DNA of 64,000 nucleotides from Amyloporia xantha (Eukaryota > Basidiomycota > Agaricomycetes > Polyporales > Adustoporiaceae). How positions within the stretch are numbered: position 1 is the first letter of the stretch; the number at the start of each line of letters is the position of its first letter. Location: NCBI GenBank assembly GCA_036971615.1, contig JAYKKR010000033.1, positions 284,739-348,738 on the forward strand, written 5' to 3'. The translations under genes were made by a program, and so were the position numbers. Under the pieces are notes generated by a model. It made no database searches, had not been told where the DNA came from, and worked only from the letters and a program-made list of their open reading frames with translations. This document shows positions 1-64,000 of this stretch, piece after piece.

Positions 1-1374
1 ACAAACTTTGTGTTCCTGACCAGGGACTTTGAATCCTTCTGGTTGCTCCATATATATCTCTTCGTCTAATTCGCCATATAAGAATGCTGTCTTTACATCC
101 ATAGCCTCTACCTCCCAATCATTAAGAGCAGCATGGGCAAGTAAGAATCTTATAGATTCAAAACGAGCGACAGGGGAGAATATTTCATCATAATCGATGC
201 CTTTGACCTGTTTAAAGCCTTTGGCTACAAGCCGAGCTTTATATCTACCACCAGGTTTAATAGTGTAAACCCAACGACAAGGTACTGTCTTACGTCCAGG
301 AGGTAAGTCGACTAACTCCCATGTACCATTCTCCATTTGAGAGTCTATCTCTTCCTGCATGGCGGCCTCCCACTGAGTCCGATCAGGGCGAGAGATCGCT
401 TCCTGATAAGATTGTGGAAAAGGTCCATACTGAGGATCGGCGTTGAGAATAAACTCTGATGGAAGATCTGAGATGAGATTCTCCATGACGTCAGGTAAAC
501 CACCTCCTTGATCAATGTCACGCTGTATAGCTGCAGGGTGACGATCACCATACGCATTGTCAGGCCGTGGTGGAGGTCTACCAGCGGTTGACCGAGTAGA
601 GCGTCTAGGTACAAATGGAGGAGGTTGTGGAACTGGAGGCTCATCTGGAGAAGGTGGACGAGGTGGAGGAGATGGGTTTCTAGGTGGTTCTGGTGGTGGT
701 CCCGGATGTGGAGGCAATTCAGCATCCGGTTCAGGCCTATTAGCATCATCATCACCAAGCGGCAGGGCCGGCTCTGGTGCTGGAGCTACAGGAACGGGCG
801 GCTCATGCGGTTGTTGGGCAGCGGGAATAGGATTCTCACTTTTGTTCGGAAAGGATCTCTCATTGAATACCGCATCACGCGATAAGACAATGGAGCGGCT
901 ATCTTTATCCCAGAATCGATACCCCTTTGATCCAGGTTCATAGCCGACGAACACCATAGGTTTAGCTCGAGCCGTGAGCTTATCCTGGCGTCGCTCCTTC
1001 TGAACATGTACATAGGCTAGGCATCCAAAGACTCTAAAGTACGACACATCTGGAACAGTACCATTCCATAATTCAATGGGAGTACGCCAATGTGCTCTGC
1101 AGAATGGCTGACGATTGTAAATATGAACGGCAGTTTCAACAGCAAGTTTCCAGAAGCCTGTGGATAAACCAGCATGATGACGCATAGCTTCTGCTTTTTC
1201 TACAATAGTTTGCTGCCAACGTTCTGCACGTCCATTCTGTTGTGGACTTTGTGGCATAGATGCCTCGCGCTCAATACCATTTTCATGTAAATATTGTGTG
1301 AACTCTTCACCCATAAATTCTCCTCCTCTGTCAGAGCGGAAACGCTTAAGTCGCGTAGAAAGCTGAGTTTCCCC
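1..1374 (-). CDS. Ty1/copia Pol, C-terminal part (integrase end and reverse transcriptase start), runs off the window
   Basis: This is the downstream part of the copia gag-pol frame, read right to left. Translation gives an integrase end with FRSDRGGEF, PQQNGRAER and LAYVH-type motifs, a proline-rich linker (about 560-780), then the start of reverse transcriptase (WVYTIKPGG, ARLVAKGF, DYDEIFSPVARFESIR, MDVKTAFLYGEL). I see no stop codon between 1374 and base 1. The frame joins exactly to the copia frame ending at 8268 once the gypsy element and one copy of its target duplication are removed. The catalytic YVDD block, RNase H and the 3' LTR lie outside the window. It would be a retrotransposon polyprotein acting in virus-like particles. 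Order and orientation are certain; activity of the whole element cannot be judged from here. Confidence 0.93.
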
Positions 1375-1379
1375 CCATG
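1375..1379. repeat. Target-site duplication, left copy (CCATG)
   Basis: CCATG directly precedes the left gypsy LTR and recurs as CCATG at 8263-8267 directly after the right LTR. Five base pairs is the usual size for Ty3/gypsy integrase. It fixes the insertion boundaries inside the copia integrase region. Confidence 0.95.
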
Positions 1380-1950
1380 TGTCGCGACTTAGAGTCAAGC
1401 GACAGGGGAAGAACAAACCTAAACGGCCGAGGGCGTTCGACTTAGGTCTTATCGAAGCGATGACGAGCTATGCTCAAGTCTAAGGCTAGGGACAAGATAA
1501 AATAAATGTAAGTAATGGTAAGTATGTACAGGCAAGCTTGGCTTACCTAGGGACAAGAGGTCGAAACTGAAGTCCCCAGGCAGAGGCGTACTACTTATAT
1601 ACTACAAGAGTTCAGGGCAGGCTATCTACATGGTCCGTGCGCAGGTGGTCTGTGCGCAGCCTGAGTAAGCAGGCTATGAGTCATAAGTGATGTCGTGAGC
1701 GGAGCCCGGCGGGGCCCGAGGTCGGCCGGCACCGTGCTTAAGTAAACGTCCGTAAAGGGAAGGCGGGACGGAGTCCATGGGAAGGGAACATGTGACCTGT
1801 AATGGTCGACGCGTCTAAGTCCATGAACAAGGAGCTTGCGATGTGTACAGTAGAATGGCCGTTCGAATAAGAGGGGAAAATAACGATGAGTAACAGGAGA
1901 AAATCGTCCGTATATAGAAAGGAAGAAACGCTCGATGTCAACTCGTGACA
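1380..1950 (-). repeat. Gypsy 3' LTR (571 bp)
   Basis: Matches 7689-8262 over its full length. The plus strand runs TGTCGCGACTTAG to ACTCGTGACA, giving TG...CA ends and an imperfect terminal inverted repeat. It differs from the other LTR at one G/A position (gggcccgagg against gggcccaagg) and by a 3-bp length change near 1830. Confidence 0.96.
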
Positions 1951-1963
1951 GTACCCCCCTCCT
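1951..1963 (-). other. Polypurine tract of the gypsy element
   Basis: On the minus strand AGGAGGGGGGTAC lies directly upstream of the 3' LTR, where plus-strand DNA synthesis of LTR retrotransposons is primed. It touches the last codon of pol. Confidence 0.85.
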
Positions 1964-4900
1964 AACGCCGCATGACCTCATGCGCGCTTCCTTTCCCCAT
2001 CTCCCAACCAGAACGGCAACGTGCTTCGGTCATTGCTTCAGGAAGTGGGCGAAACTGCAGGCCAGCAAAGATAGCGGCATTGAGTCGACGAGGCGCACTA
2101 GGGTGTCTACGATGGAAGATCTCGATGAGTTCTTTTGCGTTCGCAACGTTACGCGCTGGTTCCCAAGATGTATGGGACTCATCGTATCCTTTCCATTTGA
2201 CAAGGTACTGAAGCTGGCGGCGGAATATACGTGAATCTTTGATTCGCTCAACTTCGTACTCGTCTTCGCCTTCGACCTCAATAGGTGGCGGTTCGTCCGG
2301 TTCTCGACCCGGGATTTCACTACGCGTATGCTTGCTGAGCAAGGAGACGTGGAAGACCGGATGAACTGGCACCGACTTGGGCAACTTCAGTTCATAGTCT
2401 AAGTCACCGATCTTTCGTGTGACAGGGAAGGGACCAAGGCGTTTGGGACTTAGCTTCTTGCTCGGCTGTTTCAGCTTCAGATTACGAGCATCCAGCCACA
2501 CCTTGTCACCAGGTTCGAACCTCGGTGCCCCCTGCACATGCCTATCGTAGTATGTTTTCATACGCTCAGCAGCCAGCTCAAGCGCAGCGCGCGTGTCGTC
2601 CCGTACTTCTTGCAACAACTTCAACCTATCTTCCGCAGCGGGTACCTTCGACATGGGGTTCAAGCGGATTTGGAGATCGGGGTTATATGCCTGGTTCAAG
2701 AAGAAAGGGGAATAACCAGTTGCAGAGTGAACTCGATTGTTTAGTGCAAACTCTGCAAAAGGCAACTGCTTCGCCCAATCATCCTGTCGATGGCTGACAT
2801 AAGCCCTAAGATACTGCTCGATCTCCTGATTCCACCGCTCCGTCTGCCCGTCTGTCTGCGGGTGAAAGGCAGTTGACATGGCTGGTTCGATATTCATCCC
2901 TTTGTAGATCGCATGCAGATACTTTGACGCGAATTGGGGACCTCGGTCTGATATGACCTTGGCCGGGGCCCCATGATGTGAGAAGACATCGCGTATATAA
3001 AGTTCCGCGGCACCTTCGGCAGTCAGAGTCTCATGACATGCCGAGAAATGTACCATTTTGGTGAAGCGATCTGCAGTGACCAGGATTGAATCGAACCCAT
3101 CGGACTTGGGGAGACCCACGATCATATCGGTGGTAATAACCTGCCAAGGGCGCTCCGGAATCTCATTCGGTTTGAGCGGTCCTCGTGGTTTAGCGGGGAA
3201 TGTCTTGGTACGGTTGCACGTGTCGCAGGTGCTTACGTACTCATTGACAAACTTGGACATTCCCGGCCACCAATAGTTTCGTGATACTAACTCGAGGGTC
3301 TTGGCTCGTCCAGGGTGACCGGCTGCAGGTGCGTCGTGGTGGATTTTGACAATATCCCGCCGAAGTTCTGCATTCTTTGGGACGTAAACGCACCCTCGAA
3401 ACAGCAGAAGCCCTTGCTCGGCATTCCACTCGGTGAAGTCACGCTGTAGCCGGGGCGGGCCTAGATTCTGAATCTTTTCTAGGGCATCCGCCACCTCCCG
3501 ATCCTTGTCCGAACATTCTCGAATTCGCTTCAGCAGCGATCGATCTGCCACAACTGCCGCATGCCCACGCTGCGTGGAGGAAATGCGGAACTGTTCCGGT
3601 TTCAGGACAATCTGATCCACGTTATCATCATCATCTCCAACCTGTAGGTCTGGGCGACGAGACAAGGCGTCAGCCTTTCCATTCGACTTGTCCGACTTGT
3701 GAGTGATAGTGAAATCGAAGCGGGACAGATATAGAGCCCATCTCGCTTGTCGTCGCGTCAGATGCTGAGCTGTGCGCCAATACTCGAGGTTCTTATGATC
3801 CGAAAGGATCTCGAACGTGTTAGGACAACCCTCGAGGTAGTGACGCCAGTCCTCCAAAGCTTCGATTATCGCTAACATCTCCTTGTCGTAGATCTCGTAA
3901 TTACGCTGGGCAGAATCCATACCCCGAGATCGGTAAGCCACCGGATGCCACTTGCCATCCTCCTGCTTTTGCGAAAGTACGCCACCGGTTGCGTACCCAG
4001 AGGCATCCACCTCTAGCCGCGTTTCCCGGTTTTGGTCATACAGTGCTAAGACAGGTGTGGTGCTAAAGCAGCGTTTCAGCTCCTCGAACGCAGACTGCTC
4101 TTCCTCACCCCACTGCCAGGGTACGTTCCCAGTTAGACGATCAAGGGGTTGCGTAATCTTTGCAAAATCTTTGATGAAGCGACGATAGAAGTTGGCAAAC
4201 CCTCGAAACTTTTGGATGTCTTTAACATTCCGAGGGGTGGGCCACTCCATGACTCCGCGGATCTTTGCAGGATCCATCGCCACTTCACCATTCCCTACGA
4301 TCATGCCTAAATAGTCTGTTCTAGGAACGTCCCATTCGCACTTCTCCGGTTTCAGGAAGAGATCGTTTTCCTGAAGGCGACGTAATACCTCACGGGTGAC
4401 TTTCTCATGCTCCAGCTTGTCTGTAGAGAAGATGAGAATGTCATCGAGATAGACCGTGAGTTTTCCTTCTGCAATGAGATCTCCGAAGATGTCATTCATC
4501 ATTGCTTGGAAGGTCGCCGGAGAATTGGTGAGACCGAAGAACATAACCGATGGTTCGTACAACCCTCGATTAGTTACAAACGCAGCCTTCCATTCGTCTC
4601 CGAGTTTGATCCGTACGTTATTATACCCCCATCAGATGTCGAACTTTGTAAAGATCGAGGCACCTTTGAGTTTGTCGACAAGTTCGGAGATCAATGGCAG
4701 CGGGTAGCGATTTTTGATCGTGATCTCGTTAAGCCGTCGGTAGTCCTGTACGGGTCGAAGTGATCCATCCTTCTTTTTGATGAAGAAGAAGGGAGAGGAT
4801 ATAGGCGACTTCGATTCCCGTATATAACCTTTGGCTAGCTGCTCCTTGAGGAACTTGTCTAACTCGTCTTGTTCGTTGTGCGACAGCGGGTATACCCTTG

Positions 4901-5807
4901 AATGGAACGTTTTTGCATCAGGAATCAGCTCTATAGCATGATCATAAGGTTTATGTTCCGGAAGTCGTTCCGAGGCTTCTTTGGAGAAGACTTTCAAGAA
5001 CTCGTGAAACTTTTCCGGCACCATTTCCTCGACGCTTTTGACTTCTCGCTTCTTGTACTCTTCTTCAGCAAGGACTTGTGAGTAGGTATGTCCTGCTGCA
5101 ACATACAGTTGTGGAGCACCAGGGAGGTTGACACCACGCTCCCAGGCTTCAAGAAGGTCGTCTTCGTCCCATTCGACCGTTGGATCCAACTCTGGTTCCT
5201 CCTCAGGTGATACCTTACTACGTATCTTGCCCTTGGTTGACCATTTGGCTTTCCGCAAACGTTTCTGCGCCGTGGGCCTGTCCCCCGTATCACGCGTAGA
5301 CGCTGCTTGTTCCGTCTGGCCAACCTTTCGGGCTTGACACGCCTCAGGGCACCTATCCAGTTTGAACGAGCCACTCTCCCAATCAATATCAGGGTTATGC
5401 TCGCGAAGCCAATCGAGCCCGATTATAACGTCTTCAGGCCCGATGTCTGTTACCGTAAATACCATCTTCTCAATATGGTCTCCTATCTGCATCTGTAGCA
5501 CAGCTACGTCCGTGATGCTTCCGTTTTTGTTGAGCGATCCATCAATGTTATATAGTGGAATGGGGCGCCCCAACTTCCGTGTTCGTACGTTGTTCTCTTT
5601 TACGAACCGCTCGTGAATAAACTTCGTGGTGGCACCGCTGTCCACCATGGCAATTACGTCTTTCTGCCGTTTTTCGCCGATTATCCGTACTGGAATATGA
5701 AAATGCTGCGAACCATGATCTATTTCATATACGTTTGCAGATTGTAGTACAGAAAATCGATTCGAGGAGGGCCCAGCGCGCACGGCAGCGAGCGTGGACC
5801 GGATCAA
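1962..5807 (-). pseudogene. Gypsy pol: PR-RT-RNaseH-INT-chromodomain, one premature stop
   Basis: Single frame, about 1280 codons. Seen in order: aspartic protease (VDSGATTKF), reverse transcriptase (RPVQDYRRLNEIT, GLTNSPATFQ, YLDDILIFS), RNase H (LEVDASGYATGGVLSQ, SDHKNLEYW), integrase HHCC zinc region (HHDAPAAGHPG ... CDTC), integrase core (TTDMIVGLP, ISDRGPQFAS, HPQTDGQTE) and a C-terminal chromodomain (YLVKWKGY, SWEPARN). The frame is broken once by TGA at 4634-4632, just after KFDI in RT, where relatives have Arg; CGA to TGA is a single C-to-T change. The next 23 codons and everything downstream stay in the same frame. Pol starts in the -1 frame relative to gag and overlaps the gag stop (TTGA), so a frameshift or re-initiation would be needed. 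The chromodomain is thought to direct insertion to heterochromatin in this family. Confidence 0.95.
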
Positions 5808-7315
5808 AAACGCTCCTCTTTCATCGCGCGATACTGTCCCAGTTCCTCCCGCATGGACTTCACCTCATTGGCCAACGCAGACACAGACGCTAACATAGCC
5901 GAGAGATCTCCCGGTGTCTGCTGCACAACTTGTGCCTGTTCGGGCTGAGCGCTTGGCGTTGCTGCGCTTGCAGCAACCGTAGCTCGCACACCCTGGCGCG
6001 GAGTGTAAGGTTTGTCCTTACAGGTAGGACAGTCCTTCCGACGATACCCCGGTTTCCCGCAACCGTAACAGGAGCCGTTAAACCTTCCATCACCAACAGC
6101 CGCGATAGTAGAAGAAGAAGCGGCGGTCTGTTGGCGACCCTGTGACGTACGAGCCCCACCACGAGCGAACATATTGAGATCCGGACGGCGCGCGCGGCTT
6201 ATGTCGAGGATTTGTTCTACTGCGAGGACTCGTTTTTCTGCGCTAACCCAGTCATCGAAGGGCTCGAGCTCGATTTTGCGGTAGATGCGCGAGGGGATGC
6301 CGCTAAGGTACTTGTCACGGAGTTCCAGCTTTCCGTAGCCAGAACGGTCCGCCGGACCCTTGAATTGAGCGGAGAACTGTGCGGCAGTTCTCGAGTCGCG
6401 CAAGTTACGAGCGCAGACTTTGGTTAGCTCGACTTGTGCAGCGGCTGCATCGTCGAGATGTCCGAAGCGAGCGGTGAAGGCGTCGGTGAAGGCCTTACGT
6501 GTGGCGAAAGGGGTTCGGCCAGCTACGTAGTCTGCCAGGAAAGGAGTGCCCCATTCGCGGGCTTTTCCGTCGAGAAGACTGATCGCGACCTGGACCTGTA
6601 GCTTGACGGAAGCTAGATCCGTATTGTAGTCGAGATACTCCGAGAGTTGGGCGAGATACCGTTTACATTCCACAACGCTCTCGCCATCGTAGCGTTGGGG
6701 AAGGAGAAGCTTCGCAATGCCTTTGTCTACGGCCATTACCGTCGCGGGGGAGGTCGTAGTTTGCTGCGAGGGCGGAGGCGGTGGTTGTTGCTGCGAAGCG
6801 GTCGTGTGACGCGGGGTAGGACGGGTGGTTTGACGGCCGCGCGGTGCCGACGATGGGGCGGCGGTGACGGGCTGAGATACGACAGGGACTGTCGGAGGGG
6901 GTGTCGGTTGCGTAGACTCGGACTGCGCGGCTCCTCTTTGGGTTCCCGCAGGGGGATTCGCTCGCGAGACAGGGGGAGATGGGAGATGGGAGACTCCTCC
7001 TTCTTGACTTTGGCTGCGGCTAACGCTGCCGCCAGGTCGAGGAATAGATGAGCCAGGGGTGGCAGGTCGAGAGGGAGCGGGGGTGGTGTGACGTGAGAGT
7101 GAAGCGTGCTCGCTCCTGGGTCCTGCGGGGTGTTGGACACGCCGGATAGGAACAAATCGATTATTCGGGGAAGGCTCAGTGATGGAGCGCGGGGTTCGAT
7201 TAGGACACGGTTGTCGGGGGCAGTCGAACCAGTTGTTTTCCTCGAAGTAACAGTCGGTTTGGTCCTGGGTGTCGAAGGCGTGAACGAGTCCGTGACAATG
7301 GAGTTCTTCTGCCAC
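5804..7315 (-). CDS. Gypsy Gag-like protein with an altered zinc knuckle
   Basis: Open frame of about 500 codons before pol. The N-terminal half is rich in Pro, Ser, Thr and Gln. A structural Gag region follows (LLLPQRYDGESV ... FTARFGHLDD), then one zinc knuckle, CYGCGKPGYRRKDC, and a C-terminal coiled-coil-like tail. The knuckle has Tyr where CX2CX4HX4C needs His (TAT for CAT), so RNA binding may be impaired. The frame has no ATG at its beginning: it opens after a TAG at about 7361 and the listed first codon is GTG. Either translation enters from the leader frame at 7200-7520 (by splicing or frameshift) or the start has been lost. In life it would form the particle shell. Confidence 0.82.
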   Translation of the reverse strand: MAEELHCHGLVHAFDTQDQTDCYFEENNWFDCPRQPCPNRTPRSITEPSPNNRFVPIRRVQHPAGPRSEHASLSRHTTPAPSRPATPGSSIPRPGGSVSRSQSQEGGVSHLPSPPVSRANPPAGTQRGAAQSESTQPTPPPTVPVVSQPVTAAPSSAPRGRQTTRPTPRHTTASQQQPPPPPSQQTTTSPATVMAVDKGIAKLLLPQRYDGESVVECKRYLAQLSEYLDYNTDLASVKLQVQVAISLLDGKAREWGTPFLADYVAGRTPFATRKAFTDAFTARFGHLDDAAAAQVELTKVCARNLRDSRTAAQFSAQFKGPADRSGYGKLELRDKYLSGIPSRIYRKIELEPFDDWVSAEKRVLAVEQILDISRARRPDLNMFARGGARTSQGRQQTAASSSTIAAVGDGRFNGSCYGCGKPGYRRKDCPTCKDKPYTPRQGVRATVAASAATPSAQPEQAQVVQQTPGDLSAMLASVSALANEVKSMREELGQYRAMKEERF

Positions 7316-7520
7316 GATGGAGGGAGGAAGGGGAGGTGCGCGTACGTAAAGAAGACCGTTTGACTACGTATCTACGGCGCCCAAGAGAACCCCGAGTGGT
7401 TCGCAATTCACGTGGGACCCAGTACAGCCTTTGATTATTTCGCTGCAGGAATCTAGACCACGCGTTGGTCAACCCAACAAGAGACGCCCACTGAAGTGCA
7501 GTCTCTGAAAGCTCGTTCCA
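7200..7520 (-). other. Gypsy leader reading frame with ALQWA motif
   Basis: Open frame between the primer site and gag, entered after CGTAG at 7523-7521. It reads WNELSETALQWASL and then RFLQRNNQR, in a different frame from gag. The same segment, alignable codon by codon with one 3-nt length change, occurs in the leader of the copia element at 10616-10843 (NSWESALQWAALRG, then RNSQRR). Possible explanations are a leader exon joined to gag by splicing or a shared captured segment. No named domain was recognised. Confidence 0.5.
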
Positions 7521-7675
7521 CTACGAGGTGGCGATGTGTCTACGTGCGGGGGATGGCGTCACGAGCACCGAGTTCCCGACTTGTATCGTAACGGTAATCG
7601 AAGTATAGTAAAGGTGCGCACCACCCAACCTATGGAAAGGGATTTTGGAAAGTGTGAACGCCGGCGGCGATGGGG

Positions 7676-7686
7676 AGTTTCGACCT
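7676..7686 (-). promoter_or_regulatory. Self-primer binding site of the gypsy element
   Basis: In element orientation this is AGGTCGAAACT, two bases inside the 5' LTR. It is a perfect 11-nt complement of AGTTTCGACCT at 7877-7867, at the expected transcript start. No TGG for a tRNA CCA end is present at the LTR edge. This matches the self-priming design known for Tf1 and its relatives, where the first bases of the RNA fold onto the primer site. Confidence 0.78.
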
Positions 7687-7866
7687 AATGTCGCGACTTA
7701 GAGTCAAGCGACAGGGGAAGAACAAACCTAAACGGCCGAGGGCGTTCGACTTAGGTCTTATCGAAGCGATGACGAGCTATGCTCAAGTCTAAGGCTAGGG
7801 ACAAGATAAAATAAATGTAAGTAATGGTAAGTATGTACAGGCAAGCTTGGCTTACCTAGGGACAAG

Positions 7867-7877
7867 AGGTCGAAACT
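7867..7877 (-). promoter_or_regulatory. Predicted transcript start and self-primer of the gypsy element
   Basis: AGTTTCGACCT on the minus strand begins about 33 nt after the start of TATATAA (7910-7904), the normal distance to a transcription start. It pairs perfectly over 11 nt with the primer site at 7676-7686. The same sequence is present in the 3' LTR at 1557-1567. Confidence 0.72.
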
Positions 7878-7903
7878 GAAGTCCCCAGGCAGAGGCGTAC
7901 TAC

Positions 7904-7910
7904 TTATATA
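7904..7910 (-). promoter_or_regulatory. TATA box in the gypsy 5' LTR
   Basis: TATATAAGT on the minus strand, about 30 nt before the predicted RNA start. The same motif is found in the 3' LTR. Confidence 0.7.
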
Positions 7911-8262
7911 CTACAAGAGTTCAGGGCAGGCTATCTACATGGTCCGTGCGCAGGTGGTCTGTGCGCAGCCTGAGTAAGCAGGCTATGAGTCATAAGTGAT
8001 GTCGTGAGCGGAGCCCGGCGGGGCCCAAGGTCGGCCGGCACCGTGCTTAAGTAAACGTCCGTAAAGGGAAGGCGGGACGGAGTCCATGGGAAGGGAACAT
8101 GTGACCTGTAATGGTCGACGCGTCTAAGTCCATGAACAAGGACTCCCTTGCGATGTGTACAGTAGAATGGCCGTTCGAATAAGAGGGGAAAATAACGATG
8201 AGTAACAGGAGAAAATCGTCCGTATATAGAAAGGAAGAAACGCTCGATGTCAACTCGTGACA

Positions 8263-8267
8263 CCATG
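8263..8267. repeat. Target-site duplication, right copy (CCATG)
   Basis: Second copy of the 5-bp duplication made by the gypsy insertion; partner at 1375-1379. Confidence 0.95.
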
Positions 8268-10023
8268 CTCGATAACTTTTAAAGCAGGTGAGAGCATCAG
8301 ATTTCCGCTTAAGGTAATACATGACACCAAATGAGGAGAAATCGTCGAGAAATGTGACGCAATATTTGAAACCATCAATAGACAGAGATGGCATCTCGAC
8401 GAGGTCTGAGTGAATAAGTTCCAATGATTTAGAAGCGCGAGTAGAAGAGAGTGGGAACGGTTGTCTGTGGGACTTGCCAAGCGCACAACCAGCACAAGGA
8501 TCAGACTTTGGTGCTGAAGAAAGACTATCTGGTGCGCCATTAACATGATTAGGCAATTGACGAATTGTGTTACGTCCCGCATGACCAAACCGTTGATGCC
8601 ACAAGTCATAGTCAGCTTCCACAGATTGCAGAGTCTGAGGCCGGGTGTTTGGATGAAACACTTTGGTTTCAAGCCAATAGAAACCTGAACCATCATGGCT
8701 TGATCGCGCAGTGAGGATTAGGTTCTCACCCGGTTTGGAGCCTGCCCAAAAATTCATAGTGTCCCCATGGGCACTATAGCAGCCTCCTTGGTCAATAATG
8801 GTACGTGGAGCAAAGAAACGATGAGACGCTTCAGGAATATAAAGGACAGATTTAAGAGTCAGGTTGACAATGATTCCGTCACTATTCTGATGTCGCAGAA
8901 GAACTATTCCAACGCCTTTGATATCTATGGTCTTATCTGCGCCGGCTAAGTGCGCATGACCAGGTACTGGAAATTCATGATAGTGATCAAAATCTTCAAA
9001 GACGTTTGTGACATGTGAAGTACAACCTGAGTCGACCATCCATCTTGCGATCTCATCTCCCACATGGTACAGGGAAAGGTTAATTGATTTGGACGAAGAA
9101 GATGCTACCGTTACATCTGGTACAGATTCTATAAGAAGATTGTTAACTTTTGCACCAGAATTCTGTCCCTGTCCTTGTGAAGCTCCAGTATTTCCATTAT
9201 TTTGACCGTGATTCTGTCCACTTCCCTTATTATTTCCACCTTGATTACCGCCTTGCTTGCCCTTGCCTTTGCCCTGCTTATTCCCCTTTTGAGGTGGCTT
9301 TCCATCAGGCCAATGGTTCTCAGTCGAATGATTAGTCTTCCCGCAGATATTACATTTCTTTGGGAGACGAGTAGTCGACGAGACGCGAGAGACATTAGCA
9401 TTTTTAGAGGCCTGACGTCTAGCTTCTTCCTCAATAATTTTGGGGATGACATCTGCTGGTTTAAGTGTAGAAAGGTCTGTAACTGTAGCCAGCAGAGTCA
9501 AAGCAATGGTCTGATAAGAATTGGGCAAGGCATTGACAATAATGAGGGCAGCAAATTGATCTGAGATGGCAATCCCAGCATCAACGGTACGACTACGAAT
9601 TTCCTCAAGTGCTGTTATCTGAGGGCGAAGAGGTTGGGCATCGTCAAAGCGAGTATTGAATAATTGTTGAAAGTAGACGAATGCACCAACAGCACCAGGC
9701 TTGGCATACTGATCTTTAATTGCTTTCCACGCTGCAGCAGCAGTGGTAGTATTGCCAATGAGGAATTGTAGCGAGGAGGAAATATAGATGGTCATCAAAC
9801 CAAGTGCCTTGTCATTTTTCTCATCCCAAGCAGCCTGGATTGTAGGGAGGTCTTCTCCAGCAGCTGCAGCAGTAGGACGAGGAAGAGGTGTGCCTGAATT
9901 CCCTTCAACAATGTTCCAGGAACCAGACCATCTAAAAACACCTCGCATGGCGTTAGACCAGGCAATATAGTTTGTACCATCAAAAATGGGAATGGTGGAG
10001 GTAGGAATCTTGGAGGGATCCAT
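8268..10023 (-). CDS. Ty1/copia Gag-protease-integrase (N-terminal part of the polyprotein)
   Basis: Starts at ATG 10023 (MDPSKIPTST). The Gag region contains FDGTNYIAWSNAMRGVF and a knuckle CNICGKTNHSTENH, in which the last ligand is His instead of the usual Cys. A Gly/Asn/Gln-rich stretch follows, then protease (RWMVDSGCTSHVT), the pre-integrase region (YDLWHQRFGHAG ... CAGCALGKSHRQPF) and the integrase core start (HSDLVEMP, FLDDFSSFG). At 8268 the frame reaches the gypsy insertion (SYRAW) and resumes in frame at 1374. Gag makes the particle, protease cuts the polyprotein and integrase inserts the cDNA. A 5-nt gap separates it from an upstream open frame. Confidence 0.94.
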
Positions 10024-10028
10024 GGCGA

Positions 10029-10469
10029 TCAGAATAAAATGTCAGGGCGAGTGTCAGACTGAAGGAGATAGGCGATGGAAGGTGATTGAGGAATTGATGG
10101 AGTTGATTGAGGAATTGATGGAGGCGATCGATCTGGTTTAACCTCTTTAACTTCTTGATCAAAAGGATCGGATCGAAGAAGTGTAGCCCAAAATGTAATG
10201 GAGAGGTTTGGAAAGTACTCTTCACTGTCAGTGTGACTAAGAGAGTTACTTTCAATATTGTATGGAAAATAACCAAGATCGTCGCTTGTAAGACCACCAA
10301 TATAATCGCCTGCGTAAGGGAATTTCCAGCTATAATCTGTTGGGTAGACAGATATAAGCTGTACTGGCTCTGGTGAAGATCCCTCTGAGTTGCCTGACTG
10401 AGATTGATCTGCCACTGGATCAGCTGCTTCTAATAAAGAAGTCAACGTCTCTAGCTCAAAGATGGACAC
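10029..10469 (-). other. Open frame directly upstream of copia gag
   Basis: 146 codons ending with a stop 5 nt before the gag ATG. It has no ATG; it begins just after TAA and an AATAAG that could be a 3' splice site. The peptide is acidic and Ser/Pro-rich with a short internal repeat (PSIPQS). It may be an exon continuing from the leader frame at 10616-10843, or simply untranslated leader. Not recognised. Confidence 0.4.
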
Positions 10470-10615
10470 TTATTGAAGTGAACCTTTGTCCCAGCTAGCC
10501 GAAATAGCCAAGACGCAGGGTAGAGTCGAGGGAAGTGAGCGATTGAGACGAGACTATGCCGCAGAGGGTATTGCCCAAGGCCTAGCTAGCTACTGTATAG
10601 TACTTCTATCTACAG

Positions 10616-10843
10616 CTACCTATGGAGCCGCAGAGTTTTGCTTCGCAGTTGCCTGAGGGCCCTGTTACGCCTTTGACTATTTCGCGTAAGGTGCCTTATT
10701 CCCAGGAGAGGATTTGGACCTCTAAGAGCCGCCCACTGAAGTGCAGACTCCCAAGAGTTCGTCACAAAACTGAGGACTGTGTACTTACGTAGTCTACTAA
10801 GGGGCCTTATAAGAAGAAGGCAATAGAAGGGGTAAATGCGCAA
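10616..10843 (-). other. Copia leader reading frame with ALQWA motif
   Basis: Contains NSWESALQWAALRG and RNSQRR, matching the gypsy leader frame at 7200-7520. Two 17-nt blocks (10669-10685 with one mismatch, 10731-10747 exact) match gypsy 7427-7443 and 7486-7502; the distance between them differs by three bases. Function unknown. Confidence 0.5.
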
Positions 10844-10908
10844 AGAGAAAGTGAAAGCGCAAATAGAAGAGTGAAGACAGATGACTGCACAGTAGTCAGA
10901 CAGATTAG

Positions 10909-10926
10909 AGCGCGGGGCTCATAACC
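10909..10926 (-). promoter_or_regulatory. Copia primer binding site, initiator tRNA-Met anticodon-arm type
   Basis: The plus strand reads AGCGCGGGGCTCATAACC, directly against the LTR end. It resembles the anticodon stem-loop of eukaryotic initiator tRNA-Met (CAT anticodon), as used by Drosophila copia and Ty5, which prime with a half-tRNA fragment. Confidence 0.75.
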
Positions 10927-11230
10927 TGTTGAGCGCAGACTATAGAGGAGAGGAGACTAATCCGTCTTGTATTCTAGTGGGCTGTAAGGCCCGGCTTATA
11001 TACATGCATGAAAGGCTCCTTAGTAATCGTATCTAGAAACCTATAGAATATCTGAGTAAGATATGAAGTCATAATGAAATCATAGTGGAGATTTCTTAGT
11101 AAGAAAGTGGAGCCTATGAAGTAAGACAAGAACATACTATGGAACATCATAGAACATCATAGAAATGAGTAAGTACTGACTACCAAGTATGGAAGTGCGA
11201 CTACTATAGTTGGAAACTGATCGTTCAACA
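10927..11230 (-). repeat. Copia 5' LTR (304 bp)
   Basis: Plus strand begins TGTTGA and ends TCAACA, a perfect 6-bp terminal inverted repeat with TG...CA ends. TATATAA lies on the minus strand at 11002-10996. The left edge abuts the primer site; the right edge abuts F-box gene sequence (AGACC at 11231). The partner LTR is outside the window, so the target duplication cannot be checked. Confidence 0.88.
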
Positions 11231-11559
11231 AGACCTAGAAGCCGCTATAACCTACCTTCGTCGATGCTCTTCGACAATCGAGACGAAGTTGTGCAGGTTG
11301 CACAGGATAGGAGAAATCTGTGGAAAGGGCCACTCTATGTGGATGTGCGAGGCAGCAAATCTGTCCTGCCTAAGCCGATCCCTCATCTGAGCACATTTGC
11401 GGCGATGTTTGCAGGCCGATGGACGCGGGTGGAACGCCTGTCGATAACATACGCAGTCTGGCATGCTTCTGACATGGCACCGCACATCTTCCTCTATCTC
11501 TCGACGTTTTCTACAATCACAGACCTCAAGCTCAAAGGTTTCAGCTTCCCATCTATCAC

Positions 11560-11791
11560 CATCAGCAAAATCAACAAGTTTTATTATTTTCCTTTTCTGT
11601 CTTGACATCTCTTATCTGACCCCAAAAGGAAAATAAGACACCAAAAGAGTGTAGATCGCATTGGGGCAAGACAATTGCATTGGGAAAAGACACGGCATGA
11701 CAGCATTGACTGTCTTATTTTCCTTATACAAGACCTCAAAGCCATAAAAGTAGAAAAATGTGCTTAATAAAAAAGTTGGATTTTGCTGATG
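11560..11791. mobile_element. MITE-like element, 232 bp, 13-bp perfect TIRs
   Basis: Begins CATCAGCAAAATC and ends with its exact reverse complement. It interrupts F-box copy 1 at a point where copies 2-6 read continuously (TATCACCACGC-type empty site). Depending on where the end is set, the duplication is AC or ACC. It is AT-rich, has no coding capacity and contains inner complementary stretches (GGAAAATAAGAC and GTCTTATTTTCC). It needs a transposase from elsewhere; the superfamily is unclear. Confidence 0.85.
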
Positions 11792-12054
11792 ACCACGCTA
11801 CGTCGGCTCATCTGCTGTTTCCCAAATCTCAAATCTCTCCGGTGCACCAGTCTATCCTTCCGGGAGCATGGGCATGCTCGCCCGGCATTTGCAAAGTGGC
11901 CAGAGGGGATATCTTCGTTGAGTTTATGGGACAGTGAAGCCTCAATCAGCGGCATCGTGATCCTCTTGCTCGCTGCTGGTGTTCTTTCCCGCTTGCATGA
12001 CCTGCATCTGCAATATAAACATGATAAACCTCCTGTACATGCTGGGGCATTGGT

Positions 12055-12268
12055 TGTTAGAGTAGACGCTCGCGCGCTAAGCGCCGTAGTACAAACATGT
12101 ACATACACGGCCAGCGCGATCTGCGACGGCCTCCTTCGTATACATTGCTTGCTTCCGCGACTTCTTGTGAGCCTTAGGTGTCGGTGTCGGTGTCTGCGCT
12201 ATCTCGTGCCCTCTCGCTTCTCATCTCTGGGCTCTCTCAGATCATATCTTCCATTCGTTCTGCTGACA
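12055..12268. mobile_element. Solo LTR, 214 bp, with 5-bp TSD (TTGGT)
   Basis: Starts TGTTAG, ends CTGACA and is flanked by TTGGT at 12050-12054 and 12269-12273. The intact copies read GCATTGGTGGAC with no insert. It is a different family from both LTR elements at 1-11230. It probably arose by recombination between two LTRs. Confidence 0.85.
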
Positions 12269-12966
12269 TTGGTGGATGCTGCGGGCACATCCCTGGAGAC
12301 ATTGAGTTCAAGTTTGACCTTCAGTGTGGTACACATAACCGATCGGATTGTTGAAAGCGCAGGACGCTGTGCGTCCCTATCCTTCTACTATTGATGGAAC
12401 GATGTTCATCCCTCAGGCTGATTCATTATCTCATGCAGTCTGTCTCAGCCTTGTTCCTAGTTCAAGACTTGAAAGGCTCTATCTGTATTTAAGCGAAGTC
12501 TGCGAAAGTACAAACTATGACTGGCTAATTCGGTGTCTCTCGCAAGTCACATCCAATACTTTCAAGACAGTGAACATTTCTTTCCTCGTAAAACATGACT
12601 CATCGGTGGATACAGCTGTGGCGAGATTCGGTCAGGCCTGCTGTGCCCGACTGGATGGTGTTCTGTCATCTCTCCGAGCTTTCTCAAACTGTGAAGGCTT
12701 TAGCCTTTCATTGTGGGTTCACTCTGATCGTATAAACGAAGCTCGGGCACAGGTATTGAGGTCACAGTTGATGTCCTGTATGCCTCGGCTGTGTGAGCGA
12801 GGAGGTTTGGAGTGCGTTCTATATTACTCTAATATTGACCTAGCTAATTCACAGCTTGCATTCCATTTCTGCCAGTCTGTATATTAATGCGGTTGAGATG
12901 GAGAAATGTATCCCGCAGATCCCTCCGCCGCACGAGCAGGTCGGTGCTATACAATCCCTTTCGTAA

Positions 12967-14580
12967 ACATGCCCTAGGCCTCCCGGGAAGGTGTGGTCCT
13001 CTGGTTGATCTACTCGGAATCCCCTCGGCATTTCCACATCACTTTCCATCACTTCTCAACTATTCCGCCCTCGCGCTCTGTCTTTCTTTACACCTCTTAG
13101 ACAGCCGATTAGTCCAATTCATTCACGAGCTCAGTGCGGCACTTCCAACTAAAGCATGCATGCATTGCAGATGGAATGACATGGAAATTGTCAACAAGGC
13201 TTCTGGACGCTGTCCATGCTCGTCGAGCCGGGGAACGGCAATACTCCTCCAGGAGGGAAACTCTGTGGGGATCGCGACGACCATCATCCACCTTCCCTGC
13301 ATCTCTACGAATGGAACTTGTTGTCTTGTGCACGTTCGCTAGGAGTCTGTATGTTTGTCTTTTTCTCGTTGATCTATTCTCGTCGTTAGGCAGTTCTTCC
13401 GTAAAATTTAAAGCTCCATTCCCTGTGGGACTCGTTCCACAAGTATCTATTCAGGTGTCTGGTCACTTTCACTTCTGACATAATCTCCATTTTCCAACCA
13501 CTTTTGTTTTGCGTTCGACCGTCGGTAGTTCTGCGTTATGTACAAGTACGATACGGTGTCTGATTCAATGTGTGGATATCGCAATTTCTCCTCGACGAGT
13601 GGACATGTATATGTGCAGACTCGCTCCTACGAGTCATTTCATGGCGTTCGTGTCTGTCCTTTTGCAAGTCCTGATCCGAAAGATCCTTAGAGGGATGTCG
13701 GCACGTTAGACATACACAAGCAGGCCGCGACCGACACGAAGCTGGCAGCTCTTGCAAAAGAGACGGTCACCAGAGACAACAAGAGATGCGATAACAAGCA
13801 TCTCAATTGCAGGGGAACTACAAAATAGTTTGCGACGAGGAGCGGCCTAGTGGACGCCTGAAGGATCTAATGCTCGTCATCCAGCAGCAAGCACGACAGC
13901 TACTACGAGGTCCATTTCCCATCATCGATTCAGGCGAATCGAACACAGTAACATACTAGATGCAACGGCGATGGATATGGGAGGATGCATAGCATGTCAG
14001 GGTCTATATCCAATGCAGTACTCCCTGTGCCAGGGATGTAACAGAGTAGAGTGCAGATAATCATAAAGATGGTTGCGCACGATCCTGTGACTTCGGAGTC
14101 ACTGACTTGGCGAAAGGCAAACACGATGAGTAACACAGGCCGAGCAATTCATATCAAATATTGTGGATGTGGATCACGTAGAGCGACTGGGGCTCTCGTA
14201 TGAGTCTTTCTCTGCACCTGAGATTTTGTTACTGATCTATCTTCTCTTGAGCTTATCGATGTCCAATACAATGCTGCGGCATGTGTATACCATCACAGCT
14301 CGCTCTTTGCGAGTGCAAGGTCTTCTGACATAGCGGGCATTCTTTTTGGACCTTGGTAATGTGTGCCATATCAAAGATAATATACCCGGAAGAATGGACA
14401 TACCTACAGGTAAATGGAGCCGTTGTTGTGTGGATCCGAGTCGCATGGATCCTAAGCCTAGAGGGACTAGCCAGCAAGAGGATGAAGGAAATGATGAAGA
14501 TCCCCGTAGGCTAGAAAATTGGACGGCTTCGTACCGTTCGGTGCGGCAGCCGAACGAGCTGCTCTGCATTGCTAGCTAAG
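12967..14580. repeat. Downstream part of F-box unit 1
   Basis: Sequence after the F-box stop that recurs after copies 2 (17873 on), 3 (22762 on), 5 (52822 down) and 6 (61420 down). Recognisable blocks are CTCGTCGAGCCGG near 13220, the stretch around 13600-13710 (AGACTCGCTCCTACGAG), and GACTTCGGAGTCACTGAC near 14095. Weak reading frames on the strand opposite to the F-box gene recur between copies, so a decayed convergent gene is possible. No domain was identified. Confidence 0.7.
14253..14477 (-). CDS. Conserved small ORF with a CPLC motif (putative, unit 1)
   Basis: The 74-codon frame contains APFTCRYVHSSGYIIFDMAH, then KECPLCQKTLHSQRASC, and ends HCIGHR plus TAA. A paralog at 59791-59982 keeps the frame and the same stop (KECPLFQTTLRSQRVNC ... 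CCIGHR). A third copy near 51290-51480 has lost the frame. The Cys/His spacing hints at a small metal-binding site but fits no family I can name. It is convergent with the F-box gene. It may be the last exon of a larger gene; a CTTAG splice acceptor precedes it. Confidence 0.4.
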   Translation of the reverse strand: MLASPSRLRIHATRIHTTTAPFTCRYVHSSGYIIFDMAHITKVQKECPLCQKTLHSQRASCDGIHMPQHCIGHR

Positions 14581-16100
14581 TGTATGATGGAGCGCCTTGT
14601 CTGTGTATGATAGCCGTAAGTAAAAACCGCGCAGTCGTAACGATTATCAGGCTGAGTCCTTGCAGGACGAGTAGGACACGCAATACTGCCATTGCGAGAG
14701 CTGCAAATTGTTAACAGACACGCAGAGGTCGAGGCTAAGGTGCGATACGGATATCAGACCGAGTCGAGGCGAGTTGCGGTGTGTGAGGCCTGCCAGCGGT
14801 ACCGGCTAGTGAAAGGTCAACTGCTGGCACCGTGCACGACCCGGGAGAGGTACCATCTTAACGTTCAACTCAGGCGTGCATTGATGATTCTAAGCCTGCG
14901 ACCGTAGAACGCGGCGGCCTAAGGAGAAACGCGAACTTCTTGAGTTGTTGGGCGATCGGAAATCACGTGCCCCACTAACGGACGAGGGGCATCGTAGGGC
15001 ATCGTGCAGTCAGGTTCAGCTGGTCCACTCGTTCTACGCTGCTCAGCGTTCAAGCGTTCAGGCCCAGGTGGCCTTAGGTCCACTTACGCCCATTCTCTCT
15101 CACTCATATTATCTCATGCTCGTATACAGGCCCTAGACTGCTGGCACCGAATGCTTTTAACGCCTTCACAATCGAGCTCGTACCTAGACTTGGTACTAGT
15201 GTCCGGTGGTTCTCATCTCTGCAGCATTGGAATAACCGTGGCATGATCGACTCGTTCTGATTTTGCGTCCCTCCAGCATCGCGTCCCTCTCCCGTTGTGA
15301 TTTGCGGACTGTCTCACCCTTTCCTCGTCGTATCCGAGTCGTTCTGTCTTTCGACATCAGTATAAATCTCTCGCAGACCAGGACACCGCCACATGGTCTT
15401 GAGTTCTGCCTTTTCCCTCCTCCATTCATTCAGCTGTGAGGCCTTGATGGTATGATTCAGAGGGAAACAGATCTCAACTCCATCGCGCATGTTGCAGGTA
15501 CGTTGATCGCTCCCTGCTGCTCTCATGTGAGCAGCAAAACCCGCTGCCGCCTCTCCCGTGTCACGCTGCACATACGTATTATGCGATGGATCACGAATGC
15601 GTGGGTGATTATTGTGGGACGATAGAGTGAAGTGAACGTAGCTGTCGAGGCCAGACCAGGTACGAGTTCAAGACTCGGCAGCGTCTCAGCGCCATCGAGG
15701 GAACGAGCTAGGTGCGTTGGTATAGTGAGGGGACTCTGCTATCTCGGCTCCCGCAATGTTCCCGCCAATACATGGGACTCTTACCACTGCCCACTGCCCA
15801 CGCCGGGACGATTCTCGACTTTTGACAGAACAGCTCTACGAGTGACGTCGGACGTCATTGCCATTTGTTCGACGGATTCCATGGCTAAGAGGTCGTCGGG
15901 AAGAGGGCGCGTCATTCTCTCGGTGGTCGGTTCGACGGTGGGACTTGTGCAGCGCTCAGCATCGCGCTCTCGACACTCGCAGTCGACAGCGCTGGAGCCG
16001 CGAAGACCCAAGCGCTGAGTGCTGAGTGGCTGAGGCCTGGGGCTGTATCTCGATAGGCGCGATCGATGGGGTACATATATGACATCTCCACTGCCCCGAT
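14581..16100. other. Intergenic stretch before F-box copy 2
   Basis: No supported gene. Patches recur elsewhere: 14950-15030 (GGCGATCGG ... CACGTG) resembles 19665-19760, 50760-50830 and 56530-56590, and 16020-16060 (GGCTGTATCTCGATAGGC) is the upstream block seen at every F-box promoter. Confidence 0.6.
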
Positions 16101-16108
16101 CCGTCTCG

Positions 16109-16122
16109 TTGCCTCGAGGCAA
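16109..16122. promoter_or_regulatory. 14-bp palindrome upstream of F-box copy 2
   Basis: TTGCCTCGAGGCAA, a perfect palindrome, 406 bp before the ATG. It is identical at 20975-20988; its core GCCTCGAGGC is kept at 49486-49495 and 54576-54585 at nearly the same distance from the start codon. Probable site for a dimeric regulator (inference). Confidence 0.5.
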
Positions 16123-16514
16123 CCTCGAGGCGACACATTGGCGACACATACTACAATACATAGGCCTATACGCAGCATTCTCTCCCTTCATCCCACTCTC
16201 CCGCTGCATCCAGGGTATCTCACTGCAACTCTCTATCCAGCGTCCGGTTTACATTCTGCCCTTGAGGCACACCCCCTTCCCCACACCTCCCGCTGCCATC
16301 GTTCTCGCTAGCGAACAATTTCTGCATGCTGATACAGGACCACCGCACCCCACTTGACAACTACGGGTAATTAATCCGAAGACTGCCTGTTAACCATCGT
16401 AAGTCCGAAATGCTTATGTGTCGCTCGATCGACGTCAATGGAGCTCATGTAGGCTCTCATTCGTCCTCATTTCTCCATTCGGGTCTCGCATCATCGGTCA
16501 AATCGGCAGTCGTC

Positions 16515-17872
16515 ATGTTGCCAATTCTCCCTCCTGAGATTTGGGACTCCATCATCGATTGCCTGAAGGACGACTACAGTACGCTGGTGACCTGCACGCT
16601 GGTCTGCAAAGCCTGGGGACCTAGAAGCCGGCATAACCTGCCCAGTGAGATGACCTTCTACAATCGAGACGAGGTTGTGCAGGTTGCACAGAACAATGGA
16701 AATCTGTGGAAAGGACCATTGGATGTGACTATATTTGGTGGCCGACTTTTCCCGTGGCGTGAGCCGATCCCTCATTTAAACATGTTCGCCATGATGCTAG
16801 TAGGCCGATGGACGCGGGTGCAGCAGCTTAAAATATCACATGCCCAATGGCGTACTTGTCACCTGGCGCCGCGCATCTTTCTCTATCTCTCGGCCTTCTC
16901 CACAATCACAGCCCTCGAGCTCCATACTGTCAGCTTCCCGTCGATTACCACGCTACGTCGGCTCATCTGCTGTTTCCCAAATCTCCGAGAGCTCTCCTGC
17001 AGCGATCTGTCCTTCCTGGCGCATGGCGCTGCTCGTCCGGCATCTGCGAAGTGGCCAGAGGGGATATCATCGTTAAACTTGTTCAGCAGTGCGGCCCCAA
17101 TGACCGCCATTGCGAACCTCTTGCTCGTTGCTGGTGTCGTTGCCCGCTTGCATGAACTGCATTTTCTGTATGATCGGATTGAACCGCCTTTACATGGTCA
17201 GGCATTGGTGGACGCTGCGGGAACATCACTGAGTACATTGAGGTTGAGGTTCGATGCGGGATACATGTTTGCTGACAGCGCAGAAAGCCGTGCGTCGCTA
17301 TCCTTCTATCGACGGAACAACGTTCACTCATGATTCAATTTCATCATGCAGCCTGTCTCAGCCTTGCTGCTAGTTCACACCTTAAATTCCTCATACTGGA
17401 ACTATTGAATGTCTACGAAAGTATCAAATACGATTGGTTGTTTCGGTGCCTTTCGCAAGTTACATCTGACACCATCGAAACAGTGGAGATTTCCTTTTCT
17501 CTAGAGTTGTCCTTCCCGGTGGACACAAGCGTGCTAAGTATTGGTCAAGACTGCTGTGCGCAATTGGATGACGTTCTGTCTTCTTTCCCTAAATTTTCGA
17601 ACCTTCAAAGGGTTATACTTCATTTGCACAACTTCTATAGTCCCATAGATGAAGACCTGGCACGGGAATTGTGGCCGCAGGTGGTCTCCCACATGCCTCG
17701 GCTGTATGCGCGCGGAATTTTGCAGTGCGTTCTAATTTTTATGCCGCTGATCTGGCTGATTTACTCTTTTACCATCGATGCCAGATTACAAATTTACGGG
17801 AAGGAAATCACACCTTCTATCCTGCAGATCTCCAAATCGAACGAGCAGGCTGGTGCTCTACAATCCCTTTAG
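16515..17872 (+). CDS. F-box/LRR-like protein, copy 2 (apparently intact)
   Basis: Exons 16515-17289, 17352-17724 and 17785-17872; 411 residues. The F-box is at the very N terminus (LPPEIWDSIIDCL, TLVTCTLVCKAW). Leucine-rich repeat-like segments follow (ITTLRRLICCFPNLREL, VARLHELHF, STLRLRF). The start is the ATG five codons before the F-box core, conserved in all copies. The family's intron 2 acceptor (TTTACAG) reads TTTACTC here; using the next AG, 18 nt downstream, keeps the frame, and intron retention also gives an open frame to the same stop. The C terminus ends NEQAGALQSL. F-box proteins recruit targets to SCF ubiquitin ligases; the target is unknown. Confidence 0.82.
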
Positions 17873-19030
17873 TAGACATACTCCAGATCTTCGGAGTTGG
17901 AGATCCTCCGGTAGATCTACTCGGAATACCCTTTCCGTCTGCATCCCACCTCTGATCGTGCCTCAACCGCCTTGTCATGCACTATTCATGTTCTCCCATC
18001 TTCGGCAACCGATCAGCGCTATCCGTTCCCAAGCTCCCTGCGCTACTTGGAGCTGAAGCATTTATACCTCATGGACGGAGAGACATGGTAGTGTCTCAGC
18101 CTCTGTCTTAGTGAGGCCGGTCGACACTGTCCATCGTCGAGCTGGCGAACAACAATGACATTTGAGCAGGAAGCCTCGCGGTAGAGATCATGAGCACCGA
18201 TAACCAACTTCCGTCCATCTCTGCATACTGGACTATTTGACTTATGTGCGTCCATTCTATATGCTTGTCCTTTTCTTCTTGTAGGAGTTCGCGATTTCTT
18301 CAGTAAAGTATTAAAGCTCCATGCCCTGTTTCTGCTTTGTGACTCGTTCCAACGTAGCTTTTCGAGTGTCTTTTATTTCTTTTCTGTCTTTTGCGAACAT
18401 TTTTGTGTTTGATAGTCTGCGATTTACAGCTATGTACATGTACGATACGCTACCTGACTCGGGACGTATGGACATCGCGATCTTTATACCCTCGGTGAGT
18501 GGAGATATATGTGTGCGGACTCGCTCCTACGAGTTCATTTCATTGGAGCAGCATCTGTCCTGCGCTACGCTACTGCCAGCCCTGAACATCGGATGATCGT
18601 TAGAGGGATGTTGACGTGTTGGGATGGCGCAAGAAATCCCCGAACGATACGAAGTGGACTGCTCTCAGAGAAGAGATGGTCGCTGGGATGCTAGGAGGCG
18701 CGAAACAGAGGCTGGTGGGACGGCATAGTATCTGGTAGAGCTCCCGCAATCACATACTACATCTATGACTCGAGGGATCGATGGGTAGGTGGACAGCTGA
18801 AGGACACAATGATTGTTATTCGGGGACAATCGCTGGAGGACTGTTTGGAGGGGGGGAGGGCGGATCGTACACAAGAATATGGGAAGTGTGGTGCCATACG
18901 TGCGATAGTAATGGCGATGGATGCGGGGGATGCCATCAGAATGCAGAATATATGCAGTGCTCCGTATGTCGGCTGTCCATCATCCCTGGGACGCAGCGAA
19001 AGGCACCTGAATAGGGATCTGATATTGAGA
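17873..19030. repeat. Downstream part of F-box unit 2
   Basis: A more diverged version of 12967-14150. The block at 18480-18560 (GCGGACTCGCTCCTACGAG) matches unit 1 near 13615 and unit 3 near 23355. The 18900-19010 part (GCGATGGATGCGGGGG) matches unit 1 near 13970. No intact reading frame. Confidence 0.55.
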
Positions 19031-20303
19031 AGGATGGACGCGATTCGGTCTCAAGTTGCTGACCAAGCGAGTCGGCACTGTCGCAGTGAAGCAAGCCATT
19101 CATATGGAATAGAACAGATGAGAAAGGGCGACTCTTCCCCTACTGAGACTCGTAGAACCTTGCGCCGAGGGACAGCGGATGCGAAGCGAGCGATGAATAA
19201 GCGAACGGTGGTCCGGTCGATCTTCTCCATGACCACTGGTTGGCTATGCTACTGCACGATGGTGCGTCGCATTCGCTCGACAGTGAGACTCTGTGATCGA
19301 CTTGAGCCCAGATTTCCTAGCATTGGGTGAAAGAGGCAGCAGGCGTTGCAGCACAGATGACGCGTATGAGAAGCCTTTGATAGGAAACCAAACAGCTGTG
19401 AATATATTTTGGCTGAAGCTGTGGTGGACGAACATGAGAAGCAACGGTGCGAATGCGAGAGCGCACATGGTTGACAGGGGTGCACTGAGGAGGGAATTAA
19501 TATAGACCTTCGCCGATGGCACGTTCCGTGGTACTCGTCGCTAGCATTGTATACTATCACTTGGGCGGAGCAGAGGTTTCAAATGTGAGGTTTACAGCAG
19601 CGTGTTTGTCGTCTATCTGAGTTCAGGCAAGGTGCAGAAGGACAAGCGCGAACTCAGACGTCGTGAGCGATCGGGGAGATCGGGGACCACGTGTCCTACC
19701 GACGGGCGTCGGTCGTGGTGGTCATCACCCAGTGCCGTCCAGTGCGGCTAGTCCACCGTGTCCTCTCGTTCCGTGCTGCTCATGTCTAGTAGCTAGATTT
19801 AGTCGAGGTCTCGCTAGCTTGATGATTATCTCCTCCTCGTCTGCAGACCCTGGACCTGGACCTCAGCCGTGTTAATTCTTTTATGCCTTCATGACCATCT
19901 CGTACCTCGACGTCTGCTGCTTCTGCATCAGCTCCACTAGTACTGCTACAACCTAACATGTCTATTTCACGTCTTTGATCTATGCCTGCAGATGCTCCAA
20001 TTGTTCCTTCTCCCTCCTTCAGCTTTTATCGGCAGCAAACCCTACCACCACTTTCACCCTGTCGTGTGGTATGTACAACAGGCTTTTCATACCGGGTATG
20101 CGACATGGGGCGTACATGAAGGAGCGGAACGGTAGCTCCCATAGGATGACGGAGTCAAACGGGTAAAGGCGATCGAGTTCAGACTACATACGCAACCTCC
20201 AATGCGCGCAGATTTCTAGCGCGGTAGGCTCGATGCGCTGGTACAGTCAACGGAGTCCGCGCCGCCGGGCTATCCTGCCATATTCATCCTCACTTCAACT
20301 CTC
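19031..20303. other. Intergenic stretch between units 2 and 3
   Basis: No supported gene. 20060-20160 (TGTACAACAGGCTTTTCATACC) is the reverse complement of 55740-55840 and could be a later exon of the divergent gene described at 20304-20690. 19665-19760 holds the CACGTG-containing block shared with 50800 and 56560. Confidence 0.5.
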
Positions 20304-20690
20304 CTACCACTGCCTATACCGGGACTTCCCTCGACTGACAGCGCCCCGAGCATGGCGGATCACGAAACTTGGCTCGGAACAGCGTGTCCAATGTCCCGCA
20401 CGGGCGCAGGACCGAGGAACGTGATAATGATGCACGATGGCTGCCAGAGTCAGCCCTCCCGATGTAAATGTCCCACCATAACGCCAGGTCAACATTGTAT
20501 TGAATTGAAAGCTGTTGGAGCTAGGGGACGGCCGTTCAATGACAGATTTACGTTGGTCAGTCGACGAGGCGAGATGTTGTGAGGACTCTGGCCGTGCACA
20601 TTTTCGGTTGTCGATGTGTAGGCAGCTGTGGATTCTGCGGCGAGAGTTCTTTGTCACAAGAGGGCAAGAATACACGAGTCTGTGTTTCAC
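20304..20690 (-). CDS. Putative gene divergent from F-box copy 3 (RYGGT motif)
   Basis: Open frame with TDQRKSVIERPSPSSNS, WRYGGTFTSGG and LAAIVHHYHVP. The pattern recurs at 54963-55175 (SDQWRSVFERSSSNSKS, RRYGGTSISG, AAIVHWYRVP), also divergent from an F-box gene, and as a relic at 63640-63829. Conservation at the amino-acid level between diverged copies suggests it was coding. No known domain; exon limits are unknown. It shares the upstream region of F-box copy 3. Confidence 0.4.
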   Translation of the reverse strand: MKHRLVYSCPLVTKNSRRRIHSCLHIDNRKCARPESSQHLASSTDQRKSVIERPSPSSNSFQFNTMLTWRYGGTFTSGGLTLAAIVHHYHVPRSCARAGHWTRCSEPSFVIRHARGAVSRGKSRYRQW

Positions 20691-20974
20691 ATGGGGATCC
20701 GGGTTTGTTCATGCTTTTAGACAAGCGCGTTGACGACGATAATGGAACAGGACAGCTCCCGAATGACGTCAAATGACGCTGAATCGAGAAAGTTTACGAG
20801 GGAAGACTTGCCCGGCATGGGACGCGACGCTGCGTCAACGATCAGACTTGTGCAGAACCCAACCTCGCGCTTCTCATAATTGACGACCACGGAGTCGCGG
20901 AGACCCGAGCGCTGAGGCTGTATCTTGATAGGCTCGATCGACGAGCACAGATCCCACTTCCCCTGCGCGCCTCG

Positions 20975-20988
20975 TTGCCTCGAGGCAA
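20975..20988. promoter_or_regulatory. 14-bp palindrome upstream of F-box copy 3
   Basis: TTGCCTCGAGGCAA, identical to 16109-16122 and 408 bp before the ATG. A second CTCGAGG half follows 2 nt later in both promoters. Confidence 0.5.
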
Positions 20989-21382
20989 TCTCGAGGCGGC
21001 ACAGGCCATGCATATTACTGCTATATAGGCCTATCATACACGCACCGTACACTCTGCCCGCAGATCAACCCCCGCCCTCATCTAGGGTTGCCCGCTACAC
21101 TCTCCGTCCAGCTTATGGTCTTCCCTTGAGACCTGCCTTTACCTCCCGCCATCATCTTTTTTGCTTGCGAACGATCTCTACAGGTTGCTCCGTATGCCGA
21201 TTCAGGGTCACCGCGCAGCACGTTACAACCATGAGTACTCAGTCAGAAGACTGCCTGATATCCATCGTGAGTCGGAAATGCTCAAGTATTGCTCAATTGA
21301 CTTCAAAGGAAGTCATTTAGGCTCTCGTCCGTCCTCATTTGTCCGCTCGGGTCTCGCATCACATGTCCAATCGGAAGTCGGC

Positions 21383-22761
21383 ATGTTGCCAGTCCTTCCT
21401 CCAGAGGTTTGGGACTATATCATCGATTGCCTGAAGGGCGACTACAGTACGTTGGTGACCTGTATGCTGGTCTGCAAATCGTGGGAACCCAGAAGTCGGC
21501 ATAACCTGCCTTACGATATGGCCTTCTTCCATCGTGATCAGGCTGTACAGGTGGCAACAGAGGATAGTGGAAATCTGTGGAAAGGACCACAGAATGTGTC
21601 TGTACTTGGCGGCGGATTTGGCGGACGTAAGGGCCCTATCCCTCATCTGAGCACGTTCGCGGCAATGTTGGCAGGCCGATGGACGCGGGTGCATGAGCTA
21701 CGGATATTGCATGCTGAATGGCGTGCTTGTGACATGGCACCGCAGACATTCCTCTATCTCTCGGCCTTCTCAACCATCACACGTCTCTGGCTCAGTGAAA
21801 TCAGCTTCGCATCAATCACCACGCTACGTCGGATCATCTGCTGTTTCCCAAAGCTTGAACGGCTCTACTGTGGCGATCTGTCCTTCCCGGAGGACGAGGC
21901 TGCCCGTCCGGCATTCGTGAAGGGTCCAGAGGGGATATTGCGGTTGGACTTATTCGGCAGTGGGGCCTCGATCTCCCGCATTGCGAACGTCTTGCTTGTC
22001 GCCGGTATCGTTTCCCGCTTGCATGATCTGCATCTTGACTATGATCTCATCAAGCCTCCTGTGCATGCTCAGGCATTGGTGGACACTGTCGGCGCATCAC
22101 TGAATACATTGAATCTGAACTGCCGTATTGGACGTGTCAACGATCGGATTGTTAAAAGCGCAGAACATTGTGTGTCTCTATCCTTTTATTGACCGAATAA
22201 TGTTCATTCCTGTTTTATTTCCTCATGCAGCATGTCTCAGCCTTGTTCCTAGTTCAAGACTTGAAAGGCTCGAGCTGCGTCTAGCCAATGTCTGTGACAG
22301 TACCAACTATGACTGGCTATTCCGGTGTCTCTCTCAAGTCACATCCGACATCATCACGACAGTGCAGATATCTTTCTCTCTGGAAAATGACTCACCGGTG
22401 GATAAAGCTGTGGCACGCATTGGTCAAAATTGCTGTGCCCGACTGGATGGTATTTGGTCATCTCACCGAGCTTTCTCAAACCGTGAAGGTTTTCGCCTTC
22501 GATTGCACATTCACCGGGGTAGTGATATACACGAAGCTCGGGTACAGGTATTGGGGTCACAGTTGATGTCCCATATGCCTCGGCTGTGTGAGCGAGGAAT
22601 TGTGCGGTGGGTTCTCTGTTATCATAATATTGACCTAGCTAATATACAGCTTGCAATCCATTTCTGCCAGTCTGTACATTGATGGAGTTGAGATCGAGAA
22701 ATATATCCCGCAGATCCCTCCGCCGCACGAGCAGGTCTGTGCTCTACAATCTCTCTCGTAA
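21383..22761 (+). CDS. F-box/LRR-like protein, copy 3 (intact reference copy)
   Basis: Exons 21383-22169, 22231-22606 and 22650-22761; 424 residues. N-terminal F-box (LPPEVWDYIIDCL, TLVTCMLVCKSW), then leucine-rich repeat-like strands (ITTLRRIICCFPKLERL, VSRLHDLHL, NTLNLNC, SRLERLELRL). Introns are 61 and 43 nt, GT-AG, both confirmed by frame continuity and by all paralogs. The C terminus is PPPHEQVCALQSLS; the tail ALQSLS is shared by the family. An upstream GTGAGT...TTTAG pair (about 21269-21330) is probably a 5'-UTR intron. Likely a substrate receptor of an SCF ubiquitin ligase (family knowledge); substrate not predictable. Confidence 0.87.
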
Positions 22762-23950
22762 ACTCTGGTTAATCTGCTCGGAGTCCCTCGGCATTTTCAC
22801 ATCACTTCTGATCGCTTCTCAACAATTCCGCCCTCGCGCTCTGTTTTTCTATTCACATCTTCGACAGCCGATCAGTCCAATCAGTTCACGAGCTCCCTGC
22901 GTCACTTCCGACTAAAGCATCCACGCATTACAAATGCAATGGCGTGGCAATGCTCAATGAGGCTGTTCGATCCCATCCATCCTCGTCGAGCCGGCGAACG
23001 GAAATATTTCTTCAGGAGGGAAACTCTGTGGTGGAGATCGCAACGGCCATCATCCCTGTATTTCTACAAATGGAACTTGTTGTCTTGTGCACGTTCGCTA
23101 GCTCCGTATGTTTGCCTTCCCTCGTTGATCTATTCTCGTTCGGCAATTCTTCTGTACAGTGTAAAGCTCCGTTTCCAGTGAGACTCGTTCCCCATGTGTC
23201 TGGTTACTTCTGACATAATTTCCGTCTTCCAATATCTTTTGTTTTGTGTTCCCCCGTTAGCAGTCTTCCGTGGTGTACAAGTACAACACACTGTCCGATT
23301 CAGAATGTATGGATAATGATCACAATTTTTACTCGACGAGTGGACATATGTATGCGCAGACTCGCTCCTACGCATCATTTCATGGAGTTCATGTCTGTCC
23401 TGTCTAGGGCCTTGCAAGCCCTGATCTGAAATATCCTTAAAGGAGTGTCGGCACGTTAGAAATACGCAAGCAGGCCACGACCGATACGAATGCTACAGCT
23501 CTTGGCAAGAGATACAACAACAAGCATCTCAATTGCGGGGCAACATATAAATAGTCTGCGATGAGGAGCGGCCTATAGGACGGCGCATGATCTAATGCGC
23601 GTCATCTGGCAGAAATCAGGGCAGCTGCTACAATGGCTATTTGCTGTCATCGAATCAGGCGGATCGAGGTCAGCAATATAGGAAACATGGTTTTCGGTTG
23701 GAAGCCATGCAGATGAGGGCAATAGCGATGCATACGGGAGATGCAGCGCTCCGGTGGCGGATGTGCGCTGCACCAGGGACGCATCGAAGTACAGCACAGT
23801 AGGGTGCAGTCATCGATAAAGATGGTTGCGCGCGATCCTGGGACTCCGGAGTCGCTGACGAAGCGGACGGCAAACACGATGAGGAACACAGACCGAGCAA
23901 TTTGATATGATGGGGAACATAAAGCTTGAAGGGCGGCTCGGGCTGTCATA
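22762..23950. repeat. Downstream part of F-box unit 3
   Basis: Close match to 12967-14130: CTCGTCGAGCCGG near 22980, CGCAGACTCGCTCCTACG near 23355 and GACTCCGGAGTCGCTGAC near 23845. The block carrying the CPLC frame in unit 1 is missing here. No intact gene. Confidence 0.65.
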
Positions 23951-24040
23951 TATTAACGCCCAGGGACAGTGCGGAGTGTTACTGAATCTAGTACTTACTA
24001 GTAGTGATAGTAATCGACGGCGACGATGAGCGCGTTCCTT

Positions 24041-24072
24041 TACCTCATAGGTCGACTGAATCCTATGAGGTA
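24041..24072. other. 11-bp inverted repeat (hairpin)
   Basis: TACCTCATAGG, a 10-nt spacer, CCTATGAGGTA. It lies at the border between F-box unit 3 and the FunK1 pseudogene. Meaning unknown. Confidence 0.5.
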
Positions 24073-24276
24073 GCGGCTATTATTCATCGCCATGTCCGCG
24101 CCGAGTGCTATAATATTATTTAACTGAACCTGGTGGTACACTATGCGACAATGAGATTAAACTCGACCAGAGATTGAGAACATACCTTTCTACAGATACA
24201 GACAGAAATGGTGTTTCTAGACATGAATACGGACTGTGTCGAAGCGAGAGATTTTACTGCGAGGTTTCATCGACTC

Positions 24277-25830
24277 TCATGCTTCCGCATTCTCAGCGAG
24301 ACGTTCCATGAATAATTCATACGTCAGCATACTATTTCTCCGCACCTTGAGCTGTCTTATTTGGTCCTGAATAGCGCCATGGCTGCGCTCCGGAGTCATC
24401 CTTAAGTTCATGCATTCTAGCTTGATAGCAGTGTGTGTGTAGGGCCATCGCTAGAGAGAGCGGAGCAAGAGGAATGCCAGTGATCCATTCGTCGACAATG
24501 GTCGCGTACTCGACAGATGCGCCGGCGAAGATCTTCTCGAATGTCGTCTCGTCCTGTAGGAAGTCCTTTGTGCTATGTCCGATGTTGATCAGGTCGGCGC
24601 TCTCCCAGTCGGGAATATGTCCAAGCTTGTGCTCAACAGGGTTAAATGCAGCGCAGTGGTATGCCAGGACAAAAAAAGAATGACTCGAGGTCATGGCGAT
24701 AGCGGTGATGTAGCGTCTCGCCTGCCGTGAAGAGATCGATAGCCATGAAGGGCCTAGTGCCCGTAAGATATCTCGGTCGGTCCCCAGACGACGGCTTGTT
24801 TTCTGTGTCATTCATGGTTTTTCCGTCCTTTCCGTCCTTTTCATTCTTGTTGTCCTTTTTGCTCGCCCATCTCTTGAGCAGCTGCAGCTGCCGCCCGAAG
24901 GCGCGCCTTGATTTCATGAGGCTTCAGGGTATATTGTACGACCTCCTTCTCAGTGTCGTCTGCGATCTGACTCGCAATATCCCTTCTTGCAGTGAGGTCC
25001 CAATCGCACAAGACACCATAAGTGCGGTAATGTTACCGGTACATCATGATATTGTTCACACTAATGTCACGATGCAGGATTTCCATCGTCTCCCACTCCC
25101 AGTGGTGAGCTACGGAATAAAGTGTAAGTAATGGACGATTACATCCAGGATATGGCACGCACCACGAGCGACGTCACGAAATACGCGCATCGCCGATGGT
25201 CAAGAAATCTTGGCGACATGATCATTGTTCTCGATACACAGTCGCGCTGCAGTCTTGTCCGCTGCCCGGATAGAAACCACCGTCGTACCGCGTCCAATAG
25301 CGCTGAGTTCCGTATATATATATCGTTGGTGAGTGTCATGTCGAACTCCAAGTCTTCCTCATTCTTATATCCATGATTCCATCGATGTCACGAGCGAGCC
25401 CAGCGTCCAGCACTAGTTTAGCATCCTCGTAGGTGATGGACGCTGTATGGCGTGGAAGATGAATTATGGGGCATATACCAGAAGTGTTCATGTCAGCAGC
25501 ACCCAGCGCGGTAACGACAAGAGGCAGGAGTTCCGGCTGCTGGAGGGCGTTAAACTCTTTGGACACAATGATGCCCATCCAGTCCGCCCATCAGAGCGAG
25601 ACGGTGTACACAGAGAGTAGGAAGCTGGACGGTCTGGACCAATAAGAACGTATCCCATGAGTTATCTCGTTGACGTATTTCGCCACTCGGATGTCAGTAC
25701 TAGTGAGACAACAAGTCCGAAAGAGCAATCCACACGACGCGTGACAGTCATGTGATCGCGCCACACGAGTTCATCGTCAGAATCGTCCAATACATAAAAC
25801 ACAGACAACCTGCCTCAAGTGTACATATCT
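24277..25830 (-). pseudogene. FunK1-type kinase pseudogene
   Basis: Collinear with the intact FunK1 gene at 26942-29626 but broken. Seen right to left: AKYVNEITHGIRSY, MGIIVSKEFNAL and AADMNTSGICP; the catalytic loop ILHRDISVNNIMMYR followed at once by TAA; GVLCDWDL; RYLTGTRPFMAIDL; RHDLESFFF. A 7-T run near 24672 then shifts the frame before VLAYHCAAFNP, and a later shift precedes MLTYELFMERL. At least one stop and two frameshifts. It is divergent to the intact copy and probably its decayed duplicate. Confidence 0.87.
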
Positions 25831-26941
25831 CATTTCGAGATGTTCATGTTACCTCTCCACTGCTGTCACTTGCAGATGAGAATAATCGCACGACCGTTTA
25901 CATGCTTAGAAAGGAGACTTGATTACAACGGCTAGTATTCGCGTATCGACTGTTCGAAATCCTCTCCGTCCCGACCTACGTTTCATCAATGAAACGCACA
26001 CTATGGCTGGGTGTTCGATCGTCTCTCGGAAGTTATATCTGATTCCTGGAGGTGGTGCATCTTGCAGCTTGATCGAGCGGTGGTCACGAAATCGGCCAGT
26101 ATTACAAGCACTGCGCACGTTGACGAAACCCTGTCTTCTTTTCCTCTTTTTTTCTTTGGAAATGGGATTTCCTACTTGTCTCTATTCGTTGGTTTCCCTT
26201 TGGAGCTACAGCATGTGAAAATGTCTCAGACCCTGAGCTGCACGCACTCGGGGTCTTGAGGCTCAAATAAAAATTTGGATCACTCGAGAAAATATACTTG
26301 CCCTTGCTAAGCGTACAAATGAAGCTTAAGATTAACGATGTTCTCCAAAGATGTCAGGATAGAAAACATGTACCTTTGAATATCAGCTCCCTTTCGTGGA
26401 GCTTACAGCACTGCATCCGTTCACGACAGACGCCTAGTTCACACCGGTCCTCGTTGGGCGGCCCGTGCTCAATTATTGTCGACATGATCCAACACTAACG
26501 CCGAGGGTAGTGTGCTAGGCCACAGGACATGTATTCATCATACTCCGATTTGTGAAGATAATTCAAAGTTATGGTGGTTTCTAGCTAATGAAGCACAGGA
26601 GCAAGTATCCCATAGCGATAGCCTCTCATGCACTATGCTTATAGAGGCCGAAGGACAGGGTACCAGGACGTTTGAAGAGATGTCTGGTCTCCGAGACGCC
26701 CGCGCCACAATGCGATCGCGATCACGTGGATGGTTCATAGCCACGCGCTTAATGTTACGACGCGGTCTTTGTTCTAACCTCCACAAGCCACAGCAGGCCA
26801 CACTCTCGCTAAATCGGCGCGTGACCGCATTGGCCACAGATCTTCAAAGATATTTAAAAGGTCACAAAAATGGGTCTCCTCTACTTCCCCTGTTGGACTC
26901 GGAACCCACTCCGCGACTCTCATCCCGAAATATTCGTCGTG
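25831..26941. other. Intergenic region between the two FunK1 copies
   Basis: Region between two divergent kinase genes. Short frames on both strands show no recognisable domain and no conserved copy elsewhere in the window. It should contain the promoter of the FunK1 gene at 26942; no clear TATA box was identified. Confidence 0.5.
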
Positions 26942-29626
26942 ATGGCCGCAGACACTGAGGCTCACGATAATGAAGCTCGCGATGTTGCCCGTTCTCTACC
27001 AGTCAATCCCTGTACTCCTCGCGCTGGGAAGAGAAAACCGCTCGGTGCACTTAGCCTTGGTAAGCGACATTTTGCTTGTTGGCGATGGGAGGCTAATAGT
27101 ATCTTTTGTGTGTGTTGCCGCTAGACACTACACCGATACAGAACAGTGCCATAAACAACGTCAGGTCCGTCAAGGGAGTTGAAGACGACAACGTCAAGGT
27201 CTATGTGGAAGCCACATTCACCGACAAAATTCACTGGGATTTCGACGTTGATAAATTCATCTCGGCTGTCTGGCGCTTCAAACGCGAAGACATTCCTCGA
27301 CTAGGTGTCCCACCTGATGGAGCTGCGGGCCCGCGTAACTGCTACAGGCTGTCCATCGACGACGTCAATCGTTACCGCACTTCTCGCGAACGAGCTTCAT
27401 ATCTTTACCTCGGCAACATGATCAACAGCCTGATCAAACAAGTGCATGACGACTCTGGACCTAGCCTCGATGTTGCGCCCACAGAAGGGCCGACAGGGAC
27501 GACCCACTGGCAGTGTAGAGGCAGGGCTACGCTCACATCCCTGAAAGAAACCATCGTCAAGGGGAACTACGCCGCGTTCAAACCCGACATGGAGTGGAGC
27601 ATAGCGAAAGCCGTCGAGCAGGAACCACGCTGGGAGTTTCAGATGACGCACATCGAAGTGAAGAAACGCAATGCCCATGTAGTCTTGCATCGCAATGACA
27701 TGCCGATTAACCTGGATGAATCTGAGGTAATGTCACTTCCTGATAAGATCAATCTGTCTTCTCATTTTTGTGCCACTTAGAGAATCAAATCGAAGCGGCC
27801 GAAGCGGCGGAAACGTGAGCCGGAGGATAAGCACAGCGGGAGCGATCGTCCTCCCAAGCGAGCACGGACTGATGCTACACTACCTGAACGATTATACATG
27901 ACACACGACGAAATACAATCCGCAAAATACATCAACGAGTTGATGTCGCACGGGATCCGGTCATACGGGTCCGGGATACTGATCCAGGACTTCAAGATGC
28001 GGCTGTGGTATGCCGATCGCATGGGCATCGTCGTGACGAAGGCATTCGAATTCCTAAAGTCACATCTGGACAGGTTCCTCCTCACCGTTGCCGCCATCGG
28101 CAATGCAGATATGTATACGATGGGCATCTTACCCAATCTGCGTCTCCCTCCGGCTTCAACGTCGTTTGGATCTTACGACGGTGCTACTCTGGTGCTGGAC
28201 AGTAAGCTCTGTCAGTTCCCTGACGGCTCCAGAGCCGTCGACCACCGACTTGAAGACGCTGCTGTGGCCTGTGTCGAATATGAGGACACGTCTGAATCGG
28301 ACTTGGTCTTCAAGCTCGATGTAGGCGGCCGTCGTCGTGTCTACACAGAATTCGGGGCGATTGGACGCGGAACGACGGTTGTGCCGATCAAAGCCACGGG
28401 TCTTGCAGAGACAGTCTGCGGATCAGAGGATCTAGTGGCCAAGATAGCATGGCCAGCAAGGTCTCGAACAGGGGAAGACACGATGATCAGGGCCGTCCGT
28501 GTTAGTCTAGCCGAGAAGAAGCCTCAGTATCTGAAGCATGTTGTGGACCTGAAGTGTTCTCTGAGGCGGACGCAAAAGCAAATGAATTTGCCTCGTGTTG
28601 CCATGGGCATTGCGGCGGACGAAGAGCGTGTGTGCCGAACGATGATCCTCAAGCGGTACGAGGCACTCGAAGCGGTTGAGAGCGTCGAAGAATTCAAGCG
28701 TGTGTTTATCGATGTTGTGCGAGGTCAGTCTTATCCTGCCTCGACGTTTCTTGTATCTCATTTTTCCACGCACAGCGCATCATTGGGTATGGGAGACATC
28801 GGAGATTCTCCACCGAGACATCAGCACGAATAACATTATGTTCTACCGGAATGAGGGGCGGGTATTTGGCGTGCTCTGCGACTGGGACCTTGCCAAGAGC
28901 GCCAGGCCACTCGAGGATCTCTGCGATGAACTTGAGGATGATGAAGCGCGGCCTGACCTGTCTGTGCTTCCTGACGAGTCCGAGAGCAACGAGGGCGGAA
29001 GCGATATGAGCGATGCCGAGGAAGCGAACTCCAAGCAGGACGAAACCATCGATGACGTGTTTGGACCTGTGTCGGTTCCCGACATCCCCGCGACTAAGAA
29101 ACAGGAGCGGCCGCGGCCTCGCTATCGCACAGGCACTGGGCCTTTCATGGCTATTGAACTTCTCATGGGAGACACGCCACCGGTCCATTTATATCGCCAT
29201 GATCTAGAGTCATTCTTCTTTGTTCTCGCGTACACATGCGCGGTCTTCAAACCCAAGGAACATAAGTTTGGCTATCTCGAAGCGTGGTCAGGCCCTAAGT
29301 TAACGGACATTGGGGACAAAAAACAAACATTCCTCGCCGACGTGAAGGTTTTCGATGCGACCTTCAAGGACACACATCCTAGCTATCGCCCTCTTGTTGA
29401 TTCTTGGCTCGTACACCTAGGGCTTTGCTTTCTTCATATGGGGAAGCTAACATCTGTCATCCGGTCAGAAATCAGTGCACGTGTTCTAATTTCACGGCTG
29501 AAGAACGAGAAGATGGTAGCTGAACTAGACCAGCGGATTGAAACGACCATGCGCCAAAGGGATAACATGATTTCATATGAGATGTTTATGGAGATTCTTG
29601 GAGCAGAAACAGACATTACAGGCTGA
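26942..29626 (+). CDS. FunK1-type fungal protein kinase
   Basis: Four exons: 26942-27059, 27125-27726, 27781-28723, 28776-29626; 837 residues; introns 65, 54 and 52 nt, all GT-AG with frames that fit. The N-terminal half is the FunK1-associated region, with a basic stretch around residues 240-260 (KSKRPKRRKRE). The kinase C-lobe starts near residue 555: catalytic loop HRDISTNNIMF, the DFG position reads DWDLAK, then RTGTGPFMAIELL and RHDLESFFFVLAY, typical of FunK1. An acidic Glu/Asp/Ser stretch lies between DWDLAK and RTGTG. FunK1 kinases are a fungal, basidiomycete-expanded family of mostly unknown substrates. ATG 26942 was chosen because exon 1 then joins in frame (ALSL-DTTP). Confidence 0.92.
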
Positions 29627-31340
29627 CTTCGTTTTATTTTTGATTGTGATAGTTACGCTAGTATATAGTATCATATAATTGTTTCTGCGATCCAGTGTGC
29701 ATCTTATAACTTCTATGTCTGGTCTCAACTTGCTTCCGAGAGTCGCGACCGCTGTTAGTCATGAGGAGTACCTTCTATCAGTACCGAATTGAATGAGATT
29801 CTTTATGGCTGCTCAACAGAAAAAGGCGCGCAACGGGTCCGTATCAGCTGCGACCTGCCTTCGTGCCACCAACTTCAAGTCTCCCCATTTGTGGTTCGAC
29901 CTGATGACCAGTTTTTCAGGACTGCCCATTGAATCCAGCAATCTCGCAGAGAATATATTGAGGTACGAAACTACCATACATATTCAGTCCATACATAGTG
30001 CGCGAATACCGTCGGCCATGTGATTATATCCGTTAGATGATACTTACACTTGCCCTGATCAGCAATAACAGACTACGTTTTCCTCTTATTACGGCTTCTG
30101 GCCTAAAATCTCGAGTGCAACCATCAACCTTTTCCTTTTTGCCTCGGTGCATGTTAATCGACCAGAGAAGGAAGCTCAGGACAGAACATCGCTGGAAAGT
30201 TGTATCCGGACAGTGTCAAATAATTGTAGAACTCAGAACCTGGGAGGTAATGTCAATCATGATTAAGGAAAAGACGTAGCTGGAGCGATGACGCAGGAAC
30301 AGGAATACCAAGATGATAGAATTCAAACCGGCCAGAATGGGTCTCAGTGACGGAATAATCGTGAGCGATCCACACTAGCCATCTATGTCAGCATATGTGA
30401 TGACTGTTTGATCCATACTATCTAGGGCATAGGAGTTCATTGGTCTCATCAACATCGGTTTGGCATCCGAACGTTTCTAGTTCATTTGCTCGTCACATAG
30501 TGCCATACTGGGGTCTACGCAAAAGGACTGTCTTCTATCAGTTCGTCATCATCTCTTTTATTTCCCCTCCTTCTTTCGACTGCCATCCAGCTCGCTATAA
30601 ATGTCGGTCTCTATCTTGTTTCAAGCTCCCATCAATTCGTCACGTTGCGCATGCTCGGCGGATGGAGTAGTGTATCATGGGTCTAAACACATCTTTCTCT
30701 TGACTCACTGAGTAAAGTTCTCGGTATATCTAGGACGCCTAAAGTTCACCGCAGCCGCGGCGATGTACGATTCTCATATAGTGGACTCATGCGATCCGCA
30801 CACCAAAAGGTAGCATTGGCTTCTTTTCTCTTTGATCATTGATGACAGGATTCAGAACCCTTTTCGTCCAATTGTCTAGAGTTGTAGGTCGTTTGAAGTT
30901 TGAACTTCGCCCATTTGATGATTCACATTTGTGCATGTGCATTGCTGACGTCAGCCAAAGTTGTACCCCAAAGCAGAGAGCAACAAACCGTCGGCCAAAG
31001 CTTCTACCATGCGTGTCCCCATCAAAGCTAGAGGACCAGAATCGACTGATCGACTGCAAGGATCAACAAGCTTTGACCGCGGTGATTTCCGGTATTATTC
31101 CATTGTAGTCGCTTGGACCATCGTGGCCTTCGCTTCATGTCGACCAGTTCAAGCGTTTTGTCAAAGCTTCAGGCTCGGGCTCGCTGCTTCCAGGCCATGT
31201 CGGTGGTGTGGCGTCCATGTATAAAAGTAATGTGTTTCTCGTATTCACCCCACAGCAACACCAAGATTCTTCCTCGGCATCAATACCTGCAAACACACTC
31301 GACTTTGGTACCCGATACATCCTATTAGATACCCCACAGT
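29627..31340. other. Intergenic region
   Basis: No supported gene. Short frames (for example 29793-30023 and 30787-31059 minus) lack domains and paralogs. The part just before 31341 probably holds the promoter of the DUF6699-type gene (TATAAAAG at about 31219). Confidence 0.5.
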
Positions 31341-32048
31341 ATGTCATCGTCAAAACGGCGAGTCCGTTTCAAGGGCGCCCCTATAGTAGTATATCCTTCG
31401 ACACCTTCATCGCCCGTCGTCGCCTCCGCTGGTCCTTCAACGCCCCAAGCCTACTACTACCCACAAGTATCTCCTGGACCAGTCCTAACTCCTAATGGCT
31501 ATCAGTATCCTGGCTTCCCCGTGCCCTATCAGCCTGCCTCGCCAGTCTATGTCGTCAAGCAAATGACACTTGCACCTGGTATTGGCAGACAGCCCTTGTG
31601 CCTATCCTGGGATATCAGACAAGACCCTTGCTATCTCGGCCTGAAGGAAGACTTTCTCGATCAGCCTGCAACAACGCCGGTTGTGTCTCAGCTCACCATC
31701 CGGGTCATATGCCTGCACTATCCCTGGAGTATCGTTATCAATATCCAAGCAGAGCCTTTGCGACGGTCCCCCTTCCAGTTCGTGACCATACGCGATGTCA
31801 TGTACTACCTCCACCGCGACCTGCATATCCCGGTAACGAAGAACGAATGGCGTAGTACGAAAAGCCAAATCCCTATCACTGCCGCGTTCCAAGCTCGTAC
31901 TGGACGCCTCCTAGCGTATGGTGAGGTCCCTTGTAGGATCGATTTCCTGATGGACGCACACTTCTTTTGTGGTATATCTCTGATGAACACGGGCAATGTG
32001 ATGAGTGGAGGCGTTGTCCTGGAGCTGTTAGTTGGCAGCCGCATATGA
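31341..32048 (+). CDS. DUF6699-type protein
   Basis: Single exon, 235 residues. The N-terminal third is a Pro/Tyr/Ser-rich low-complexity region beginning MSSSKRRVRF. The C-terminal part fits the basidiomycete DUF6699 pattern: PLCLSWDIRQDP, ATTPVVSQLTIRV, PWSIVINIQ, VTIRDVMYYLHRDLHIPV, NEWR and a hydrophobic end. Function unknown in the family. No signal peptide. TATAAAAG about 120 nt upstream of the ATG is a reasonable TATA box. Assignment to DUF6699 is from motif memory, not a search. Confidence 0.78.
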   Translation: MSSSKRRVRFKGAPIVVYPSTPSSPVVASAGPSTPQAYYYPQVSPGPVLTPNGYQYPGFPVPYQPASPVYVVKQMTLAPGIGRQPLCLSWDIRQDPCYLGLKEDFLDQPATTPVVSQLTIRVICLHYPWSIVINIQAEPLRRSPFQFVTIRDVMYYLHRDLHIPVTKNEWRSTKSQIPITAAFQARTGRLLAYGEVPCRIDFLMDAHFFCGISLMNTGNVMSGGVVLELLVGSRI

Positions 32049-32572
32049 TGACCCTTATCCTCCACATAACGCAGGACTCGGAGCAGCAACCAGGTGGCCT
32101 CCCACTACATTCTTCAGTCTCTGGGATACAACTCTCATCGCTGTTTACGACTCTCTTGTGTGATGTAGTCCCTCATGCTTCACATCTAAGGTCGTGAGCT
32201 TTGTGCGCCACCCTGACACACTCTTTTCTCTCGACTTAACTCTCGTTCATGTCTCACTGTACAGAACGATTTCGGTTCGCTTGTACATACCCTACCTCAG
32301 CGCTATGCATTTCGTGGAATATGACTGAGTAGGCTAAGGTCGCTTGCGGAGCCGCGTCGCAGATCATGATGTATGAACGGCTCGAGGAAAGAGTGACTGT
32401 ATTCGGTTTGAGAATGCGGACCATGTGAGCAAGATCAATGAACGCCATTCTCGAGGAACGGAAACTACATTGTAAAAAGGCAAGTGAAAAGGTTGACACT
32501 TCAATGAAGTTATTTCACAGAAAGAGCTCGAGCACCATACGTACTACGCTGAATCTGTCGAAGTTACATTGT
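32049..32572. other. Intergenic region between convergent genes
   Basis: Between the DUF6699-type gene and the WD40 gene, which end towards each other. Only short unsupported frames; expected to hold both 3' ends. Confidence 0.5.
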
Positions 32573-35339
32573 TTATACAAGCGCTTCACTCACGTTCCAC
32601 AGTAGCACCGTGCTATCGTCCGAAGCAGACACGATACGAGAACCGTCGGGAGAGAATTGCAGACGGCTGATGCTGTCAGCGTGTTCTGTAAAACGCGCCA
32701 CACAGGCACCCGTTGTCGTGTTCCACACACGGATTGCGTTGTCTTCACCACCGGCTGCGACCAGCTCGCCATTTGCCGAGAATGTCGGTGCAGTGACAAG
32801 ACCATCCCCGCCGTCTATGGTTGACAAATGCTCGCCGCTGAAGGAGTCGCATACTTTGATCGTTCTGTCGTTGGCCACAGATAGTATATTTTTGCCATCG
32901 GGTGAGAACATCGCCGAAAACACGGTCCCGGTATGTTCGCGCAATAACACAAACTCGTCGCCTGAGATAGCGCTGGATATCCTGACGGACCCATCGTCCG
33001 AGCTTGTCACCAGCCGACGACTGTCAGCCGAGAACGCAATGGAATTGATCACGCCTGAGTGGCCGTCAATTTCAATGAGTCGCGAACCGTCCTCTGCACT
33101 CCATATCCGTGCGATGCTGTCTGCACTGGCAGACACGAAGCGAGTGCCATCGCGAGCGAATGCAAGATGCATGACCATAGCATCATGTATCCCTTCTGCG
33201 CGCAGTCTACCCGTTTCTGTGTCCCATAGTCGGATGGAGAAGTCCACAGATGCGGAGACGACGGCTTGTCCATTCGGAGAAAACGCAACGGCCTTGATCA
33301 TCCCTCTATGCCCCTCCAAGACTACTTCTTGCTCGCCGGTGCGCACATTCCATACGACCAATCGCTTGTCGCGGGAACCGGTTACGAGGAATCTGCTATC
33401 TGGAGAGAATGCGAGCGCGGAAATGGACTCCGAATGGCCAGATAGCTCATGTAGAGGTCTATCAATGGCGGAGTCCCAGATGATCACGGAAGAGTCTTCG
33501 AATCCGCCGGCAATATATCTGCCGTCGGAGGAATACGCAAGTGCACAATTCACACCCATGTTTGCATCGTGCGACAGCGAAAGGGTATTGTGACCGGCAG
33601 CATTTGCTGTCTTAGTTGCCTTACCCGCGCTGTTGTTGCGGCTCCCAGGCTCTCGGCCGCTGGACGTTGTGCCAGATGGCTCTTCGAGTAAGTGCAAATT
33701 TCCGTCTTGATCACCAAGGGGGAGATCTATGTCCATTGAATCCACGATCTCGGAGTTCCCAGTCTCTGCATCCATGGAGAACGCTGCAGCATCCACCGCA
33801 TCATGGTTGTCTGTCCGCCCTATCAGGAAGGGTGAATCTTCATCAGGGACAGGCTGCGAGTAGGATTGTCCGATAGACTGCTGTGTCCTGATCCTGTCTT
33901 CAAACAACAGTAAACCGACTAATAGCATCGTTTAGCAACATGGTTAATGATGACCTAGCAAATTTGAGCAACTAACGTCCATTCTCTGTAACTTCAATCT
34001 GTGGCTGAGATGCTCGAAGTAACGCAGGTATGTCTTCGGGAACGTCAGAATCCTTATTGCCCACAACGAAATTAGTCAAATAGGCAACGCAAATTGACAC
34101 CCCACTTACAACACATAACGCGAACAGGTCATAGTCGCTAGCGATCGCGCAATCGGCCTCCGAGTTCTGGAAGGCCCAGGTTCAATACCTCTATTCTAGT
34201 AGGTAGCTGGAATAAAATTGCACTTGCCTCGAGGATATAATCTAGGACATATCCAACCGGGTCATACGGCTAGCCTCAATGTCAGCGCAGTATTAGCAGA
34301 AAGACATAATGTACACAGAACCTTCTGATAAGACGGAACTTGCTCGATAACAAAGTCATCATCATCCGAAAATGATGGGTCCCGGGGCTCAGCTGCAGCT
34401 CTCATCACCCTGGGAAAGATGAGAAGACGCTTCTTCATTTGGAAGTAATGCAAGAAGACACATTGATCTTCTGGAAGGCGGTCGAGGTCCGTCTCCTGTG
34501 TACGGCCTGCCACTGGATGATGGTGGCTATGTGGAGGATGGTTATGGCGCGAGCGGCCGCCTTCCTGGTCGTGACGGGCTGCGCGTGGAGGCCCCGAACG
34601 AGATGTGCAATTGCCTTCCGCTTTCAACATCATTGAACCTGATATCGACGCGTGTATTGTTGATCCAAACTCCCCTCTCACGGATAGCTGCGCACTCTTT
34701 TCCTGATGTCCTCTGATCGCAGAGACGACCCACTGCGTTGTTTTCACGACACCCATGACAAATCGTATCTCGTCGAGCTCAATGCCCAGTCCCAGCGTGG
34801 AGTCGTCGTTGGCAAATTCATACCAGCTGTCCAGATTACGAGCCATGTAGTTTTGCATCTTGCGGAGATTCTGAGAAGTTCGACGACTGGCCGGGTCTTT
34901 CAGGACAAGTAGTGCGCCTTCCTCTTCTGTGCATTTGAACTTGCAACCTATTCCAGCTGCATCCCTGCACGGAAAATGGCCCATTACTAGCCGCGAACGT
35001 GGGCATAAAAATGACTCACGATCCAACATGAGCGTCGAGCTCAATCTCCTTGAGACTCGAACTACCGAACGGGCCACGAGCAATCGCGTTTTCTGTCGTC
35101 CGTCTTCCGAATCCCACACTTCCAGTAAGTCTTTGGAAGCCATCAGGAACTCCAAACTCCTGGTGTATGGGATGATTCGCATCCTTCTCTGCATTGAAGA
35201 GGCGGTAAAACGCCCCGTCTCTCAAGTAGCCGACATCTCCTATTTCTATGTCAACGCCTTCTGGACACCACAAGGGATACCCTTCCTTGCGTCTGAAGAG
35301 TTGTCTGGCGTAGACGTCCCACGCAGGTGAGTCGGACAT
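32573..35339 (-). CDS. WD40-repeat protein with basidiomycete N-terminal region (copy A)
   Basis: Six exons (high to low): 35339-35020, 34964-34322, 34269-34228, 34166-34110, 34052-33977, 33918-32573; 827 residues. Exon 1 has YARQLFRRKEGYPLWCPE and IEIGDVGYLRDGAFYRLFN. Exon 2 has GIGCKFKCT, GALLVLK, MQNYMARN, VKTTQWVVSA and QCVFLHYFQMKKRL, then PYDPVGYVLDYILE in exon 3. This region is frequent in uncharacterised basidiomycete proteins. Exon 6 carries eight WD40 repeats (ALAFSPDSRFLVTGSRDK, SASVDFSIRLWDT, SASDDSTVLLWNV), probably a propeller for protein binding. Intron 3 starts GC (GAG/GCAAGT). Four of the five introns were placed by comparison with copy B. There is no NACHT or other ATPase domain between the parts, so it is not a complete NLR. 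Confidence 0.87.
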
Positions 35340-37420
35340 GCAGTGATCGATCTGTCCGAGTAGCAGAAATGGATGAGGCTAGGCACTAACAAAGGTAGGT
35401 ATGAGGGAGGAATTCGGATTCAAAAGGCAGACGATCAAGTAGATATGGGGATTTCAGCATGCCATGAGTGGGTCATATCAAGGCTGTGATAAGACGGCAG
35501 CTCACTAGAAGTCGAAACAGCCTCCAGGACCCATCTAGCGCCGGTATGTACTTCGCCAGCACACGTAATACCAATTCCGACATGTCTGCTTCCTGTAAGC
35601 GTGTCTGAAGAACAAATATAAACACATACAGCCTCAGGTCAGAACCGTCAGGCAGTCCAATATGAACAGGGCACACAGCGTCATAGAAGTGCATAGCCAT
35701 GCTCTGCAGGCGTGATTTGGACCACATTCCGCAGGCGATTGTACCCGGAACAATTTGATAGCACTCACTTTTTCTATATAGCATGGCGAAATATACTAGT
35801 ATCATCTCCTACTGAAACTCTATTCCTCGCGGCGGAACAGCCACCGGCTTCCGAGTTCGTACGCTTCAAATGCACTGTTAGTGGCCTCGTGATTCAAACA
35901 GACAATTCATTACTTCCGAATACGCAGCTCTCAGACGCTCAGACATTTTCTAGTCGAACATGCATCTTGAGTCAGATCAAGCACTTGTGAGACGGCCGGT
36001 ACCTCAAGGCCTCAAGACTCGGGTCATGAATGATTACTTCACGGCGAGAACTTTGCAGTTGCGCTCGAGATGCATAGCGAAGCGGAGAATAGCGCAGACT
36101 GCTGACCTTTTGAGAAATACTGGTTAAGACATTTCTCACGGCAGATAAGTACTGACCTGCGTGGAATTTCGCACTTGCAGATATTGGCAGCTCCGCCAGC
36201 CAGTTCCAAATAACCACCAGACACATTGTACATACAATTTTATAGCCCATGTTATATATCCATGCACCTTTAAGCACATATGCAGCAAGTTTGACTCATT
36301 ACAGGTGGCTGTATTTAAATATTGACTGCATTACTGGGTGCAGTCACAGACAAGCCTTCCACTATGATGTTGACTCAGACTTGAAGACGAACCCATCATA
36401 CTAATGAACACTGTCATGGAGCGACACAAGCACTCAATTGGGAACCACACATCACGGGAAATTCAGCAATGGCAGATACACTGTGGAAGATGCATTTCAT
36501 CGAGAATGCAATGGTACAGTACACAGGAACACTGGAAGGGTATGCACCGCAATAGTACCTGCCACGAGGACATAGAGCCATCAGCGGATGACAATGAAGC
36601 AACACAGACAGAAGAGGACGGCACACACAGCACCCGCACACGAATGCACGGAGCATGGAGCGTATACGCCCTTTCCAAGACAGCAGAAAGCGAACGCGAA
36701 AGAATTCGCCGAAGCGGCGCGGCAGAGCCACACGTCGACCATGAGCGCCGCCCAAATGTGACGGCAACAGCTGCCTTGGGGGCGCCGTTCGGCAGCGCGT
36801 ACAGCGCCACATTTCTGAAGATGCCGCAGGCGAAGCACGCGGCACTCCGCCACCAGACCGCCACCCCCCGGGTCAACGCGGGAAGCCGGGCTCACGGCCG
36901 ACGAAGGCTGTATAACAAAGTTGAAGACCCGACGTTCGGCCCGGTTGTACCTCCTATCTTCTTACGTAAGGCTACACGCACTGCTATTGGAGATAACCAA
37001 ATAAGGGTTATTTGGAACGTGGCGGAATACGTTAATTAGCCGCCCAGATCTCGATAGCAATCCGACAGCGGATGGTGGTGTAAAGCGACCTAGACACGAA
37101 GGCAACAGGGGATACGAATATCTCGCGGGCTTCCTGTAGAAAGCCATGCGCTTCTGATATACGGGTTGTGGCAAAACGTGAGACTTTCTCACTAAAGTAC
37201 TACGAAACGAACGGATCCAAGAGAAGTTAACATTTACAGTTTCCCAAATTAGATCGTCAAGTTTCAGTACACAGAATAACATATCCTACGCCGACGGTAT
37301 GCGGTTGACATACTACAAAATCAGTTGAAATAGTTGTACAAAGAAAGAAGTGCTGAAAGTCCTGACTTATTACCCGAAGTAGCTTCGCGTTCGAGATCTA
37401 TCCACTGAATTCATCGAATC
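35340..37420. other. Region between the two WD40 genes
   Basis: No supported gene. The longest frame, 36404-37039 plus (211 codons), overlaps equally long frames on the other strand in a GC-rich patch (36640-36960), shows no domain and is not counted. The 35473-35805 minus frame has a hydrophobic segment but no family match. The promoter of WD40 copy A should lie just right of 35339. Confidence 0.45.
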
Positions 37421-40358
37421 TCAAGCGGGACCGGCCTCTACACGAGCATCGTGTATATTCCACAAGAGGATAGTGCTGTCATCCGAGACAGACACTATAC
37501 GAGTCCCGTTAGGCGCAAAGCGTAGCCGACTGATATTGTCTCCGTGCTGAGTAAAGCGCGCTACGCATGTGCCGGTAGTCGTGTTCCACACGCGAATTGA
37601 GAAGTCTTCACCGCCGGCCGCGACCAGCTCACCATCTGCCGAGAATGTTTCTGCACTGACGAGACCGTCTCCACCATCTATAGTGGACAGCAGCTCGCCA
37701 CTGAAGGAGTCGCATACTTTGATCGTTCTGTCGTTGGCCACAGATAACACATTTTTGCCATCGGGTGAGAACATTGCGGAAAACACGGTCCCGGTATGTT
37801 CGCGCAATAACACAAACTCGTCGCCTGAGATAGCGCTAGATATCCTGACGGACCCATCGTCCGAGCTTGTTACTAGCCGACGACTGTCAGCAGAGAACGC
37901 GATCGAGTTGATCACGCCTGAGTGGCCGTCGATTTCAGCGAGTCGCGACCCGTCCTCTGCACTCCACACCCGTGCGATGCTGTCTGCACTGGCAGACACG
38001 AAGCGAGTACCATCGCGAGCGAACGCAAGATGCACGACCATAGCATCGTGCATCCCTTCTGCGAGCTGTCTACCCGTTTCTGTATCCCACAGTTTGATAG
38101 AGAAGTCCACCGATGCGGAGACAATAGTTTTTCCGTTAGGAGAGAAGGTGACGGCCTTGATCATCCCTCTATGCCCCTCCAAGACGACTTCTTGTTCGCC
38201 AGTACGCGCATTCGAAACGATTAGCCGCTTATCGCGGGAGCCGGAAACAAGGAGTCGGCCGTCCGAAGAAAATGCAAGAGCGGAAATAGCTTCTGAGTGA
38301 CCAGACATCTCCCGCACAGCTTGACCGGTGGTGGTTTCCCAAATAACGACAGACGCATTCTCAAATCCGCTAGCAATATATCGTCCGTCGGGGAGTATGC
38401 GAGCGCACAAATGACGCCTATGTTCTCGTTATGCTGGAGCTGCACATGAGGAAATGCAGGAGGATTCTCCCACTTTACCGTACTGTCATCTTCACCCGAC
38501 CTATCAAAGGATGGATTTGGTTTGCTGGAATCATTGCGACTAGACTGTTCCAGCGACTGATTTGGGGGATTTCTGCAACTCTAGCGTGATGGACGGTGTC
38601 GTCCTTGTTCTGATCACCCTCAACTTGACGCTCGGATGATATTCCTGCGGGGTGTATAGCGGCGTCTCCAACCTGCGCAGTGTCGGTAGGTGAGTCGTCA
38701 ACGTGTTCCACATTCAAAGCCTCCGAAGGTTCGACAACGCGGTGCGGCACGCTGGCACTCTCCTCTGGGACGGCTGGGCCAACAGACGGTGTCATGCTAT
38801 TCTGTTGGAGGAACTCTCTTGATTGGGCAGCCACAACACTATCGTCAATGAATAGCATCCCGACTGACGTATAAATCAGTATTATGAATCATAGACGAAA
38901 TGAAGAGCGACGAACGTCCATCGCCTGTGACCTCGATCTGTGGCTGACAACTCCGAAGTAAAGCAGGTATGTCTTCCGGGATCTCGGATCCCTGGTCATT
39001 GAAACCTGATGTGAGTCAAGTAGAATACAGAACCACCGCCTTCACGCACATTACATAAGAAGAGCAGATCTCTGTCGCTGGCGATCGCGATCTCTGCCTG
39101 TGAATGCTGAGCAAGACGCGCTTCTCAGTGTTAGGCGTCTGACTATAAAGAACGGTAGCATACTTCGAGGATATAGTCAAGGACAAACCCGACGGGATCG
39201 TACGGCTATTGCCAACTTTATCAAACTGGCCGCGACAGGTGAAGTTGGATCGTACCTCGTCAACAGGCGGGACTTGTTCGACGACGGTCTCAACATCATC
39301 GTCATCGGGAGGGCAAGATGGATCACGCGGTTCAGCCGCAGCCCGCATGATCTTAGGTATAAATCCTAGACGCTTTTTCATTTTCAGGTAATGCAGGAAT
39401 ATGCACTGGTTCTGGACAAGAGGCTGCTCTCGATCAGACCGATGAGCGTCAAGCTGCTGCTGACTTCCGTGTTGCCGTCTCTGCGGCTGCTGTGGCTGCG
39501 ATTCCGGTCGTCGATGTCTCTGTCTTGATTGCTGTGGAGAACGCGGACGGTCATTCCTGTGCTGATGATTGTTGTGCTGACGTGTTCTTGGAGGTCCGGA
39601 GCGGGAGATCCAGTTTGCGCTGCGAGTTTGCGTCGTAGTACCTGTGAAAGATGCTTGCACAGGGATCCCAAAATCTCCATTGAACGACACCTTGGCACTT
39701 TTGCCTTCGCGGGTGACTGCCGAAACTGCCCACTCTGTCGTCTTGACAAACCCGATAACGAGCGCGATGTGTTCGAGCTTCATATCAAGCTCCAGGATGT
39801 CGCTGGCAAAATCAAGCCAACTTTGGATGTTCTTGGCCATGTGGTTTTGCATCCTACGAACACTTTGCAAGATCTCCCGTGAAGCCGATTCCTTGATGAC
39901 AAGCAGCGCACCTTGGTCGTCGGTGCATTTGAAGTGACAACCAACACCGACACCATGTCTGCAAACGCATATCCGGTCAGGTCCAACATCTCTAGCAATG
40001 TGAAACATCAACGTCCACGAAATGACACTCACGCAGCAGCTGACGCATCAACGTCGATCTCTTTCAGACTGAAGCTGCTCAATGCGCCTGCATCGATCGC
40101 AGTATCTCTTCTATGCCTCCCAAAGTTGTTGGTCGTCAACTCTGTGAACCCTTCTGGTACTCCAAACTCTTCATGTATCGGATCGTTGCGTCCACGCGTG
40201 ACGTTGAACATGCGATAGAATGCGCCATCCCGCACATAGCCCACGTCCCCGATCTCTACTTCGCCCGCTTCCGTAACTTCTGGACACCACAAAGGGTAGC
40301 CCTGCCCACGTCTAAAGAGTTGCCGGGCATAGACTTCAGCTGGAGATATATAAGCCAT
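37421..40358 (-). pseudogene. WD40-repeat protein, tandem copy B, with frameshifts
   Basis: Same exon layout as copy A: 40358-40033, 39958-39256, 39205-39164, 39106-39050, 38991-38916, 38863-37421; exons 3-5 have exactly the same lengths (42, 57, 76). N-terminal motifs are kept (YARQLFRRGQGYPLWCPE, VEIGDVGYVRDGAFYRMFN, PYDPVGFVLDYILE). Exon 6 changes frame near 38560-38580 and again near 38398, where TCCTCCGAC of copy A is TCCCCGAC, a one-base loss inside the first WD repeat. A 40-nt intron could explain the first change but not the second. The other WD repeats are intact and very close to copy A. It is either a young pseudogene or carries sequencing errors. Confidence 0.8.
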
Positions 40359-43300
40359 AGAATACGGCGAATTGCACCAGGAAAGTTAAGAGGACAGAGA
40401 TCAGAGCGGATATCTGGGCAATGAGGGTGATATTCCAGGTTTGACTGTATGTCGAATGGATGGAAGGGAAGAGGCTGTGGTATAGTCTTCAGATCGCGGC
40501 TGTGCTACGCTATCAGATCCATGAGGCGCTGTCTACCTCCAGGACTATGAGGATTCTATTGACCAAGTAGAACGTGTCATTGGAAAACGCACCGCCATTC
40601 GGTAATTTCCGCCATCCTCCATTCAGAACGTGGACATGTCACATTCACAGCTTCCATCCCCCAGTTCGTCAAAAGCACGAGATACATACAATATAAGCCC
40701 GCCGAGCGCAATCAGGAGATATTCAGAGATAAAGCTGCGGGCACCAGACTGGACATCTGGCCGTGTCCCGTTGATTGGGATGGATTGTCTCCGCGACACG
40801 AGTCCTATGAGCGCAAAAAATATAAGAAGTGTATATGTAAGCATTGAGCCGTGCCTCGGACCTTTTCCGAGATTAGCAGTGGTCTTTCTAGTGGCGTTTC
40901 CATCCTACAGCTCTAGTGATTCGTGACAAGTCTTCAAAGGGAGAGCTCGACGACGGTTCACCTTGTTACGAGCTTCAATCCGGACAAGGAAGGACACTCT
41001 GGTGAAGTACCTGTAAGCACCGCATGTGACATGCAATCGGATACGGATACATGAGATAACAGACTTCAGACGCCCACAGACGCCCACAGTCTACACGATT
41101 CGAAGGCGTGGTCAGGACAATACAACATGTGGGCGAATCGATAGAAATGGTGCTTACATCGCTTAGGCTGCGTAGCTCTATATAGTTTGTACTGTTTCAT
41201 TTCGTCGCTCACATTAGTCAACAACTGACTACAACGGCATAGGCCCGTAGACAATTTCATAACCTGTGTGAACCGGTGCAGTGATTCGAAATGGCACTTC
41301 CTCCTGTGCATGCGTTCGGAAGTCCTCGTGCACGGACCAGCAAGAAAGGAGAACATATATCAAACGTCTTCAGAGATGCGCGAGAGAAGCATAACAAAGA
41401 CGGTGTAATCAATCGTTGATGAGCACACAACCCTGAGAAGGCTTCGATTCCCTGACTGGAATACTGTACCGCTTCCTGATGTCATCCCCCAAAGATGGGA
41501 CGAATAATCACAACAGCGGGAGCCGCTCAAAGATCTGATACTATAGACAAGCAACGTAAGAGCAGATATATCTAGGGGCATCGGGAACGTACCATCATCA
41601 ATGACAAACGCATAAAACGGCTCACAAAAGATGACTGGCAACACTACTTGGACAACGTACTTTCACTGATAAAGAAGGGACGGTACCGGCCTGAAACCTT
41701 CAAGCTTGACATGTACGACGCCCACAATAGTCCTCTAATGCCAATAGGCCTGCGAGCAGCGGCAACTTCACTTGACGCTTGTCACCTTGGCAGATTTGAG
41801 GCCCAGTAAACAGCGAATGGATTAAGGCCATGTGTCCTTATAGCTTGTTTGAAGAAACGTGCAGTTCTTCGAATGAGGCCGTAGTCGTAAGATGACCGGC
41901 CTCCGAAGATGCAACCATCGTAGTAAAACCTCCAGTATGACCACAACCGAGCAAAAGCGCCGCAAACATATAACAAGTAGAATTGGTGTTATGGGTAGAG
42001 AAATAACTCCAAAATATCCATAAAAGATTGACCCAAGGTCCCACAGTACTGTCATCCCGGCGTGCACAGGCTACGAGCAGTTGAACCGAATGAATATAAT
42101 AGCCCTAGCATCAGATATAGATGGACTTAGAGTCATGAACGGATAGTGAATTAAGCGAGACACAATAAACCAGAGCAACAATGAGGTGAGACATCCATGT
42201 CAATGGCGGCGAGACCCACGAGTGCGTCTAGGACGGTCATAACTTCGAACCTGATCTGGTTGTGCAGATCGGTTCCGGCTATGCTAAGCGCTCAAGGTCG
42301 TAGGCCTGACGACAACCTGACGATATTCAATTCACAACATGCATGTCGTGTCGTGCACAGTCCCGCTGCTCTCGAGTGTTTTATTAGGCTCTGGAATATT
42401 TTGTCAAGATTGTCCACATACGCACTGCTTACACGAATTAACTACCATTTCCCGTCAGAAACCCTACTGGTATCGGTTCATTTAATCACTGGCTTGCATT
42501 CATACACTGCAGGTCACGCAGCCGCGATGCTCAAAGCATACTCATGGAACTACTTTGTCATTCATTTATTTTGACGGCAGAAGAAGAGATGAACGCACCT
42601 TTGTCTATGGGATCGAAACCAGGCTGTTAGCGATGGCAGTGGCGCTCTGCAGAGGATTTCAGAGTTGTATTTTCGGACGACGTCCACTCTGATAGGTCCT
42701 CCGTTATTTCTTCCCTTCCTCGTCAAGCCGTGAATATGTGACCGTCTGTGGCGTGTGATTGCGCTCAGAATTTTTGCCCAACGTTCGTGGTGCTTGCGCA
42801 CTGAACATGCTGTGAGTCCCCCTCTAACCGTGAAGGTTCGGCTTAACAAAAGAGGCAAAGTAGGCTTCGGGTGAACAAAGCTGATTAGGTAGTGAGCGAG
42901 TAGCTTTGAAAATGTTCTCCAAATGTGCCAATCGCCTTGCTATCAGATGGGTTGTTCGAACCGAGTATATGTTTCAACCAGCGACCAGCTGTTTCACTGA
43001 GTCTATGACAGCCCCGAAAATTCGTATCTTCAGTGTTTGCAAAATCATGTGTGAGCTTTTATCCTATCACATATATTCCTCCAAGTATATCTCATACCAA
43101 AATTAAGAGATCTAAACAACTTTACAGGTATTGAGCATCGCCGCATCGCGCATCCTAAATAACAGTTGGTGCTTTTTGTGTTTCCAATAGATATGTATCA
43201 TCGCAACTTCCTAGGGGAATATGTGTATTCATTCATGCTGCAGATCACGACATTTGATGCCAGACCTCTCCTGTTCGTACATCATACCTCGGATCATGTG

Positions 43301-44846
43301 CTTCGAGATAACATCATTGCAAGTACCATGGTCAGTACAAGCACTGACAGTTGTAACGTGCGTGAACAAAGATGCAAATTCGATGCTGGAGGGTGACGCC
43401 CCTTTAGACAAGATGTCATGCGTTGCTGAAACCGGATCGAAACTGCCAAACCGTGACTGGACGTTACAATTCAAATCAACGTCATCCCAGATTACCTCTT
43501 TCACTCGTGGCTTATCATATCGTTCGTCCATGTAACCTGCTACGTCGCCATTTCCGGTCGCCCCGACACCAATGCTGGTCTCGTCTGCTCCAGCCTGATG
43601 TCACGTTTATTCTCAGAGTAGCTGACTGACAGATCTTTGATGCGTCAACTACCGCACGGCGTTCCTCTAACCGGAGAGCACGCTGTGCATATGGCTACAA
43701 GGCGGCCGTGTTGTCCATCTGATGCTTTGTAGCGTACATTGCACGGGGAGGCGCGAGCTCCTGGCACTCCATCGCTACCGCAATGTCGTCGGACTGTACG
43801 GATTGTTCAACACCTGCATGATTTGATGCGGATGGGCGAGCGCTCTGGGCAGAGGTTCGGATCCCCTACGAAGCGAGTCTGTCCATGCGGTGGCGGTTTC
43901 GTGGCCTCTCCCGTCCGTAATATTCATTGTATTGAAGAGGACGCTGATTTCATGGTTGCTCTTTCGTATCTTCTCAAAGTCATATCACTCTGTCGTCGTG
44001 GCGATGAAGACTGCGCGGTCCTCGGTCCGGACCGAAGCCGTCTTTGGCGCTGAAAATGAGATTGAGACTCGGAATTTCTTGATCACAAGATGCCGCCCGC
44101 AAGGCTTTGTTTGCAATGCCCCCTTGAAGCAGCGCACAGGCGAATCAAAATGTCACGTCAAGGCTTGGACCAATTTTCGACTTGATATCTCAGAAAGATT
44201 TGTCCTGATATGCGGCTAGGTCATTCCAGCTAGCAACAATAGCCTAAGCTGAGCTCCAGATATTCCAGGACATATTGTTATTCACTCAGAATGCAGGTCC
44301 ACCAATATACGAAAATTCTGTCTAAATGATCAGCCAACGGGAGCGTGGCTGCGAGCTGATTTGAAATGATTCCGAACCTCACACTGCTTTTACCACCGAT
44401 ACACCGGTATTGCAAGCTAATAATGAATGTGGCGGTGCTCCATTACACGCGGTGACGGTTCGAGAATCAAAGTGGTGAAACTTGGTAACGGCGGGCCGCT
44501 AATTTTGCATACGTTCAAAAATAACATCGCGTCGAGAATCAGCTCGCATAGATGATCTCTGTGCCTGGCTCGTACGGTATAACAGCTGCAATCCAGCTGC
44601 CCATGAATCCCAGCTCCCAGCCTTTTTTCGAGCTCAAGACTTTCAAGCACAGGTGCTGGTTGGTCAGTGACATATCTCTCCTCATCCACCAACACCCATT
44701 AATATAACATCTTTCGCCAGCCTTGCTTGCTTTTTCTTATTCACTCCTTACGATCTTTTCGAATTCGACTCCTTTCACGACCATTTCTCCTATACTCTAA
44801 CATATTTCGTTTACGAACCCCTCCACGCATTTTAACTATTATCACG
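40359..44846. other. Gene-poor region of 4.5 kb
   Basis: No gene can be supported. Weak candidates: 40623-40844 minus (two hydrophobic segments), 41782-42067 minus (hydrophobic, frame broken) and 43229-43531 minus (100 codons, protein-like composition, MDERYDKPRVKEVIWDD start). None has a recognisable domain or a second copy in the window. The promoter of the repeat-peptide gene lies at the right end. Confidence 0.45.
44699..44708 (+). promoter_or_regulatory. Possible TATA element of the repeat-peptide gene
   Basis: TTAATATAAC about 140 nt before the ATG at 44847, followed by a pyrimidine-rich leader (44720-44830), a common promoter layout of strongly expressed fungal genes. Inferred from position only. 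Confidence 0.35.
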
Positions 44847-46008
44847 ATGCGCTCTTCCATTGTTCTCCCCATCGTTTTCGCTGCCGTCTCCGTAACTCCT
44901 GCCCTCGCCCGCCCGGTCGCAACGTACGTTCCAAATGATATCAACGATCGCATTTCAGATACTTACTACTTCCCTATCCTCCAGAATCACTGTGTCTGGC
45001 GATTCCGAGGCCATCAACTGGAAGAAAGTCGGGCACGTCGCGGAAGATGTTGCGTCCGGCCTCGGGACAGTTCTCAAGTTCCTCAAACGCGAGGACGAGC
45101 TTGTGGCTCGCACTATTGCTGTCGCATCTACGGATGGCAGTGCTGCGATCAACTGGAAGGAAATAGGACATGATGCCGAGGACGTCGTGTCGGGTCTTGG
45201 GACCGTCTTGAAGTTCCTCAAGCGCGAGGACCCCATGCTCGCGCGCGCCTTCGAGGACGAGCTTATGGCCCGTACTGCAGTTGTTCCCGCCGATGGTAGT
45301 GAGGCCATTAATTGGAAGAAGGTCGGACACGTCGCGGAAGATGTTGCTTCCGGGCTCGGCACCGTTCTCAAGTTCCTCAAGCGCGAGGACGAGTTGATGG
45401 CTCGCGCTGAGGCTCAGGCTGCAGGGGATGTTATAGGCAGTGAGGCGATCAATTGGAAGAAGGTCGGACACGTCGCCGAGGACGTCGCATCAGGTCTTGG
45501 GACCGTGTTGAAGTTCCTCAAACGCGAGGACCCTCTGCTCGCACGTGCATTCGAGGATGAGCTCATGGCTCGCGCCGTCTCTGCACCGGTAGATGGCAGC
45601 GAGGCTATCAACTGGAAGAAGGTTGGCCACGTCGCAGAGGATGTCGCTTCCGGACTCGGGACGGTCCTCAAGTTCCTTAAACGTGAGGACGAGCTCATGG
45701 CCCGCGCCGATGCGGCTGCAGCTACGGCTACGGGTAGTGAGGCGATCAACTGGAAGAAGGTGGGACACGTCGCGGAGGATGTCGCGTCCGGTCTTGGCAC
45801 CGTGCTCAAGTTCCTCAAGCGCGAGGACCCACTCCTTGCGCGCGCATTCGAGGACGAGCTGATGGCTCGTGCGGTTGTACCGGCGGACGGAAGCGAGGCT
45901 ATCAACTGGAAGAAGGTAGGCCACGATGCGGAGGATGTCGCATCCGGCCTCGCAACTGTTTTGAAGTTCCTGCGCCGGGATGGGATGGGATTGGATGAAC
46001 TTGACTAG
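44847..46008 (+). CDS. Secreted KEX2-processed repeat-peptide precursor (seven repeats)
   Basis: Two exons, 44847-44923 and 44985-46008 (61-nt intron), 366 residues. Signal peptide MRSSIVLPIVFAAVSVTPALA, likely cleaved after ALA. Seven tandem units follow, each with a 29-residue core that begins SEAINWKK, continues VGHVAEDVASGL and ends VLKFLKR (LRR in the last). Every core ends in a dibasic site, the signal for the Golgi protease Kex2. Linkers start ED and contain DEL-AR-type motifs, alternating short (16-18) and long (23-24). The core has hydrophobic residues every 3-4 positions, so an amphipathic helix is expected. Five cores are identical in protein but differ at silent sites. The architecture is that of KEX2-processed repeat proteins, which include pheromones, repellents and peptide toxins; which role applies is unknown. 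The exon join AC/A ATC restores the frame. Confidence 0.9.
45004..45978 (+). repeat. Seven coding repeats (87-nt cores)
   Basis: Cores begin at 45004, 45139, 45298, 45439, 45598, 45736 and 45892; unit lengths are 45, 53, 47, 53, 46 and 52 codons, then the tail. Cores 1, 3, 4, 5 and 6 encode the same 29 residues. Core 2 (SAAINWKEIGHDAEDVVS) and core 7 (HDAEDVAS, LATVLKFLRR) differ slightly. Confidence 0.95.
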
Positions 46009-46815
46009 ATTTGGATGTGGTGGGCACGGGACGCTTTGTGACGATTTTACGATGATTGTTAGTGTACTTCTTGTAGGGTAATGGCTGTAGGATCGAACTT
46101 CTAAATGTGATTGCTCTGGCTGGGAGCTCAAATGTCTTTCTGAGTGAACTCTTATGAATTGTGGTTGTCGCCCCTGAAGTGCCACGCATATAGTGGTAGA
46201 TGGGACACGGCTTCGAATGGAAATGAATAGCTGTACGACAGGTGTAATGGAAAGAGGATGGATGAATAGAAATTGACTTGCGTAACATTGCATACGGTCA
46301 TGGACTTGAAAGGGAATGGTAGCGGGCGCTACCCACTGTTTAGCAGTTTGTTCATGGGCAGTGTCGAGTTTATACAGTTCACGGCATCTATATCACAAGA
46401 ACTGCAAGTGGACAGCCAGCAGACGAAAATTTTGGTATACTTACCTATGCAATATGCTGCTCTACGCTCGCAATCTGACCGACCGGACGTTTAGGATGGG
46501 GATCATGCTCCGCATTCCCGTATTCTGTCAAGGCGCAGCAGTCGTATATACAGAAATGTGGGCCTTTCAAATGTTCCTCACGCTCTAACCACTTCCAGGG
46601 GAAAAGTGGCTCCTTTCCGTCTGTAGGACTCTGATCTAGGTTGTTTCGCACAGCCGATTTCTCAGTACGCATTAAGTCGAAATGACGTCAATATTCACAA
46701 AGGAATAACTTACGAAACATTTTCACACTGATGTAGCCAAGGTAACAATACCAGTACTAGAGGATGAGGCTGTAGCTAATGTGCTCGACAGTCCGCTCGA
46801 GGAACTGGCAGCAAT
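46009..46815. other. Intergenic region downstream of the repeat-peptide gene
   Basis: No gene seen. It contains the 3' end of the repeat-peptide gene and short unsupported frames. Confidence 0.5.
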
Positions 46816-47400
46816 TCAGGAATGCCCGAAATGGGGCACCACTTCTGCCAGACTCCTCGGTAACTCCAGTAGCTCCCTATTCTCCGAGGCCATAGCATCA
46901 AACTTCTCGCCGTCTACTTTGCCAATGAACGGCAAATAGTCAATCTCGCAGACAGTTCCGCCCTCCGGCAGCGTCCCGTCTTCGAAGTAGAAGTAGGCAC
47001 GAAGGTGTTCCGCAGTGTACAGCGACGGCGCAGGAATGGAAAAGTGTCCGTACGCGTTTTGCATCAGAAGGCCAGAGCTGCGGTATCGCGCATGCACACG
47101 GCGTGCATCATCGAGTGAACAGACCGTATCGTACATCGACGACAGGACCAGAATGGGGTGGGGGACGTGCTCTCCGCCGTCAAGGGACCCGTGTACCGCC
47201 ATTTCGGCCGAATGCGCCAATCGGCACATCTCAAGTACAGCATGCCCCAAATCGGCGCGGCGGAGGAAGAGATGTCGCTGACGTCGGTGAACCACTCGCG
47301 GTACCCCTCTGGTCAGTACGCGAGAGGCGGGCCGTCGCCGCATGTGATCGCGTAAAATGCCTCGGTCTGCACAAGCCACGACGAGACTGCTCCATAAATC
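46816..47400 (-). pseudogene. TAP-like serine hydrolase, 3' fragment
   Basis: Minus-strand remnant of a tripeptidyl-aminopeptidase-like (S33 type) alpha/beta hydrolase. Pieces: TEAFYAITCGDGPPLAY then TGA (47315-47313); YREWFTDVSDISS and WGMLYLRCADWRIRPKWRY; a frame change near 47160; HPILVLSSMYDTVCSLDDAR (catalytic Asp region), LLMQNAYGHFSI (catalytic His) and GTVCEIDYLPF. The nucleophile Ser part is absent. The left end is complete to the stop. On its upstream side the sequence switches abruptly, at about 47395, to the duplicated F-box unit downstream region, so the fragment was joined by rearrangement. Confidence 0.82.
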
Positions 47401-47726
47401 CATATGCAGAAATGTACGCAAGGCGGATGATGGTTCTCCACCGCGCGGTTCTCCTCCTGGGGAAGTATTGCCGTTCGCCGGCTCGACAAACCAGGACAGT
47501 GTCGAGCGGACCGCTGAGCGTTGCCACGGGATTTCATCTGCAATGCGTGCATGCTTTAAGTAATGCAGGGAGCTCGTGAACGGATTGACCTGATCGGTTG
47601 TCAAAGATCTGAAAAGAAGAACAGAGCGCGAGAGCGGAATGGCTGAGAAATGATCAGAAGTGGTATGCAAATGCGGAGGGACTGCGAAACTAGAGGACCA
47701 CGCCTCCCGGGACGCCTGGGGTATGT
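47395..47726 (-). repeat. Truncated downstream part of F-box unit 4
   Basis: Matches 12967-13300 of unit 1 on the opposite strand (GTCGAGCCGGCGAACGG, then CTCCCTGCATTACTT-like sequence), then breaks off at the hydrolase fragment. Confidence 0.65.
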
Positions 47727-49087
47727 TTACGAAAGGGATTGTAGGGCACCAACCTCCTCGTTCGGTGTAGAAATCTGCGGGAGAGAAGGTGTGACCGGAT
47801 CCCGGTCAACTTGCAATCTGGCAGGGATGGAATGCAAACTGTAAGTCGGCCAGATCAATGCTATGAGAATAGAAAACTCACCGCAAAATCTCTCTCTCAC
47901 ACAGCCGAGGCAAATGGGACATCAACTGTGACCCCAATTCTCGTGCATGAGCTCCGTGTACAAGACCGGGAAAACGGTGCAAATCAAGTGTAATGTTTTG
48001 AAGGTTTGAAAAGGTAGGCAGAGAAGATAGAGCATCGTCCAGTCGGGCACAGCAGTTCTGACCAATTCTCGCCACAGCTGTATCCACTAGCGAGAACCAA
48101 GCTGGAAAGAAATGTATCTTCACTGTCTTGATGATACCGGATGTGACTTGATAGAGACACCGAAATAGCCAGTCATAGTTGGTACTTTCGTAGACATCGC
48201 GCAGATGCAGCTCGAGCATTTCAAGTCTTGAACAAGATCCAAGGCTCAGAAAGGCTGTGTGAGGAAATGAATCAGAGATGAACATTGTGCCATTAATAGA
48301 AGGATATGGACGCACAGCATTCTACGATCCGATCAGTTATGTGTCCCACACCGAAGCTCAAAATCAAGCTATTGAGTGATGCGCCCGCAGCGTCCACCAA
48401 CGCCTGAGCACGTAAAGGAGGTTCAATTTGATGATACCGAAAATGCAGTTCATGCAAGCGGGAAACGACACCAGCAACAAGCAAAAGATTCGCAATGTCA
48501 GAGACTCCACTGCCGTATAAGTACAACGATGATAGCCCTTCTGGCCACTTCGCAAGTGCCGGACGAGCAGCCCCATACTCCAGGAAGGACAGATCGCGGC
48601 AGTGGAGCTGTTTGAGATTTGGGAAACAGCAGATGAGCTGACGTAGCGTGGTGATTGTCGGGAAGCTGACATTGGAAAGGCTGAGGGTCGTGTTGGTGGA
48701 GAAAGCGGAGAGATGGAGGAAGACGAGTGGCGCCATGTCACAAGCACGCCATTCAGCATTTGTTATCGACAGCTTCTGCACCCGCGTCCATCGGCCTGCT
48801 AGCATCGCAGCGAGGGTGCTCAGATACGGGATCGGCTTAGGTATGTCAAACATGCCGGAAAATCCAATCACAAACACAATCGATGGCCCTTTCCAAAGAT
48901 TTCCAGTATACTGTGCGGCCTGCACAACACCGTGTCGACTGGAGAATGTCATCTTGCTGGGCAGGTTATGCCGGCTTCTAGGTTCCCACGACTTGCAGAC
49001 CAGCATGCAGGTCACCAGAGTAATGTAGTCGTTTTCTAGGCAATCAATGATGGAGTCCTAAACCTCTGGAAGAAGGACTGGCATCAT
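47727..49087 (-). pseudogene. F-box/LRR-like gene copy 4, nonsense codon in the F-box
   Basis: Exons 49087-48316, 48254-47882 and 47838-47727, with the same exon 2 and exon 3 lengths as copy 1 (373 and 112 nt). The only clear lesion is TAG at 49059-49057 where other copies have TGG, in LPPEVWDSIIDCL. All later sequence is open (TLVTCMLVCKSW, ITTLRQLICCFPNLKQL, ending NEEVGALQSLS). Initiation at a downstream Met would give a protein without the F-box start. Otherwise as copy 3. Confidence 0.86.
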
Positions 49088-49485
49088 GACGACTGCCGAT
49101 TTGACCGGTGGCGCGAGACCCGAGCGGACAGATGAGGACGAGCGAGGACCTACATGATCTCCATTGAAGTCGATCGAGCGATAGGTAAGCAGGTCGGACT
49201 CACAGTGGATAGCAGGCAGTCTTCGGAGTAAGTGCCCGTGGTTGTAACGTACTGCGCGGCGATCCTGAATCAGCGTGCGGAGATCGTTCGCTAGCGGTGG
49301 CAACGGCGGCGGAAGGTATGAACAAGTAAAGGCCGGTGCGTCTCAAAAGGAAACCGTAAGCTGGACAGAATATGTGGCGGGCAACCCTAGATGAGGGTGG
49401 AGGGTGAGATGTGGGCCGAGAATACGGTGCATGTACGATAGCCCTATGTATTAGTAGTATGCACAGGATGTGCCACTTCGAGACG

Positions 49486-49495
49486 GCCTCGAGGC
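49486..49495. promoter_or_regulatory. GCCTCGAGGC palindrome upstream of F-box copy 4
   Basis: Core of the palindrome seen at copies 2 and 3, about 400 bp before the ATG of copy 4. Confidence 0.42.
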
Positions 49496-49499
49496 AAGA

Positions 49500-51009
49500 G
49501 CGCACAGGGGCCGTCCGGGGATCTGTACTCGTTGATCGGGCCTATCAAGACACAGCCTCAGCACTCAGTCTCCGCGACTCCGTGGTCGTTAATCAGGAGA
49601 GGCGCGGTATTGAATTCTGCATCCGCCATGCCCACGTAGCTGTGAACTGAGGGACGTCCAAGCATGAGCAGCGATGGGGGAGTCGAACGTTCTGGCATAA
49701 ATGTCGTAGGACGGTCGAGAGCGCGAATTCTGGTGATAAACCAGACCAAGCTCGGGCGCCACTTCACCCAGGCTAAGACCGGACAAGCGTTCGAAGCTGC
49801 GTACCCTTCGAACGAGTCCCATCACAATGATCGGTCGTCCCCGGTAGAACTGTTGTTGCATGTCCAACATTCAAAGCTTGTCGTATATGTCGCGAGGCAC
49901 GGGAAGAATGGCAATCAAATTAGCGACAGACATGAGAAAAGCGCAGAGCGACTACCGCGCGCGGCGATATGCGGGATGATGGGATTGGAATGCGAGTTAG
50001 CTCATGCAGACCGTCAGCACTTCACGGTGGAGTGACCGCAGAAGGGAGTGCGCAGATCGTGAGTTGAGTGCTATGCGACAGACGTAGGCTTATGATCGGC
50101 CAGGTAGTGTGATCAGAGTGACGCATGAACAGGCAGAGCTAAGAGTACGAGTTTGGGTTCGATTAAAAAAGAATAGACTGCATAAGTCGCTTCATGTACG
50201 ACATGACATGGGGACACCAAGTTGAGTAGGGGAGAAACAGCACGTCTGTGTATCGCAATCTCCTGGCCTCTGGAGGATTATCTTAAGTCCCGGACAATGG
50301 AACATCACGACAAGGAGGTTCCACAAATCATGACAAGAGGAGATGCTGAATATGTAAGGCTAGGTCGATGACATACCAGATGGTTTCACCATGCGACGGC
50401 TATTTCAAAGTTGTAGATATGACCAACCGACAGGCTGGTCTAGCAGTAGTCGTGCTATGGCGCAGACGGCCGGAGGCAAGAGTTGAAGAGCGATACCCCA
50501 ATTGTGAAAGCCAGATAGACTGACGGCAGCATAGGTAATCTAGAGCGGTAGTCTATATGAGCGAATACGAGCGAGCTTGAGAGCTAGCGCTGCGGCAGGA
50601 GAGATGGCAGATAGAACGGCGGTGTCGGGTTTGCAAGACGCGAGAACGGTAAAACGATTCAGGTCCAAGTCCGAGGCGTGCATACGAGCCAGGGATGATG
50701 AAGCTGACGAGTCGGAAGACTTACAGTGTTATGAGGGGCTGGGCGGGAGTGACCAGTGGCGTCGGCCAACGCCCACGACGACCGACGCCCGTCGGCGGGG
50801 CACGTGATCCCCGATCGCCCAACGTTGACGTTCAAGTTCGCGTCGGGAGGCTTTCGTCAAGACGCGCCTGAGTCGAGACGGTCCTCTGCCTCTCCCAGGC
50901 CGTGCGCGGTGCCAGTGTCGACAAGTCACTAGTCAGCACCACTGGCCTTACACACAGCAAACCCCCTCAACTCCGTCTAACATCCGCTCACTGCAATTAG
51001 CCAACCCGC
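49500..51009. other. Intergenic region between F-box units 4 and 5
   Basis: The first 150 bp are the conserved F-box upstream block (GGCTGTGTCTTGATAGGC on the minus strand). A 123-codon frame at 49664-50035 plus has no paralog or domain. 50760-50830 holds the CACGTG block also found at 56530-56590. Confidence 0.5.
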
Positions 51010-52822
51010 TGCGTCTTTGTCAACAATATGCGGCTCTCGCTTTTGCAGCGTCGCTTGTACTAGTCGTCCAACAAGGACTCGACCTGATGATTATCCCTAC
51101 GGTTATCGCACTCGTACTCGAACAAGGTGCTCCATCAGACACTCTGCTAGGAACACAGAGGCAGCTCGTTCAACGTTGTCGCACCGAACGCTGCGAAGCC
51201 GTCCACTTTCTTTAGCCGAACAGGGATTGTTACCATCTCCCTCATCCCCTTGTTGGTGCGGTGATCCACGTTTACGATCCGTGCAATCCACCATACAACC
51301 ACTCCATTCACTCGCAGGTACGTCTACTCTTTCGGGCATATGATCATTGATATAGCACACATGACGAATGCCCCGAAGGAGGGCCGCTCTTCCAGAAGAC
51401 ATCACGTTCGGAAAGAGTGAACTGTGATCATACACACACCGTGGTCACAGTGTTGTATCGGACATCACTGGGCTCAATGTAAGATATATCAGTAACAAGA
51501 TCTCAGGTGTTCTGCGTTACAAGTTGCACCCACAGTATATGTCTTGATCTCGGTGAGAGTTTGCTCCTGCCGTCATATCCCCACTCCTCAAGTTTTCAAA
51601 TACTACGATCTATAGCAGAGGAAGACTCGCACGAGAGCGTGGGTTTCCCTACAATCCGCCACATTTACATATGAGTTGCTCAGCTCGCGTTGCTCATCTT
51701 GTTTGTCGTCCGCCAGGTCAGCGACTCCGGAGTCCTGGGATCGCGCGCACTCATCTTTATGTTTACCTACACTTTACTCTGCTATTCCCTGGCACAGCGC
51801 GCTTTCGCCACCGCAGTGCTGCATCCGATCCAGACCCTGACATTCTATGCATCCTTCCATATCCATCCCTGTTGCACCTCTCATATTACTGTGCTTGATT
51901 CGCCTGTCTCGATGACGGGAGATGGACCTCGTAGTAGCTGCCCTGATTGCTGCTAGATGACGAGCATTAGATCCTTCAGCCGTCCGCTAGGCCCCTTCTT
52001 GTCGCAGACTATCCCCGCAATTGAGGTGCTTGTTATCATTTCTCTTGCCGTCTCTTCTGCAAGAGCTGCCAACTTCTTATCGGTCGCAGCCTGCTTACGT
52101 ATGTCTAACGTGCCGACATTCCTTTAAGGATCTTTCGGATCAGGGCTCTAGGCAGGACAGACACAAACTCCATGAAATGACTCGCAGGAGCGAGTCTGCG
52201 CATACTCGAGTGAAAATTGTGATATACATACATTCTGAATCGGACAGTGTATCGTACTTGTACATAACGGAAGATTGCCAACGGGGAAACGCAAAACAAA
52301 CGATATTGGAAGACGGAAACTATGTCAGAAGTAACTAGACACCCGAATAGACACATGGGGAACGAGTCTCACTGGAAACGGAGCTTTATACTGTACAGAA
52401 GAACTGCTGAACGAGAATAGATCAATGAGGGGAGGCAAACATACAGAGCCAGCGGACGTGCACAAGACGACAAGTTCCTTTTGTAGAAAAGCAGGGATGA
52501 TGGCCATTGCGATCTCTACCGCACAGTTTCCCTACTGGAGGAGTATTGCTGATCGCTAGCTCGACGAGCATGGACCGTGTCGAGAAGATTTGTTGAGCAT
52601 TGTTACGTCATTCCATCTGGAATCCGTGCATGTTATAGATGGAAGTGACGCAGGGTGCTCGTGAACGGATCCGGATAGGACTGATCGGCTGTCGAAGACG
52701 TGAAGTGAAAAGAGAAACAGAGGGCGATGGCGGGACGGCTGAGAAACGAAGCGATCGGAAATGATGTACGGGGACTCTAAGTGGATCAACCAGAGGATCA
52801 CACCTCCAGGTCTGGGATATGA
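51010..52822. repeat. Downstream part of F-box unit 5
   Basis: Reverse-orientation counterpart of 12967-14580. 51100-51480 corresponds to the CPLC region (ACACTCTGCTAGGAACACAG is shared with 59659-59678), here frame-broken. 51700-51960 corresponds to 13930-14130, and 52090-52600 to 13200-13760. No intact gene. Confidence 0.65.
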
Positions 52823-54188
52823 TCACGAAACGGATTGTAGAGCATCGACCTGCTCGTTTGGTCCAGAAATCTGTGGAATAGGTGTGACCGGAACTTCGTC
52901 AATTTCCAGCCTGGCAGGGATGGAATGCAAACTGTAAATCAGCTAGATCAATGCTATGAGGATTGAAAACGCACCGCAAAATGCCTCGCTCACACAGCCG
53001 AGGCATGTGGGACGTTACCTGCGGCCACAATTCCCGTGCCTGAGCTTTGTGTATAGGACTAAACCGAAAGTCCAAATTAAGTATAACCTCTTGAAGGTTT
53101 GAAAAAGTAGGGAGAGAAGACAGAACGTCATCCAGCCGGGCACAGCAGTCTGATCCAATTCTTGCCACAGTCGTATCCGCCGGTGAGTCATATTTCATAC
53201 GAAGCCAATCACCACTGTCTTGATGGTATCGGATGTGACTTGAGAGAGACACTGAAATAGCGAGTCATAATTAGTACTTTCGCAGGTGTTCCATTGAAAC
53301 AGGATGAGCTCTTGAAGTCTTGAACTAGGAACAAGGCTGAGACAGACTGCATGAGGAAGTAAATCAGGGATCAACATCGTTCCGTCAATAGAAGGATAGG
53401 GACGCACAGCGTTCTGCGCTTTCAGCAATCCGATCTTTTACGCGTCCCATACCAAAGTGCAAACCCAATGTATTCAGTGATGTGCCCGCAGCATCCACCA
53501 ATGCCTGAGCATGTATGGGAGGTTCAATATGATCATAGTCCAAACCCAGTTCATGCAAGCGGGGAACGACACCAGCAGCGAGCAAGAGGTTCGCAATGCC
53601 AGTCATTGAGGCACCACTGCCTAACAGTCCCAACGTCAATATTCCCTCTGGCCACTTCGCAAATGCCGGACGAGCAGCCCCATGCTCCGGGAAGGACAGA
53701 TCCCTGCAGTCGAGCTGTTTGAGATTTGGGAAACAGCAGATGAGCCGACGTAGCGTGGTGATCGACGGGAAGCTGATATCACTGAGCAAGAGGCGTGTGA
53801 TTGTAGAGAAGGCCGAGAGATAGAGGAATATGCGCGGTGCCATGTCGCAAGCACGCCATTCAGCATGCGATATCCACAGCTGATTCACCCGCGTCCATCG
53901 GCCTGCTAGCATCATGGCAAACATATTCAAATGAGGGATCGGCTTCTTGCCATCAATTGTGCCGCCATTTACAGACACAATCGATGGCCCCTTCCACAGA
54001 TTTCGAATATCCTGTGCGGCCTGCACAACCTCGTCTCGGTTGTCGAAGGTCATCTCGCTGGGCAGGTTATGCCGGCTTCTGGGTCCCCACGACTTGCAGA
54101 CCAGCATGCAGGTCACCAGCGTACTGTAGTCGTTCTCTAGGCAATCAATGATGGAGTCCCAAACCTCTGGAGGAAGGACTGGCATCAT
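52823..54188 (-). pseudogene. F-box/LRR-like gene copy 5, one-base deletion in exon 2
   Basis: Exons 54188-53408, 53346-52975 and 52931-52823. Exon 1 is perfect (LPPEVWDSIIDCLENDYST, ITTLRRLICCFPNLKQL). Exon 2 is 372 nt against 373 in copies 1, 2 and 4. The frame breaks near 53185, after DTIKTVVIGF, where copy 6 has one more base before MKYDSPADT. Downstream sequence is then open again to NEQVDALQSVS. A single sequencing error would restore it, so the pseudogene call is provisional. Confidence 0.83.
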
Positions 54189-54575
54189 GACGACTGCCGA
54201 TTTGACCGGTGGCGCGAGACCCGAGTGGACAGATGAGGACGACGAGAATCTACATGATCTCTATTGAAGTCGATCGAGCGATAGGTAAGCAGGTCGGACT
54301 CACAGTGGATAGCAGGCAGCCTTCGGACTAAGTGCCCGTGGTCGTAACGCACTGCGCGGGCGATCCTGAATCTGCGTGCGGAGATCGTTCGCTAGCAATG
54401 GCAACGGCGGCGGGAGGTGGAGGGAAGGAAACGCGGATGTGTCTCAAAGGGAGACCGCAAGGTAGACGGAGAGTGAAGCGTGCGAACCGAGATGAGGGCG
54501 GAGGGCGAGATGTGGGCAGAGAAGACGGTGTATATATGACAGGTCTATGTATTAGTAGTATGCACAGGATGTGCC

Positions 54576-54585
54576 GCCTCGAGGC
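54576..54585. promoter_or_regulatory. GCCTCGAGGC palindrome upstream of F-box copy 5
   Basis: Same core as at copies 2, 3 and 4; 388 bp before the ATG. Confidence 0.42.
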
Positions 54586-54962
54586 AATGAGAATAGGAAT
54601 TGTACTCCTCGATCGAGTCCATCAAGATACAGCCTCAGCGCTCAGCGCTCAACCTCTTTGCCTGTGAAATTCCGTGAATAAGCATCATCCCGACGTCATA
54701 TTCGGAAGCTGCGCTGTTCATGTGTAGTCGTCAACACGCTCGTCTAGAAGCATCAAAGAACCCGGATCCTTGGGTGAATGTGGCATAGATGTATGTATTC
54801 TTGCCCTACACGTCCGGCCCCGCGCCTCCGTGGTCGTCAGTTATGAGAGGCACGATATTGGATTCTGCACATGTCCGACCGCTTACATAGTGTCGCGTCC
54901 TGCTCATGACAAAGAGCTCTCGCTGCAATGACCATAGCTGCCTGCCCTTTGGCTACTGAAAT

Positions 54963-55175
54963 ATGTGTATGGCCACTGCAGACTCCGCCTCATCTAGTGA
55001 CCAATGGAGGTCTGTCTTTGAACGTTCGTCTTCCAACTCTAAGAGCGCTCACATTAACGCAATGTGGACACGACGTTATGGTGGGACATCGATATCGGGG
55101 GTGCCTACTCGGGCGGCCATTGTGCATTGGTATCGTGTACCTTGGCCTTGCACCCCTCATTTTCTGTCACAGTGA
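54963..55175 (+). CDS. Putative gene divergent from F-box copy 5 (RYGGT motif)
   Basis: 70 codons with SDQWRSVFERSSSNSKS, RRYGGTSISG and AAIVHWYRVP, matching the frame at 20304-20690. A later shared block at 55740-55830 (SFMYVRCRISGMQSLLYMP) may be another exon. Unknown function. Confidence 0.38.
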   Translation: MCMATADSASSSDQWRSVFERSSSNSKSAHINAMWTRRYGGTSISGVPTRAAIVHWYRVPWPCTPHFLSQ

Positions 55176-56640
55176 CATGGCTATATCGCCGTATAGACAT
55201 TCTATTGATTATATTCGGATGAGAACCGAACATACACGCACCAGTCTTTTCGTGTATTACAAACTCAGCCGTCCATATGCTTCACCCAGTGAGCGTGTCC
55301 TGTGCGAGATTCAAGATATATATGTTCGACCGTCGGCGCTACGCACGCATACATCCCATAAGCTGAGCAACAATTCTAGTGGTGCATCAGCATAGTCATT
55401 CAAGTCAACAGGGCATACTCACAACGGCGGAGGACCTTCGCATGCGTGAAGATGAGTAAACGTATAGTGCACGCTACCTGCAAGACAGACACGACATGAT
55501 GCCCGCGCAAAGTTTGCAGTCTGCCACCCTCGTACAGTTGCCAGTCGAGACTCGTCCCGGTATGGGCAGTGGTAGGAGAGTCAAATTTGGCAGAAAAATT
55601 GCAGGACAGCCCGACGGCGTGCTCCGTTGACTGCGCCAGCACACCGTGCTCGGTCCCTCTACCGCGCTAGGAATTCACGCGCACTGCAAGCCGCATACAT
55701 AGTCCAGCCTCAATTACCTCCGCTCGTTTCAATGTGTCATCCTATGGAAGCTACCAGTCTCCACTCCTTCATGTACGTCCGTTGTCGCATATCTGGCATG
55801 CAAAGCCTGTTGTACATGCCGTACGAATGATTTGCTGCTGGTATAAAGGGAGCGCCTTCCGCGAGCCGTGAGATGTGCGACGGAATTGAGGTCCATTTCT
55901 CCCGATGCAGACCGTGAACACAGCCGCACGAGTGCTGGAGACTGCAAAACACAATCCAGTCCTATGCGACAGCCATACGCCGATGATCGGTTACAAAGAG
56001 GTGACCAAAGTATCGCGTGAACGGGTAGGTCTAGGAGCACAAGTATGAATTTGTCGGGAATGCTGCATGCACAAGACGACATGCGGACATGAGACTAAGC
56101 GGGGGGACGGAACGTACGTCACGATGTCCTAGTCTGCGGAATTTAGACTACAGCGAGTAGACAGTACAAGGTCACGACGAGAAGATGAAAAGACTAGCAA
56201 TGAGCTAACAGCTAGATAAAGGCATGAAATCGCGTAGGCCAGAGCGGGAGAATGAACGGGCTGTAGGAGGAAGAAGAGGGGCGAAGCGTCTGCGGACATA
56301 AAAGAATAGAGACGTGAGAAGCAGCAGATGTCGAGGTACGTGATGGGTCATGGCAGCGTCAAGAGATCCAGCATCGAGGTCGACGTCCAGGCTACGTGCA
56401 GACGAACAGAAAACGATCAAGCCGGCGAGTCAGAGGACAAAAAAGGGAGGCTCGAGGTAGATATAGCTAGACATGAGCAGCACAAAGCGAGAGGACACAG
56501 CGGTGGACTACCAGCCTCATGCTGGACACCGTCCACGACGACCGACGCCCGTTGGCGGGACACGTGATCCCCGATCGCACAGTGATGACGTTGACTGAAC
56601 TAGTGTCGCGTATACAACTCGACGTAAGAAACATGGATGT
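55176..56640. other. Intergenic region
   Basis: No supported gene beyond the possible exon at 55740-55830. 56530-56590 repeats the CACGTG block near 50800 (CCACGACGACCGACGCCCGT is shared). Confidence 0.5.
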
Positions 56641-56788
56641 ATATTACACTAGCAGTTACCCGTGCTTCGCTACGGTTGTTCAGTGAAAATATCAAAAAAT
56701 TTGAGAAAGGAGTTTGCGGTTTTATATCATTGCTACAGACTTAGACAAACAGCGGTAGCCTCAGTGAAGCATCCAAGGTCTCGCATAA

Positions 56789-56991
56789 GGCCACTCAGCT
56801 GCCCACCACTTCGTGGCCCCGTGCCTATATGGAATTGGAAGAATTTAAGACAGTGATATACAGCTTATGTTTTACTACAGCATAACAGACTCGAACAGGC
56901 AGCTAGGTCAACAGGAAAACTTTATAGTCTAGATCTCATATAGGGCCACTCAGCCGCCCACCTGACGGTGGTCAGCTTCGTGGCCCCGTGC
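56789..56991. repeat. Two diverged copies of a short repeat (56789-56824 and 56944-56991)
   Basis: Both begin GGCCACTCAG and end TTCGTGGCCCCGTGC. The second has a longer middle with a CCACC...GGTGG stem. Origin unknown. Confidence 0.6.
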
Positions 56992-57182
56992 ATATAACAT
57001 CCTTGGCATTGAGTAAGCTGCGGCCTAAGAGCAGTCGTAAAGTGATACTTGAGGAGATACTCCGGGAAATGATGAAGTACTACGCACTGTGAACAAAGCA
57101 GGAATATCATAAGCCTCAATATTGATCAGCTGTTGGCCTGCGGAGCTGGTTGTCATTGGCACCCACAGTAGGTGAGCATATT

Positions 57183-58394
57183 CTAGGAGTTGTGAGTGTT
57201 GTACAGATTTGTTGGATCATTATAATCGTTACCATTCACAGCGGTATCGTTGACCTTCTCATCGACGATTCGAAGCTGCACCTGAGGCACTGTAGCGGAG
57301 GGAGTCGCTTGTTGGAACAGATTTTGTATATCCTGCAGTGCGGTTGGTTCCAGCGGCACAACACAAGGGGCCACAGATCCTGCTGTGACCCCAGCACTCT
57401 CCACTGGTTTGTCATCCGTCTGCTCAGCAATCATAGATCATGGAGGGATCATGCTGCTAATTGTTCGTGCCTTGATTTGAGAAATGCAGTGGTCATCGTG
57501 CTCTTGTAGGTCCACATGCTTCATCTCGAGTTGAGCCTGTGGAAATGTTCTGTTGAAACTCACTGAACCAAACAATTGTTGTAGAAGGAGGGTGAAGTGC
57601 CTACCTGCCACAACCTTCGCAGTGAAAGTGCGAAAGGTGGAAGAGACTCGTTATGACATCCAATCTAAATATTCACAATTTGAGAGATACAGGATGAGGA
57701 GTTCAATACATCTCTGAAAAGCTGACTGACGTTTTGAGAGACTATCAATGTAATACCCTTACAGTAATTCTGTGGGATACTCACACGGTCAGGGAGAGTA
57801 CGGCAATACGTAGGGCTCGTCAACTCCTGATTACGGTGGTTTGATCAGCACCACAGGCTTCTCAGGGTGAGGAGTGAAACTTCGGAGTCGGAGATAGTCA
57901 CTATGCCTGCAGGAAGGTATAGCTAGGGCGAGAGGATGAGATTGGCTGAGACTGAAATGTGCAGGCTAACTCACGCGTGCCCGCCAGAGATCGCGGTTGC
58001 GAGTTCACAAGCTGTATAGAACAACTGCTCGTTTCACAGCTTTCTGGAGTCGGCTCTGGTAGTCAGAATTGTGGCTGAAGATGGGACATGCGAGAGGGTC
58101 CTCCTACCGAGAAAGATAAACGTCAGAGATAGCGAGCCTTCGAGCTTCTAATAGTCGAACAATTGCAATGAGCGACACTGCAGAGAGAACGCGCACGTCG
58201 GGCGTATGTACGGTACACTTCAGAGTTGGTTCTTGGAGCGGATTCCCGTACATCCTCTTGTTGTAATCATTCGCGTTTGCGGCGGCATCGGTGACCTTGT
58301 GACTGAGAGTTCGAAGGCGCGGTAGCCAACGGAGTTGGCTGTTGGAGCGAATCCTGTACATCCCGTGAGTGCGGTTGGTGTCGCGGCGCAGCAT
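57183..58394 (-). other. Two diverged copies of an unidentified coding-like segment
   Basis: 57183-57434 (minus) reads LQDIQNLFQQATPSATVPQ and VNDTAVNGNDYND. 58104-58394 and its neighbouring frame read VQDSLQQPTPLATAP and VTDAAANANDYNKR. Similarity is clearer as protein than as DNA, suggesting relics of a gene or transposon protein. No domain recognised. Confidence 0.4.
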
Positions 58395-58724
58395 ACAGAT
58401 AAATACGGCCTGTCAGACTCGGAGTCGGCCCTGACTGCGAATAGGACGCGCCACACGCGAGCGGGACCTCCCACCGAGGAAACTCCAGAGGCAACGTTGG
58501 AGAAAATAGTGAGATTCAGTGAGTCTTCGAAAGTCGGATAGCCGCGATGAGTGATGCAGGAGAGAGAACGCGCACGCCGTGCGTATGTACGGTAAGTACA
58601 GAGAGAGGGCTCGTGTGCGGGCGTCTCGAGTCGCGACGCGTCAACCAATCAGATATCATTTTTGTCTACGCGTTTGTCTACCGTGAGAAAAAGTCCACGG
58701 CTCTTGTAGTATAGATAGATAGAT

Positions 58725-59250
58725 GTTTAAAACATGTTTTTTACAAGTAAAAAACACGGGCCAAAACTATTCATGTATATAATGTCATTAAGTCAGGACA
58801 CGTGACGCTTCCCGTGAAGCAGCGACTCTATGCATAGATAGAGGCCCACCGCACTGAAATAGGCAATTGGTTTAGATATGTTCACAATCTTGGAGAATGC
58901 AATGCGCCTTGGAATACCTCTAGGCCTAAAGTTCTGCTATCCTGGACATTGGCAAGTCCAGGTGCGAGACGATGCGCATCCGGCAGATGCCGAAGTGTGT
59001 GAGATCTCGACGATCGTGTCTCGAATCTTGGCAATAACTCACTCAAATTCACATTTCTGCCTCTAATACCGGCTCAGAGCACAACTTTGTATGTTCCAAG
59101 GCACTCTGAGACCTCTGGTCCACCCAGTGCGTCTCCACAGCCCTTTGCGCCGCAGGCAGAGAAATAGCACGTGACGTGTGTTTAAAACGTAAAAAACACC
59201 TGTATATAACTAACATAAAACCAGGAGTTACTTACATACCGTTTTAAACA
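58725..59250. mobile_element. AT-rich segment with 10-bp terminal inverted repeats (possible MITE)
   Basis: Begins TGTTTAAAAC and ends GTTTTAAACA, exact inverted repeats 526 bp apart. Inside, GTTTTTTAC-AA-GTAAAAAAC forms a 9-bp hairpin and a second TGTTTAAAAC lies near 59180. No target duplication is evident and there is no empty site to compare, so this is tentative. Confidence 0.35.
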
Positions 59251-59289
59251 GCCAATTAGTTTCATACGCAACACTAGACTGAACTTCGA

Positions 59290-61420
59290 AGTTTGCGTTC
59301 TCCTGCATGCGCAGGCAGCTTTCCGCGGTCGCAGGCTTTAAATCATCAAGGTACGTACGCCTTACGTTGGAACGTTGAGGTGGTACTCTACCTCTCCCGG
59401 GCTGTGCACGGCGCCAGCAGTCGACTTCTCACTAGTCAGCACCACTGGCAGGCCTCACACACAGCAGCTCGCCTCGACTCCTCTGTTCTCTGTACCGTGC
59501 CTTAGTCTCCTCTGCGTGTCTATAACACTTTGCGGCTCTTGCGTTGGCAGCGTCGCGTGTCCTCTTCGTCCGACAAGGACGCAACCTGATAATCGTTACA
59601 ACTGCCCGGTTTTTACTGACGGCTATCGTTCGCAACCGACTCGCAGGCGCTTTATCACACACTCTGCTAGGAACACAGGGGCAGCTCGTTTGGCTGTCGA
59701 ATCGAGCGGTCACTACGAAGTCGTCCACTTTTTTTGTCTAAGGGATTGTTACCATCTCCCTCATTTCCTTGCTGGTACGTCTAGGCTTAGGATCTGTGCG
59801 TTCCCCCCACAACGGCTCCATTTACCTGTAGGTATGTCTACTCTTTCGGGTATGTAGTCTTCGATATGGCACGCACAGCAAAGGTCCCAAAGGAGTGCCC
59901 ACTCTTTCAGACGACTCTGCGCTCGCAAAGAGTGAATTGTGATGGTTCAAACAAATCGCAGTGTTGTATCGGACATCGGTAAGCTCAAGAGAAGATAGAT
60001 CAGTAACGAAACCTGAGGTTCTCTGCCTTACAATTTGCGTCTATGGAGCACGCTTGACCTCGTCGAGAGCAGTGCTCACGCCTGCCGTCATATCTCCGCT
60101 TCTCGAAAGTTCTCAAATACAATTTCGAGCAGAGAAAGACTCACACGAGAGCCGGAGTCGTCCTACATGATTCACTATATTTGATATGAATTGCTGGGTC
60201 AGTGTTGCTCATCGTGTTTGCCGTCCGCCCAGTTACCAACTCCGGAGTCCCAGGATCGCGCTCAACCATCTTGATCGATGACTGCACCCTACTGTGCTGT
60301 ACTTCGCTGCGTCCCTAGTACAGTGCACATCCGCCGCCGGAGCCCTGCATCGAATCCAGACCCTGACGTTCTAGGCATTCTCCCATATCCATCGCTATTG
60401 TCCTCGTCCGCATGGCTTCCAACCGGAAACCATGTTCCCCATATTGCTGTCCTCGATTCTCCTGATTCGATGACGGCAGGTAGTCATTGTAGCAGCTGCC
60501 CAGATGACCAGCATCAGATTCTTCAGCCGTCCACTAGGTTGCTCCTCGTCGCAGACTATTTTATATATTTCCGCGCAGTTGAGGTGCTTGTTATTGTATC
60601 TCTTGCCGTCTCTGGTGGCTGTCTCTTTGGCGGGAGCTGCAGCATTCGTATCAATCGCGCCCTGCGTGTGTACTTCTACCATGTTGAAATCCCTCTAACG
60701 CCATTCGACGGTCAGGGCTTGCAGGACGCGAGGCAGGTTAGACACGAGCGAACTCGATGAAATAACACGTAGGAGTCAGTCTGTACACATACATATCCAC
60801 TCATCGAGTTAAAATTGCGATCTCCGTACACTCTGAATCGGACAGTATCTCGTACTTGTACATAACGGAGAACTACCAACGGCCAAACTCAAAACAAAAG
60901 TTGTTGGTAGACGAAAATCATGTCAGATAACTAGACACCCGACTAAACACTTGTGGAACGAGTCTCACTGGGAACGGAGCTTACAGAAGAACAGCCTAAC
61001 TATGAGAATAGATCAATGAGAAAAAAAACCACACAGATCCAGCGAACGTGCACAAGACAACAAATTCCACTCGTAAAAAAGCGGGAAAGGTGGATGATGG
61101 CCGTCGCGATCTCCACACAGTTTCCGTACTGGAGGAGTATTGCCGTTCGCTAGCTTGACGAGCATGGATGACGTGGAGAAGCCTTGTTGAGCATTGCTAC
61201 GCCATTCCATCTGCAATGTGTGAATGCTCTAGTTGGAAGTGACGCAGGAAGCTTGTGAACGGATCCCGGATAGGGCTGGTCGGCTGTCGAAGACGTGAAG
61301 TGAAAAGAAAAACAGAGCGCGATGGCCCGGGGACGGTTGAGAAACGAAACGATCGGAAATGATGTGCGGGTACTCCGAGTGGATTAACAAGAGGATCACA
61401 CCTCCAGGTCTAAGGTATGA
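59290..61420. repeat. Downstream part of F-box unit 6
   Basis: Counterpart of 51010-52822. The CPLC region is at 59640-59990, CAACTCCGGAGTCCCAGGATCGCG at about 60240, and the block next to the F-box gene at 60780-61420. Some frames opposite to the F-box gene are conserved. Confidence 0.62.
59791..59982 (+). CDS. Conserved small ORF with CPL motif (putative exon, unit 6)
   Basis: 63 codons after a CTTAG splice-acceptor-like site. It contains APFTCRYVYSFGYVVFDMAR, KECPLFQTTLRSQRVNC and CCIGHR, then TAA. Paralog of 14253-14477, here with Phe in place of the second Cys of CPLC. The upstream exon is not identified. Confidence 0.38.
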   Translation, partial: DLCVPPTTAPFTCRYVYSFGYVVFDMARTAKVPKECPLFQTTLRSQRVNCDGSNKSQCCIGHR

Positions 61421-62819
61421 TCACGAAACGGATTGTAGAGCATCGAGCTCCTCGTTCGGTGTGGAAATCTGCGTGATAGCAGGTGTGACCGGCTCCTGAT
61501 CGATTTGCAATCTGGCAGGGATGGAATGCAAACTGTAAATCAGCTAGATCAATGCTATGAGGATTGAAAACGCACCGCAAAATGCCTCGCTCACACAGCC
61601 GAGGCATGTGGGACGTCACCTGCGGCCACAATTCCCATGCCCGAGCTTTGTGTATAGGACTATACCGAAAGTCCAAATTAAGTATAACCTCTTGAAGGTT
61701 TGAAAAAGTAGGGAGAGAAGACAGAACGTCATCCAGCCGTGGCACAGCAGTCTGATCCAATTCTTGCCACAGTCGTATCCGCCGGTGAGTCATATTTCAT
61801 CGAGAAGAAAATTATCACTGTCTTGATGGTATCGGATGTGACTTGAGAGAGACACTGAAATAGCGAGTCGTAGTTAGTACTTTCGCAGGCGTTGTAGTGA
61901 CCCAGGATGAGGTTGATAAGTCTTGAACTAGGAACAAGGCTGAGACAGACTGCATCAGGAAGTAAATCAGGGATCAACATCGTTCCGTCAATAGAAGGAT
62001 AGGGACGCACAGCGTTCTGCCCTTTCAGCAATCTGATCGGTTACGCGTCCCATACCAAAGCTCAAACCCAATGTACTCAGTGATGTGCCCGCAGCATCCA
62101 CCAATGCCTGAGCATTTACGGGAGGTTCAATATGATCATATTCCAAATGCAGTTCATCCAAGCGGGAACGACACCAGCAGTGAGCAAGAGGTTCGCAATG
62201 CCAGTCATTGAGGCCCCACTGCCTAACAGTCCCAACGACGATATCCACTCTGGCCACTTTGCAAATGCCGGACGAGCAGACCCATGCTCCGGGAAGGACA
62301 GATTTCTGCAGTAGAGCTGTTTGAGATTTGGGAAACAGCAGATGAGCCGACGTAGCGTGGGGGTGATCGACGGGAAGCTGACACCATCGAGCATGAGGTA
62401 TGTGTGATTGTAGAGAATGCCGAGAGATAGAGGAAGATGCGCGGGTGCCATGTCACAAGCACGCCATTCAGCATTCCATTATCCACAGCTGATCCACCGC
62501 CACTCCATCGGCCTGCTAACATCGCAGAGCGACAACGTGCTCAGATGAGGATCGGCTTATGTTCACCTAATCTGCTGCTGCCAAATACAGACACTCTCGA
62601 TGGCCTCCTTCCACAGATTTCGAATATCCCTGTAAGCGCCGGCCTGCACTGAACCTCGTCTCGGTTGGGGGAGAGGCCATCTCGCTGGGCAGGTGTATGC
62701 CAGGGCTTCTGGGTTCCCACCATTTGCAGACCAGCATGCATGTCACCAGCGTACTGTAGTTCATTCTCTAGGCCATCGATGATGAGAGTCCCAGATTTCG
62801 GGGGAAGGATTGGCAACAT
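61421..62819 (-). pseudogene. F-box/LRR-like gene copy 6, many small indels
   Basis: Exon 3 and most of exon 2 are nearly identical to copy 5 (ending NEELDALQSVS). Exon 2 has an extra base near 61740 (GCCGTGGCAC against GCCGGGCAC). Exon 1 (about 62030-62819) has many one- to three-base insertions, for example GCGTGGGGGTGATC against GCGTGGTGATC and GCGCGGGTGCC against GCGCGGTGCC, destroying the frame within the F-box (LPPKSGT). Either strong decay or poor consensus sequence. Confidence 0.82.
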
Positions 62820-64000
62820 GACGCAGCTGCCGTATTTGACCCCGTGGGTTCGAGACCGGAATGGACAAATGAGGGACGAATGAGAGCCTATATGACCCTC
62901 CATTGAAGTCGATCGAGCAATACTTAAGTAGCAGCTTTCGGACTTACCGATGGATAGTAGGTGAACTTCTGAATACCCGCAGTTGCCAAAATTACTGCCG
63001 CGAGTAGGTTCTGAACTCAGTGTGCACTGTGCAGAGAGTCGCTCGCATAGCAATAACAAGGACAATGGCGGGAGGTGTGGGAAACTTGATGGGGAGGTGG
63101 GTGAGTCGCGACGAGATAATCCAGAAAAGAGAATGTAAACCGGACACTGGATGGAGAGTGGTAGTGTTGTACCTCAGATGCAGGAAGGAGGGTGAGATGC
63201 AGGGGTAAGCGAGGAGTGATGCGGCGCACATGCAGGCTCTATATAAGCTCCGGAGCCACTTGACATTGCTCTACGAGGCAAGGAAGTGCGCACAGGGGCA
63301 GTGGGGATCTGTACTCGTCGATCGGAGCCCTATCGAAGATACAGCCTCAGCGCTCGGTTCTCCGTAACTCCGTGGTCGTTAATTATGAGAGGCGCGGTGC
63401 TAGGCTCTGCATAGGTCCCACCACTAACACAGCATCCCGTCACCTGCCCGGTGACCCTTGAGCTGTGAAATTCCTCCAGACTAGTATTTCGATCGTCAAC
63501 GCGCTTCATCTCCTGTGTGAAGCACAGCCTAACGCATTCTTGCCCCACAGCAGACCTTGCCAGACAAAGAGCTCTCGCTTCAGCCATTTCACAGCTGCCC
63601 GCATCGGCTACAAAATGCATACATTGAACCAGACCGCCGAACCACACTCCGCCTCATCTACAGACTCAACGGAAATCAGTCTTTGAATGTTTGTCTCCTA
63701 ACCTTCAAGAGCTTCCCGGATCAACGCATCGCTGATACCATTTACGTAAGTGGCGAGTCGTTGACATCTATGTCCCTTTCGCATTATCGCGCACTGTTTC
63801 ACGCTCATCGATCGCCCCATCTCCGGTAGAGGAGACACGCACAGATCGCCGTGACATATTTTATGGATTCTGTTCGTGAGGAAGATCGAATATACATCGC
63901 TTTACCCAATCGCTAATGATGTTATGAACCACGCCACCCACGTACCTCGACCTGGTGGAATGTGTCCTGGTACTAAGTTCAGGTATATATATAGATCTTC
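62820..64000. other. Upstream region of F-box copy 6 to the window end
   Basis: 63300-63400 is the conserved F-box upstream block (minus strand GGCTGTATCTTCGATAGG) without a perfect palindrome. 63640-63829 plus resembles the divergent RYGGT frame (SSTDSTEISL then a shifted frame). No intact gene. Confidence 0.5.

What the first reader, a model, noticed from the sequence alone, without database searches (positions are those of the whole stretch)
44847..46008. Secreted precursor with seven dibasic-bounded helical peptides: a candidate new peptide system
Signal peptide, one small intron and seven cores of 29 residues each ending KR or RR are seen directly. This is the architecture of fungal KEX2-processed repeat proteins. 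The core (INWKKVGHVAEDV ... VLKFLKR) is cationic at both ends with a hydrophobic face, so the released peptide should be helical and membrane- or surface-active, or a signal. I cannot assign it to a named family. Role (cell-wall peptide, signal, antimicrobial or cytolytic peptide) is inference.
Basis: partly seen in the sequence, partly recalled or inferred. Interest (0 to 1): 0.88.

Follow-up and report, generated by a model that had tools for sequence, protein, structure and literature searches.

The report
Fungal precursor of repeated helical peptides
A fungus with polypore (bracket-fungus) kin carries a gene for a secreted protein that looks built to be cut into seven near-identical small helical peptides; it belongs to a known class of fungal peptide precursors, and what the peptides do is still unknown.

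Summary
Window 44847-46008 (+) encodes a 366-residue protein with a signal-peptide-like start, a 61-nt intron and seven 29-residue cores ending KR (six) or RR (one). The frame is under selection: five cores are identical in protein but differ at 9-16 bases pairwise, and 289 of 353 differences lie at third positions. It is a KEX2-processed repeat protein (KEP); the 17 named of 22 database hits are all from Polyporales genera, and its genome holds at least five further loci or locus pairs. The core is predicted helical and amphipathic, but these products carry net charge -1 to -3: 'cationic' is not supported. Spacers and tail recur while cores differ between paralogues. Best reading: secreted membrane- or interface-active peptides used against other organisms; cleavage likely, function inferred. 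The motif searches found no paper printing the core.

The parts
44702..44707 (+). TATA-like ATATAA, 145 nt upstream of ATG, followed by a pyrimidine-rich leader (68% C+T in the last 100 nt)
   Evidence: consensus match only, not tested
44847..44923 (+). exon 1; encodes the signal-peptide-like start MRSSIVLPIVFAAVSVTPALA (about 44847-44909)
   Evidence: signal peptide by inspection, no SignalP available
44924..44984 (+). phase-2 intron, 61 nt, GT..AG
   Evidence: 5' site recurs in paralogues
44985..46008 (+). exon 2; seven cores, six spacers, tail and stop
45004..45090 (+). core 1, ends KR
45139..45225 (+). core 2, ends KR (most diverged)
45298..45384 (+). core 3, ends KR; modelled as a helix (45295-45384)
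45439..45525 (+). core 4, ends KR
45598..45684 (+). core 5, ends KR
45736..45822 (+). core 6, ends KR
45892..45978 (+). core 7, ends RR
45091..45111 (+). short acidic spacer EDELVAR with LxxR site
45226..45273 (+). long acidic spacer EDPMLAR-AFEDELMAR, one MxxR and one LxxR site
45385..45405 (+). short acidic spacer EDELMAR
45526..45573 (+). long acidic spacer EDPLLAR-AFEDELMAR, two LxxR sites
45685..45705 (+). short acidic spacer EDELMAR
45823..45870 (+). long acidic spacer EDPLLAR-AFEDELMAR, two LxxR sites
45979..46005 (+). C-terminal tail ending LDELD
   Evidence: 18 of 23 proteins end in [DES]xLD, 12 of them exactly DELD

Best explanation
The gene makes a secreted KEX2-processed repeat protein of a Polyporales family. 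Shown by sequence: signal-like start, seven cores, acidic spacers, KR/RR and LxxR-type sites, purifying selection on the cores, paralogues with different cores in a similar scaffold. Inferred: in the late Golgi a kexin cuts after KR/RR and after LxxR, a Kex1-type carboxypeptidase trims the basic residues, and each precursor yields seven amphipathic helical peptides of about 34-38 residues (24-residue helix INW...KFL plus a loose N-terminal linker). The acidic spacers keep the helices soluble or masked until they are cut away. Outside the cell the peptides partition to membranes or interfaces and act against competitors or grazers; this last step is the least certain.
For: Coding and core constraint. 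Cutting: LxxR is named as the expanded Kex2 motif in PMC8528282 (passages), and products ending at single arginines were reported for KEPs expressed in Pichia in PMC9769878 (Results part 1). In the window precursor 9 of 9 single arginines after residue 24 have L or M at P4 and A at P2, 8 of 9 being LxxR; over 26 related rows 165 of 328 are LxxR against 32.7 expected from leucine content. A kexin-type P domain is in the genome. Spacers: 4 residue differences in 69 compared codons but 27 third-position differences; linkers vary in length and sequence. Helix; 37 of 66 distinct pattern-picked cores have a helical moment above 95% of shuffles. Different cores in related scaffolds, and degenerate or duplicated copies. 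Knockouts of six C. cinerea KEPs had no apparent phenotype and the authors suggest a role towards the biotic environment (PMC9769878 Discussion).
Against: No expression, peptide or activity data for this species. Predicted products are net acidic, unlike classical cationic lytic peptides. Identity of cores despite many silent changes suggests stricter sequence demands than membrane lysis usually needs. Alanine, the P2 residue here, is not among the P2 residues that PMC8528282 lists as best for Kex2 (passage), so LxAR cutting is less sure than KR cutting. Six of the seven cores also contain an internal KK that a kexin might cut, splitting the helix. In relatives P0009, P0013, P0014 and P0016 some cores end in a single R that is not LxxR; P0006, P0009 and P0014 have no KR or RR after residue 24. 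29 of 66 cores fail the 95% amphipathicity mark. A near-identical copy on contig C39 is frameshifted in repeat 5.
Confidence: 0.5

Rival explanations
1. The peptides are a self-assembling surface coat, like the repellents cut from Rep1 in Ustilago maydis: amphipathic peptides that gather on hyphae or at the air-water interface.
For: Near-neutral amphipathic helix; identical repeats kept by selection suit co-assembly. The Rep1 precedent is described in PMC8528282 (passages).
Against: Cores differ between paralogues and species. Prediction is helix, not amyloid-like strand. No sequence comparison with Rep1 was run.
Confidence: 0.2
2. The peptides are signals (hormone- or pheromone-like) read by a receptor.
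For: Strict protein identity of five cores with many silent differences; a dipeptidyl peptidase IV-type gene is present; basidiomycete KEPs with alpha-pheromone-like processing are reported (PMC9769878, passages and Discussion).
Against: No Ste13 register: Ala/Pro at 33 of 82 even and 38 of 88 odd positions of the 18 linkers that the pattern caught, and KR/RR is followed by ED or DG. Cores differ between paralogues of one genome, and the products are long.
Confidence: 0.15
3. The acidic spacer octapeptide (AFEDELMA-type), not the helical core, is the active product, or the precursor acts uncut as a helical structural protein.
For: The octamer pattern is present in 20 of 23 proteins and occurs eight times in P0019; it recurs where cores differ. 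The precursor model shows helices that run through core and spacer.
Against: The core is about as protein-conserved within the gene as the spacer (46 of 609 against 4 of 69 residue differences); the precursor model is of low confidence, mean pLDDT 62.5, pTM 0.29; cut sites border the units.
Confidence: 0.12

Closest known systems
KEX2-processed repeat proteins, KEPs (PMC6339444, PMC7329392, PMC9769878)
   Same: Secreted precursor with three or more near-identical units bounded by KR/RR.
   Different: The basidiomycete motifs named in the parts I saw are shorter (XSDW; APSW-type; AADW) apart from a 20-residue C. cinerea product. The acidic LxxR-type spacers and the DELD-type tail were not described in the parts I saw. 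Umemura's widespread type G-1 has 1.03 per strain and is tyrosine-rich; here one genome has several loci and the window core has no tyrosine.
Candidalysin precursor Ece1 of Candida albicans
   Same: Kex2-cut precursor whose product damages membranes (PMC7329392 passage); that the product is an amphipathic helix is recalled.
   Different: Ece1 is not repeated and one of its eight pieces is the toxin; here the seven units are near-identical. No sequence comparison was run.
Rep1 repellents of Ustilago maydis
   Same: Kex2-released repeat peptides that act at the hyphal surface.
   Different: Repellents form amyloid-like fibrils; the present core is predicted helical. Sequences not compared.
Mastoparans (Pfam PF08251, PF08249)
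   Same: Weak Pfam match; that wasp mastoparans are short amphipathic helices with a start like INWKK is recalled.
   Different: 19.1 bits against a cut-off of 25 for PF08251 and 9.9 against 21 for PF08249; core longer and not cationic; no evidence of common descent.
Dikaritins (ustiloxin-type RiPPs)
   Same: Kex2-cut repeat precursor.
   Different: The 32 UstYa matches listed for this genome are on other contigs than C27 and C12; the window core lacks tyrosine.

Membership tests
KEP (Le Marquer pipeline) | Signal peptide, no membrane span | tested here: inconclusive
   By inspection only; SignalP and TMHMM not available.
KEP (Le Marquer pipeline) | At least four fragments on cutting at KR/RR, at least three of them similar, occupying 15% or more | tested here: met
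   eight fragments, seven with the core; 7 x 28 of 366 residues is 54%. Criteria read; their own software was not run.
KEP (Umemura) | Three or more tandem repeats of 8 aa or more between Kex2 sites, none over 100 aa | tested here: met
   units of 45-53 aa between KR/RR sites. Criteria read; that definition also counts KK, which six cores contain; the scoring script was not run.
KEP | Actual processing to peptides by Kex2 | not testable with these tools
   Needs peptidomics.
Alpha-pheromone-like KEP | Ste13 (XA/XP) signature after the cut site | tested here: not met
   KR/RR is followed by ED or DG; no register after LxxR in 18 linkers.
Dikaritin RiPP | UstYa/DUF3328 gene near the precursor | tested here: not met
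   No UstYa match listed on C27 or C12 (29 candidates scored); none in the Pfam tables of the 30 window frames scanned.
Mastoparan | Pfam PF08251/PF08249 above curated cut-off | tested here: not met
Candidalysin/Ece1 | Sequence homology to Ece1 | not tested
   No Ece1 sequence was fetched.
Rep1 repellent | Sequence homology and fibril formation | not tested
   Not compared; fibrils need an experiment.

The most novel reading that the evidence does not exclude
A Polyporales peptide arsenal built on one precursor scaffold (signal, acidic LxxR-type spacers, DELD-type tail) into which different helical cores are exchanged by birth and death of genes, comparable in logic to the conserved prepro regions and variable products of animal defence peptides.
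Probability: 0.35. Interest if true: 0.65.

Novelty: new member of a known kind. Interest (0 to 1): 0.45.

Why it matters
KEPs are abundant in fungal genomes, yet the function of most is unknown. This family gives a clean case: repeats held identical by selection, a two-motif cutting scheme that predicts exact product masses, and a scaffold shared by very different cores. If the peptides are membrane-active it would add a secreted peptide weapon to these fungi; if the LxxR cuts are real, surveys that cut only at dibasic sites mis-state the products of this family.

Tried and rejected
Pfam: 15 families matched the exon-2 protein at E up to 10, two above cut-off (DUF1641, PagP), both resting on best stretches of 16 and 28 residues with no stretch passing alone; rejected as repeat-inflated chance. 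Solved structures: one match to the core, at E 3.2, named sc-apCC-6-LLIA; nothing useful. Third protein search, with the paralogue at C27:75 kb, found nothing at E 1e-3. A search with a piece of P0019 that holds its lysine-rich cores found nothing in this genome at E 0.1. The spacer search at E up to 1 gave 13 matches, at loci already known and none below E 0.02. Ste13 trimming was tested and rejected. Dikaritin cyclisation was tested and rejected. No TTAGGGTTAGGG in the window. Fold search was not run: the precursor model is of low confidence and a single helix is uninformative. The contig of P0002, the nearest relative, was not fetched (metagenome scans are capped at 0). Two broader paper searches gave 13 and 8 papers; from titles and abstract starts none was about this family, and only the KEP papers among them were opened. 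Antisense open frames over the repeats were rejected because the changes fall on third positions of the plus frame.

Full report
Observation. The gene is as described. ATG at 44847, a 61-nt GT-AG intron at 44924-44984, stop at 46006-46008, 366 residues. After a signal-peptide-like start come seven 29-residue cores, six ending KR and one RR. Five cores are identical in protein yet differ pairwise at 9 to 16 bases. Over all 21 pairs of the 28-residue core 289 of 353 base differences fall on third positions; for the ten pairs of identical cores dN is 0 to 0.016, and dS is 0.69 to 2.1 in seven pairs and not computable in three. The repeats are therefore kept alike by selection on the peptide and not only by recent copying. 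This is a real coding gene.

Each of the first six cores is followed by an acidic spacer, short (EDELMAR type) and long (EDPLLAR-AFEDELMAR type) in alternation, then by a loose linker of 7 to 11 residues that varies in sequence. Every single arginine after residue 24, nine of nine, has L or M at P4 and A at P2. LxxR is given as the expanded Kex2 motif in PMC8528282 (passages), though alanine is not among the best P2 residues listed there. Products ending at single arginines were reported for KEPs expressed in Pichia (PMC9769878, Results part 1). Over 26 rows (window, 22 database proteins, 3 paralogues) 165 of 328 single arginines are LxxR against 32.7 expected from leucine content. The rows are related, so these are not 328 independent trials. 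In P0012 (Daedalea), P0016 and P0018 (Fomitopsis) and the unnamed P0013, cores start right after such an AR, which fits LxxR as a true left border. I therefore predict products of 34 to 38 residues, the first one taken to start after arginine 22. Their net charge is -1 to -3; the core from S to L is 0 in five, -2 in core 2 and -1 in core 7. The label 'cationic' fails for this gene, although four of the relatives' cores that I tested are +3 to +5 and P0019 has a core with six lysines and no acid (sequence). Six of the seven cores hold an internal KK, which could also be cut.

Structure. The commonest core has a helical hydrophobic moment reached by 0.9% of its shuffles. Of 66 distinct pattern-picked cores in the family, 37 exceed 95% of shuffles and 29 do not; some picks run past the core into the spacer, and the pattern finds none in P0019. 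AlphaFold2 models the isolated core as one helix, mean pLDDT 90 from a single sequence, and the exon-2 precursor as a string of helices at mean pLDDT 62.5 and pTM 0.29. Short peptides are readily modelled as helices, so this is support and not proof.

Family. A single-sequence search gave 12 proteins and an alignment search 22. Seventeen of the 22 carry an organism name, in Postia/Rhodonia, Wolfiporia, Sparassis, Laetiporus, Daedalea, Fomitopsis and Antrodiella; one species of each was looked up (seven) and all seven are Polyporales. The other five have no name, and both searches scored only the candidates sharing most words, so wider spread is not excluded. Twenty of 23 proteins carry the octamer spacer and 18 of 23 end in [DES]xLD, 12 of them exactly DELD. 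The species of the window itself was not identified.

Own genome. G000 has 46.8 Mb in 60 contigs. A copy on C12 is identical over 3240 bases around the gene and matches the further flanks at 100% after rounding; one on C39 is 97-98% with flanks. I take these as contig overlap and the other haplotype. The C39 copy is frameshifted in repeat 5. Distinct loci are B at C12:196 kb (395-codon frame), C an inverted pair at C27:248 and 267 kb with stops, D at C27:75 and 251 kb with a short SQAFSLSSL-type core, E at C45:1.513 Mb and F at C45:1.604 Mb. The intron's 5' site recurs in B, D, E and F, as does a DELD or DDLD end in B, D (C27:75 kb), E and F; cores differ. I read this as birth and death of genes with exchange of cores; counts of loci are lower bounds.

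Machinery. A kexin-type P domain is at C12:2.33 Mb and a DPPIV-type gene at C22:249 kb. The 32 listed UstYa matches lie on neither C27 nor C12. Linkers show no Ste13 register, 33 of 82 against 38 of 88 (18 linkers, three of them from the window gene, passed the pattern and the others were dropped).

Neighbours. Of 30 window frames scanned, hits include retroelement proteins, weak F-box, fungal kinase, DUF6699, two WD40 propellers and a TAP-like hydrolase next to the gene; none suggests a biosynthetic cluster. Shorter frames were not scanned.

Literature. The motif searches found no paper (five motif strings); searches pairing KEX2 terms with brown rot, Polyporales or mastoparan returned none. 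Figures are not held. The three KEP papers were seen in part: outlines, passages and named sections or parts of them. Their supplementary tables were not readable here, so a relative may be listed there without a name.

Verdict. A genuine gene under selection, a member of the KEP class in an unnamed Polyporales family, with a probable two-motif cutting scheme. Cleavage at KR/RR is likely, at LxAR probable, function open; I favour a secreted membrane- or interface-active peptide with a role towards other organisms, at even odds overall.

Noticed in passing
window 47400-48195, overlapping the TAP-like hydrolase ORF 46816-47805 (-): 37 diverged matching pieces of this stretch elsewhere in the genome (40 of 59 candidates scored), many spaced a few kb apart on C12 26-177 kb and others on C27 and C39: an amplified gene family.
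   Followed up: partly
window 1962-7363 and 8047-10041 (-): Ty3/gypsy-type (RT, integrase, chromodomain, aspartyl protease) and copia-type retroelement frames near the low-coordinate end.
   Followed up: no
window 32573-33931 (-) and 37421-38428 (-): Two WD40 beta-propeller frames with eight and seven scoring repeats.
   Followed up: no
window 16371-17333 (+), 21086-22192 (+), 53385-54260 (-): F-box-like frames, Pfam scores below cut-off.
   Followed up: no
window 45979-46005 and family C-termini: The DELD-type tail at the very C-terminus recurs across the family; it resembles a spacer octamer without its arginine. Role unknown.
   Followed up: partly
L012 and L013 (C27:246800-249000 and 266500-268700): Inverted pair of degenerate copies of the precursor with stops in the frame.
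   Followed up: partly
P0004 and L016: A second shared element, [IV]NKTPVN, in a Rhodonia relative and in the short-core paralogue: possibly another peptide in the same precursors.
   Followed up: no
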